Below, in pieces: positions 1 to 44,865 of a stretch of DNA of 44,865 nt. Source of the DNA: Bacteroidota bacterium (GTDB lineage: Bacteria > Bacteroidota > Bacteroidia > Bacteroidales > JACABE01); NCBI GenBank assembly GCA_013377005.1, contig JACABE010000032.1, forward strand, positions 1 to 44,865. Direction: 5' to 3'. Numbering within the stretch: position 1 is the stretch's first letter; each line of letters starts with the position of its first letter. Both the position numbers and the translations under genes were made by a program. The notes below the pieces were generated by a model that was not told where the DNA came from, did not search any database, and was given only the letters and a program-made list of their open reading frames with translations.

Positions 1-252
1 AAAATACTCAATTGAAGCCTTTTGATGCAAACTATTTATAGAGGAAATATATAAATACTTTAATGAATCTCAGATATTCTTTTCGCTTTAATATTTACTA
101 AATTAGACAGAAAATTAAAATTAAATATTGTAATTGAAAAAAAAATTATATCTATTGAAGATTTAATAATAGATAATAGCAAAGTTATATTTTGGAAAAA
201 TAATCTAAAGAGGTATATTATTTTGAGTGAGAAATTATCGAATCAAAAAACA
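1..252. other. Left-edge non-coding stretch
   Basis: No gene with a start codon is visible here. The stretch is very AT-rich and lies downstream of the minus-strand aroE. A plus-strand frame stays open from about 67 to the TGA at 289-291 but has no ATG and runs into the aroE 3' end, so I treat it as chance or a worn-out remnant. Confidence 0.5.
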
Positions 253-1011
253 TCAATTATTTTCATCAATTATATTCCAAATTTTCCATGAAGCTTCGGC
301 TTGCTCAATAAGCATATCCAATCCGCTTTTTGTTAACGAATTATGTATTTTTCCTTTCTGAAGGAAAAGAGTTTCTTCCGGATTATAAATTAAATCGAAT
401 AAGAAATGTGAAGAATTTAGAAAATGGTAAGGCAATAAAGGGTTTTCAATTATATTAGGAAACATTCCTACAGGAGTTGTATTTATAATCAACTGATGAG
501 TATCCATTATTTCCTTTGTTAATTCATTATAAGTCAAAAGGAATTGACTTGTATTTCGACTAACTATACGATAAGGAATTTTAAGTTTCTCAAAAACGAA
601 AACTACAGCTTTTGATGCACCCCCAGTTCCAAGCACCAAAGCCTGCTTATGGTGATTTTTTAACATTGGAATCAGTGTTTTTTCAAATCCAATAACATCA
701 GTATTAAAACCTTTTAAATAAATCTGTTGATTTACCTTACTGATTTTAACAGAATTAACAGCACCTACTTTTTGAGCAATTTCATCTAATTCATCAAGAT
801 ATGGAATAATTTTCTCTTTGTACGGAATTGTAACACTCAAACCCTTTAAGAGTGGTTCGCTAAAAAGTAAATGCTTTATTTCCTCAATATTATTCAACTC
901 AAATAATCTAAATTCAGCATCTAAAATACCTTCTTTTTCAAATTTCTTTGTAAAATAAGTAGCTGAAAAAGAATGTGATAAAGGATAGCCAATCAGTCCA
1001 AAAAGATTCAT
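253..1011 (-). CDS. aroE: Shikimate 5-dehydrogenase AroE
   Basis: This cytosolic enzyme reduces 3-dehydroshikimate to shikimate with NADPH, the fourth step of aromatic amino acid synthesis. The 252 residues are a normal family length. Visible motifs are the substrate-binding GYPLSHS at residues 8-14, SVTIPYK with the catalytic Lys65, GFNTDVIGF at 101-109 with the catalytic Asp105, the dinucleotide-binding GTGGAS at 128-133, NTTPVGM at 177-183 and GLDMLIEQA near 230. The first motif of the usual NVTxPxK signature reads SVT here. It is the last gene of a minus-strand run and starts 14 bp after the stop of the comA-like gene, so it is probably translated from the same message. ATG start. No sign of truncation. 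Confidence 0.95.
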   Translation of the reverse strand: MNLFGLIGYPLSHSFSATYFTKKFEKEGILDAEFRLFELNNIEEIKHLLFSEPLLKGLSVTIPYKEKIIPYLDELDEIAQKVGAVNSVKISKVNQQIYLKGFNTDVIGFEKTLIPMLKNHHKQALVLGTGGASKAVVFVFEKLKIPYRIVSRNTSQFLLTYNELTKEIMDTHQLIINTTPVGMFPNIIENPLLPYHFLNSSHFLFDLIYNPEETLFLQKGKIHNSLTKSGLDMLIEQAEASWKIWNIIDENN

Positions 1012-1025
1012 GAGAGAGAAAATTA

Positions 1026-1790
1026 CTATTGCGTCAAGAACTGATGAAATGTGTCTCCTCTCAAACCCATACGAAGTGTTTCAATTGCTATTACTTCATT
1101 AGGTGCAATGTTACCAAGATTAATATTAGTACCAAAATGTTTAATAAACCAAACTTGTTGTGATTTCAAAGGAGCTTCCCAAATAATTTTTTCAATAGGA
1201 ACTACAGCTAATATTTTGTTAATCAATGCAACATGAGCATTTCCATTTGGACGGTATATCCCAACATTTCCACTTTCACGTGCCTCAGCTATAACTTTTA
1301 CAGAACCAGCTTGTAATTCGCTTTGCATCATTTTAACCCAGCGTCCTGGTGCTATGATTAATCCGGCTTCCTTTGATCCTACTTCTGAAATTACGGTATT
1401 TTCTGTTGCTAATTTACTAATATATTCACACTTTACATCATGTTTCATTTCCATTGAACCATCAGAAACTTCTACTGTATTGATATTTAATTTCTTAATA
1501 AATTTACGATAATCATCAAATTTATTACGGATTATAAATGCTTCGAAAAGCGTACCGCCTAAATAAACTTTTATATTGTTCGCTTGATAGAATTGGATTT
1601 TTTCCTTAAGTTTATTAGTAAATAACGAAGTGCCAAATCCTAATTTCACAAAGTCTATCAGATGACCTGATGTATTAATCATATCTTCTGCTTCTCTAAC
1701 ACTTAAGCCTTTATCCATGACCATTGTAATACCATTTTCACGAGGTTTTATAGTTCTGTCAGGCAACTCAAAAGGAAGTTCAATCAGCAT
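1026..1790 (-). CDS. Phosphosulfolactate synthase (ComA family)
   Basis: Family members add sulfite to phosphoenolpyruvate to give (R)-phosphosulfolactate, the first step of one coenzyme M route in methanogens; relatives occur in Bacillus (sulfolactate) and in other bacteria. The 254 residues show the family pattern: DRTIKPRENGITMVMDKGLS near the N terminus (residues 11-30), VKLGFGTS at 48-55, a GGTLFE strand, VEVSDGS, SEVGSKEAG and a C-terminal LGNIAPNEVIAIETLRMGLRGDT segment, all expected of this TIM-barrel. It sits 3 bp after the stop of the TPR gene and 14 bp before aroE. No comB, comC or later coenzyme M genes are nearby, so the fate of the product is unknown. A link to sulfonated metabolites is only inference; the family assignment is firm. 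Confidence 0.88.
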   Translation of the reverse strand: MLIELPFELPDRTIKPRENGITMVMDKGLSVREAEDMINTSGHLIDFVKLGFGTSLFTNKLKEKIQFYQANNIKVYLGGTLFEAFIIRNKFDDYRKFIKKLNINTVEVSDGSMEMKHDVKCEYISKLATENTVISEVGSKEAGLIIAPGRWVKMMQSELQAGSVKVIAEARESGNVGIYRPNGNAHVALINKILAVVPIEKIIWEAPLKSQQVWFIKHFGTNINLGNIAPNEVIAIETLRMGLRGDTFHQFLTQ

Positions 1791-1793
1791 ATA

Positions 1794-3221
1794 TTAAATA
1801 GATTTATTGGGGTTTTCGATATCTTTTTTAAATTGTTCGATGATTTCGATGAAATAAGCTTCTAATTTTAATTCTGAAATATAATCAAAAAAATCGTTCA
1901 ATGGTTCAGCATCAATTTCCAACGCAATTGCAATGGTAATATATGCTGTTTTAACTTCTCTATTGAGTAATTGGTATGCAGCCAAACGATAATATAACTC
2001 AACATTCTTTGGCATTATTTTCAGCCCATTTGAGATAACCTCAATAGCAGCTTCTATATCTCCATTTTCGCGGAAAGAGTCGGAATAATCCAACCATGCA
2101 TCCGTGTTATTTGGTTCATCATTCAATACTTTTTGATAAATTTCAGTAGCACCTTCCATTTTTTCCTTATGTAAAATTTCAGCTAATATCAATTGATATT
2201 CAGAATTTTCTTCATTTAAAGAAATTGCTTTCTTAATATCATTAATACTTTGAGCTACCTTTTTTAGTTCATAAAACGAAATTCCTCTGCCCAACCAAGC
2301 ATCCGAAAAGTATTCATCACTTTTAATAGATCTGGTATGATAATCAATAGCTGCATTAAAATCCTCCATTTTCTCATAACATTCACCAATATAGTAATAA
2401 GGGATGGCATAATTGTTATCTAAGAGCAATATTTCATTGTAAACATCAATAGCTTTTACAAATTCCTCCATACCAATATATGTAGCTGCTTTACTATAAT
2501 ATGCAGAAGTATTGATATCATCAATGGCTATTGCATAGTCAAAAGCTTCAATGGCTTTTTCATTTAATCCTTGAGAATTAAAAGCAGCTCCTAAATTTAC
2601 CCAAGCAACATAACTATATGGATTTTCATTCAGGTAATTTGTAAAAAACAAAATACATTCATCACTTAGTTGTGCAAATTCATAGCTCATGGCAAGTTCA
2701 TACAAAACCATTTCGTTTTCGGGAGAGATTTCTAATGCTTTTTTCAGATATTCAATGGCTTTTTCGTAATTGCCAAGATTTTCGTATTCAAAAGCAATAT
2801 TTATATATACTTCGTCTAATTCTTCTGTTTTTGCTATTGCTTTATGGTACTCTTCAATTGCTTTTTCGTAACGTTTAAGCTGACTATAAATAGCACCTTT
2901 TGTAAAAAAAACATCACTGTTATCAGGATCCATACCTTCTAACTTTGATAATAATTCTAATGCTTTTTCGGTATTATCAGCATAAGCATACAATTGGGCT
3001 TTTTTTAATAAAATACCAACTGAATCAGGATGCTGACTTATCGCATGTTGAATTAGTTGATTTGTATAAGAAATATTCTCATTATCAATATAATAATCTA
3101 TTAACATTTCATATTCTTCAACATCAAAAAAGAAAGATTGATTTAATTTGAGTTTTCGCTCAAATTTATCAACTAACTCTTTCATCTCTTCATCATTAAA
3201 ACTTTCAAATTTATCGTCCAT
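1794..3221 (-). CDS. Tetratricopeptide-repeat protein
   Basis: A 475-residue protein made almost entirely of TPR helix pairs (roughly twelve), with recurrent A/Y-x-x-x-G/A-x-x-Y-x-x-L-x-x-Y-x-x-A-I patterns such as YEKAIEEYHKAI and YEKAIEYLKKAL. There is no signal peptide or membrane segment, so a cytoplasmic scaffold or adaptor is likely, with no defined partner. The frame can be extended to a TTG at 3230, but the -7 promoter element at 3243-3250 would then leave only a few bases of leader. The ATG at 3221, giving MDDKFESF, is the better start. It is the first gene of the operon with the ComA-like enzyme and aroE. Acidic N terminus. Specific function not recognised. Confidence 0.85.
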   Translation of the reverse strand: MDDKFESFNDEEMKELVDKFERKLKLNQSFFFDVEEYEMLIDYYIDNENISYTNQLIQHAISQHPDSVGILLKKAQLYAYADNTEKALELLSKLEGMDPDNSDVFFTKGAIYSQLKRYEKAIEEYHKAIAKTEELDEVYINIAFEYENLGNYEKAIEYLKKALEISPENEMVLYELAMSYEFAQLSDECILFFTNYLNENPYSYVAWVNLGAAFNSQGLNEKAIEAFDYAIAIDDINTSAYYSKAATYIGMEEFVKAIDVYNEILLLDNNYAIPYYYIGECYEKMEDFNAAIDYHTRSIKSDEYFSDAWLGRGISFYELKKVAQSINDIKKAISLNEENSEYQLILAEILHKEKMEGATEIYQKVLNDEPNNTDAWLDYSDSFRENGDIEAAIEVISNGLKIMPKNVELYYRLAAYQLLNREVKTAYITIAIALEIDAEPLNDFFDYISELKLEAYFIEIIEQFKKDIENPNKSI

Positions 3222-3242
3222 CACTTCCAATCATTAATTTGA

Positions 3243-3250
3243 CAAAAATA
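3243..3250 (-). promoter_or_regulatory. -7 promoter element, TPR-comA-aroE operon
   Basis: Read on the minus strand this is TATTTTTG, a match to the Bacteroidota -7 consensus TAnnTTTG, about 22 bp before the ATG at 3221. Confidence 0.6.
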
Positions 3251-3331
3251 CTACTTTTTAGAGAATTATTGAATGTGTTTGTTTTATTTATTAACCTTTA
3301 GAAGTTAATAAAAAGAATATGATTCTTAAAA

Positions 3332-3997
3332 TCAATAATTCAAATCAAATACAGTTGTGTCAAAAGGGACACAGTAAACAGATGATTCGTGGGGTGTAGA
3401 AACGTTATCCTTTTTCACAATCCATTTTACTATCATATTTTGCCCTCCAAAAGTTCTGCATTTTATTGTATTCGAATACGTTTGTCCTGTGTAATTAATT
3501 GGAATGTTATTACAACAGTTTAATCCTGTTGGTTGAGTATTATTAAACCAATAACTAATAAAATCAGTATTATCAATAAAAGAGGTATTTTTAACATTCA
3601 GCTTAAAATACGCTTCAGGGTAAATAGAATAATTAAGGCTATGTGTTCCAGCAGGTAAATTCTCCACAGATATATCTATAGTTTGCCCGAAATATTTGGG
3701 TTTTTCAATAGTAATTCTAAAACCAGCATCTTTTGCTTTAGTAATTTGTAAATTATAATTCCCGGATGCATCAGTGGTAACTGTAGCTAAAGCCATATAA
3801 TTAGGATTATAAGTTCCACTTTGTATTCTACTAGCCCAAAAAGTAACTTCTGCATTTGCTACAGCAATATTCTGATTAGCATCAGTTATTTTCCCCTGAA
3901 TTATGATGGTGTTATTATCATCTTTTTTGCATGAATCAAGAAGCACAAAAAATCCAAACAATAAAACCCATAATATTGAATTAATAAAAAATCGCAT
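3332..3997 (-). CDS. Lipoprotein with carboxypeptidase-regulatory-like domain
   Basis: A 221-residue exported lipoprotein. The N terminus has a charged start, a hydrophobic run and the lipobox LLDSC with the lipidated Cys23, followed by KKDDNN. Residues about 32-135 resemble a carboxypeptidase D regulatory-like (transthyretin-type) beta-sandwich, with IQGKITDANQNI, a VANAEV strand, TDASGNYNLQI and a final Leu-rich strand. The last 85 residues contain Cys-Cys (LNCCNN) and further cysteines but match nothing I recognise. It is monocistronic, with its own promoter at 4024-4031. A surface or periplasmic binding role is plausible, but no substrate can be named. Confidence 0.75.
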   Translation of the reverse strand: MRFFINSILWVLLFGFFVLLDSCKKDDNNTIIIQGKITDANQNIAVANAEVTFWASRIQSGTYNPNYMALATVTTDASGNYNLQITKAKDAGFRITIEKPKYFGQTIDISVENLPAGTHSLNYSIYPEAYFKLNVKNTSFIDNTDFISYWFNNTQPTGLNCCNNIPINYTGQTYSNTIKCRTFGGQNMIVKWIVKKDNVSTPHESSVYCVPFDTTVFDLNY

Positions 3998-4023
3998 CTT
4001 CTTTATATTTTTAAATACTATAA

Positions 4024-4031
4024 CAAAGATA
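4024..4031 (-). promoter_or_regulatory. -7 promoter element of the 3332-3997 lipoprotein gene
   Basis: The minus strand reads TATCTTTG, a perfect TAnnTTTG match, 27 bp before the ATG. Confidence 0.65.
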
Positions 4032-4087
4032 CGAAAAAACTATCTATTTTATTGTATTATAAAATGTTTTTATTAAATATAGCTTCA

Positions 4088-5194
4088 TTAAAAATATAAT
4101 ATTTTCTTCGAGAGAGTTGAATCACCACTTTGTATTATTGCAAAATATATTCCTTTTGGGAGATTTACAGGTGTCCATTTAATGTTATGCTCACCTACAT
4201 TTAACTTGTCATCAACCAAAACAGCTACAGTTTTTCCTGTAATGTCTCTTATTTGAAATACAATACGCTGTGAGTTTTTATTCAGATAAAAATGAAAATT
4301 AGTAGAATTAGTAAAAGGGTTGGGCATATTTTGCTCAAAATTAACCACTGCTAAAGCCTTTGTATCATTTATACCAGATGGAGTTCCAGCTTTTATCCAA
4401 GCTGTATATATTAATTCGGCTAATTTATGAGAAGCTTTGCTAAAAAGACTGATGGTATAAGAACTCGTTTTGTTCCATAAAGCAAGTTTATAAGCAGAAG
4501 ATGTGCTATCACCTCCTGCAACTGCTTTTGCATAAGTGTCGGCCAACAATACTGAGTCTTTATATTTGTAACTATTGTAAATATATTCAAAAACATATTG
4601 ATTTACATTATCAATTACATTCAGGTTGGTGTCACCAGAATATATAATTTGACTATTATAAGCTGAAATCATTGTAGATTCATAACGAGAATGAATACCT
4701 TTATTCCCTGTCAATTGCCCATCATAATTTTTCGTAATATGTAAAGGCATGTGCCCATCAGCAACATAATGTCCCATATCAGAAGCAATAAGAATAGCTT
4801 TATTCCAGTCGGAACGCTGAAAACATTTCACTAAAGTATCATAAGCAGTAACTGTAGCCCAAGGTAAAATACCTGCATCCATTACAAATGAACTTCCATG
4901 AATTGAAATAATTGAGTCCCAGGTTTGAGGAATACGATGTAAAGTGCTAAATTCAGAGTAATTATCAATATCAATATAATGCTTTGGTACTTCAGTTGGA
5001 TCAGTATCTTTTCGAGTATCGGCATCTGAGGCATGATTTTGCAATTGACTTCCCCACGATAAAAATTGAGCCATTTGAAAATTAAACGAGTAAGTAGCAT
5101 TGAAGTTAATTTTTCTATGCCCAGTAGCCCCCCAACTAATAAGAATAACAGCTATAATAATAAACAATAGCGTTGAAGTGATTTGTTTTTTCAA
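4088..5194 (-). CDS. S1/P1-type zinc nuclease or phospholipase C-like hydrolase, T9SS cargo
   Basis: A 368-residue exported metallohydrolase of the S1/P1 nuclease and zinc-dependent phospholipase C superfamily. A signal peptide (residues 1-20) precedes Trp21; in this family the mature N-terminal Trp is itself a zinc ligand. Other likely ligands are His26 (WGATGH), the Asp residues of ASDAD at 55-59, His72 (KHYIDID), and His142, Asp146 and His168 in GHYVADGHMPLH and GIHSRYE. Residues about 285-368 are a T9SS type A sorting domain (QNMPNPF, then DITGKTVAVL and LPKGIYFAII), so the enzyme should be secreted and possibly surface-attached. The start codon is TTG, 22-30 bp after a -7 element at 5223-5230; there is no in-frame ATG nearby upstream. 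Whether the substrate is nucleic acid or phospholipid cannot be told from sequence. Confidence 0.85.
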   Translation of the reverse strand: MKKQITSTLLFIIIAVILISWGATGHRKINFNATYSFNFQMAQFLSWGSQLQNHASDADTRKDTDPTEVPKHYIDIDNYSEFSTLHRIPQTWDSIISIHGSSFVMDAGILPWATVTAYDTLVKCFQRSDWNKAILIASDMGHYVADGHMPLHITKNYDGQLTGNKGIHSRYESTMISAYNSQIIYSGDTNLNVIDNVNQYVFEYIYNSYKYKDSVLLADTYAKAVAGGDSTSSAYKLALWNKTSSYTISLFSKASHKLAELIYTAWIKAGTPSGINDTKALAVVNFEQNMPNPFTNSTNFHFYLNKNSQRIVFQIRDITGKTVAVLVDDKLNVGEHNIKWTPVNLPKGIYFAIIQSGDSTLSKKILYF

Positions 5195-5222
5195 TTTTTA
5201 AGTAATTTAATATTATAAAATA

Positions 5223-5230
5223 CAAAATTA
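5223..5230 (-). promoter_or_regulatory. -7 promoter element of the S1/P1-like nuclease gene
   Basis: The minus strand reads TAATTTTG, matching TAnnTTTG. Its position just upstream supports the TTG start at 5194. Confidence 0.55.
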
Positions 5231-5324
5231 CATCTATTTAAACGAAACAGAATTAAATATTTGTTAATACCTTAATCTAAAAAGAAAAAACCTTTTGAAT
5301 AGCTTCAAATCTTAAACTTCTCCT

Positions 5325-5332
5325 TACCTTTG
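5325..5332 (+). promoter_or_regulatory. -7 promoter element of the DEAD-box helicase gene
   Basis: TACCTTTG, a perfect TAnnTTTG match, 23 bp before the ATG at 5356. It diverges from the nuclease promoter about 100 bp to the left. Confidence 0.65.
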
Positions 5333-5355
5333 CATCTTCACATAAAACAATTTCA

Positions 5356-6594
5356 ATGAAATTTGAAGATTATCAGCTTTCAGATCAATTAAAAACTAAT
5401 CTTTTTGAAGCAGGTTTTATACGACCAACAGATATTCAATTTAAAGCAATACCTCCTATATTTAAAGGCGAAGATGTATTGGCTATTGCTCAAACAGGTA
5501 CAGGAAAAACAGCAGCTTTTGCTATACCTGTAATACAAATGTTGCAAGAACGAAAAAAAACTAAAGAAAAGAAGAATATCAAGTGTATTGTAATGGTTCC
5601 TACACGTGAACTAGCTTTACAGATTTCTACAGTTTTTAATCAATTAGGCAGTGGTACGGGTTTAAAAACTTTTTGTGTATTTGGAGGAATTGAACAAGAT
5701 CAACAAATTGCACAACTACAAAGTGGATTAGATATTTTAATTGCAACACCTGGCAGAATGTTCGATTTAGTGAGCCAAGGTTTTATTAAACTAGATAATA
5801 TTGAAATGCTTATTCTGGATGAAGCAGATCACATGCTTGACTTAGGATTTATTAAAGATATAAGAGATTTAATAAGATATTTGCCAAAAAAACGCCAAAC
5901 CTTATTTTTTTCAGCTACTATTGATGCTGAAATAAAAAAGCTGGCTTACTCATTGGTTGACAATCCTATTCGTATTCAAATTTCTCCTAAAGATCCAGTT
6001 TCTAAAAATGTCGAACATTCTGTGGCCTATATTGAAATGGATGATAAACGTTTCTTTTTGGAAAGGTTAATAAAAGAAAATCCTGATAGTAAAATTTTGA
6101 TTTTTGTTCGAACCAAAGTTAGAGCTGAACGTGTCTGTGATGCCATGGAACGTGTAGATATTGAAGCAAAAACATTGCATGGAGACAAGGAGCAAAAAGA
6201 AAGATTATATGTGTTGAAACAATTTAAAGAAGGAACATTAAAAACACTTATTGCAACAGATGTAAGTGCCAGAGGAATTGACATTCCTGATGTGGAATAT
6301 GTAGTAAACTATGATTTACCTGATAAAGTTGAAAATTATGTACATCGCATTGGGAGAACAGGCAGAGGAATTAAAAAAGGAAGTGCAATCTCATTTTGCA
6401 GTTCCGACGAAAAGGAAATCCTTACGGACATAGAAACTTATATAGGTAAAGAAATTAAGATTGTAAAAATAAAAAAATCTGAATACCAGGATACCATTGA
6501 TTTTTCGGGAGAAACTATAAGCGATTGGAAAACTTTAATAAAAAATGCCGAAGAAGCTTCAAAACCTTATCAGAAAAAAAGGAAGAAAAGGTAA
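5356..6594 (+). CDS. DEAD-box ATP-dependent RNA helicase (RhlE-like)
   Basis: A 412-residue cytosolic RNA helicase of the RhlE type that would unwind short RNA duplexes, typically in ribosome assembly or RNA turnover. All core motifs are present in order: Phe3 and the Q motif TDIQ at residues 25-28, Walker A AQTGTGKT at 45-52, PTRELALQ at 81-88, TPGR near 130, DEAD at 154-157, SAT at 185-187, then ATDVSARGID and HRIGRTGR in the second RecA domain. The C-terminal tail is short and ends in a basic KPYQKKRKKR stretch that probably binds RNA. ATG start just downstream of its own promoter. Bacteroidota often carry several paralogs, so I give no specific symbol. Confidence 0.92.
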   Translation: MKFEDYQLSDQLKTNLFEAGFIRPTDIQFKAIPPIFKGEDVLAIAQTGTGKTAAFAIPVIQMLQERKKTKEKKNIKCIVMVPTRELALQISTVFNQLGSGTGLKTFCVFGGIEQDQQIAQLQSGLDILIATPGRMFDLVSQGFIKLDNIEMLILDEADHMLDLGFIKDIRDLIRYLPKKRQTLFFSATIDAEIKKLAYSLVDNPIRIQISPKDPVSKNVEHSVAYIEMDDKRFFLERLIKENPDSKILIFVRTKVRAERVCDAMERVDIEAKTLHGDKEQKERLYVLKQFKEGTLKTLIATDVSARGIDIPDVEYVVNYDLPDKVENYVHRIGRTGRGIKKGSAISFCSSDEKEILTDIETYIGKEIKIVKIKKSEYQDTIDFSGETISDWKTLIKNAEEASKPYQKKRKKR

Positions 6595-6878
6595 ATCAAT
6601 GGGTAAATAGATTTATCTGATATTATCAAAAACAATTAGCGTCCTCCCATACCTATTAGTTACATATTTAAGCAGTTTTATAAGATACTTATTAAAATAT
6701 TCATATAAGTTCACTAACATTTAAAACAATAGTCTTTAACTTTTATTTTAAATTCTCTCAATTTAAAATAAAGTATTAGCTATTTTACTATAAGGTCAGT
6801 AACAATAAATATCACACTGAAAAAAAAAAGAAATTCGTCAAATTATTTATTATTATTTTCAAAAAAAGAAAAAAAAAC
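6595..6878. other. AT-rich intergenic region between the two helicase genes
   Basis: About 280 bp without a gene, conserved-looking RNA or strong hairpin that I can see. Poly-A and poly-T runs increase toward the promoter of the PIF1-like gene. Confidence 0.5.
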
Positions 6879-6886
6879 TACTTTTG
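6879..6886 (+). promoter_or_regulatory. -7 promoter element of the PIF1-like helicase gene
   Basis: TACTTTTG, a TAnnTTTG match, 34 bp before the GTG start at 6921. Confidence 0.6.
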
Positions 6887-6920
6887 TCATTCAGAGAAAA
6901 CTTTCTTTAAATTACAAATT

Positions 6921-9221
6921 GTGGAAAACAATACTTTTCATCAGGCAGAACTAGCAGCTAAGTTTATAAATCAAACCGACCGTCATGTTTTTTTAACAGG
7001 AAAAGCAGGAACAGGAAAAACCACTTTTTTAAAATATATTATCGAACACACCCACAAAAAAGCAATTGTTGTTGCTCCTACTGGAATTGCAGCTATTAAT
7101 GCAGGTGGTGTTACCATACATTCTTTTTTTCAACTACCTTTTGGCAACTTTGTGCCCACAAGCCTCGGAGTTGGCACGCCATTGTATTTCAAAGTAAATG
7201 ATGCTCAATCTATTATTAAAAATATACAAATGCGTGATAACAAACGTAAGTTAATAAGAGAAATGGAGCTCTTGATAATAGACGAAGTAAGTATGTTACG
7301 TGCTGATTTACTGGATGCAATTGATATAGTACTGAGACATATCAGACGATCTTCCTATCAACCTTTTGGTGGGATACAGGTGTTATTTATAGGAGATTTG
7401 CTTCAATTGCCACCGGTAGTGAAAGATAATGAATGGGAGTTGTTGAGCAAATACTATCACAGTATGAATTTTTTCGACGCAAGAGTATTATCTCAGAATA
7501 AACCTTTATACATTGAATTAGACAAAATTTATCGTCAGGATGATGCTATTTTTATTAACTTATTAAATAAATTACGTAACAATACAGTGACTACGGAAGA
7601 TGAAGCCTTGCTCAATCTTTATTACAATCCACATTTTCATGTAGCAGCTACTGACAGTTATATTACTCTTACTACTCATAATCGTAAAGCTGCTGAACAA
7701 AATGAAACCACTTTATATAAACTCAATGGAAAAACACATTCCTTTGAAGCCATTATAGAAAATGATTTTAATGAGTTTATGTATCCTATTGAAAAAGATT
7801 TAGTATTAAAAATTGGTGCTCAGATTATGTTTATTAAGAATGATCCAACAGGTGAACATCTTTTTTACAATGGAAAATTAGGTGTAGTGTCAGATTTTAA
7901 TGATGATGGAATTCAAGTAAAATTAGCTGATTCAAATAAAATTATTTCAGTTGAACGTTATGAATGGCAAAATATTCGCTATATTTTAAATGAACTTACC
8001 AATGAAATAGAAGAAGAAGTAATAGGAACTTTTACACAATACCCAATTAAACTGGCTTGGGCAATAACAGTGCATAAAAGTCAAGGTTTAACCTTTGAGA
8101 AAGCTCTTATTGATATTAGTGAAGCATTTGCACCCGGTCAGGTATATGTAGCTTTGTCAAGACTAAGATCATTACAAGGATTGGTATTAACATCCAAAGT
8201 TAATTTTAAATCATTACACGTTGATGAAATGGTTGCTAATTATGCAAAAACTAAAGATCAACAAGGCAATTTAGATGCTATTGCAGATACTGAAGCTCTG
8301 GCTTATACTCAAAATTATATTAAACATTGTTTTAATTACGAAAACCTATACAGAAGTACCAAATACCACGTTGACTCTTACACCAAGGAAGACATAAAAT
8401 CGGTAAAACAAAAATATTATAAGTTTGCTTCGAATTTAATGAAAAAAATTGAAGATTTGCAACCTGTTTCTGACAAATTCCGTCAGCAACTGTCTAATAT
8501 ATTAAGACAAAATACTTCGAATACTAATCAGTTAATCAAAAGCAGAGTAGAATCTGCCAGAGATTATTTTATTCCACTTTTGCAAGAGATTTCTAATTTT
8601 ATTTTAAATCATATTGAAATTGTTTCAGCAACCAAACGTGTAAAAACTTATCTAAATGAACTGTTCGATTTAGAGTTGATGATATATGAACAAATTAAAC
8701 AAACATATAAAGCCGTTATTTTTGCCGATGCTTTATTATATAAAAAAATAATTTCTAAAGAAGATTTACAGAAAATTCATGAAGACCAAAGTCGGTTGCA
8801 CAGAATCAATGAATTACTTTTGGGCAATAATAAGATTGGCACTGATACCAGTTTACCAAAAGAACGCAGCAAAAAGGAAAGGAAAAAGAAAACAGTTGCC
8901 TCAAAAAATGACAGATCTGACATCAAACCAAAATCTCGGGAAGAATCCTATCAACTCTATATTAAAGGAAATGATATTCCAGAAATTGCCCGATTGCGAA
9001 AAATGGCAGAAACTACTATTGAAGGACACCTTTCTTATTATGTTTCGACAGGAGATATAGATATTTTAAAGTTTATTTCGGAAGAAAAACTAAATAACAT
9101 TATAACTATAGCTAAAATTATAGAAACTGAAAACCTTAGCCCTATCAAAGAACGACTAGGGAGCGAATATTCTTATGCAGACATTCGATTTGCATTATCT
9201 TATTATCGTTCAAAAAATTAA
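6921..9221 (+). CDS. PIF1-like superfamily 1B DNA helicase with C-terminal HTH domain
   Basis: A 766-residue helicase. Residues 1-400 are a PIF1/RecD2-like SF1B core: Walker A GKAGTGKTT at 27-35, VVAPTGIAAINAGG just after, Walker B LLIIDEVSML, GDLLQLPPV, and the UvrD-like C-terminal motif AITVHKSQGLTF around 375-386 followed by YVALSRL. The middle (about 450-640) is helical and charged, and a Lys-rich linker precedes residues about 675-766, which resemble the RQC-type helix-turn-helix found at the C terminus of Bacteroidota PIF1 and RecQ homologues (ESYQLYIKGNDIPEIA, ETTIEGHLSYYV). Its job is probably unwinding of structured DNA during replication or repair. The start is GTG; the promoter lies 34 bp upstream and no ATG fits as well. 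Confidence 0.88.
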   Translation: MENNTFHQAELAAKFINQTDRHVFLTGKAGTGKTTFLKYIIEHTHKKAIVVAPTGIAAINAGGVTIHSFFQLPFGNFVPTSLGVGTPLYFKVNDAQSIIKNIQMRDNKRKLIREMELLIIDEVSMLRADLLDAIDIVLRHIRRSSYQPFGGIQVLFIGDLLQLPPVVKDNEWELLSKYYHSMNFFDARVLSQNKPLYIELDKIYRQDDAIFINLLNKLRNNTVTTEDEALLNLYYNPHFHVAATDSYITLTTHNRKAAEQNETTLYKLNGKTHSFEAIIENDFNEFMYPIEKDLVLKIGAQIMFIKNDPTGEHLFYNGKLGVVSDFNDDGIQVKLADSNKIISVERYEWQNIRYILNELTNEIEEEVIGTFTQYPIKLAWAITVHKSQGLTFEKALIDISEAFAPGQVYVALSRLRSLQGLVLTSKVNFKSLHVDEMVANYAKTKDQQGNLDAIADTEALAYTQNYIKHCFNYENLYRSTKYHVDSYTKEDIKSVKQKYYKFASNLMKKIEDLQPVSDKFRQQLSNILRQNTSNTNQLIKSRVESARDYFIPLLQEISNFILNHIEIVSATKRVKTYLNELFDLELMIYEQIKQTYKAVIFADALLYKKIISKEDLQKIHEDQSRLHRINELLLGNNKIGTDTSLPKERSKKERKKKTVASKNDRSDIKPKSREESYQLYIKGNDIPEIARLRKMAETTIEGHLSYYVSTGDIDILKFISEEKLNNIITIAKIIETENLSPIKERLGSEYSYADIRFALSYYRSKN

Positions 9222-9353
9222 ACTTTGATTTTACAAAATATGAATTGATTTATTATCTTTAATTAAATACATGAAAAATATTAAATTGAGAAATCAATTC
9301 TTCAAATACTAAGATAAAATATTATAAAATTCATACAATAAGCTTAATTTTAC

Positions 9354-9361
9354 TACCTTTG
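9354..9361 (+). promoter_or_regulatory. -7 promoter element of rnpB
   Basis: TACCTTTG, a perfect TAnnTTTG match. It places the transcription start at about 9367, immediately before the P1 stem of the RNA. Confidence 0.7.
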
Positions 9362-9366
9362 CCAAT

Positions 9367-9736
9367 GAAACAACAGTTCGTTCTATCGCTGTTTCACTCA
9401 GTTGAGAGAGAGGAAAGTCCGGGCAACATAGAGCACCATACTTCCTAACGGGAAGGTATTTTGAGCAATCAGAATAACAGCAAGTGCCACAGAAAATAAC
9501 CGCCACGATTCGTTGGGGTAAGGGTGAAAATGTGAGGCAAGAGCTCACGTTCAGTATTGGCAACAGTGCAGAAGGGTAAACCTTATGGGTTGAAAGACCA
9601 AATATACCGGTTGTTAAGGGCTGCTCGTCCGATGCCGGGGGGTAGGTCGTTAGAAACTATCGGCGACGGTAGTCTTAGATAAATGATAGAAGTCTTTCAG
9701 GGGATACAGAACCCGGCTTACAGAACTGTTGTTTTT
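9367..9736 (+). ncRNA. rnpB: RNase P RNA (catalytic subunit), type A
   Basis: This RNA is the catalytic component of RNase P, which removes 5' leaders from pre-tRNAs. The P1 helix is formed by CAACAGTTC at 9371-9379 and its exact complement GAACTGTTG at 9723-9731. Conserved core stretches are visible in order: GAGAGAGGAAAGTCCGGGC near 9404, the GAGGCAAGAG region near 9534, CAGTGCAGAAGGGTAAACC near 9564, and AGAACCCGGCTTACAGAACT at the 3' end. Length about 365 nt, normal for bacteria. A T-run at 9732-9739 directly after P1 should end transcription. Any reading frame across this region is incidental. Confidence 0.95.
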
Positions 9737-9781
9737 TTTATTTAACTTCATTAAAAACAAGTATTGCTTGTTAAGTCTGTA

Positions 9782-10273
9782 TTACTTCTCTAATTCCATA
9801 ATTTCTAAATCTTTAATATCTTTACCATCAATAGTAAAGCGCACCAACGTTATTACTCTGTGAAACCCATATTTTCCGGCAGCACCCGGATTAATATGTA
9901 ATAATTGATTTTTTTGATCGAACATTACTTTTAAAATATGTGAATGACCAGAAATAAACAATTTAGGCTTTTCAATTTTAATAATATCTTTAATGGGAAA
10001 AGCATATTTTCCGGGATAGCCACCAATATGAGTCATTAATACTTTAACTTGCTCACAAAAAAATAATTGTTTCTCAGGATATATTTTTCTGAGTAATTGA
10101 TCGTCAATATTCCCATATACAGCTATTAAAGGCTTAAAATCACTTATATTTTCCGCAACAGATAGATTCCCAATATCGCCGGCATGCCAAATTTGATGGC
10201 AATCCTTGAAAAAATCAAATATCTTGGGATGAACAAAAGTATGTGTATCAGAAAGCAATCCAATATTGGTCAT
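9782..10273 (-). CDS. YfcE/MJ0936-family metallophosphoesterase
   Basis: A 163-residue calcineurin-like phosphodiesterase or phosphatase. The metal-binding motifs are complete: DTH at residues 9-11, HAGDIGN near 31-37, VYGNID near 54-59, THIGGYPG near 82-89, and SGHSH near 109-113. The small size and the LSDTHTFVHPKI start fit the YfcE group, which hydrolyses phosphodiesters in vitro and whose physiological substrate is unknown. Cytosolic: no signal peptide. It is transcribed away from the DMT transporter gene from a promoter that overlaps the other gene's promoter (see 10322-10347). Confidence 0.85.
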   Translation of the reverse strand: MTNIGLLSDTHTFVHPKIFDFFKDCHQIWHAGDIGNLSVAENISDFKPLIAVYGNIDDQLLRKIYPEKQLFFCEQVKVLMTHIGGYPGKYAFPIKDIIKIEKPKLFISGHSHILKVMFDQKNQLLHINPGAAGKYGFHRVITLVRFTIDGKDIKDLEIMELEK

Positions 10274-10321
10274 AAAAATAGGGCTTATGAGATTTTAACA
10301 GGCTTGTATTGCATTTTTCTA

Positions 10322-10347
10322 TAATTTTGCAACAATTTACAAAATTA
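10322..10347. promoter_or_regulatory. Overlapping opposed promoters (phosphoesterase and transporter)
   Basis: TAATTTTG at 10322-10329 on the plus strand and its exact inverse CAAAATTA at 10340-10347 (TAATTTTG on the minus strand) are separated by 10 bp. Each matches the -7 consensus and points at the other. Predicted start sites are about 10336 rightward and 10333 leftward, so each transcript would cross the other promoter's -7 element. Confidence 0.5.
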
Positions 10348-10377
10348 TCATTTATTACTTATCAAACCCCAATTTTA

Positions 10378-11316
10378 TTGAAAACCGATAAAAAATACTT
10401 TATATTTTTACTTGCCATTTTATCCATGCTATTTTGGGGAATGTCGTTTGTTTGGACTAAAATTGTATTGGAATTTTATGCTCCTATTACAACTATTTTT
10501 TTACGATTATTAATTTCATCTATAGTATTATTTGTTGTTCTAAAACTTACAAAACAACTCCAAAAAGTAAAGAAACAACATTATGGATTGTTTCTTATAT
10601 CAGCATTTTTTGAACCACTTTTATACTTTTTAGGTGAAAATTTTGGATTAAGAGAAGTTTCGTCAACTATTGCATCTGTAATCATTGCTACTATTCCAGT
10701 AATTACACCAATTTTTGCACATTTTTTATTAAAAGAAAAAATTTCAATTTTCAATATCTTAGGAATCGTTATATCATTCTTAGGTATAATAATAATGATT
10801 TTTGATAGAAACCTTAACTTTACAGCTTCACCAAAAGGTATTGCACTTCTGTTTGTTGCCGTTTTTTCAACAATTGGTTATGCTGTTGCTATAAAGAAAT
10901 TAGCTGCAATTTACACTTCACCTACTATCATTACTTTTCAAAATATTATTGGAATATTTTACTTTTTACCATTATTTCTTATTTTTGATGCGAAAGATTT
11001 TTTAATAATCACTCCGTCATTTAAAGCTATTGCAGCATTGGTTCAATTAGCAATATTTGCATCTTCATTGGCTTTTATTTTTTACATTCACGTTGTAAGC
11101 AAATTAGGTGTAAGTAAGGCTAATATATTTACTAATTTAATCCCTATTTTTACTGCTGTTTTTTCCTATTTCTTATTAGATGAAAAGTTTAATGTTGTAA
11201 AAATAATTGGTATTGCAATTGTAATTGGTGGAGTTTTTCTTTCACAAATTGACAAACTTATTGTAAGCTATAACAATGGTAAGCAATTGAAAAACAAGTT
11301 GGGAAAAGGAAAATAA
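10378..11316 (+). CDS. DMT-superfamily (EamA) transporter
   Basis: A 312-residue inner-membrane protein with about ten transmembrane helices in two EamA repeats, the architecture of drug/metabolite transporters that export amino acids, nucleosides or other small metabolites. Typical signatures are LFWGMSFVWTK in helix 1, an EPLLYFLGENFGL segment in repeat 1, and SKLGVSKANIFTNLIPIFTAVFSYFLLDEK in repeat 2. The frame extends to a TTG at 10309, but that lies upstream of the -7 element at 10322-10329 and adds a non-typical segment. The TTG at 10378, giving MKTDKKYFIF about 40 nt after the predicted transcript start, is the better choice. Substrate cannot be predicted. Confidence 0.82.
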   Translation: MKTDKKYFIFLLAILSMLFWGMSFVWTKIVLEFYAPITTIFLRLLISSIVLFVVLKLTKQLQKVKKQHYGLFLISAFFEPLLYFLGENFGLREVSSTIASVIIATIPVITPIFAHFLLKEKISIFNILGIVISFLGIIIMIFDRNLNFTASPKGIALLFVAVFSTIGYAVAIKKLAAIYTSPTIITFQNIIGIFYFLPLFLIFDAKDFLIITPSFKAIAALVQLAIFASSLAFIFYIHVVSKLGVSKANIFTNLIPIFTAVFSYFLLDEKFNVVKIIGIAIVIGGVFLSQIDKLIVSYNNGKQLKNKLGKGK

Positions 11317-11367
11317 TTGAAAAAGATATTTTTTTCAAAAAAACAGCTCTAAAATTAAATATTTTTA

Positions 11368-11375
11368 TAATTTTG
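11368..11375 (+). promoter_or_regulatory. -7 promoter element of the tRNA pair
   Basis: TAATTTTG, matching TAnnTTTG, 13 bp before the first base of tRNA-Met. Confidence 0.6.
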
Positions 11376-11388
11376 CAGTCCTTAAAAT

Positions 11389-11462
11389 GGCGAGGTAGCT
11401 CAGATGGTTAGAGCGTCGGATTCATAACCCGGAGGTCACGAGTTCAACTCTCGTTCTCGCTA
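11389..11462 (+). tRNA. tRNA-Met (CAT), elongator type
   Basis: 74 nt with acceptor arm GGCGAGG pairing with TCTCGCT and discriminator A at 11462. The D arm is AGCTCAG...GAGC, the anticodon loop is TTCATAA with anticodon CAT, and the T arm carries the usual GTTCAA loop. The first pair is G-U rather than the unpaired C-A of initiators, and the D arm suits an elongator. One A-C mismatch at 31-39 closes the anticodon loop. CCA is not encoded. Confidence 0.93.
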
Positions 11463-11482
11463 CAAAATGTTCATCATTTTAT

Positions 11483-11555
11483 TGTCCTGTGGTGTAATTG
11501 GCAACACGTCTGATTCTGGATCAGAAGAGTTTAGGTTCGAGACCTAACAGGACAA
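11483..11555 (+). tRNA. tRNA-Gln (CTG)
   Basis: 73 nt with acceptor TGTCCTG pairing with CAGGACA (11548-11554) and discriminator A. The anticodon stem TCTGA/TCAGA encloses TTCTGGA, anticodon CTG, for the CAG codon. U1-A72 at the acceptor end is characteristic of glutamine tRNA. It lies 20 bp after tRNA-Met and is probably cotranscribed with it. CCA is not encoded. Confidence 0.93.
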
Positions 11556-11558
11556 CAC

Positions 11559-11592
11559 AAACCCATTTAAGATTTTTTAAATGGGTTTTTAT
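11559..11592 (+). terminator. Rho-independent terminator of the tRNA pair
   Basis: Perfect 12-bp stem AAACCCATTTAA (11559-11570) and TTAAATGGGTTT (11577-11588) with a 6-nt loop, running into T residues. It starts 4 bp after tRNA-Gln. Confidence 0.85.
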
Positions 11593-11670
11593 TTTATACT
11601 CAATATCTAAACAAAAAAAATATTTTACGAAACAGTCTTTGCTAAAACACGTTCCGCATAAAATTTTTTA

Positions 11671-11678
11671 TATCTTTG
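11671..11678 (+). promoter_or_regulatory. -7 promoter element of the 11734 gene (and probably dapD)
   Basis: TATCTTTG, a perfect TAnnTTTG match. The leader to the ATG at 11734 would be about 50 nt. Confidence 0.6.
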
Positions 11679-11733
11679 TTCAATCAAAATATAAACCGTA
11701 TTTCAATTTTTTACTATAAAAAAACAATACAAT

Positions 11734-12264
11734 ATGAAAAAAATAATTTTAATATTTACAATAGGGATTCTCTATTTTACTTGCGAAGCTCAAACGAAAG
11801 ACGATTTACAAAGTAAAGCAGAGATATTTTCTGAGAAAACAGGAACTTTAATACAAAAGGAATTTATTGATATTGGAACATTGAAAAAATGTAAAATTCA
11901 AGTTGTTCGTTTTACCGATCTGATTACTAACGCCGAACAATCGGCATTAAAATTTGAGTATGAATTAGCTTCAAGTACTTCAACTGAAGTAAAAAATACA
12001 TTTCTTGATGCAGACGAACTAGATGGTTTAATGAAATCTTTAAAAATTATACTAGAAAAGATAAATTCAAAAAAACCAACTAATTATACCGAAATTTATT
12101 TTCGTAGTCGTGGCGGTTTTGAAACTGGTTGCATTCAAAATGACGGTGTTTGGACAATATATTTAATTTTACAAAAACTTGATGGAGAACGTTATGTATG
12201 GATAACCATAGCAGATCTTCCTATTCTATATAACCTTTTAGAACAAGCAAAAGATAAATTGTAG
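11734..12264 (+). CDS. Secreted protein of unknown function
   Basis: A 176-residue protein with a signal peptide (MKKIILIFTIGILYFTCEAQ, probable cleavage after EAQ at residue 20). The lone Cys17 lacks a convincing lipobox, so I favour a soluble periplasmic or exported protein. The mature part is a mix of charged helices and short strands (KIQVVRFTDLI, TEIYFRSRGGFETGC, WTIYLILQKL, ERYVWITIADL). I recognise no domain. It starts 27 bp before dapD in the same direction, so the two may share a transcript, though a functional link is not evident. Confidence 0.7.
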   Translation: MKKIILIFTIGILYFTCEAQTKDDLQSKAEIFSEKTGTLIQKEFIDIGTLKKCKIQVVRFTDLITNAEQSALKFEYELASSTSTEVKNTFLDADELDGLMKSLKIILEKINSKKPTNYTEIYFRSRGGFETGCIQNDGVWTIYLILQKLDGERYVWITIADLPILYNLLEQAKDKL

Positions 12265-12291
12265 TAATTTTTACAATAAATATTTATTGAA

Positions 12292-13104
12292 ATGCAATTA
12301 GAAAAAATAATTTCAGAAGCTTGGGATAATAGAGCTTTATTAAACGAAACAACTACTCAAGAAGCAATTAAAACAATCATAGAATTACTTGATAAAGGAG
12401 AACTACGTATTGCTCAACCAACAGAAAATGGCTGGATAGTTAACGAATGGATTAAAAAAGCGGTAATATTATATTTCCCTATTCAAAAAATGAAAACCAT
12501 TGAAGTGGGTCCTTTTGAGTTTCACGATAAAATCCCTTTAAAGAAAAACTACGAACAATTAGGTGTACGTGTAGTTCCTCATGCTATTGCCCGCTATGGA
12601 GCATATATCGAAAAAGGTGTTATTTTGATGCCTTCCTACGTCAATATTGGTGCTTATATTGGAAGTGGAAGCATGATTGACACTTGGGCTACAGTTGGAA
12701 GTTGTGCTCAAATCGGTAAAAATGTACATTTAAGTGGCGGTGTTGGTATAGGTGGCGTGTTAGAACCAGTGCAAGCAGCTCCGGTTATTATTGAAGATAA
12801 TTGCTTTATTGGTTCACGTTGCATTGTAGTGGAAGGTGCACATATTGAAAAAGAAGCTGTTTTAGGTGCAAATGTTGTTATTACAGGCTCTACAAAAATT
12901 ATTGATGTAACTTCTTTTGAGAATAAAGAATATAAAGGTTTTGTTCCTACACGTTCTGTTGTTATACCAGGTTCTTATACCAAAAAATTTCCAGCTGGAG
13001 AATTTCAAGTTCCTTGTGCTCTCATTATAGGAGAACGTAAAGCTTCAACAGATTTAAAAACTTCGTTAAATAATGCATTGAGAGATTATGAAGTAGCGTT
13101 TTGA
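12292..13104 (+). CDS. dapD: 2,3,4,5-tetrahydropyridine-2,6-dicarboxylate N-succinyltransferase
   Basis: DapD transfers succinate from succinyl-CoA to tetrahydrodipicolinate in the succinylase branch of lysine and meso-diaminopimelate synthesis, in the cytosol. The 270 residues are a typical length. An alpha-helical N-terminal domain (about 1-95) leads into a left-handed beta-helix of hexapeptide repeats, with YGAYIEKGVILMPSYVNIG, GSMIDTWATVGSCAQIG, VHLSGGVGIGGVLEP and the signature CFIGSRCIVVEGAHIE, followed by the usual C-terminal segment (VVIPGSYTKKFPAGEF). ATG start. The last 19 bases overlap, tail to tail, the zinc-ribbon gene on the opposite strand. Confidence 0.95.
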   Translation: MQLEKIISEAWDNRALLNETTTQEAIKTIIELLDKGELRIAQPTENGWIVNEWIKKAVILYFPIQKMKTIEVGPFEFHDKIPLKKNYEQLGVRVVPHAIARYGAYIEKGVILMPSYVNIGAYIGSGSMIDTWATVGSCAQIGKNVHLSGGVGIGGVLEPVQAAPVIIEDNCFIGSRCIVVEGAHIEKEAVLGANVVITGSTKIIDVTSFENKEYKGFVPTRSVVIPGSYTKKFPAGEFQVPCALIIGERKASTDLKTSLNNALRDYEVAF

Positions 13105-13481
13105 TTTTCCTTTATGCATTCCATAATTTTCTTTTTTAATTTCCAACAAGTCATGTGCCTGATTTTTAATTTTTCGGACAAATTTGAAATAGAAATATCA
13201 GGTAAACTGCAAACTTCATAAGCCATTTTAAACGCTTCGTTAATTGGTATTTTACACCTATGAAACATAGTATGAGCTGTTGCCGACTCATCATGTTTGC
13301 ATTTAGTACACCTTCTAGAAAAAGGAGTTTTCCCTTTACAGTAATTCGTATTTTCGCATTTATTGCAAACATACCCATGTTTCCATTTTTCGTTGGCTAA
13401 AAATTCCAGACATTGCAATTCTGTTGAAAATTGGAGCTCAAAATCTTTAGTTTTAATTTTCGAAAACTCGAACTTAATCAT
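13086..13481 (-). CDS. Stand-alone IS1595-type zinc-ribbon protein
   Basis: A 131-residue protein resembling only the N-terminal part of IS1595-family transposases. A zinc ribbon (YVCNKCENTNYC, then RRCTKCKHD, giving two CxxC pairs at about residues 38-66) is followed by the family's T-x-x-TMFHRCKIPINEAF helix and a helix-turn-helix-like segment (ISNLSEKLKIRHMTCWKLKKKI). The DDE-type catalytic domain expected after residue 130 is absent: the frame stops at 13086 inside the dapD 3' end and no continuation is visible. It has its own promoter at 13527-13534 and an intact frame, so it could be a domesticated DNA-binding protein instead of a decaying transposase. No terminal inverted repeats seen. 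Confidence 0.7.
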   Translation of the reverse strand: MIKFEFSKIKTKDFELQFSTELQCLEFLANEKWKHGYVCNKCENTNYCKGKTPFSRRCTKCKHDESATAHTMFHRCKIPINEAFKMAYEVCSLPDISISNLSEKLKIRHMTCWKLKKKIMECIKENQNATS

Positions 13482-13526
13482 ATTTTAATTCTTAATTTTT
13501 GAACCTTTTTATTTATTTTCTGTTTA

Positions 13527-13534
13527 CAAAGATA
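13527..13534 (-). promoter_or_regulatory. -7 promoter element of the zinc-ribbon gene
   Basis: The minus strand reads TATCTTTG, a perfect TAnnTTTG match, 45 bp before the ATG at 13481. It diverges from the thioredoxin promoter 42 bp away. Confidence 0.6.
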
Positions 13535-13575
13535 ATAAAAAAGTGATATTAAAGCGATATAATTAAAAATATATT

Positions 13576-13583
13576 TATCTTTG
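13576..13583 (+). promoter_or_regulatory. -7 promoter element of the thioredoxin pair
   Basis: TATCTTTG, a perfect match, 15 bp before the ATG at 13599. It rules out the upstream TTG at 13581, which lies inside this element. Confidence 0.65.
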
Positions 13584-13598
13584 CAAAAAAAAGAAATT

Positions 13599-14105
13599 AT
13601 GAAAAAAACAAATCTATTGATCGTAGTATTATCTGTCATAATGATGGTAAGTTGTAAAAACACAACAAAAAACAATGAAGAAACCGTTAAACCTGCCAAC
13701 AAATTCGATAACCAAGGCAAAGTTATCCAAATAAGCAAAATGGATTTTGCAGATCTAATTATGGATTACGAAAAAAATCCACAAAATTGGGTTTTTAAAG
13801 GAGAAAAACCTTGCGTCGTTGATTTTTATGCTGATTGGTGCAGACCATGTAAAATGGTTGCTCCAATTATGGAAGACTTAGCTAAAGAATATGAAGGGAA
13901 AATCAATATTTATAAAGTAAATGTTGATAATGAAAAAGAATTGTCACAGTTTTTCCAAATTGAAAGTATTCCTGCTATTTTATTTATTCCATTAAAAGAA
14001 AACCCTTCAATGCAAGCTGGAGCAATGTCAAAAGAACAATACAAACAAATAATTGAGGATTTTCTATTAAAGAAAACTATCGATACAACTCAAAAAATAA
14101 ATTAA
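13599..14105 (+). CDS. Lipid-anchored thioredoxin-fold protein
   Basis: A 168-residue lipoprotein. The signal peptide ends in a lipobox (MMVSC, lipidated Cys19), followed by a polar linker and a thioredoxin domain from about residue 45. The active site is DWCRPC with Cys81 and Cys84, and the SIPAILF segment carries the conserved cis-Pro. It should act as a disulfide reductant or isomerase in the periplasm. The next gene, 23 bp downstream, is a close paralog without a signal (shared stretches FYADWC, PCKMVAPI, KEYEGKINIYK), so the pair arose by duplication. The start is the ATG at 13599; an upstream TTG in frame lies in the promoter. Confidence 0.88.
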   Translation: MKKTNLLIVVLSVIMMVSCKNTTKNNEETVKPANKFDNQGKVIQISKMDFADLIMDYEKNPQNWVFKGEKPCVVDFYADWCRPCKMVAPIMEDLAKEYEGKINIYKVNVDNEKELSQFFQIESIPAILFIPLKENPSMQAGAMSKEQYKQIIEDFLLKKTIDTTQKIN

Positions 14106-14128
14106 ATAACATATATATACATACCACA

Positions 14129-14488
14129 ATGGAACATTTAACAAAAGAAATCTTCTTAGAAAAAGTATTTAACTATGAAGTAAATAAAGAATGGAAATTT
14201 GAAGGTGAATTACCTTGTATCATTGACTTTTATGCAGATTGGTGTCAACCCTGTAAAATGGTAGCTCCTATTCTAGAAGAATTATCTAAAGAATATGAAG
14301 GAAAAATTAATATTTATAAAATTGATACCGAAGCTGAACAGGAATTAGCAGGTGCTTTTGGAATTCGTAGCATCCCTTCCATTCTATTTTGCCCTAAAGA
14401 AGGACAACCTCAAATGTCAATGGGAGCATTACCAAAAGATTCATTTAAACAAGCAATTGAAGAAGTACTCTTAGGTGTGAAAGCTTAA
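14129..14488 (+). CDS. Cytoplasmic thioredoxin
   Basis: A 119-residue thioredoxin that would reduce protein disulfides in the cytosol with electrons from a thioredoxin reductase (none is in this window). The active site is ADWCQPCKM with Cys39 and Cys42; the usual WCGPC has Gln in place of Gly, which is expected to shift the redox potential. The cis-Pro loop is RSIPSILF. No signal peptide. It is the second gene of an operon with the lipid-anchored paralog and is followed by a strong terminator. Confidence 0.9.
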   Translation: MEHLTKEIFLEKVFNYEVNKEWKFEGELPCIIDFYADWCQPCKMVAPILEELSKEYEGKINIYKIDTEAEQELAGAFGIRSIPSILFCPKEGQPQMSMGALPKDSFKQAIEEVLLGVKA

Positions 14489-14508
14489 TATAGATTTAAA
14501 AGAAAATG

Positions 14509-14543
14509 AAGGTGTAGTAATCGTACTACACCTTTTTTTTTTA
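14509..14543 (+). terminator. Rho-independent terminator after the thioredoxin pair
   Basis: Perfect 11-bp stem AAGGTGTAGTA (14509-14519) and TACTACACCTT (14524-14534) with loop ATCG and a run of about ten Ts. Confidence 0.92.
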
Positions 14544-14549
14544 CTTTTG
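14542..14549 (+). promoter_or_regulatory. -7 promoter element of the aminotransferase gene
   Basis: TACTTTTG, matching TAnnTTTG, directly after the T-run of the preceding terminator and about 70 bp before the ATG at 14621. Confidence 0.55.
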
Positions 14550-14620
14550 CAAACAATATTTATAAGTATATAAACGATTTGTTAGTATTATCCACTGCTT
14601 TAAGAACTTTACAAACTAAT

Positions 14621-15850
14621 ATGATACCATTTTCACCACCACGTATTGATCAACTAATCATTGATGAAGTAATTGACACTTTAAAATCGGGTTGGATTAC
14701 AACTGGACCTAAAACTAAACTTTTTGAAAAAAAGCTTACAGCTTATGGTGGTCACAAAGCTACCCTCTGTGTTAATTCGGCTTCAGCTGGTTTAGAACTT
14801 GTGCTACGCTGGTTTGGTGTAAAAGAGGGTGATGAAGTAATTATTCCAGCTTACACTTATGCAGCAACAGCTAATGTGGTGATACATTGCGGAGCAAAAC
14901 CGGTTTTTGTAGACATCAATGATGACTTTAACATTTCAGTGGCTGCAATTGAAAAAGCTATAACTTCCAAAACAAAAGTTATTATGCCTGTTGATTTAGG
15001 TGGGTTTCCATGCGACTTTGACGAAATCAATATGCTGGTCAACAAAAAAGATATAGTTACTTTGTTTAAAGCCGAAACAGATGAGCAAAAACAGCTAGGC
15101 AGAATTCTTATTTTATCTGATGCTGCACATTCAATTGGAGGAATTTATAAAAACAAAAAAGTTGGAAGCCTCACAGATATTACTGTTTATTCATTCCATG
15201 CCGTTAAAAACCTTACTACTTCTGAGGGTGGAGCTATTTGCCTAAATCTTAATAACGAATTTGACAACGAGGAAATTTACAAATACCTCAACACAAAATC
15301 GCTACATGGACAAAACAAAGATGCATTAGCAAAAACCCAGATAGGCAACTGGAAATATGATATTGTAGAAGCAGGATATAAGTGTAATATGACAGATATT
15401 TTAGCTTCAATTGGACTTGTGGAATTAGATAGGTACGATAAAGATATGCTTGTGAAAAGAAAACATATTTTTGATTTATATACTGAAATGCTTTCGCAAT
15501 ATAAATGGGCTCAAATACCAGAATATTCTAACGTTACAAAATCATCTTCTTTTCATGTCTTTTTATTAAGAATAAAAGGAATTTCCGAACAAGAAAGAGA
15601 TGAAATAATTTCCGAAATTTTCAATGCAGAGGTATCAGTAAATGTACATTTTGTTCCACTACCAATGATGTCGTACTATAAAAACTTAGGCTATAAAATT
15701 AAAGATTATCCTAAAGCTTATGATAATTACAGTAGAGAAATCAGTTTACCTGTGTATTATGATTTAACAGATGAAAATGTACAAACTGTTGTAAGTGCAG
15801 TTGCTAATGCTGTTGATATTGTAATAAATAAAAATCACTTAACAGCCTGA
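14621..15850 (+). CDS. DegT/DnrJ/EryC1/StrS-family sugar aminotransferase
   Basis: A 409-residue PLP-dependent aminotransferase that would transfer an amino group to a nucleotide-activated keto sugar for surface polysaccharide synthesis. The family pattern is clear: IPFSPPRID start, SGWITTGP, NSASAGLEL, IIPAYTYAATANV, the PLP-contacting Asp in DAAHSIGG (about residue 167), and the Schiff-base Lys196 in SFHAVKNLTTSEGG. A TTG at 14579 would add 14 residues, but MIPFSPP at the ATG is the normal family N terminus. A family relative (PorR/WbpE type) is needed for anionic LPS in Porphyromonas, so a role in the T9SS-linked glycan is possible but not shown. It is followed 2 bp later by the sugar transferase gene. 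Confidence 0.88.
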   Translation: MIPFSPPRIDQLIIDEVIDTLKSGWITTGPKTKLFEKKLTAYGGHKATLCVNSASAGLELVLRWFGVKEGDEVIIPAYTYAATANVVIHCGAKPVFVDINDDFNISVAAIEKAITSKTKVIMPVDLGGFPCDFDEINMLVNKKDIVTLFKAETDEQKQLGRILILSDAAHSIGGIYKNKKVGSLTDITVYSFHAVKNLTTSEGGAICLNLNNEFDNEEIYKYLNTKSLHGQNKDALAKTQIGNWKYDIVEAGYKCNMTDILASIGLVELDRYDKDMLVKRKHIFDLYTEMLSQYKWAQIPEYSNVTKSSSFHVFLLRIKGISEQERDEIISEIFNAEVSVNVHFVPLPMMSYYKNLGYKIKDYPKAYDNYSREISLPVYYDLTDENVQTVVSAVANAVDIVINKNHLTA

Positions 15851-15852
15851 TA

Positions 15853-16446
15853 ATGTTAAAAAGAATTTTTGATTTGTTTTTTTCAATGGTTGGGTTAATT
15901 ATTTTAGCTCCATTTCTTTTTATCATATCAATATCAATAATTTTTGATTCAAGAGGAGGCATATTTTACACTCAAAAGAGAGTAGGAAAAGATAATATTG
16001 ATTTTTCTATGTTTAAGTTCAGAACCATGCGAACAGGTTCTGATAAGAAAGGACTACTTACTATTGGTGATAAAGACAGCAGAATAACAAACGTTGGCTA
16101 TTTTTTGAGGAAATATAAAATTGACGAACTTCCACAATTGATAAATATCTTAAAAGGAAATATGAGTTTTGTTGGACCACGTCCAGAAGTCAGAAAATAT
16201 GTTGATTTATACAGTTCAGACCAATTAATTGTTTTATCAATCAGACCGGGAATAACAGATTTCTCATCTTTAGATTTTATCAATGAAAGTGAAATATTAA
16301 GTCAATCTTCTAATCCTGAAGAAACTTATATTAATGAAATCATGCAATTAAAATTAGAACTTTGCAAAAAATATATAAAAGAAAAATCTTTCCGAACTGA
16401 TTTGAAAATAATTACGAAAACAATCTTGAAAATCATAGGTAAATAG
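15853..16446 (+). CDS. Initiating sugar-phosphate transferase (polyprenyl-phosphate type)
   Basis: A 197-residue monotopic phosphoglycosyl transferase that starts a glycan by moving a sugar-phosphate from a nucleotide sugar to undecaprenyl phosphate at the inner membrane. One N-terminal hydrophobic helix (residues 1-30) is followed by the catalytic domain with YTQKRVGKDNIDFSMFKFRTM, then KIDELPQLINILKGNMSFVGPRPE and the RPGITDFSSLDF segment. The small size without extra N-terminal helices fits the PglC/EpsL-like group, not the large WcaJ type. The stop of the aminotransferase gene lies 2 bp upstream, so translation is probably coupled. Confidence 0.9.
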   Translation: MLKRIFDLFFSMVGLIILAPFLFIISISIIFDSRGGIFYTQKRVGKDNIDFSMFKFRTMRTGSDKKGLLTIGDKDSRITNVGYFLRKYKIDELPQLINILKGNMSFVGPRPEVRKYVDLYSSDQLIVLSIRPGITDFSSLDFINESEILSQSSNPEETYINEIMQLKLELCKKYIKEKSFRTDLKIITKTILKIIGK

Positions 16447-16782
16447 TTTACTTAGGTTTCAAAAAATATTGCTATCCTTTACATCCATCTTACAACTAAT
16501 TTCAAGTATTATAAATTACAACCTGAACAATTCTTGATAGGAATCATTGATTAATTAACGATATTTTTAACATTTTTATTTTAAATAAATTCGTTAGTTA
16601 TCAAAATTATATTAATTTTACAAGTTGGTAAATTACAATATAATATACAATTCTTATATTATATAAAACATTTATTATGAGTAAATTGAAAATATCATCA
16701 GATTAAATGGAGTATTTTTCAGTTATAAAAAATATTATATAAAAAATTAAATCAATATTTATTAATCAAATTTATATTTCTC
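16447..16782. other. Intergenic region upstream of the giant T9SS cargo gene
   Basis: 336 bp with no gene, no strong hairpin and no clean TAnnTTTG close to the ATG at 16783. The giant gene may use an element I cannot pick out or be read from the upstream operon. Confidence 0.5.
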
Positions 16783-19700
16783 ATGAAAAAACTATTATTC
16801 TTATTAATTGCGACATTTTTCTTAGCTACAAGTTCATGGGCACAACTTACAGGAATAAAAACTATCCCTGGAACTACTGGTTATAACACTATTAAAATGG
16901 CTATTGATTCATTGAATGCAAAAGGTGTTGGCACAGAAGGTGTTAAGTTTAATATAACTACAGGACACACGGAAATAGCTCCTTCTGGCGGATTTGTTAT
17001 CACTGCTACAGGAACAGCAGTAAATCCTATTATTTTTCAAAGAAATGGAACTGGAGTAAATCCTATAATAACAGCTGGAATTGGAACAGGTACAACTGAT
17101 GCTATTATTAAAATTACGGGTGGAGATTATATAACTTTTGATGGAATTGATCTTAAAGATACTACCTCTAATACCACTGCTACCACCCAAATGGAATGGG
17201 GGTATGCTTTAGTAAAGAAACAAAACACCGCTCCTTTCGATGGTTGTCAATTTGTAACTATTAAAAATTGCTCAATTAGCTTAAATAAATCAAATACAGT
17301 TTCTGTTGGTATTTATGCAGGAAATCATATTGCCACAGCAACAACAGCTCTAACAATTACAGCTACTACAGATGCTATGAATAATTGTAAGTTTTTTAAT
17401 AATATTATCTCAAATGTTTATAGTGGTATTTCTGTTACTGGTTATGGTGCAACAACTAATCTAACATTATATGATTCAAACAATGAAATTGGTGTGGATG
17501 GAGCAAATATTATTACTAATTTAGGTGGTGGTAGTGCTATTGTTAGAGGAATTTTTGTAGTAAATCAAAAAGGCTTAAAAGTAGCTAATAACATTATAAA
17601 TTCTTCAATAGCAGGACTAACTGGCGCTGGTTTCGGAATTTTTACTACAAACGGGACTTCTTCAAATGTGGATATTTATAATAATACGATCACCCTAACT
17701 GCCAAAACTGGTACTTTTACTTCAACTCTCACAGCCATAAGTAATACAATGGGCAGTACTGCAGCCTCAAACACAGTAAACATATACAATAATACAATTT
17801 CAAATTGTAATTTATCAGCAGCTACTAGTGGTAGTTTTATTGGTATCTCAAACACGGGAGCTGCTGCAACTGTAAATATTTATGGCAATATTATAAACGG
17901 AGATACTTTAGCTGGAACTGGTAGTTTTACCGGTATTAATAACAGTGCTGTTATGGGGACAAATCCTTTAAATATTTACTCAAATGTAATTACCAATAAT
18001 GCTAAAACAGGTGCCAGCGGTAATATGTATTGCACCCAAGCAAATACGGCAACTATTGATTTTTACTCAAATATTATTCACGATAATTCTGCTACAGGGA
18101 CTACAACATTTTATGGATATTATAACTTCAGTGCTGCTGTTTCGGAAACTTATCGCAATAATACCATATACAATTTAACTCATAGCGGAACAGGAACATT
18201 AATTGCCTTTAATGATTCTACATCAACTGGTACAAAAAACATTTTTGGAAATACAATTTATTCTTTAAACTCTGGCGGAAATGTGACAGGCATGTTTTTT
18301 AAAGCGGCTACAGTTGCAAATATTTATAAAAATAATATTTATAATTTAAGCACAAGTGGGTCAGCATCTCAGTCGATAGGTATTACTTATACAGGAACTA
18401 CTGGTAATATTTATAACAATTATATATCCGATATCAAAGCAACAGCATCATCACACGCAACTGGAGTAATTGGCATTAACCTTGGAGGTAACACTCAAAA
18501 TCTTTATTATAACACAATATATTTGAATGCTATCAGTTCTTCTTCAACTACTTTTGGAAGTGCCGGTATTTATAAATTAGCAGTGACAGTAGGCGATTTT
18601 AGAAATAATATTATTGCAAACAACTCAACTGCAGGTTCTACTGGATTTACTACAGCATTCAGACTATCAGGAATATATACTGCATCTAATTATGCTGCAA
18701 CGTCTAATTACAATTGTTTTTATGCAGGAACTCCTTCAACAAGCAATTTAATTTTTTATGATGGTACAAACGCCAGTCAAGTTCTTGATTCTTTCAAAAC
18801 AATTGCAACAGGAAGAGATATAGCGTCTATTAGTCAATTGCCTCCTTTTGTAAACACTACGTCAACACCATACAATCTTCATTTACAAACTACCATTTCT
18901 ACTGGTTGCGAAAGCGGTGGTATTAGAATTACATCACCAGCTATTGCTGATGATTTTGATGGCAACATTCGCTGGGGTGAACCCGGATATACAGGAACTG
19001 GCTCTACAACTGATATTGGGGCAAATGAATTTGAAGGAAAGCCTATTTACACATGTACCACACCTAATCCCGGCAATTCTGTTGCTTCAGCTAATACTTT
19101 ATGCTTAGGAAATTCAACTGTACTTTCATTACAAAATTTAAGCTCAGGAACCGGGATTAATTACCAATGGAAAAGCTCTATCGATAGCATTACTTATACT
19201 AATATTTCCGGTGCTACAGCTTCAACATATACTGCAACTCCACTAACTCCTACTTTTTACAAATGTGATGTTACATGCCCAAATGGTCCTATCACTACAA
19301 CTTCTAATCCTGTTAAAATTATCTTTTCTTCAAGTATTGCTTCAACTACTCCAGGATCTCGTTGCAATTCAGGAACTGTAAGCTTAGCTGCAACAGCTAA
19401 TGGAACAGGCACTTTGGTTTGGCACACAACCGCATTTGGTGGAGCTCCAATTGGAACAGGTTCTCCATTTACCACACCTACAATTACCGCAACAACTGAT
19501 TTTTATGTAGGTACTGAAACTTATTCTCCTAATACAGCAATTGCCATTGGAGCAGGTGCTTCAACTTCTTCTGGATTTCCAAATCCGTTTTATTCTGACA
19601 AAAGCAATATCCATACACAACATTTAATTACTGCAGCCCAATTACAAGCAGCAGGATTAAGTGCAGGGAATATTACATCAGTGGCTTTAGATGTTACATC

Positions 19701-22700
19701 TATAGGCACTTTACCAATGATTAATTTATCTGTAAAAATTGGCACTACTACTGCAACTAGTTTGACTACTTTTGCTTCTAATACAAGTTTTAGCACAGTT
19801 TATACAAATGCTTCTTTAATGCCAACCTTAGGCTCAAATGTGTTAACCTTTACGACACCTTTCAATTGGGATGGTGTTTCAAATATTGTATTGGAATTTT
19901 GTCATGGAAATGCATCTTCTACTGCAGCTATGAACAGAACTATAAAAACTGATGCTACAGCTTATGTTTCGTCTATTAAAACAAGTTTAATATCAGCTGC
20001 TGATTCCGCTACGATTTGCAGTGATGTAGCAAGTAATTTAGTTTCCTACTCAGAATGTCCTAAATTTGTGTTTACAGGACGAGCTGTTTGTTCTAGTCCT
20101 CGTGCAAAAGTAAGTGCTACAATAACTCCTGCCCCAGTTCTATCAATAACAGCCAATCAAACAATTTGTAATAATACTATCACAAGTTTAAAAGTAATTT
20201 CCGATACTAATAGTTATAACTCTTATATTTGGACTCCTTCCACAGGATTATATACAAACTCTACAGCTACGACAGCTTATGTAGCTGGAGCAAGTGCCAC
20301 TACTGTTTATGTAAAATCCGCTACTCCGGTTGTTACAACTTACACATGTTCAGCCTCCAATGCATTTTTTTGTGCAAATACAGCAACATCTACTGTAGCT
20401 GTGTTACCAGCAAGTCCCACTATTACAGCAGTGTCATCTCCAATATGTGGAAGTGGCAGATCTCTATTATCAGTTTCTCCATCCACAGGTTATGGTGATG
20501 CTACATTTCAATGGAAAAGCTCTTCAGATAGCATAACTTTCACCGATATTATTGGACATACCACACTAAATGATACAACAGCAATTATTAGTTCAAAAAC
20601 ATATTATCAATTAATTATTAAAGATGGAACGGGGAATACATGTGTTCAACCTTCAGTAAGTGTTGCAGTAAATAATCCTCAGGTTTTAACTACAGCAGGA
20701 GCAAACCGCTGTGGACCAGGCACTGTTAATCTTGCAGCAACTGCAAGTTCTGGTACCACTTTAAGATGGTATTCCACTTCAACTGGTGGTAGTAGTATAG
20801 GAACAGGAACAAGTTTTACAACTCCAATTATTACAAGTAATACAGATTATTATGTTGCTGCAGATTTTAATAATACAGCAACAACAGCAACTATTGGCAA
20901 TGGAATAGCGACTGCATTTGGCACTTACACTCCATTCTGCCATACTTATGGCGGTAGTAAAACTCAATATCTTTTTACTGCAGCTGAATTAACTTCAGCA
21001 AATATTAAAGCAGGATCCATCAATGGATTGAGTCTTTTTGTTACTGCAATGGGAATAACATACAATGGATTTTATATCCAAATAGGCAATACTACTCTAA
21101 CTAATTTTACATCAACAGCAAATATTCTTGGTGGTTTAACTACTGTTTATAATTCAGCAAGTCTCACTCCTACAGTTGGTACAAATAGCTATACTTTTTC
21201 AACACCATTTATTTGGGATGGTACTTCAAATATTGTTATCTCTTTAAGTTGGAGCAATACTAATGGAGGAGGAAGTTCTGCAACTGTAAAAGTAGATCCA
21301 ACAACAAATTATTCAAGTCAAGGTTACAACAAGGATAATGAAACATCTGCAAATATGCTAGCATTTACAGGTTCTGTAGCTGGAAGTGGCACATTATCAA
21401 CTTCTCAAAACAGGCCTCAAATTAGATTTAATTACACACCTATATGTTCAAGTGCACGTTCTACTGTATCTGTTATCTATTCAGCACCTCCGATTCTTAG
21501 TCTTAGTGCAAATCAAACCATTTGCAGTAATTCAATTTCATCATTTTCTGTAACATCACCTTTGGCAAATTTCAGCTCTTATACATGGGTCCCTATAACT
21601 TATCTATATACAGATAGTTTATGTACAATCCCTTATACTGCATCGGCAAGTGCTACAAAAGTTTATGCTAAACCAACTTCAAGTGGAAAGATTGATTACA
21701 CATGTACAGCAAACAACTCCTCGTCACTTTGTTCAAATTCAGCTACAGTAACACTTACAATTAATCCAACACCAACTGCATTAGCTATTACACCATCTTC
21801 TTCTACGATTTGCCCAGGTATAATTCAACCTTTAACTACCAATGGAGGAACTATAACAAATGCAGTATTATTTTCAGAAAACTTCAACGGGACAACCAAT
21901 AATTGGACAACTTCCAATACATCCACAGGAACAAGTCCAACATCTGCTGATTGGAAATTAACAACAGATGGTTATTTTTATAGTAGTTATGGAACATGGC
22001 ATAGCAATGATAATTCTCAATTTTACATGTCTAATAGCAATGCCAGTGGAACTGGTTCTAAAACAACAACTACTCTAATTAGCCCTTCTTTTAATACAAC
22101 AGGATTTTCCTCATTAGCATTAAAATTTTGGCATTATTATCGTTACAATACTGACAGTGCAATGGTTGAAATTTCTACTGATAGTTCTGTTTCTTGGACT
22201 CCTTTAAAAGTATATAAATCAACTCAAGGTAATATATCTGCTTTTGTTAGAGATTCTATAGATTTTTCTTCCTATATAAATCAACCTAATGTTAAAATCA
22301 GATTTAATTATTATGATGCAGCTGGTTATTTTTGGGGAATTGATAATGTAAGTATTACAGGAAACCAAAACACTTCTATTGTATGGTCACCAATTACTGG
22401 ATTATTTGCTGATACTGCAGCAACTATTCCATACTTAACAGGAACGAGTGCTTCAAAAGTTTATTCAAAACCAACATCAAATATAACATACAATATTATT
22501 GCTACTAATGCAGTACTTTGTTCCAGTTCAGGTAATTCATCAATAACAGTTAATGCACTACCTGCCAATGCAGGTGGGATCTCTGGAACTACTTCTACTG
22601 TATGCCAAGGAGAATCTGGTTTTGTATATAATGTTCCGACAATTGCTGGAGCAACATCTTACACATGGTTATATTCTGGTTCAGGAGCAATAATATCAAC

Positions 22701-24996
22701 TTCATCCAATAGTGCAACTGTTAATTATTCAGCTACAGGAACTACAGGAAATCTAACTGTTGCTGGTCATAATACTTGTGGTGATGGGGTATTTTCTGCA
22801 AACTTTCCTATCACAGTAAATCCAATACCAGTTACAGGTGGTACAATATCCGGAACGGCCAGTGTTTGCCAGGGAGCAACAAATATTGTGTACTCAGTTC
22901 CTGCTATTGATCATGCAACTTCTTATGAATGGTCATACTCTGGAACCGGAGCTAATTTTACTCCAATTACAAATACTGATAGTGTAATTATAAGTTTTAC
23001 ATCTACTGCAACACTTGGTAATTTAAAAGTTAGAGGTAAAAATGCTTGTGGAAATGGTTTATATTCTGCTAATTATTTTATTACAGTAAATCCATTTCCA
23101 TCTGCCGCAGGAACAATCTCTGGTTCTGCAACTGTTTGCCATGGATATAATAATGTTGTTTACACAGTTCCTGCTATAAATAGTGCCACATCTTACATTT
23201 GGTCATATTCAGGAACAGGTGTTACTTATACAGCAAATACAACAACCAATACTGTTTCTATTAGTTTTTCAGCAACAGCAACTATTGGTAATTTAACAGT
23301 ATTTGGTCGTAATGCCTGTGGAGATGGTATTATTTCTGCAAGTTTTCCTATTACCTTTAGCAATATTCCTGCTGCTGCAGGAACTATTACTGGTACTTCT
23401 GTAGTATGTCAGGGGCAAAATAATGTTGCGTTTTCAGTTCCTGCAATAACAAATGCAACTTCATATAATTGGTCATATTCAGGTGCTGGAGCAACGTATT
23501 CTGGAAATTCCAATAATATCACTATTAGTTTTTTACCAACTGCTTCATCGGGGAATCTAACAGTATCAGGTCATAGTAATTGCGGTGATGGAATCATTTC
23601 AGCTAGCTATCCTATTACAATTAATCTTTTACCTGTTGCTGCTGGAACAATATCAGGAACAGCTTCTGTATGTCAAGGCGTAAGCAATATTACTTATACT
23701 GTTCCTGCTATCTCAAATGCGCTAACTTATACTTGGGCATATTCTGGTTCAGGAGTAAATTTTTCACCAACTACAACTACAAATAATAATACTATTAATT
23801 TTTTATCAACAGCAACCTCTGGTAATTTAACTGTAAAAGGACACAATGCTTGTGGTGATGGTATTATTTCTGCAAATTATTTTATAACTGTCAACATCAC
23901 ACCTGATGCAGCAGGAGCTATAACAGGAAATGCCGCAGTTTGTGCGGGAGAAACAAATATTACTTATCATGTACCTACTATTTCTGGTGCCAATTCCTAT
24001 GTTTGGAATTATTCAGGTACAGGTGCAAGTTTTTCACCATCAGCCACTACCAATGCAGATAGTGTTACTATTAGCTTTAGTACTTCAGCAACGACAGGAA
24101 GTTTAACAGTTAAAGGGCAAAATAATTGCGGATATGGTGTAGTTTCTGCAAACTATCTTATAAATGTTAACGGAATTCCTGCTGCAGCAGGAACTATAAT
24201 TGGACCAACTACTGTTTGTCAAGGACAAGATAGTATAATTTTTAAAGTTCCCAGTATTTTAAATGCAACATCTTATATTTGGTCTTATTCAGGTGCCGGA
24301 GCTAGTTTTACACCAACTACAACTGAGGATAGTGTAAAAATCAGCTTCTCTCCAACAGCTACACAAGGGAATTTAACTGTAAAAGGCTATAGTATTTGTG
24401 GTAACGGAATTCTCTCAACTAATCATGCTATTCATGTTAATCCTCTTCCCGGAAATGCAGGAGTAATAACTGGACCGCAATATGTTTATAAAGGATACTC
24501 CAATATTAAATTTAGTGTTCCTGTAATTTCGGGTGCGAGCTCTTATGTTTGGTCATATTCCGGAACCGGTGTTACTTTTGTACCACCATCAGGAATAACT
24601 ACAAATGATACTATATGGCTCAACTTTAGTTCAACGGCAACATCTGGAAACTTAACTGTTACAGGTCAAAATTCATGTGGAGATGGAGCTGTTTCTCAAA
24701 ATGCTTATATTGCAGTTTTCCCTGTTGGTATTGATGATCTTGGTAATTCTTTAAATTTTCAAATTTATCCTAATCCAAGTAAAGGTATAATTACTGTTAA
24801 TATCAATGATATAAATAGTAATTTAGATTTACAGATTACAAATATTCAAGGCAAAGTAATTCATAAAGAAACGCTTACTAATGATAAAACATCTTATACC
24901 CAAGATATTGATTTAACAAGCTATCCTAAAGGAATATACTTTGTAAAAATTATCAACAAAGACTTTACTAAAGTTGAAAAAATTGTTCTTCAGTAA
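16783..24996 (+). CDS. Giant T9SS-secreted beta-helix/Ig-like/PKD-like repeat protein
   Basis: A 2737-residue exported protein. Signal peptide at residues 1-20 (MKKLLFLLIATFFLATSSWA). Residues about 20-750 are a Ser/Thr/Asn-rich right-handed beta-helix of parallel strands (recurring xIYNNTIxN motifs), ending in DIGANEFEG. Residues about 757-846, 1121-1210, 1215-1300 and 1570-1663 are Ig-like domains with TICxx starts. A module of about 265 residues occurs twice (852-1116 and 1303-1566). A jelly-roll-like domain of about 175 residues is inserted into a third Ig-like domain (1666-1926). Eight PKD-like repeats (1930-2648) and a T9SS type A sorting domain (about 2655-2737, FQIYPNPSKG, YPKGIYFVKI) follow. 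No catalytic motif is seen. A cell-surface adhesin or matrix role is the likeliest reading, but no ligand can be named. Confidence 0.85.
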   Translation: MKKLLFLLIATFFLATSSWAQLTGIKTIPGTTGYNTIKMAIDSLNAKGVGTEGVKFNITTGHTEIAPSGGFVITATGTAVNPIIFQRNGTGVNPIITAGIGTGTTDAIIKITGGDYITFDGIDLKDTTSNTTATTQMEWGYALVKKQNTAPFDGCQFVTIKNCSISLNKSNTVSVGIYAGNHIATATTALTITATTDAMNNCKFFNNIISNVYSGISVTGYGATTNLTLYDSNNEIGVDGANIITNLGGGSAIVRGIFVVNQKGLKVANNIINSSIAGLTGAGFGIFTTNGTSSNVDIYNNTITLTAKTGTFTSTLTAISNTMGSTAASNTVNIYNNTISNCNLSAATSGSFIGISNTGAAATVNIYGNIINGDTLAGTGSFTGINNSAVMGTNPLNIYSNVITNNAKTGASGNMYCTQANTATIDFYSNIIHDNSATGTTTFYGYYNFSAAVSETYRNNTIYNLTHSGTGTLIAFNDSTSTGTKNIFGNTIYSLNSGGNVTGMFFKAATVANIYKNNIYNLSTSGSASQSIGITYTGTTGNIYNNYISDIKATASSHATGVIGINLGGNTQNLYYNTIYLNAISSSSTTFGSAGIYKLAVTVGDFRNNIIANNSTAGSTGFTTAFRLSGIYTASNYAATSNYNCFYAGTPSTSNLIFYDGTNASQVLDSFKTIATGRDIASISQLPPFVNTTSTPYNLHLQTTISTGCESGGIRITSPAIADDFDGNIRWGEPGYTGTGSTTDIGANEFEGKPIYTCTTPNPGNSVASANTLCLGNSTVLSLQNLSSGTGINYQWKSSIDSITYTNISGATASTYTATPLTPTFYKCDVTCPNGPITTTSNPVKIIFSSSIASTTPGSRCNSGTVSLAATANGTGTLVWHTTAFGGAPIGTGSPFTTPTITATTDFYVGTETYSPNTAIAIGAGASTSSGFPNPFYSDKSNIHTQHLITAAQLQAAGLSAGNITSVALDVTSIGTLPMINLSVKIGTTTATSLTTFASNTSFSTVYTNASLMPTLGSNVLTFTTPFNWDGVSNIVLEFCHGNASSTAAMNRTIKTDATAYVSSIKTSLISAADSATICSDVASNLVSYSECPKFVFTGRAVCSSPRAKVSATITPAPVLSITANQTICNNTITSLKVISDTNSYNSYIWTPSTGLYTNSTATTAYVAGASATTVYVKSATPVVTTYTCSASNAFFCANTATSTVAVLPASPTITAVSSPICGSGRSLLSVSPSTGYGDATFQWKSSSDSITFTDIIGHTTLNDTTAIISSKTYYQLIIKDGTGNTCVQPSVSVAVNNPQVLTTAGANRCGPGTVNLAATASSGTTLRWYSTSTGGSSIGTGTSFTTPIITSNTDYYVAADFNNTATTATIGNGIATAFGTYTPFCHTYGGSKTQYLFTAAELTSANIKAGSINGLSLFVTAMGITYNGFYIQIGNTTLTNFTSTANILGGLTTVYNSASLTPTVGTNSYTFSTPFIWDGTSNIVISLSWSNTNGGGSSATVKVDPTTNYSSQGYNKDNETSANMLAFTGSVAGSGTLSTSQNRPQIRFNYTPICSSARSTVSVIYSAPPILSLSANQTICSNSISSFSVTSPLANFSSYTWVPITYLYTDSLCTIPYTASASATKVYAKPTSSGKIDYTCTANNSSSLCSNSATVTLTINPTPTALAITPSSSTICPGIIQPLTTNGGTITNAVLFSENFNGTTNNWTTSNTSTGTSPTSADWKLTTDGYFYSSYGTWHSNDNSQFYMSNSNASGTGSKTTTTLISPSFNTTGFSSLALKFWHYYRYNTDSAMVEISTDSSVSWTPLKVYKSTQGNISAFVRDSIDFSSYINQPNVKIRFNYYDAAGYFWGIDNVSITGNQNTSIVWSPITGLFADTAATIPYLTGTSASKVYSKPTSNITYNIIATNAVLCSSSGNSSITVNALPANAGGISGTTSTVCQGESGFVYNVPTIAGATSYTWLYSGSGAIISTSSNSATVNYSATGTTGNLTVAGHNTCGDGVFSANFPITVNPIPVTGGTISGTASVCQGATNIVYSVPAIDHATSYEWSYSGTGANFTPITNTDSVIISFTSTATLGNLKVRGKNACGNGLYSANYFITVNPFPSAAGTISGSATVCHGYNNVVYTVPAINSATSYIWSYSGTGVTYTANTTTNTVSISFSATATIGNLTVFGRNACGDGIISASFPITFSNIPAAAGTITGTSVVCQGQNNVAFSVPAITNATSYNWSYSGAGATYSGNSNNITISFLPTASSGNLTVSGHSNCGDGIISASYPITINLLPVAAGTISGTASVCQGVSNITYTVPAISNALTYTWAYSGSGVNFSPTTTTNNNTINFLSTATSGNLTVKGHNACGDGIISANYFITVNITPDAAGAITGNAAVCAGETNITYHVPTISGANSYVWNYSGTGASFSPSATTNADSVTISFSTSATTGSLTVKGQNNCGYGVVSANYLINVNGIPAAAGTIIGPTTVCQGQDSIIFKVPSILNATSYIWSYSGAGASFTPTTTEDSVKISFSPTATQGNLTVKGYSICGNGILSTNHAIHVNPLPGNAGVITGPQYVYKGYSNIKFSVPVISGASSYVWSYSGTGVTFVPPSGITTNDTIWLNFSSTATSGNLTVTGQNSCGDGAVSQNAYIAVFPVGIDDLGNSLNFQIYPNPSKGIITVNINDINSNLDLQITNIQGKVIHKETLTNDKTSYTQDIDLTSYPKGIYFVKIINKDFTKVEKIVLQ
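22570..24726 (+). repeat. Eight in-gene PKD-like domain repeats
   Basis: Eight tandem units of about 88-92 codons with the pattern AGxISG, VCQG, VPxI, ATSYxWSYSG, NLTVxGxNxCGxG and a closing xITVN. The units differ at many positions at both protein and DNA level, so they are old duplications, not a recent expansion. Confidence 0.85.
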
Positions 24997-25019
24997 TTTA
25001 TAACAATTACTTTACTCAA

Positions 25020-25056
25020 AAAGAGAGGCTGTCTTTATAGGATAGCCTCTCTTTCT
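25020..25056 (+). terminator. Rho-independent terminator after the giant cargo gene
   Basis: 13-bp stem AAGAGAGGCTGTC (25021-25033) and GATAGCCTCTCTT (25041-25053) with one G-U pair and a 7-nt loop, followed by T/C-rich sequence. It lies 24 bp after the stop. Confidence 0.85.
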
Positions 25057-25227
25057 ATATATAACTGCTTATGATTATCTATTCAATTTAAGAATACAAA
25101 ATGAATAGATTTTCAGAATCAACAATTAACTTAAACCCTATTCTACAAAATACAAATGAGAGCTAAGAAAGAGTTTAACCTATCTTGAATTTCATATTAC
25201 TTATTTTGTAACTAAACAAGATATTTT

Positions 25228-25268
25228 GAAAGTAAAAAAGCCTAAATTAATGGAGTAATTCAGCTTTT
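25228..25268 (-). terminator. Terminator-like hairpin at the end of the VF530 gene
   Basis: The hairpin is formed by AAAAAAGCCTAAATTA and TAATTCAGCTTTTTT around the stop codon. On the minus strand it ends in a T-run. The stem is imperfect and overlaps the last codons. Confidence 0.5.
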
Positions 25269-25501
25269 TTAGCATTGATATGTTTTAAGTATTTAAGATA
25301 TAGCCTTTCTACCTTTTCACGTGCCCAAGGTGTTTTTCGTAAAAACGCCAGACTCGATTTTATACTGGGATTTTCAATAAAACAACGAATATGAACTAAT
25401 GCTCCCAATGCATCCCAATCAAAGTAAAAAACCAAATCGTTGATAATTTCTTCCAGCTTAATACCATGTAATGGATTGTTTTTTTGTATCTGATTGGTCA
25501 T
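25247..25501 (-). CDS. VF530 family small DNA-binding protein
   Basis: An 84-residue protein with the family core [30 protein letters not shown] and the near-invariant [22 protein letters not shown] ending in YL. The fold is a small helical bundle first solved for a Vibrio fischeri protein and reported to bind double-stranded DNA; the biological role is unknown. Cytosolic, full length. Nothing about the neighbours suggests a partner. ATG start; terminator-like hairpin at its end. Confidence 0.88.
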
Positions 25502-25554
25502 TGTATCAATAAATTGTTTTTAAGAGTAATTCTATCATTTCTGATAATAAATAA

Positions 25555-25640
25555 CTGCTGCTATATCTTATTATATTTAATATAGCAACAGTACTAAATA
25601 ATAAAACTTCAAACCTTAATAAATGTTTGAAGTTTTATTA
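25555..25640. terminator. Two adjacent hairpins between lipoprotein and VF530 genes
   Basis: The first hairpin is CTGCTGCTATAT (25555-25566) with ATATAGCAACAG (25580-25591), one G-U pair. The second is a perfect 16-bp stem at 25599-25614 and 25625-25640 (AAAACTTCAAAC core), AT-rich outside, with T-rich flanks on both strands. The second probably ends the lipoprotein transcript on the minus strand. Confidence 0.6.
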
Positions 25641-25778
25641 CTAAAATAAGAACATCATAAATATAAAAATTTAATTTACGCGTAACCTATAAAATGGTTG
25701 TGTTTAAGATAAATTAAAAAGCCTTATTAATCTTCATATTAAAATCAATTTGAAGATTAATTATATCATAAAAGTTTA

Positions 25779-26609
25779 TTACTGAGGAACCTGTATAATT
25801 CCATCAGGTGTAGTAATTTTTACGTAATAACTAGAAGCAATTGAAAGAAATTCAATTTGAACATTGGTTTCTATAGCTGCATTATTATCGCTATTTGGTG
25901 TACGCATTAAGGCGTTAATTAAGCCACTTTGTATATATGGAGATATTGTATTAACAATAACTTCATGTCCAGTCTGAATAACTGCAGAAAATGATTTATA
26001 AGGACTAACTACTCCATTAATATTTCCACTAAACTTATATTGATCATCTGTAATTATTGTTGTATCACCCATCATCCAATCTATATGGAAAAGTGCATTA
26101 ACATTAATAACCTCACCTCCTTTGGTAATAGTAGCATTATAAATGCTATCAGTAAAAGAAATAATTGGTCCAATTGTATTTGAACTTTTAAAACCTTGGA
26201 CTCCAGTATTAGTAATCTTGATATTACCTGTTATAGGATTACCTCCAACAGTATAGTTGTTAAAAGTAATATTAGCAACAGTTCCTAAATTCCTAAAATC
26301 ACCATTCAAATTAGCTTCAAATGAACCACTTGAAGGAAAAATAAATGTATATAAATGAGTGGAAGGGGTATATGAAACTACAGCACCACCAATGTTAGCA
26401 TTGCCGGAAGCCATTAAAACAGAGTCATCTGAAGCTCTACAAAGTAAATCAAAAATATCACCATATACATCTTGAATAAAAGCATAATTTTTTGCCAAAG
26501 TTTGCTGCTGTTCATAATTTACAGGAGCATTGGGATCATCACTTTTATTACATGAAACTGTTATAAATAACAAAGCAATAAACGACAAGAATAAGTTAAT
26601 TTTTTTCAT
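25779..26609 (-). CDS. Lipoprotein of unknown function
   Basis: A 276-residue lipoprotein with the signal peptide MKKINLFLSFIALLFITVSC and a lipobox ending in Cys20, then NKSDDPNAP. The mature part is rich in short beta strands and Gly/Asn turns (GNANIGGAVVSYTP, TFIFPSSGSFEANLNGD, ITNTGVQGFKSS, DQYKFSGNINGVV) and ends near the stop with ITTPDGIIQVPQ. I recognise no family. The frame stays open 18 codons further upstream, but the -7 element at 26653-26660 would then lie within the coding part, so the ATG at 26609 is chosen. Monocistronic, with hairpins about 140 bp downstream. Confidence 0.75.
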   Translation of the reverse strand: MKKINLFLSFIALLFITVSCNKSDDPNAPVNYEQQQTLAKNYAFIQDVYGDIFDLLCRASDDSVLMASGNANIGGAVVSYTPSTHLYTFIFPSSGSFEANLNGDFRNLGTVANITFNNYTVGGNPITGNIKITNTGVQGFKSSNTIGPIISFTDSIYNATITKGGEVINVNALFHIDWMMGDTTIITDDQYKFSGNINGVVSPYKSFSAVIQTGHEVIVNTISPYIQSGLINALMRTPNSDNNAAIETNVQIEFLSIASSYYVKITTPDGIIQVPQ

Positions 26610-26652
26610 AAGCATTCTTTTTAAATAATGAAACAATTTATAAATAACTACA

Positions 26653-26660
26653 CAAAGATA
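26653..26660 (-). promoter_or_regulatory. -7 promoter element of the 25779-26609 lipoprotein gene
   Basis: The minus strand reads TATCTTTG, a perfect TAnnTTTG match, 43 bp before the ATG at 26609. Confidence 0.65.
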
Positions 26661-26781
26661 CAATAAATAAAAAGAAAATCACAATTTTTAACTTAAAATC
26701 TAGAGAGAGAGAAAACTGTTAGAATTTTTAAACATTTCAAACTTCTCTAAAATAAATAATTTAAAAGATATTTCACATAAC

Positions 26782-27525
26782 TTATTTAGATGTTAATCGT
26801 TGCTTGATAGCTTCATAAAGTACTACTCCACAAGCCACAGAAACATTTAAAGAAGCTATTTCTCCTAAAATAGGTATTTTTACAATATTATCTGTCAATC
26901 GCAAGTATTCAGGAGAAACGCCATCTTCTTCGGAACCCATAATAATTGCTGTTGGCACTGTATAATTAACCTTATAATGATAGTCTCCGCCTTTTTCAGA
27001 AGCCGCGATGATTTGCAAACCGCTTTTCCTTAAAAAATCAATCGTAATTTTGAGATTTTCGCTTCTACAAACAGGAACAATATGTAAAGCACCAGCAGAA
27101 GTTTTTAGTGCATCTGCATTAATTTGTGCACCACCTTTTGAAGGAATAATTATGGCATCAACTCCTGCACATTCTGCAGTACGGGCAATAGCTCCAAAAT
27201 TACGGACATCTGTTATCCTATCAAGAATAAGAATAAGTGGTGTTTTTCCTTGTTCCCAAATCATCGGAATTAGATTTTCAATCTGTGTATAAGAAACAAC
27301 TGAAGTAAAACAAGCTACGCCCTGATGGTTTTTCATGGTCAGCTTATTAAGCTTTTCCAATGGAACATATTGAAATGGAATATTGTTAGATTTGATTTCA
27401 TCCATTAATTCGAGATAAATTTCACCACGTAAGCCGTTTTGAATAAAAATCTTATCTATTTCTTTTCCTGATTTTATAGCTTCTATTACAGGACGTATGC
27501 CGTATAAAAAATTATCTGTGCTCAT
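26782..27525 (-). CDS. rlmB: 23S rRNA 2'-O-ribose methyltransferase RlmB (SpoU/TrmH family)
   Basis: A 247-residue SpoU-type methyltransferase that would methylate the 2'-O of a conserved 23S rRNA guanosine (Gm2251 in E. coli) with S-adenosylmethionine. An N-terminal L30e-like substrate domain (GIRPVIEAIKSGKEIDKIFI, KNHQGVACF) is followed by the knotted SPOUT domain with motif 1 RITDVRNFGAIARTAECAG, motif 2 IIMGSEEDGVS and motif 3 PILGEIASLNVSVACGVVLYE, all intact. ATG start. The gene is separated by 82 bp from rmuC, which lies upstream on the same strand, so the two could share a transcript. Confidence 0.9.
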   Translation of the reverse strand: MSTDNFLYGIRPVIEAIKSGKEIDKIFIQNGLRGEIYLELMDEIKSNNIPFQYVPLEKLNKLTMKNHQGVACFTSVVSYTQIENLIPMIWEQGKTPLILILDRITDVRNFGAIARTAECAGVDAIIIPSKGGAQINADALKTSAGALHIVPVCRSENLKITIDFLRKSGLQIIAASEKGGDYHYKVNYTVPTAIIMGSEEDGVSPEYLRLTDNIVKIPILGEIASLNVSVACGVVLYEAIKQRLTSK

Positions 27526-27607
27526 TGATTTGGTTATTTGTTATTTTTTATTTGTATTAGACTTTTTAGATGATTTATTTAGGTTATAGTAATTTTATAT
27601 ATTATTT

Positions 27608-28987
27608 CTATTCCTCAATTAAATCATCCGTCAATAGTTCCATTTGTTTTAAGGAAACTTCGGCTATGCTTTTTGTATTTTTTGCGCCTAATTGTCTTAA
27701 TTTTTCTACTCTACCTATTAGATTCCCACTTCCTGTATGTAGCTTTTTGTTGGCTTCCTGATAGGTTTTTTGAACGGTGTCTAATTGATTGCCTAATCTT
27801 TTTAAATCATCAACTAAGCTTGCAAATTTATCGTACAACTTCCCTCCTTCTGTGGCAATTTCAATGGCATTTTGAGTTTGTTTTTCTCTTTTCCATATCG
27901 ATTCAACCGTTTTAAGTGTGGCAAGTAATGTTGATGGACTTACGATGACTACTCTTTTGTCCCAAGCAAAATTAAACAACTCAATATCTTGCTGAATAGC
28001 TATGCTAAATGATGACTCTATCGGCAAAAACATCAATACAAAATCAGGGGTATTAAATGCATCGGATGAAGCATAACTTTTTTCACTTAGCCCTTTTACA
28101 TGGCTTTTTAATGAATCAATATGTAATTTGCTAAATTTTTCTTTGTCTTCGATAGCTTCTGCATTTACGTATTGCTCGTAAGCAATTAAAGATACCTTAG
28201 AATCGATAATAATGTGTTTGTTATCCGGTAGTTTTATAACAACATCCGGACGCAAAATTTCGTTGTGGTCGTTACGAGCAGTGAATTGTGTTTCGTATTC
28301 TTCGCCTTTGATAAGCCCTGAGCGTTCTAATATTCTTTCCAACACCATTTCGCCCCAATTTCCTTGCTTTTTATTATCGCCTTTTAAGGCTTTGGTTAAG
28401 TTATTGGCTTCTTCACTTATTTTGCTATTGAGTTCATACAGCTTTTTAACTTCTTCGCGTAAGCTGGTATTGTCGCGAACACCCTGTATGTGGGTTTCCT
28501 GTACTTTTTGCTCAAACAATTGAATTTTTTCCTTTAATGGATTGAGTATTTCAGATATATTTTTTTGATTGGTTGAAGTAAATTCCTGCGAATTCTGTTT
28601 GAGTATTTTGTTGGCAATATTCTCAAATTCGGTGGTAAATTTCTTTTGTATTTCTTCTAACTCTGCTTTTTGAGTATTTAGTTTCTCAACAACATTACGG
28701 TATTCAACTTCGGCTTTGGTGATACGATTTCCTAATAAATCTGACTTTTCCTGTTCGGCAGCAAGCAATGCTTTTATGGTTTCTTTTTCGTTTTCAATAT
28801 AAGCAATTGTGTTTTGAGCATTTTTGATTTGTATTTCTTTCTCGGTTTTTTCAACCAATAATAGCTTCTCGTTTTCCGAAATCAGAAGTTTAAACTGATC
28901 AATGGTTTTGTGTGATTTCTGTTTTGAGAGAATGTAACCAATTATAAACCCAAGTATTAATGCTATAAATGCCAATAGAAATTCCAT
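27608..28987 (-). CDS. rmuC: DNA recombination protein RmuC
   Basis: A 459-residue membrane-anchored protein. An N-terminal helix (MEFLLAFIALILGFIIGYIL) is followed by a long coiled coil (about residues 25-190) and the RmuC domain (about 195-430) with KQGNWGEMVLERILERSGL, LRPDVVIKLPDNKHIIIDSKVSL, FVLMFLPIESSF and VVIVSPSTLLATLKTV. The IIDSK segment is the endonuclease-like core motif of the family. In E. coli loss of RmuC raises inversion at short inverted repeats, and some homologues limit foreign DNA. ATG start with a promoter at 29013-29020. Confidence 0.92.
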   Translation of the reverse strand: MEFLLAFIALILGFIIGYILSKQKSHKTIDQFKLLISENEKLLLVEKTEKEIQIKNAQNTIAYIENEKETIKALLAAEQEKSDLLGNRITKAEVEYRNVVEKLNTQKAELEEIQKKFTTEFENIANKILKQNSQEFTSTNQKNISEILNPLKEKIQLFEQKVQETHIQGVRDNTSLREEVKKLYELNSKISEEANNLTKALKGDNKKQGNWGEMVLERILERSGLIKGEEYETQFTARNDHNEILRPDVVIKLPDNKHIIIDSKVSLIAYEQYVNAEAIEDKEKFSKLHIDSLKSHVKGLSEKSYASSDAFNTPDFVLMFLPIESSFSIAIQQDIELFNFAWDKRVVIVSPSTLLATLKTVESIWKREKQTQNAIEIATEGGKLYDKFASLVDDLKRLGNQLDTVQKTYQEANKKLHTGSGNLIGRVEKLRQLGAKNTKSIAEVSLKQMELLTDDLIEE

Positions 28988-29012
28988 AAATATTTTAGTA
29001 TATTTTCTTCTA

Positions 29013-29020
29013 CAAATCTA
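29013..29020 (-). promoter_or_regulatory. -7 promoter element of rmuC
   Basis: The minus strand reads TAGATTTG, matching TAnnTTTG, 25 bp before the ATG at 28987. Confidence 0.5.
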
Positions 29021-29055
29021 CAGATTTTTTAATTCAAAACTTCAACTTATCTTTC

Positions 29056-29063
29056 TATTTTTG
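29056..29063 (+). promoter_or_regulatory. -7 promoter element of the radical SAM gene
   Basis: TATTTTTG, matching TAnnTTTG, 13 bp before the ATG at 29077. It is divergent from rmuC. Confidence 0.55.
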
Positions 29064-29076
29064 CATTGTATTAAAA

Positions 29077-30003
29077 ATGGATGGATTGATAGCATTAAAA
29101 ACATGCAGAATTTGCCCACGAAATTGTGGTGTTAATCGCTATTCGGATAAATTGGGTTATTGTGGAAGCGATGCCGACTATAATATTTCTTCTATTGTAT
29201 TGCATAAAGGCGAAGAACCTGTAATTAGTGGTAAAAATGGAATTTGTAACGTGTTTTTCAGTCGTTGCAATTTGCAATGTATTTATTGCCAGAACGAGCA
29301 AATAAGTTGTAATAAGGGCAAGGTTATTTCGCATAAATATTCGCTTGAAGATATTACTGATAAAATCATAAGCATTTTCAAGCATTATCAAATTAACTCA
29401 GTAGGTTTTGTATCGCCTTCGCATTATGTTCCACATATTATTGCTATTATTGACAGCTTGCGTTCAAAAGGACTAAACCCTATTACGGTTTATAATACAA
29501 ATTCGTATGACAAAGCTGAAACTATTGGTCAGTTGGAAGGATATATTTCGGTGTATTTGCCCGATTTTAAATACAAGGATAATGGGCTGGCAAAAGATTT
29601 ATCAGGAGCAAATGATTATCCTGAAATAGCTGCAAAAGCCATCAAAGAAATGTATCGTCAAAAAGGAAGTACAATTATAAAAAACGATGAAGGTTTGGCT
29701 GAGTCGGGTTTAATTATCAGACATTTGATGTTGCCTTCGCAAATTGACAATAGCTTGAAAGTGATGCGTTTTATTGCTGATGAATTATCGCCCGATATTT
29801 CTTTATCGCTTATGGCGCAATACCATCCTATGCCAAACGTAAAATCGCATTCCTATTTAAACAGAAAGCTACATACAAGCGAATATGACATGGTTGTGAA
29901 AGCATCGGAGCAGCTTGGTTTTCATCGGGGTTGGATACAGGAATTAGAAAGTTCGGATGTTTATCTTCCCGATTTTCAAGAAAAAGATCCATTTGAGAGA
30001 TAA
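29077..30003 (+). CDS. Radical SAM protein, glycyl-radical-activase-like (PflX type)
   Basis: A 308-residue radical S-adenosylmethionine enzyme. The 4Fe-4S/SAM motif is CNLQCIYC with Cys64, Cys68 and Cys71, followed by NEQIS, as in pyruvate-formate-lyase-activase-like proteins. An N-terminal cluster of four cysteines (Cys10, 13, 17 and 29 in TCRICPRNCGVN and LGYCG) is a known feature of this subgroup and may hold another metal site. The remaining (betaalpha) barrel has EPVISGKNGICNVFFSRC and LMLPSQIDNS segments. There is no glycyl radical enzyme nearby, so the target is unknown. The gene stands alone, with its own promoter. Confident on superfamily, not on substrate. Confidence 0.85.
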   Translation: MDGLIALKTCRICPRNCGVNRYSDKLGYCGSDADYNISSIVLHKGEEPVISGKNGICNVFFSRCNLQCIYCQNEQISCNKGKVISHKYSLEDITDKIISIFKHYQINSVGFVSPSHYVPHIIAIIDSLRSKGLNPITVYNTNSYDKAETIGQLEGYISVYLPDFKYKDNGLAKDLSGANDYPEIAAKAIKEMYRQKGSTIIKNDEGLAESGLIIRHLMLPSQIDNSLKVMRFIADELSPDISLSLMAQYHPMPNVKSHSYLNRKLHTSEYDMVVKASEQLGFHRGWIQELESSDVYLPDFQEKDPFER

Positions 30004-30108
30004 AACTGGTTTTTAAATGAATTAGTTAAAATTTAATGGAAGGTATTATGAGACTCGCAAAACATTAAAGTGTGACACAATTTTTTTGTTAGTAATTTTT
30101 ATCAAGAC

Positions 30109-30972
30109 TTACTTTGAATCTAACTCTAAAAACCTATCATTCTCAACATTAAATAAAAATCCCGTATAACGATCGTAAGAAAAATACTTTGGTGTAACAA
30201 CATTTGAAGGTAAATTTTCTTTTACATATTTATTCATAAGATAGTTGTAGAAATAATTAGTATTTTTTATTGCCGAATAATCTGTCAACTGATAAATTCC
30301 AGCTAAAGTAATTGGTGTGATTTTATAATGATAAGTTACATTATTATTGGCATCATCCAAAAGAAAAGAACTTTCAAGTATATCTTTCATTGAAAAAGTG
30401 CTGTAAAAAACCTTTTCATTATTTAATCCTGAAGATGAAAATTCAAACCAATAATTTAAATTAATGACATTAAGCGTCTGGTCCTGATAATATACCAATG
30501 AATTAAAAAAAAGCTGTTCATCTCTATAAATATAATCATCTTCATTCATTTCAACTTGAGCAATATTCAAAATATACTTAGAAACTTCCAAAGAATTAAA
30601 GCTACTTATAGAATCTCGCGTAAATACCCTAAATCCATAACATTGAAGTTCATCCTTAATTTTTTCGTAAAACTTATTTAATAATTTTACATCGCTAATA
30701 GAATCTAAATACAATGTTTTGGCTGCCCACAAAGAATCTTGCGAAGATACATCCAATGAATCAAAATTTAAAATTCTCTTTAATTTTTCATTTGTAAGTA
30801 TCAACCGATCAGTACTAAGCAATAAAATAGGAGTGCCTTTTTTTGTATTTACAAATTCCCTTGCTAATTCACGTTCTGCTGTACATGAAAAAAGCAAGAC
30901 AATTAATATTGTTACAGAAAATAGTACTCCTATTTTATTAAAACTCGATTGCTTAGTAGTTGTTTTGTTCAT
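30109..30972 (-). CDS. Lipoprotein of unknown function (end of parC-fprA run)
   Basis: A 287-residue lipoprotein. A polar N terminus (MNKTTTKQSSFNK) precedes a hydrophobic stretch ending in the lipobox LLFSC with Cys30. The mature part begins AERELAREFVNTKKG, then has alternating strands and helices with several aromatic clusters (YWFEFSSS, YHYKITPITLAG, NTNYFYNYLMNKYV). I do not recognise a domain. It starts 32 bp after the flavodiiron gene on the same strand and is the last gene of a run that begins at 36957, so it is probably cotranscribed, although its link to those functions is unclear. Confidence 0.7.
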   Translation of the reverse strand: MNKTTTKQSSFNKIGVLFSVTILIVLLFSCTAERELAREFVNTKKGTPILLLSTDRLILTNEKLKRILNFDSLDVSSQDSLWAAKTLYLDSISDVKLLNKFYEKIKDELQCYGFRVFTRDSISSFNSLEVSKYILNIAQVEMNEDDYIYRDEQLFFNSLVYYQDQTLNVINLNYWFEFSSSGLNNEKVFYSTFSMKDILESSFLLDDANNNVTYHYKITPITLAGIYQLTDYSAIKNTNYFYNYLMNKYVKENLPSNVVTPKYFSYDRYTGFLFNVENDRFLELDSK

Positions 30973-31004
30973 AAAGATCTATTAACGCAAAAAAAATGCG
31001 AAAA

Positions 31005-32210
31005 TTATATTTGCTCAAGCATTTTTTGTCCAAAAGCATTTCCGTAATCTAAGCATTTATTAATTTGTTCGTTATGTGGTGTAAATTTAATAAACAAACT
31101 TTCACCAAAGAAATTTAATTTTAAATTGATTAAATTACTTTCGATAATTTTAGCTCCTTCACCGCTCCAACCGTAAGAACCAAAAGCACCAGCTAATTTA
31201 CCTTTGTCGCGTAATGGATTAATTAAAGCAAACATCGTATAAATTTGCATTAATATATTTTGGTTAATTGTTGGACTTCCTATTATCAAAGCATTGCTTT
31301 TTGCAATTTTTTCATCTAATTCGCCAAGTGACATAGTTTCAATATCGCATACATCTACTATAAAACTACCTGTTTGTTTGATACCTTCTGCAATTTTTTC
31401 AGCTAACATAGCTGTGTTATGATATGCAGAAACATAAGTTATCAATACTCGATTTTCATCAGGTAATGCTATGGCTAATTTTGAAAATTCTTCAGATAAA
31501 TCTACATAGCGTTTCCATGTTTCAGTTAATAAAGGACCATGCCCGTTACATATCGCTTTGATTTCCAAAGGACGTATCTTTTCAATGGCTTTCAACATGA
31601 AACGACTGTAAGGTTTCATTATCACATCAAAATAGTATTTAAAAGCATCGTCCCAGTTTCCAACTTCGGTATCATACATTCTTTCATCACAAAAATGAGC
31701 TCCAAAAGAATCGCAGGTAAAAAGTACTTTATCTTCTTCTAAGTAACAATACATTGAATCGGGCCAGTGTAAATTAGGAGCACTTATGAATTTAATTTTT
31801 TTATTTCCTAAATCCAAAACGTCTCCATCTTTAACTACTAGGTGTGGGAATTCTTCGCCTAATAAATCATTTAGATAACGAATAGCATTTCCGCTACCAA
31901 CCACAATTGCCTTTGGTGCAATTTGTAATAAATTTTTCAAATTACCTGAATGATCAGGTTCAGTATGGTTTAAAATTATGTATTCAATTTCAGCAGGATT
32001 ACAAACTGCTTTTATTTTTTGTAAATAAGTATCCCAAAATTTTTCTTTGGTAGTTTCAACGATAGTTTTTTTATCGGCATTTATAAAATATGAATTGTAA
32101 GTTGTACCATATTTTGTTTCCATCACTACATCAAATGTAACTATATCCGGATCAAGCACACCTATCCATTTAACATCATCTGTTACTTTTAAAATTTTAT
32201 TATCAGTCAT
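31005..32210 (-). CDS. Flavodiiron protein (FprA/ROO family A-type flavoprotein)
   Basis: A 401-residue soluble enzyme that reduces O2 to water and/or NO to N2O at a diiron site, protecting anaerobes. The metallo-beta-lactamase-like domain carries all expected ligands: His82, Glu84, Asp86 and His87 in HTEPDHSGN, His148 in LHWPDSMY, Asp167 in FTCDSFG and His224 in NGHGPLL. The flavodoxin domain follows at about residues 253-395 with the FMN-binding [17 protein letters not shown] and [12 protein letters not shown]. No rubredoxin domain is fused and none is encoded next to it. It lies 25 bp after parC and 32 bp before the lipoprotein gene. Confidence 0.94.
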
Positions 32211-32235
32211 ATAAAGAATTAATTATTATTTCTTT

Positions 32236-34893
32236 TTAAAAAAGTGTCATTTGTACTGGTTCATCGTCATCTTCTTCATCCGTTTTTCTTTCAGAAATCT
32301 TTCCAAAATCTTCAAACGGATCAGGTTTAGTTTCAATTTCCTCAATTTCGGTAGATAATTCAATGGTATTTTCATTTTCGTAAGGCAAAGGATCTAACAT
32401 TATCACTTCTTTTACAAAGTGGCTAGTTAACCTTTTCCCTTTTGCTTTAAACCCTTTAACGGCAATAAAATCAGCAAGCAATATTATTTCATTATCAATA
32501 TGTTTACCATTCTTCTTTTCATCAAAAACAACCTCAGCCTGAGGTAAATAATCGTTAGAAACCGAATAGATGAACGAATCGTTATGTTCACCTAAAAAAT
32601 CTTGTTTTTTATCAGATTCTTCTATTTGAAATCTTTTAACATAAGCCTTTTTAACCTCACCGTCATAATAGACGGTTGAAATAATTTTTGCAGGATTATA
32701 TTTTTCGATAATGATCATATCTTCATCAAAATGATTTGATAAATCAAAGCTCAGTAAACGATAATGACCCGATTTCATGATGGTTAATATCTTATCAGTT
32801 GGTTTAAAAGCACCTAAGTAAACTCCTCTCGATTCTGTATTTAATCGCATTACGGTTTCATCGTACCAAATATTTCTGGCACCTAAGGTTGAAACGCCTT
32901 CATCTTTTAAAGCTACTTTTTTAACTAAATGCTTGGTTAAAATATTCCCTTGTGAACTTCTTCCTTTAATAGCCAGATCGCTAAAATCAAAATCAAAAAT
33001 AGTTTTCTTAAGCTTTGGTTTAGGTTTATGTATTACCTTAACAACTTCAGCTTCTCCATTTTGATTAGCAGTAAAATAAAGCACTTTGCTCCCTTTAGTT
33101 CCTTTGGTAAGGTCATATTCTTTATCACGAGTTACACCTACTACTGCAAACCTTTTTATATAAGCACTTCCTTTTACACCATCCTGATATACCATGTTAT
33201 AAATAGTCCGCTCATCGTTACGACGGAAAACAGCAATATGTAAGATATTCTGTCCGACAAATACTTTATCTGCTACTTTGGTAACAATAAAGGTACCATC
33301 TTCTCTAAAGACAATTATATCATCTATATCAGAACATTCACCCACTAACTCATCTTTTTTAAGTCCTGTTCCTGCAAATCCTTCCACTTTATTTACGTAT
33401 AGTCTTTCGTTAGCAACAGCCACCATGGTTGCTTCGATATTTTCAAAGTTACGGAGCTCAGTTTTTCGTTCTTTTCCCTTGCCGTATTTCTTTTGAATGC
33501 GGAGGAAAAAATCAATGACATATTGCGTTAGATGTGCCAAATCGTATTCAACTTGTTTAATATCATCTTCAATAGCTTTGATTACATCATCTGCTTTATC
33601 GGAATTGTATTTTGAAATACGATCTATTGGGATTTTTCTTAAACGGAGAATATCTTCCAAACTAACTGCTCTGACAAGATTTTGTGTATATGGTTTTAAG
33701 CCAATATCAATGGCTTCGTTAATTTCGGCATCTGTTTTACATTTTTTCATATCTTCATACACTTCTTTTTCGATAAAGATACGTTCTAAAGACACAAAAT
33801 GCCATTGCTCAAGCAATTCGCCTTTTTCTATTTCAAGTTCAAGCTTAAGGAGAGCTACAGTATTGTCTGTAGATATTTTCAGGATTTCTTTTACGCCAAT
33901 AAATTTAGGCCGTCCGGCATCAATAATACAGCTATTAGGCGAAACGGATACTTCGCAATTGGTAAATGCATACAATGCATCAATTGTAGTATCAGGAGAA
34001 ATACCTGATGCCAAATGTATAAGTATTTCTACATCACGAGCAGTGTTATCATCTATTTTACGAATTTTTATTTTGCCTTTATCGTTGGCTATAATAATAG
34101 ATTCTATTAATGAAGATGTAGTTACACCAAATGGTAATTCGGTAATGACCAACGTTTTTTTATCTAACTGATTTATTTTTGCACGTATTCTTATTCTGCC
34201 TCCTCTTAAACCATCATTGTATTTTGTTACATCTGCCATACCGCCGGTAAGAAAATCGGGCATGAGCTCAAAATCTTTACCTTCAAGTATTTTGATGGAT
34301 GCATCAATTAATTCATTAAAGTTATGAGGAAGTATTTTTGAAGCCAGGCCAACAGCAATACCTTCTACTCCTTGTGTAAGTAATAATGGAAATTTAACAG
34401 GTAATGTAATAGGCTCTTTGTTTCTGCCATCATAAGAAGGTTTCCAACGGGTAGTTTTAGGATTGAAAACAACATCTAAAGCAAATTTAGATAATCTGGC
34501 TTCGATATATCTTGGTGCTGCTGCTCCGTCGCCGGTATGAACATTCCCCCAGTTTCCCTGGCAATCAATCAACAATTCTTTTTGCCCCAATTGAACCAAT
34601 GCATCACCTATAGATGCATCGCCATGAGGATGGTACTTCATTGTATGCCCGATAATATTGGCTACTTTGTTGTAACGACCATCGTCCAACTCTTTCATAG
34701 CATGCAATATTCTTCGCTGCACGGGTTTTAATCCATCATTAACTTCAGGAACGGCACGTTCAAGGATTACGTAAGAAGCATAATCCAAAAACCAGTCTTT
34801 ATACATACCCGTTAGGTGCAATGTCTTTCGGATTTCTTTATTAGAGTCGTCCGTAACAAAACCGCTTTCGTTTATTTCAGTGTTTTCTTCCAT
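32236..34893 (-). CDS. parC: DNA topoisomerase IV subunit A
   Basis: An 885-residue type IIA topoisomerase A subunit that would cut and rejoin both DNA strands to unlink daughter chromosomes. The N-terminal breakage-reunion domain has ERAVPEVNDGLKPVQRRIL, HPHGDASIGDAL and the catalytic Tyr129 in APRYIEARLSKFA; further on is IAVGLASKILPHNF. A coiled-coil and a C-terminal beta-pinwheel-like region (about 520-830) follow, and the tail is acidic (EEDDDEPVQMTLF). Bacteroidota ParC often resembles this more than GyrA, and there is no GyrA-box QRRGGKG, which favours ParC. parE is not adjacent in the window. The start is the ATG after a short leader 18 bp from the upstream gene. Confidence 0.88.
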   Translation of the reverse strand: MEENTEINESGFVTDDSNKEIRKTLHLTGMYKDWFLDYASYVILERAVPEVNDGLKPVQRRILHAMKELDDGRYNKVANIIGHTMKYHPHGDASIGDALVQLGQKELLIDCQGNWGNVHTGDGAAAPRYIEARLSKFALDVVFNPKTTRWKPSYDGRNKEPITLPVKFPLLLTQGVEGIAVGLASKILPHNFNELIDASIKILEGKDFELMPDFLTGGMADVTKYNDGLRGGRIRIRAKINQLDKKTLVITELPFGVTTSSLIESIIIANDKGKIKIRKIDDNTARDVEILIHLASGISPDTTIDALYAFTNCEVSVSPNSCIIDAGRPKFIGVKEILKISTDNTVALLKLELEIEKGELLEQWHFVSLERIFIEKEVYEDMKKCKTDAEINEAIDIGLKPYTQNLVRAVSLEDILRLRKIPIDRISKYNSDKADDVIKAIEDDIKQVEYDLAHLTQYVIDFFLRIQKKYGKGKERKTELRNFENIEATMVAVANERLYVNKVEGFAGTGLKKDELVGECSDIDDIIVFREDGTFIVTKVADKVFVGQNILHIAVFRRNDERTIYNMVYQDGVKGSAYIKRFAVVGVTRDKEYDLTKGTKGSKVLYFTANQNGEAEVVKVIHKPKPKLKKTIFDFDFSDLAIKGRSSQGNILTKHLVKKVALKDEGVSTLGARNIWYDETVMRLNTESRGVYLGAFKPTDKILTIMKSGHYRLLSFDLSNHFDEDMIIIEKYNPAKIISTVYYDGEVKKAYVKRFQIEESDKKQDFLGEHNDSFIYSVSNDYLPQAEVVFDEKKNGKHIDNEIILLADFIAVKGFKAKGKRLTSHFVKEVIMLDPLPYENENTIELSTEIEEIETKPDPFEDFGKISERKTDEEDDDEPVQMTLF

Positions 34894-34911
34894 CTATCAA
34901 TCTAAATTCCA

Positions 34912-36957
34912 TTACTTCCATAATCGTATCAATACTACTTCTCCCAAAAGGAAAATCAGGGCTAAAATTACAAACAATTTCCATAATTTTATACCTTGAT
35001 TGATTTCTTTTATTAACATTCCGAGGTGTTTTTTACCACTTTCAATCAGTGTGAAATTATTGAGTTGTTTGTCTTTTAATTGTTGTTCAATTTCTTTGAT
35101 TGTATAAAAATCAAGTCGGGACTCGTTGCGGTCGTAGTTAAAAGAAATGTTAGAAACCAAGTCTTTTCCTGCAAAAAGTTTATAGTTTTCTGCTTGTTTT
35201 ACCTGATTATGAAAACTAACTTCTAACTGCGAATCCATGTTTTTATGTTCAGGAATAACATCGAAACCTAAGGCTTCGTTTTTTAGTTTCAATACATCTT
35301 CGCCTTGCAAATTAATATTTTTTAGCGCAATGGATTCATCATTGCCAATGGTATAAAACAATTTAGTAATGGGTTGACTTTGAAGTGCGATATTTAATAA
35401 TGCTGGAACAAAGATTGCATGACGGGGAAAATTACTCCAGCTTGCATCTAAGGGTACTGCTGATTGATATACAATTCCTTTGCCTGTGATGCATGCAGTT
35501 AAAAAATCTTTGTTATTGAGCATTCTAAGTAAATACTCTTTGCGTGTAAGCTGTTTACTTGCAAAAGTATAAAACGAAAATACTTTAGGTAAGTCAATGT
35601 TTTCGGGAAGCTTTTCAAATACATCGGCAAACACAGGATGATGAATATTAAGTTGCTCTACGCGAGTATCGGTAGAATCTTTGTTTTCATAGGTATTAAT
35701 GTTCAATGTAGTGGAAAATTGTCGATAGCTTTCGAAATCAATGTTGGTAGCTGGAAATACCAGGAGGCTTCCGCCATTGTCGACAAATCTTTTTAGTTCC
35801 TGGGTTAAACCTGTTGATATGGTTTTTAAACCATTAAGCACTATTAAATCATTGTTGCGGAAAGCTGCATAATCAATATTTCGTTCGTTTACATTGCTCA
35901 ATGTAAAAACTGAATCGAGCTGATAAATTTTGTTGAGATATTGACTTTCTTCGCTTCCATTGATGAGCATTACTGCTATGTTTTTGGCTACATTGTATGA
36001 GAAATAAAATTTATCATCATATACAATGGGGTAATCGGTAAGTTCTACATAACCGCTTTGGTAACCACTTTCGGTGATGCGATACGAAACGCTCATGGTA
36101 AGCTCGTCTTTTTCTTTAACATCGAAACTTGCCACAGCCCGTTGATTTCCGTTTATGATTAACTTTAACGGGATTTTTTCATACGCAATATCAGAAGCAT
36201 TTTTAATTTTCACATTGAGTTTTACATTTTTGTTGAGCTGCAATATGGGCGAATCGAACCAGCAGCTATCAATGTAAAGGTTGTTGCTTTTTTGAGGAAT
36301 GACAGGAATCAGATAAGTAGAAACATTGGTGTCGTTTTGTATGGCATCAAATAGGGTAACGCTCTTTTGAAAATCGCTGATTAGGTAAGAAGCTTTGTTG
36401 GTTTGTGGCGAAAGGTTTAATACATCGTTCTGGCGTTTGAGAATCTCGGGCAGCTTGCGTACCGAAGGCGATATTTCTACTTCATCCAATAGTTGCAAAA
36501 ATTCTTCTTTGCTGAACAAATGCTGGTGTTTTCCTTCAAAATCGTTGGTAAGCAATTGAAATAAATCGGAATTAGGATAGGCTGATACTATTTCCCTGGC
36601 TTTTTGTTTGGCTACATCCAGCAGTTTGGTTTCATCGGCAACGGATTCCATGCTGAATGAGTTGTCAACATAAATACTTACTACGTTTTTGCCTTGTATT
36701 GCTTTTTTGTTTCCCATAAAAGGCAGATAGGGTTGGGCAAATGCCAATACCAGACAAATAATTGCCAGTATGCGCATGGCAAGTATTAATAAATGCTTAA
36801 GCCGCGAATATTTTTGGGTTTGAACTTTTAGTTCTTCCAAAAAACTTACGTTGGAAAAATAAACTTTCTTAAACCTTCGGAAATTAAATAGATGAATGAT
36901 GATTGGGATGCCTACAGCGAGCAGACCCCAAAGGAAATATGGATTTATAAAGTGCAT
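34912..36957 (-). CDS. BatA-like double-transmembrane membrane protein
   Basis: A 681-residue inner-membrane protein of the N-terminal double-transmembrane family. It begins MHFINPYFLWGLLAVGIPIIIHLFNFRRFKKVYFSNVSFLEEL, and the second helix is about residues 57-75 (HLLILAMRILAIICLVLAFAQ, then PYLPF). A von Willebrand-A-like segment follows (VVSIYVDNSFSME). The large periplasmic part resembles carboxypeptidase-regulatory/GATase-like folds, and a C-terminal helix (LWKLFVILALIFLLGEVVLI) ends the protein. Related Bat proteins in Bacteroides are linked to aerotolerance, but the role of this type is unproven. It is the first gene of the run with parC, the flavodiiron gene and a lipoprotein, and has a promoter at 36994-37001. 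Confidence 0.8.
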   Translation of the reverse strand: MHFINPYFLWGLLAVGIPIIIHLFNFRRFKKVYFSNVSFLEELKVQTQKYSRLKHLLILAMRILAIICLVLAFAQPYLPFMGNKKAIQGKNVVSIYVDNSFSMESVADETKLLDVAKQKAREIVSAYPNSDLFQLLTNDFEGKHQHLFSKEEFLQLLDEVEISPSVRKLPEILKRQNDVLNLSPQTNKASYLISDFQKSVTLFDAIQNDTNVSTYLIPVIPQKSNNLYIDSCWFDSPILQLNKNVKLNVKIKNASDIAYEKIPLKLIINGNQRAVASFDVKEKDELTMSVSYRITESGYQSGYVELTDYPIVYDDKFYFSYNVAKNIAVMLINGSEESQYLNKIYQLDSVFTLSNVNERNIDYAAFRNNDLIVLNGLKTISTGLTQELKRFVDNGGSLLVFPATNIDFESYRQFSTTLNINTYENKDSTDTRVEQLNIHHPVFADVFEKLPENIDLPKVFSFYTFASKQLTRKEYLLRMLNNKDFLTACITGKGIVYQSAVPLDASWSNFPRHAIFVPALLNIALQSQPITKLFYTIGNDESIALKNINLQGEDVLKLKNEALGFDVIPEHKNMDSQLEVSFHNQVKQAENYKLFAGKDLVSNISFNYDRNESRLDFYTIKEIEQQLKDKQLNNFTLIESGKKHLGMLIKEINQGIKLWKLFVILALIFLLGEVVLIRLWK

Positions 36958-36993
36958 TGCGATGAATTGAAACAGCGATTAAAATTAGTGCAA

Positions 36994-37001
36994 CAAAGAT
37001 A
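36994..37001 (-). promoter_or_regulatory. -7 promoter element of the BatA-like - parC operon
   Basis: The minus strand reads TATCTTTG, a perfect TAnnTTTG match, 36 bp before the ATG at 36957. Confidence 0.6.
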
Positions 37002-37234
37002 AGGATATTTATTGATTTATAGATTTGATGAGGTATTGATTATTTTTATTTTTTACCTCATAAAAACATCCATCCATCGAAGCATTGGCAGTATTATCTT
37101 GTCTTTTGATTTCTTTAGGAAAACTAGTTATGAGTTTGCAGGAAAAGATAAATGGGATAGGGGAATAAACGCTATTTATTAATTATTGGAAGGGTAGTCT
37201 CGATTATGCCTCGTTGATTGTAAATATAATAATA

Positions 37235-40200
37235 TTATTCTTTATCTTTTTTTTCTTCTTCAAAACTAATACCAATAGCAAAAGCAAATTTATTCAGTTG
37301 TTCAGATTCATTGGTTTGCATTATTTTTTTAATATTTGCTTTAAAATCCTCCGCTTCACTTTCAGCCTTGTTTATAATTTTTGCATATTCAGTACTATTT
37401 TCTAAAATAAGATTTAAACATTCAGAATCATTAATTACTATATTTAAAATATTACGTGTAATAGCACCATCTTTATTCTTTATTTTATTAATAAAATCGA
37501 ATTTTGTTGTAAAATAAATAAACTGGACAGTATTAATAATAGGTGTTTTATTGCAAAAATCTTCTCCTAATGAAATTATAGTAGCTAGAAGCTTAGATTT
37601 GTTAGCTTTATTAATTATTATTTCTAAAAAATTATTGAGGGGCAAAATAGTAGAATCTTTTGCAATATCTGCAAGAATCATTTTGCTAAGATCAATAAGA
37701 TTGTCAGGTAAGGTTTTAAGAACATTTTCTTGAATAAAAATTGTAGCGCAATTGAGCCAATAATAAGTGCCTATGTTACGATTTGCATATAATTCTTCTA
37801 TAGAAATATTTTTCATCCTTTCAATAGCCACACTATTAATGTAATTAGTCAAATCATTCAATATTGTTGCTGAATTTTTATAAAAATCAAATTGAGGAAT
37901 TATTGAATCAATATTTGCAACAGTTATTGATTCTTTTGCGAATTTACACCATGGGTTAAATCTATTTAGTAAAATTGTATCGTCAACTCCAATTTTACTT
38001 TTAATTTGCTCATAAAATGGAAGGACTTTCACAATACTCATCTTTGAAATACCGTATGATTTTTCGGTCAGCTTTTTAACAACATTATCTAATAAAACAG
38101 AAGACCAATTTACAGATAATAGAAGTAATTCACCATAGCTACTATAATATTCAATTCTTTCAGCAATTTTTTCATCTAAACCTTCAATTAATGTAGTATT
38201 GATAGATAGTGTAAGTCCTATAGCTACTAAATCATAATAAGTGTCGGTTGTTTTATCAGTTATAAAAGTGAGTAGGGATTGAATTTGACTTTGTGTGAAT
38301 TGTATTTTTAAGGGTTTTTCTTTTGAAATTAGTTTGTAAACATTAATTATTTCAGGAAACCCATTTATATCTACTATATCCTCAGTAATTGCGTTTTCAA
38401 TGGTTGTATTTAAAACATCGAATTTATATAAATCATCTTTAACCAAAAATTTAATAAAATCCATTTTGGGTAATGTAGCAGGCACAGAACGAGCCAAATA
38501 TTCATCAAATATTTTATTGTCGGAGTAAATCTTATATTTTAGAAAATCCGCTTTTGCAATATTCAAGTATTCTATAAATACTTCAGGAGTTACCTGTTTT
38601 GGTGTTAAGAAATTTGCAATGTTAATATCAAGTTTATTTTCTGAGATAAATTTTTCAAACAATTGCATTATAGTGTAAAATAAATCACCCTTAAATTCAT
38701 TAAATTCTTGATAAGAAGCGCAAAGATATTGTACTAAATTTATCTTGTTTTCATTATCTGTATATAATAATAAATATTTGTGAGTATCAGCAAATTCAAG
38801 TTTATCAATTTTGGTCGTCAATTTAATCTTGTTGAAGTCATTCCATATTTTTATAATTTCATTATTATTCGAATTCGTTAGTTTAGATAAGCTAATAATT
38901 GCTTTATCAATAAAGGTATAATCAACTTCTCGTGCTTCTTCTTTTAGAATTGAAATAAAATGTTTATTGCCTGAATATTTATTAATATCGACCTTTTCAT
39001 CACCTTTAAGAGTATTTCTTAAATATTGTTTTAAAGCAATTTGGGCTGCTGAAATGACATCAATTCCATATACTAAAGCAGAGATATAGTTTTGTAATTC
39101 TTCTGTATCATCTACATTTTTTTCAATTGATCCTAAGTATTTTTTAGATAAAATATTATCATCTACAGAATCTTCTAGAATTTCTTCTTTTCTTAATATA
39201 AATATTGCAATTGGTATTAGCGGGATTTCATTAATCCAAGTTAATTTTAGCGAAACTAATTCATTTATGAAAGATATTATGTCGCGTGGTGTGTAATTTA
39301 TTCTAATCAAAGAAAAAATACGTTGTATTTCCTCTTTACAATCATCTTGAGTGGTTCCAAATGCCTCATCAAAAAATTTATAAAAAATATCCTTCCTATC
39401 AGTTAGAACGGGAGCTGAAACTCTATATATAATTGGAAAAGTTTTAATAATAAATTGGCAAGTTAATGCCTTTTTTTCGCTATCATTTACTTTTTTTCCA
39501 TCGTTAAAAGCATTAGCTAAGTGGATTTTATCAAATGGTATGATTACCCATATATTTTTATATCCATCTTCTGAAAAGAAAGTATGTATTGATGACCATA
39601 AATCTTTGACTTTTTCGGATGGCAATCTATCCATATTGTCAAAAACAACAATTAATTTTTTTCTCTGATTTAATTCAATAAAATCAGATATATCATTCAT
39701 CCAATTTTTAAATTCGGTAACTGAAGGTTCATCCTCACTGATTGTTTCGTAGTTTACGTCATTTTCTATTTTATCGTTATATATTGCAAGTAAATACCCA
39801 ATGTCTTTATACCTATGATCTTTGCGGCATGCAAACCTCCACATTATTATACTTGCCAAAACGGGAATCATTGATATTAGTATAGATAATAATATGGACC
39901 ACCAAGAATTTACCGATTGTTTTGTTGCATAAGCAATAAAAACAAATATAGGTGTCAGTATTGCAACGATTGCTGAAGCAGCCATACCATTACTAATTCT
40001 TGGATACTTTTCAGATATAGTTTCAGTTTTTCGCGCTAAAAGATATTTCAGTTTTTTTTCCCAAGTTACACTTTCTTTTCCACCTCCTCTTTTGGTTATC
40101 TCTGTTTCGCCATCAAGTATATTTTCATCAATTAATTTCTGAGTTAATTGCTCTAAAAATGATCGTCGTTGTAAATCTTCTTGATTTCCCCACGCATCAT

Positions 40201-40453
40201 ATTCAAACAAATAATAACTATTTTCAACATTCGTTTTTAGAATTTTTATTACATTGGATTTACCTGAACCCCAGCCACCTTCTAATCCAATTATTTGAGG
40301 CAATTTAACTTTAGGATCAAGAAGGTTTAAATCATTAACCTTCTCAATATGCCTTTCAATAGCTTTTGCAACTCTTTCTGCTGATTTTCCTTCAAGAAAA
40401 TCTTTTCCTGTTGGTTTATTTTGAATAAATTTCGGGAATTCTTGTTTTTCCAT
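37235..40453 (-). CDS. KAP-family P-loop NTPase
   Basis: A 1072-residue KAP-type STAND-like ATPase. Walker A is GLEGGWGSGKSN at residues 56-67 and Walker B is LIVVFDNMDRL at 267-277. Two transmembrane helices (about 158-177 and 183-207) sit between them, a hallmark of many KAP proteins, so the ATPase is likely held at the membrane. The rest (about 340-1072) is all-helical with Leu/Ile-rich repeats and no nuclease or other effector motif that I can see. The KAP family includes the F-plasmid phage-exclusion protein PifA and components of reported defence systems, hence an antiphage or plasmid-derived role is possible. No qat-type partner genes are adjacent. Very AT-rich. Confidence 0.85.
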   Translation of the reverse strand: MEKQEFPKFIQNKPTGKDFLEGKSAERVAKAIERHIEKVNDLNLLDPKVKLPQIIGLEGGWGSGKSNVIKILKTNVENSYYLFEYDAWGNQEDLQRRSFLEQLTQKLIDENILDGETEITKRGGGKESVTWEKKLKYLLARKTETISEKYPRISNGMAASAIVAILTPIFVFIAYATKQSVNSWWSILLSILISMIPVLASIIMWRFACRKDHRYKDIGYLLAIYNDKIENDVNYETISEDEPSVTEFKNWMNDISDFIELNQRKKLIVVFDNMDRLPSEKVKDLWSSIHTFFSEDGYKNIWVIIPFDKIHLANAFNDGKKVNDSEKKALTCQFIIKTFPIIYRVSAPVLTDRKDIFYKFFDEAFGTTQDDCKEEIQRIFSLIRINYTPRDIISFINELVSLKLTWINEIPLIPIAIFILRKEEILEDSVDDNILSKKYLGSIEKNVDDTEELQNYISALVYGIDVISAAQIALKQYLRNTLKGDEKVDINKYSGNKHFISILKEEAREVDYTFIDKAIISLSKLTNSNNNEIIKIWNDFNKIKLTTKIDKLEFADTHKYLLLYTDNENKINLVQYLCASYQEFNEFKGDLFYTIMQLFEKFISENKLDINIANFLTPKQVTPEVFIEYLNIAKADFLKYKIYSDNKIFDEYLARSVPATLPKMDFIKFLVKDDLYKFDVLNTTIENAITEDIVDINGFPEIINVYKLISKEKPLKIQFTQSQIQSLLTFITDKTTDTYYDLVAIGLTLSINTTLIEGLDEKIAERIEYYSSYGELLLLSVNWSSVLLDNVVKKLTEKSYGISKMSIVKVLPFYEQIKSKIGVDDTILLNRFNPWCKFAKESITVANIDSIIPQFDFYKNSATILNDLTNYINSVAIERMKNISIEELYANRNIGTYYWLNCATIFIQENVLKTLPDNLIDLSKMILADIAKDSTILPLNNFLEIIINKANKSKLLATIISLGEDFCNKTPIINTVQFIYFTTKFDFINKIKNKDGAITRNILNIVINDSECLNLILENSTEYAKIINKAESEAEDFKANIKKIMQTNESEQLNKFAFAIGISFEEEKKDKE

Positions 40454-40562
40454 TATTAATTTGTATTATTCATTTTATATAATGAGGCATAACATTATTC
40501 TAACCTTACCAAATCAATTACAAGTCTGCTAAATTTGGATGCTATGCAAAGCTTTTGAAAAT

Positions 40563-40609
40563 GATATTTTTCTAAGAAATCTTCAATAATAATTTCTTAG
40601 AAAAATATC
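40563..40609. terminator. Perfect 18-bp inverted repeat between the KAP and 40630 genes
   Basis: GATATTTTTCTAAGAAAT (40563-40580) and its exact complement (40592-40609) flank an 11-nt loop. It begins 20 bp after the stop of the minus-strand gene at 40630. AT-rich with T-rich sequence on the 3' side in the minus direction, so terminator is the simplest reading. Confidence 0.6.
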
Positions 40610-40629
40610 CCAACTATATCCATCCCCAC

Positions 40630-41595
40630 TTAAATAAACGCAATTTCTACTTCCACATCAGCAGTTGTATCTTTATTTACGAAGATGATATATTTGTTGC
40701 CGGTTCCTAAGGTGGAGGCGGCTATTTCTACTTCTTCGTCGGGTAATATTTCGTGCAAGGTAGCGGGTACTGCTGCATCGGCAGTGGCTGCTGCATAATA
40801 AAATATAGATACGGTGCTGCTGTTGTTTGTTATCAGCAACACATCTTTTGAGGTAAAGGTAAAGTTGGCGGCTATATGGGTAGCGGCTAATATTTTAAGC
40901 AGATACAATTGATTGTCATCGTTGGTTTTGGTTTTACGATGGGGTGTAATCAGCTTGTCGTTAAAGAGCGTTAATAATACATCGGGTTGGTCGGGGTTGC
41001 TTAAAATAATGGTACAAATATTTTTTAGTATTTGTTTGTCGATTAGTTTTTTCTTGGTTTTGTAGTCGGGTATAATGCTCTTAACCTGTGTTTGTGTTGA
41101 TTTTTGTTTATTGAAAGTATCGAGATATTTTAATTTTACATTTTTAAAACCAACTGCAAAAGCAGAACCTAAAGCAGTATCGAATTTTTGGCCTTGTTTT
41201 TCCATTAATTCCATGTCTTCTTTAATGGTTTCAATGGTTGCTTTTTTAAAAATACTTAATCCTTTGGGGAAGACTTCTTTTTGTTCTTTTGAATTCTTTT
41301 TGAATTTTAAGATTAAAGCTGCATCAAATGCATCGATTAAATCGAAATACTCATCTTTTACATCATTTACATCTTTGGTAAGGTTTACTTGCTTGCTCAG
41401 GTTTTGTTTGCGTTGCGATATATCGCTAAAAACTTCGTTGTAAAGTTTTTCCGACTCGGTAATGATAGCTGTATATTCCGGCTTGTTTGTAGCTTTCATA
41501 CTCTGGATGTGCTCGTACAGAAATTCAGCAATGGACGATCTTCCTACTCTTGCATTTTCGGTAGGAGAAACTGTGAAGCTTTCAATTTTTCCCAT
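40630..41595 (-). CDS. Protein of unknown function, helical with beta-rich C terminus
   Basis: A 321-residue protein with no signal peptide. Residues 1-210 are charged and mostly alpha-helical (TNKPEYTAIITESEKLYNEV, KKNSKEQKEVFPKGLSIFKK); residues about 225-321 are beta-rich and Ala/Thr-rich (FTFTSKDVLLITNNSSTVSIFYYA, HEILPDEEVEIAASTLG, NKYIIFVNKDTTADVEVEIAFI) and might form a beta-sandwich. I recognise no family. The C-terminal third has visibly more G and C than the neighbours. ATG start. It lies 176 bp from the KAP gene with the 18-bp hairpin between, so cotranscription with KAP is doubtful; upstream is the repeat-rich region. Confidence 0.65.
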   Translation of the reverse strand: MGKIESFTVSPTENARVGRSSIAEFLYEHIQSMKATNKPEYTAIITESEKLYNEVFSDISQRKQNLSKQVNLTKDVNDVKDEYFDLIDAFDAALILKFKKNSKEQKEVFPKGLSIFKKATIETIKEDMELMEKQGQKFDTALGSAFAVGFKNVKLKYLDTFNKQKSTQTQVKSIIPDYKTKKKLIDKQILKNICTIILSNPDQPDVLLTLFNDKLITPHRKTKTNDDNQLYLLKILAATHIAANFTFTSKDVLLITNNSSTVSIFYYAAATADAAVPATLHEILPDEEVEIAASTLGTGNKYIIFVNKDTTADVEVEIAFI

Positions 41596-41880
41596 AATTT
41601 TTTTAATTTTAAATTGTTAATATTTTGTTTAGGCTACAAAGAAAATAATTTTTTTTGATATACGAATGTTTTTTATAGAAAAAATCATAGGTTTTAACAA
41701 AATATTTTTAAACTAAAGCACAAGCTATTGATATACATATATATCAACATTTGAAAATAGGGCTAAAAAAAGAAAAACAGCCAGGTATTGTTTTTTTTAT
41801 CAGCCGGAGAAGCCAAGTTATTTGATAGTAATTTTAATTAAGACTTTGTAAACGTATAATACCGTATTCACATTTCTGAC
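41596..41880. other. Non-coding stretch upstream of the 40630 gene
   Basis: About 285 bp with no gene; AT-rich near 41640-41790 and without a perfect TAnnTTTG for the minus strand. TTTCTTTG near 41636-41643 is the nearest match. Confidence 0.4.
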
Positions 41881-41888
41881 CAAGCTTT

Positions 41889-42112
41889 GCAGACTTGCGA
41901 AGCTTTACTCACAAAATTGACTAAGCCTTTGCAAACTTGCGAAGCACTACTCACAAAAATAACCAAGCCTCCGCAAACTTGCGAAGCTCTACTCACAAAT
42001 TTGACTAAGCCTCTGCAAACTTGCAAAGCACTACTCACAAAATTGACTAAGCCTCTGCAAACTTGCGAAGCTCTACTCACGAAAATGACTAAGGCTTTGC
42101 AGACTTACAAAT
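41889..42112. repeat. 42-bp tandem repeat, five full copies plus a partial
   Basis: Units start at 41889, 41931, 41973, 42015 and 42057, with a partial at 42099. The core is GCAAACTTGCGAAGC, then TACTCAC and a CTAAGCC tail. Copies differ at a few positions each (for example GCAGAC at the two ends). Each unit can form a small hairpin (GCxxTTGC with GCGAAGC). Because 42 is a multiple of three, long open frames occur on both strands. Confidence 0.9.
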
Positions 42113-42248
42113 ACATAATTATTAACAAGATATGAAATCCTGCGAAATTTCTGTAAAAACGCAATATGGGATGGGGTGTTTTTTTATAATGGTGTTTGGC
42201 AGGAGGTTTATGAGGGGGAGGCAGATGTTATGACTGATAACTTTTGAG
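42113..42248. other. Non-coding stretch between the tandem repeat and the palindrome
   Basis: No gene is visible. It contains GGAGGTTTATGAGGGGGAG, whose near copy GGAAGTTTATGAGGGGTAAT occurs at 44101-44120, also downstream of a minus-strand gene. Confidence 0.4.
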
Positions 42249-42262
42249 GGTTTGCGCAAACC
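42249..42262. repeat. Perfect 14-bp palindrome GGTTTGCGCAAACC
   Basis: A fully self-complementary 14-mer, 18 bp after the stop of the isochorismatase-like gene, inside a longer imperfect inverted repeat (ATAAC at 42235-42241 side, GTTAT at 42266-42270). It may be a terminator core, a protein site or part of a recombination site. Confidence 0.6.
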
Positions 42263-42280
42263 GCAGTTATGAGCTGTACT

Positions 42281-42826
42281 TTATTCGTTTAAATATTGTT
42301 TAGTCAATTTAACTGTTGAGTAAAAATAATCTAAAGCAGCTAAAAAACTCTTTTGAACCTCTTTTGCTTTGACCTTTCGACCAATGATTTCGAGGTCTTT
42401 AGTTGCACAAGCATCTCCAATCACGGTACAATTAAATCCGAAATCTTTTGCTGCTCTTGCGGTTGCGTCAACACACATATGTGTCATCATCCCACAAATC
42501 ACCAAATCGGTTATATTATTGTTTTTTAAATAATCAAACAGCTCCGTTTCTCTGAAACTATTAGGATAATGCTTTATAATTATTTTTTCTTTTTCTAATG
42601 GTTTTACTTTTTTATGAATTTCAGCACCAATCGTATTGGGCAAGAAGAATGTTGCAGTTGGTTTTAGCGCAAGATGCTGAATGTGTATTATCGGCAATCG
42701 TTGTTCTCGAAATTTTTCAAGAATTAATCTCGCGTTATCACATGATTTATCTGAATCGACAAGTGTCATAGCTCCATTGTCGAAATAATCATTTTGAATA
42801 TCAATTATCAGTAAAGCAGTCATCAT
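42281..42826 (-). CDS. Isochorismatase-family cysteine hydrolase
   Basis: A 181-residue cytosolic hydrolase of the isochorismatase superfamily, which includes nicotinamidases and isochorismatases. The likely catalytic triad is Asp9 (LLIIDIQND), Lys85 (IIIKHYPNSF) and Cys118 (GMMTHMCVD). The THMCVDATARAA segment is the family hallmark. It lacks the extra metal-binding motif of classic nicotinamidases, so a small amide or ester substrate is likely but unknown. ATG start with MM at the N terminus. Its 5' leader is a near copy of the one in front of the SDR gene, suggesting shared regulation or a shared cassette origin. Confidence 0.85.
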   Translation of the reverse strand: MMTALLIIDIQNDYFDNGAMTLVDSDKSCDNARLILEKFREQRLPIIHIQHLALKPTATFFLPNTIGAEIHKKVKPLEKEKIIIKHYPNSFRETELFDYLKNNNITDLVICGMMTHMCVDATARAAKDFGFNCTVIGDACATKDLEIIGRKVKAKEVQKSFLAALDYFYSTVKLTKQYLNE

Positions 42827-42867
42827 TTTATTTTTTAGTATAGCCCATTACTTTTATATATGGAAAA

Positions 42868-42906
42868 CCTTACAAAGCATGTCCATATATGGATTGCTTT
42901 GTAAAG
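42868..42906. promoter_or_regulatory. Palindrome in the hydrolase leader (hairpin or operator)
   Basis: CCTTACAAAGCA on the left pairs with TGCTTTGTAAAG on the right around the self-complementary TCCATATATGGA. It lies just downstream of the predicted start site and so in the mRNA leader. Confidence 0.65.
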
Positions 42907-42928
42907 TTTTTATCAATTTATTATTATA

Positions 42929-42936
42929 CAAAATTA
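42929..42936 (-). promoter_or_regulatory. -7 promoter element of the hydrolase gene
   Basis: The minus strand reads TAATTTTG, a TAnnTTTG match. It lies about 103 bp before the ATG, leaving a leader of roughly 95 nt that holds the palindrome. Confidence 0.55.
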
Positions 42937-43063
42937 CTTTTTTTAAATTATCGTGTATTTGTTTAACAAATTTTCTAAAACATATTCATTACATACTAGT
43001 AAACAGCCTGAAGTTTCCGCATATTGTATGTTAGCTACATATCTTTTCAAATTAAAATGTACA

Positions 43064-43795
43064 CTACCAAGCTATGCGCACACCTTTGTGTACTAATTGT
43101 CCATTAGGAAACTGATCGCGAGCAATTGTCACCAGACTAACTACTGTACTTGCTCCCTCTTCAACTTCCATGGGGGCAGCATCTGAGCCAAGATCAGTCT
43201 TTACCCAACCCGGATGTGCAGCAGCTACTGCAATTCCCTTATCTGCCAGTGTTTTGGATTGAATTTGTGTAAGCATATTAAGACCAGCCTTAGATGTCGC
43301 ATATCCTACGGTCATGAATGACGAAATATATTGCCACATATTTTCAGCTGCATCAATAGAGCCTAATTGCGACGAAAGGTTAATTACCCTGGCGTCGTCA
43401 CTAACTGAAAGAAGAGGCACCAATGCTTCAGTAATTGCATAGGGGGCGATAAGATTGACTTCGAGTGTACGTCGAATCTTTTCCGAATTAGTTGGTTTTC
43501 CGTCCCATTCTAAAGCAATTCCGGCGTTATTTACTAATACGTCGAGCTTAGCATAATTCTTTTCAAGATACGTCGCAAGATTGGCTATATCGTCAGTATT
43601 TGTAACTTCAAGTGGCACCGTATGAGCATCGCAACCCGCTGCAATAAGCTCTTCAGCCGCCTTTTTGCCAGCCTTTTGGTCACGAGCAGTGAGCACAACT
43701 GTATATCCGAGCATACCTAGTTGACGTGCAATTTCCTTACCAATTCCTTTGTTTGCCCCTGTAATCAGGGCTACTTTTCCATTTTTACTTTTCAT
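43064..43795 (-). CDS. Short-chain dehydrogenase/reductase (classical SDR)
   Basis: A 243-residue NAD(P)-dependent oxidoreductase. The cofactor motif is TGANKGIG at residues 12-19, NNAG is at 89-92, and the catalytic residues are Ser141 or Ser142 (INLSSQ), Tyr165 and Lys169 (YATSKAGLNM). An AAHPGWVKTDLG segment follows, typical of carbonyl reductase-like SDRs. ATG start. The base composition is less AT-rich than that of the neighbours, which fits transfer. Substrate cannot be predicted. Followed by a TAGCTAAC-containing hairpin and preceded by leader copy B. Confidence 0.88.
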   Translation of the reverse strand: MKSKNGKVALITGANKGIGKEIARQLGMLGYTVVLTARDQKAGKKAAEELIAAGCDAHTVPLEVTNTDDIANLATYLEKNYAKLDVLVNNAGIALEWDGKPTNSEKIRRTLEVNLIAPYAITEALVPLLSVSDDARVINLSSQLGSIDAAENMWQYISSFMTVGYATSKAGLNMLTQIQSKTLADKGIAVAAAHPGWVKTDLGSDAAPMEVEEGASTVVSLVTIARDQFPNGQLVHKGVRIAW

Positions 43796-43868
43796 AATAT
43801 TATTCTTTTATTTATTTATAATTTCTTTTTTTATAAGCTTTGCAGCTATTTGTATATATAAGGAAAAT

Positions 43869-43905
43869 CTATACAAAGCATGTCCATTTGGACGGCTTAG
43901 TATAG
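43869..43905. promoter_or_regulatory. Palindrome in the SDR leader (hairpin or operator)
   Basis: CTATACAAAGCATGTCCA on the left and TGGACGGCTTAGTATAG on the right are near complements. It is the counterpart of 42868-42906. Confidence 0.65.
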
Positions 43906-43927
43906 TTTTTATCAATATATTATTATA

Positions 43928-43935
43928 CAAAATTA
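43928..43935 (-). promoter_or_regulatory. -7 promoter element of the SDR gene
   Basis: The minus strand reads TAATTTTG, a TAnnTTTG match, in the same place in the duplicate as 42929-42936. Confidence 0.55.
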
Positions 43936-44154
43936 CTATTTTTTAATTATCGTGTATTTTATTTAACAAAATTCCCAAACATATTAATTACTTAATTCAT
44001 TATATAATTATTGATTCTATTTCTTCTTTTGGGGTAGTTTAATGTATTCTTAAGATATAAATGCAAAAATGGAAGAGGTATTTTATCAACACTTTAGGTA
44101 GGAAGTTTATGAGGGGTAATGAACATAATACGAGTTAGCGGTTCATTGTTTTTA

Positions 44155-44373
44155 TTATTCAGTTTTTCCTTTGAATGTCATATAAATTGCCATCGCGTGT
44201 CCGTGTCCTAATTCATAGTCCTCTTTTAGCCAGTTAGTGATTTCGGTCGCTTTTATGCATGCTGTAAGTTCTCCATTTTTCAAAAAGCCTTTTTCCTCTG
44301 CAAGTTTTTTGAAATCGTCAGGGCTTTTACCTGTCTTAGCTTTTATATTGTCTATGTATGCTTGAAATGACAT
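44155..44373 (-). CDS. DUF4287 domain protein
   Basis: A 72-residue protein matching the DUF4287 pattern: SFQAYIDNIKAKTGKSPDDF, LAEEKGFL, CIKATEITNWLKEDYELGHGHAMAIYMTFKGK. The domain is common as a small stand-alone protein and in longer DUF5655-type fusions; its function is unknown. It starts 8 bp after the stop of the DUF1761 gene, so the two are translated from one message. A GTTAGCG heptamer on the plus strand lies 14 bp after its stop. Confidence 0.88.
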   Translation of the reverse strand: MSFQAYIDNIKAKTGKSPDDFKKLAEEKGFLKNGELTACIKATEITNWLKEDYELGHGHAMAIYMTFKGKTE

Positions 44374-44381
44374 AATTATTA

Positions 44382-44801
44382 TTATAAACTTGCAATAATT
44401 GCACCCATTGTAATCATTACAATAAATGAACTAACAGCTTCAAACAACCATAATTTGAAACTTCGCCCCATCCAAATAACCTCAATAGATGATGAAGTAA
44501 CTAAAAAACCTAACCATAATAATATAGCTAAAACTATTCCTCCCCAAATTCCCTTTTCAGCTAAATAAGGTGATGAAGAAACAAAGAAATATATAACCGC
44601 CATTACAAAAGCAGTTACAAATTGAACAAGTAAATTCCAAAGCATTTGAGGAATCATATCTTTAAATTTCTCGTTTCCTGTTGGATGAATATTTGCTAAT
44701 TTCATCCACAGTTTTCCAGCTATTGGTCCATGAAAAAGAAATCCAAGAACAAAAGCAGCCACTGTAGCAATACAAACTGCAATTAAATTGATTGAAGTCA
44801 T
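44382..44801 (-). CDS. DUF1761 family membrane protein
   Basis: A 139-residue protein with four predicted transmembrane helices (residues about 5-25, 58-78, 85-105 and 112-138). It fits DUF1761, with an N-terminal VAAFVLGFLFHGPIAGKLWMKLANI, a WNLLVQFVTAFVMAVIYFF helix, and a TSSSIEVIWMGRSFKLWLFEA loop. Function unknown; location inner membrane. It is followed closely by the DUF4287 gene. A GTTGTGC heptamer lies 20 bp upstream of its start. Confidence 0.85.
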   Translation of the reverse strand: MTSINLIAVCIATVAAFVLGFLFHGPIAGKLWMKLANIHPTGNEKFKDMIPQMLWNLLVQFVTAFVMAVIYFFVSSSPYLAEKGIWGGIVLAILLWLGFLVTSSSIEVIWMGRSFKLWLFEAVSSFIVMITMGAIIASL

Positions 44802-44865
44802 AGTTTCCTGTTTTTAACCCGTTGTGCATTTAGGAAAGATTTACTTTTAAATTGTTGGTAGGTCT

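What the first reader, a model, noticed from the sequence alone, without database searches (positions are those of the whole stretch)
42855..43991. Duplicated promoter-plus-palindrome leader in front of two unrelated genes
Two 137-138-nt segments exactly 1.0 kb apart share about four of five bases by eye, including the -7 element TAATTTTG, the first transcribed bases and a long palindrome in the mRNA leader (42868-42906 and 43869-43905). Arm bases have changed between copies while pairing is largely kept. This could be a common operator or structured leader controlling a hydrolase and an SDR together, or a mobile promoter element that travels with cassettes.
Basis: seen in the sequence. Interest (0 to 1): 0.62.

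Follow-up and report, generated by a model that had tools for sequence, protein, structure and literature searches.

The report
Orphan integron-like landing sites with promoters
The two look-alike stretches appear to be stray copies of a docking site where a bacterial recombinase inserts single genes, much as integrons do, and they point to a gene-capture system in the Bacteroidota that seems to have been overlooked.

Summary
The duplication is real: 42855-42992 and 43855-43991 are 86% identical over 140 columns. Best reading: both are attI-like recombination sites. A model built from four own-genome copies weakly (E 0.13) hit a sister genome, exactly at the stop codon of a tyrosine-recombinase gene. 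A second model found 13 copies in the own genome (7 in its training set); two new ones (C35, C40) still carry the last codons of such a gene. Window similarity stops 4-5 nt from the integron-type crossover (G^TT), and the bases after it are complementary to bases behind each gene, as in integron cassettes (12 loci, 0 of 100,000 permutations; a wider, model-anchored set is weaker, 540 of 100,000). Across the phylum, relatives of this recombinase are followed by TA[CT]A..AG^TT[AG] (replication set 23 of 28; shuffles mean 1.6, max 6), and near-identical sites precede unrelated cassettes. The recombinase resembles XerA/IntI but lacks the IntI-specific insert. So: an integron-like system with orphan, promoter-bearing attI copies. 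Catalysis, transcription and how the copies spread are inferred. The window's own crossover triplets are mutated.

The parts
42851..42992 (-). attI-like site A: promoter, palindrome and core ending ...TATATAAAAG^TAATGGGC; crossover point between 42851 and 42850
   Evidence: 86% identical to site B; member of the R1/R2 family, one member of which lies behind a recombinase gene in a sister genome
43850..43991 (-). attI-like site B: same architecture, ending ...TATATACAA^ATAGCTGC; crossover point between 43850 and 43849
42864..42910 (-). palindrome of site A (16-bp outer arms plus inner stem)
   Evidence: fold z -5.75 RNA, -6.85 DNA; arms covary across copies
43864..43910 (-). palindrome of site B
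   Evidence: fold z -4.16 RNA, -6.01 DNA
42929..42936 (-). putative -7 element TAATTTTG of site A (TAnnTTTG type; motif name recalled)
   Evidence: read in the sequence; similar promoter-like stretches at other loci; no transcript data
43928..43935 (-). putative -7 element TAATTTTG of site B
   Evidence: read in the sequence; no transcript data
42843..42850 (-). R'-like 5' end of the hydrolase cassette (TAATGGGC)
   Evidence: within a 16-nt stretch that is complementary at 13 of 16 positions to the stretch around 42266-42277
42281..42826 (-). cassette ORF: isochorismatase-family hydrolase, 181 aa
   Evidence: PF00857 E 9.4e-38
42266..42277 (-). R''-like site 3' of the hydrolase ORF (ACAGCTCATAAC)
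   Evidence: alignment AGTAATGGGCTATACT / AGTTATGAGCTGTACT
43842..43849 (-). R'-like 5' end of the SDR cassette (ATAGCTGC)
43064..43795 (-). cassette ORF: short-chain dehydrogenase, 243 aa
   Evidence: PF00106 E 3.6e-41
43030..43038 (-). R''-like site 3' of the SDR ORF (GTAGCTAAC), about 40 nt before the shared part of site A
   Evidence: TAGCTGCAAAGCTTATAAAA / TAGCTACATATCTTTTCAAA
44134..44144 (-). R''-like string 3' of the DUF4287 ORF (GAACCGCTAAC), upstream of site B; by eye only, no matching R' found
   Evidence: sequence; alignment A4
44155..44373 (-). DUF4287 ORF, 72 aa, possible cassette gene
   Evidence: PF14117 E 4.7e-24

Best explanation
Each 'leader' is an attI-like site: an inverted repeat (probable recombinase-binding sites) followed by a core such as TATATACAAG^TT at which single-gene cassettes are integrated. 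The site family belongs directly behind a XerA/IntI-like tyrosine recombinase gene, and copies have become orphaned and scattered in this genome. A promoter upstream of the inverted repeat would transcribe whatever cassette sits behind the site, so the repeat ends up in the mRNA leader. In the window, site B holds an SDR cassette and site A a hydrolase cassette. Shown by sequence: family membership, junction position, R'/R'' complementarity, recombinase adjacency in relatives, different cassettes behind near-identical sites with the change at G^TT. Inferred: that this recombinase family does the reaction, that the promoter is active, and how the sites spread (probably partly by recombination at secondary G^TT points, as C35 suggests).
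For: (1) R1, built only from A, B, C and E, hits G001:C308 9209-9331, which begins at the stop codon of the recombinase gene 9328-10755; the hit is weak on its own (36.8 bits, E 0.13 for that genome, second best there). (2) C35 and C40 in the own genome and C15 in G002, none used for R1 or R2, have the 3' end of such a gene upstream (TTTGATGATTTATAA or close; 0 of 500 shuffles each). (3) R'/R'' complementarity, matched vs mismatched loci: 12 loci, mean 16.6 vs 12.3, 0 of 100,000 permutations (loci and anchors chosen after I had seen the pattern by eye in several of them); 18 copies anchored by the model, 540 of 100,000; 29 recombinase-linked loci, 0 of 100,000, 11 of 29 above the 99th percentile of mismatched pairs. 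(4) C42 and C35 share a 118-nt block bounded by G^TT on both sides (2 mismatches in 123 shared positions), with different sequence beyond both ends. (5) Core motif within 200 nt after the recombinase stop: 16 of 30 (the set in which I saw it; upstream 0 of 29), 23 of 28 (replication; upstream 2 of 28; one of 29 loci dropped because the catalytic motif was not found), 41 of 77 named loci, overlapping the other sets (3 of 80 without the motif). (6) Of 45 locus pairs with >=75% identity in the 70 nt before the junction, 39 have sequence after it: 33 drop to 0.52-0.68 (random mean 0.57, 99th percentile 0.65), 5 stay identical (duplicate or near-identical records), 1 is 0.72 (the pairs are not independent). 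(7) Six loci are cut off by a contig end within 25 nt of the junction. (8) G001:C308 shows recombinase, attI, cassettes and attC-like hairpins in a row.
Against: The G^TT triplet is mutated in both window copies (G^TA; A^AT), so they are probably inactive now. No recombinase with this attI type was found in the window's own genome (96.85% complete, 92 contigs); its C42 recombinase has a different attI, and its C46 and C39 recombinases have no core motif behind them. Sites A and B carry no recognisable recombinase remnant, nor do 9 others of 16 copies tested. Copy C has no R'', E and G pair weakly, and the model-anchored test is much weaker than the hand-anchored one. No complete attC (right half) was found in the window. 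attC3 of G001 does not fold better than shuffles (z -0.72). 14 of 30 recombinase loci and 36 of 77 lack the core motif as I wrote it (a few are masked or cut short, a few show a variant by eye). No enzymology or RNA data.
Confidence: 0.82

Rival explanations
1. A cis-regulatory leader: a conserved hairpin in the 5' UTR (or an operator for one regulator) controls the hydrolase, the SDR and other genes as a regulon.
For: The sites lie upstream of an ORF in 18 of 22 copies examined; arms covary; hairpins strong in A, B and E.
Against: The named genes share no evident pathway; the hairpin is not significant in C, G, H, I and K; similarity stops at the cassette junction; comparable sites lie straight behind recombinase stop codons in many genomes; no Rfam match in 40400-44865. 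Regulation could still be a side effect.
Confidence: 0.08
2. A dispersed non-autonomous element (MITE or REP-like palindrome) that carries a promoter and inserts upstream of genes.
For: 13 copies at E <= 0.003 in one genome, 3 and 1 in two sister genomes; palindromic; one palindrome in opposite orientation at L040 178-340.
Against: In the aligned copies (A6) the shared part ends at or near the G^TT point; recombinase gene remnants flank three copies; comparable sites lie behind the recombinase in many genomes. Terminal repeats and target duplications were not searched for systematically; none was noticed.
Confidence: 0.05
3. Ordinary integron cassettes moved by a true IntI elsewhere in the genome or lost from the assembly; the XerA-like recombinase and its flanking sites are a separate element.
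For: Cassette ends and attC-like hairpins look like classical integron parts; one complete integron (Salinibacter ruber) and earlier integrase-only elements are reported for Bacteroidetes (PMC9024848, passage read).
Against: No TIGR02249 match over its cut-off in the five genomes searched. The best of these matches, including the array-linked recombinases, stop at model position about 176-183 and resume at about 232-246; some weaker Xer-like matches run to about 212-217. Cassettes with R'' partners begin directly behind the XerA-like gene in several genomes.
Confidence: 0.12

Closest known systems
Integrons (IntI, attI, Pc, attC cassettes; general features partly recalled)
   Same: Single-gene cassettes at G^TT; R'/R'' complementarity between cassette start and the site behind the ORF; attC-like hairpins; attI-like site next to a tyrosine recombinase; possible promoter at attI.
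   Different: The recombinase lacks the IntI-specific insert, is transcribed towards the cassettes with the attI-like site behind its 3' end, and often has N-terminal extra domains; the site often contains a long inverted repeat.
[quoted passage not shown] PMC8618304, passage read)
   Same: Cassettes without a neighbouring recombinase, as in the window.
   Different: In the window each of the two cassettes sits behind its own attI-like site with a promoter-like sequence.
Delta-attI-type gene cassettes of mobile integrons (PMC12901181, abstract and outline read)
   Same: An attI-derived site can serve as a cassette boundary and move; compare the C35/C42 block.
   Different: Described for IntI1 in clinical integrons; here a different recombinase and copies in Bacteroidota genomes.
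XerA / archaeal Xer recombinases (NF040815; PDB 5hxy, 4a8e)
   Same: Among the nearest in sequence and fold, together with IntI4 2a3v.
   Different: N-terminal extension, attI-like site and cassettes.
attG sites (secondary chromosomal cassette insertion sites; seen only in a search listing, otherwise recalled)
   Same: Cassettes at scattered places outside an array.
   Different: The sites here are one homologous family with palindrome and promoter-like sequence.

Membership tests
Integron | Tyrosine recombinase gene next to the insertion site | tested here: met
   In relatives: core motif after the recombinase stop in 23 of 28. The ORFs beside the two window sites are not recombinases.
Integron | IntI-specific additional domain in the integrase | tested here: not met
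   P0001-P0003 stay below the TIGR02249 cut-off and match in two pieces that skip about 180-238; 59 residues of IntI4 (182-240) face 17 in P0001.
Integron | Cassettes with R' at the start and complementary R'' behind the ORF, crossover at G^TT | tested here: met
   weaker
Integron | attC sites that fold as imperfect hairpins | tested here: inconclusive
   G001:C308 attC1 and attC2 fold better than 197 and 199 of 200 shuffles (z -2.9, -2.7), attC3 does not (z -0.7); no complete attC found in the window.
Integron | Promoter at attI that expresses the cassettes | not testable with these tools
   TAnnTTTG-type element in A and B by sequence only.
Integron | Recombination activity of the integrase on attI and attC | not testable with these tools
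   none
Riboswitch or other known RNA leader | Match to a curated RNA family | tested here: not met
   Rfam 15 over window 40400-44865: only two sub-threshold matches, both outside the two segments.
CALIN | Cluster of attC sites without an integron-integrase | tested here: inconclusive
   R''-like halves at 42266-42277, 43030-43038 and (by eye) 44134-44144; IntegronFinder's attC model was not available.

The most novel reading that the evidence does not exclude
A second lineage of integrons spans the Bacteroidota (with relatives in Chlorobium), run by XerA-like integrases that lack the IntI insert and often carry N-terminal extra domains, with an often palindromic attI behind the integrase gene. 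In some genomes, as here, attI has multiplied into a dozen or so promoter-bearing landing sites around the chromosome that can be filled in trans: a distributed integron. Surveys that require the IntI domain would record its cassettes as CALINs.
Probability: 0.5. Interest if true: 0.88.

Novelty: new variant of a known kind. Interest (0 to 1): 0.74.

Why it matters
Surveys identify integrons by the IntI-specific domain (PMC9668308 and PMC2426708, passages read). For Bacteroidetes proper, the passage read of IntegronFinder 2 names one complete integron, in Salinibacter ruber (PMC9024848). If a XerA-like enzyme does the same job, a large phylum has a gene-capture system that such surveys would miss, and the IntI insert, described as necessary for integron recombination (PMC9668308, passage), would have an alternative. 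The scattered promoter-bearing copies would give cassettes several expressed places. My eight literature searches listed no description of such a system, but only open-licence PMC papers were searchable, no preprints, and I judged by titles, abstract openings and a few passages.

Tried and rejected
Rfam on 40400-44865: nothing above threshold. Plain DNA search of 98 genomes gave, outside the own genome, mostly short matches at E about 1e-5 to 1e-3, largely over the promoter part; not counted as copies. The C32 copy (L004) shares only the promoter half. R1 matches at E 0.9 to 9 were not counted, except C1 (E 1.2), accepted on its palindrome, ending and R''. Searching with the downstream half of the C12 cassette gave few matches, but one led to the attC array in G001:C308. 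TIGR02249 for a true IntI: none over the cut-off in 5 genomes; the 14 control genomes also ring below the cut-off, so low-score matches mean only 'Xer-like'. Pfam on the N-terminal extension: nothing convincing. AlphaFold model: mean pLDDT 76, pTM 0.42, domain arrangement unreliable; Foldseek adds only that XerA and IntI4 are the nearest folds. An unanchored complementarity test was noisy and was replaced by anchored ones. The L269/L274 pair fits the core pattern through an inverted repeat of its own, probably not a real site. Three rows (a reverse-strand match, a match overlapping a known copy, the weakest row) were left out.

Full report
Observation. The two segments exist and are homologous: 86.4% over 140 columns, E 3e-36. 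On the - strand, the coding strand of both neighbouring genes, the order is TAATTTTG promoter element, palindrome, ORF. The palindromes fold better than all shuffles. Arm changes are partly compensatory over 10 copies, on a MAFFT alignment with a structure that I wrote from the copies: 81.7% of cells paired (2 of 500 shuffles), 4 of 11 pairs changed on both sides (23 of 500), covariation 0.202 vs 0.125 (0 of 500), slid controls 0.012-0.111; further pair types not in excess (389 of 500). Shuffles ignore relatedness, so this is support, not proof.

Copies. A DNA search of the own genome gave copies on C26 (two), C2, C12 and, promoter only, C32, besides a reverse-strand match of palindrome A. Model R1 (from A, B, C, E) added C22, C8 and G001:C352, then with laxer filters G001:C308 (E 0.13), G001:C84 (E 0.32) and C1 (E 1.2, accepted on its other features). 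Model R2 (palindrome and core of 10 copies) found 13 at E <= 0.003 in the own genome, 7 of them used to build it and 6 new (C35, C40, C2 twice, C23, C33), 3 in G001 (all used to build it), 1 in G002, and none at E <= 1 in G005.

What the site is. The R1 hit in G001:C308 begins at the stop codon of a tyrosine recombinase gene (L087 9328-10755, - strand) and the site ends ...TATATACAAG^TTATAGGGC. Three copies in neither model's training set (own C35, own C40, G002 C15) have the last codons of such a gene (F-D-D-L-stop or close) upstream (0 of 500 shuffles each). Of the other 13 tested, C8 is marginal (0 of 500, score 14 vs maximum 13), C1 weak (25 of 500), and 11, including A and B, show nothing. 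I therefore read the family as attI-type sites that belong behind a recombinase.

Cassette logic. Integron cassettes begin with TT-RRRY (R'), complementary to R'' behind the ORF (rule recalled). For 12 loci the bases at the leader end pair with the bases behind the ORF of the same locus better than with those of other loci (mean 16.6 vs 12.3; 0 of 100,000 permutations). Loci and anchors of that test were chosen after I had seen the pattern in several of them. It is clear in A, B, F, H, I, K and C308, moderate in D, weak in E and G, absent in C; for C42 the partner lies outside the stretch tested but is found. Examples: hydrolase AGTAATGGGCTATACT / AGTTATGAGCTGTACT; SDR TAGCTGCAAAGCTTATAAAA / TAGCTACATATCTTTTCAAA. 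With anchors set by the R2 model, 22 of the 25 rows were taken, 4 had no ORF, and the remaining 18 give a weaker result in the same direction (15.6 vs 13.9; 540 of 100,000); there the stop of the first gene of the two-gene C308 cassette was used, which hides its partner. Similarity between A and B ends 4-5 nt short of the junction.

Footprints of recombination. In the own genome, C42 (recombinase, attI, cassette) and C35 share a 118-nt block that begins at AAG^TTTGCAG inside the end of the recombinase gene and ends at AAACAAG^TT (2 mismatches in 123 shared positions). To its left lie the gene (C42) or a leader-type site (C35); to its right, two different cassettes. Among 96 recombinase loci with a junction located by an extended pattern, 45 pairs are >=75% identical over the 70 nt before it. 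Of the 39 with sequence on both sides, 33 drop to 0.52-0.68 after it (random mean 0.57, 99th percentile 0.65), for instance Cecembia rubra and C. lonarensis 100% before and 63% after; 5 pairs are identical throughout (the same or near-identical records), 1 is at 0.72. The pairs form clusters and are not independent. Six loci are cut off by a contig end within 25 nt of the junction, as expected if assemblies break where strains differ.

The recombinase. It is XerA/IntI-like: best solved relatives 5hxy, 4a8e and 2a3v; NF040815 222 bits against a cut-off of 220 for P0001, below it for the other two; TIGR02249 210, 165 and 198 against 265. Between the two matched pieces of IntI4 lie 59 residues, against 17 in P0001, so the IntI-specific insert is missing. 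R, K, H-x-x-R, H and Y of the catalytic domain (roles recalled) are invariant. The N-terminal 160 residues of the G001 protein are predicted as two EEHEEH units, with no Pfam assignment; many other family members are shorter (about 280-390 aa), so the extension is not universal. Relatives occur in 61 of 149 genomes of the order at E <= 1e-60, in 88 of 296 of the phylum at E <= 1e-75, and by record title among the 80 best loci in Bacteroidales, Flavobacteriales, Chitinophagales, Cytophagales, Chlorobium (60-61% identity) and Cyanobacteria (43-45%). The cyanobacterial loci do not show the core motif; two of the three Chlorobium-group loci with the long form do.

Its attI. Behind the stop codon many loci have an inverted repeat and then TA[CT]A..AG^TT[AG]: 16 of 30 in the set where I noticed it (shuffles mean 1.8, max 7; upstream 0 of 29), 23 of 28 in the replication set (shuffles mean 1.6, max 6; upstream 2 of 28; one of 29 dropped), 41 of 77 named loci, which overlap the earlier sets. 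Hairpin strength before the core: median z -1.6 over 85 distinct sites, 36 of 85 below -2, so it is a tendency, not a rule. R'/R'' test on 29 of 59 loci (those with core, >=1200 nt and no N runs): mean 19.1 vs 15.0, 0 of 100,000 permutations; 11 of 29 above the 99th percentile of mismatched pairs. Cassettes longer than about 1 kb or with degraded ends would be missed.

An array. In G001:C308 the recombinase is followed by the attI-like site, a two-gene cassette, an attC-like site (L087 7020-7158), a long stretch, a second (785-925), a one-gene cassette and a third (90-235). The first two fold better than 197 and 199 of 200 shuffles, the third does not.

Mechanism proposed. The recombinase binds the inverted repeat and the core, and inserts cassettes at G^TT; a promoter before the repeat transcribes them. 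Orphan copies arose by loss of the gene and perhaps by recombination at secondary G^TT points, as C35 suggests. In the window both core triplets are altered (G^TA, A^AT), so the two cassettes are probably fixed now, each behind a promoter-like sequence and a hairpin.

Literature. PMC8618304, PMC9024848, PMC9668308, PMC2426708 and PMC8138268: passages found by term search. PMC12901181: abstract and outline. Eight searches listed nothing that describes integron-like arrays run by recombinases without the IntI insert in Bacteroidota. PMC8138268 notes that the IntI insertion is 'not fully conserved' in its integron-like subgroup.

Verdict. A duplicated leader that turns out, most likely, to be part of an integron-like system. 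New variant of a known kind.

Noticed in passing
window 41877-42111: About five tandem 42-nt units (GCAAACTTGCGAAGC...) downstream of the hydrolase cassette; a different minisatellite (ATATCGAGAACTC...) lies in L040 2300-2600.
   Followed up: no
window 40563-40609 and 40500-40545: Inverted repeat ATATTTTTCTAAGAAAT...ATTTCTTAGAAAAATAT upstream of the KAP-NTPase ORF; next to it a stretch resembling L004 1440-1500 (possibly another repeated leader). Seen by eye.
   Followed up: no
window 44815-44835 and L003 2625-2645: Both contigs end near the shared string CCCGTTGTGCATTTAG, which may be a cassette boundary; contigs C35 and C42 also end in a common sequence (AATCGAGGTACTGTCTTAAAAAAC...).
   Followed up: partly
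L040 178-340: A related palindrome (perfect 12-bp arms GGTATACAAAGC/GCTTTGTATACC) in the opposite orientation, upstream of a 277 aa secreted-looking ORF without evident cassette ends.
   Followed up: no
L109, L111, L112, L114, L004: A long promoter-like stretch close to TTTGTTAAATAAAATACATGATAATAAAATAATTGTACATTTG recurs at other loci of this genome.
   Followed up: partly
window 16783-24996: 2737 aa ORF with seven direct repeats at about 270-nt spacing.
   Followed up: no
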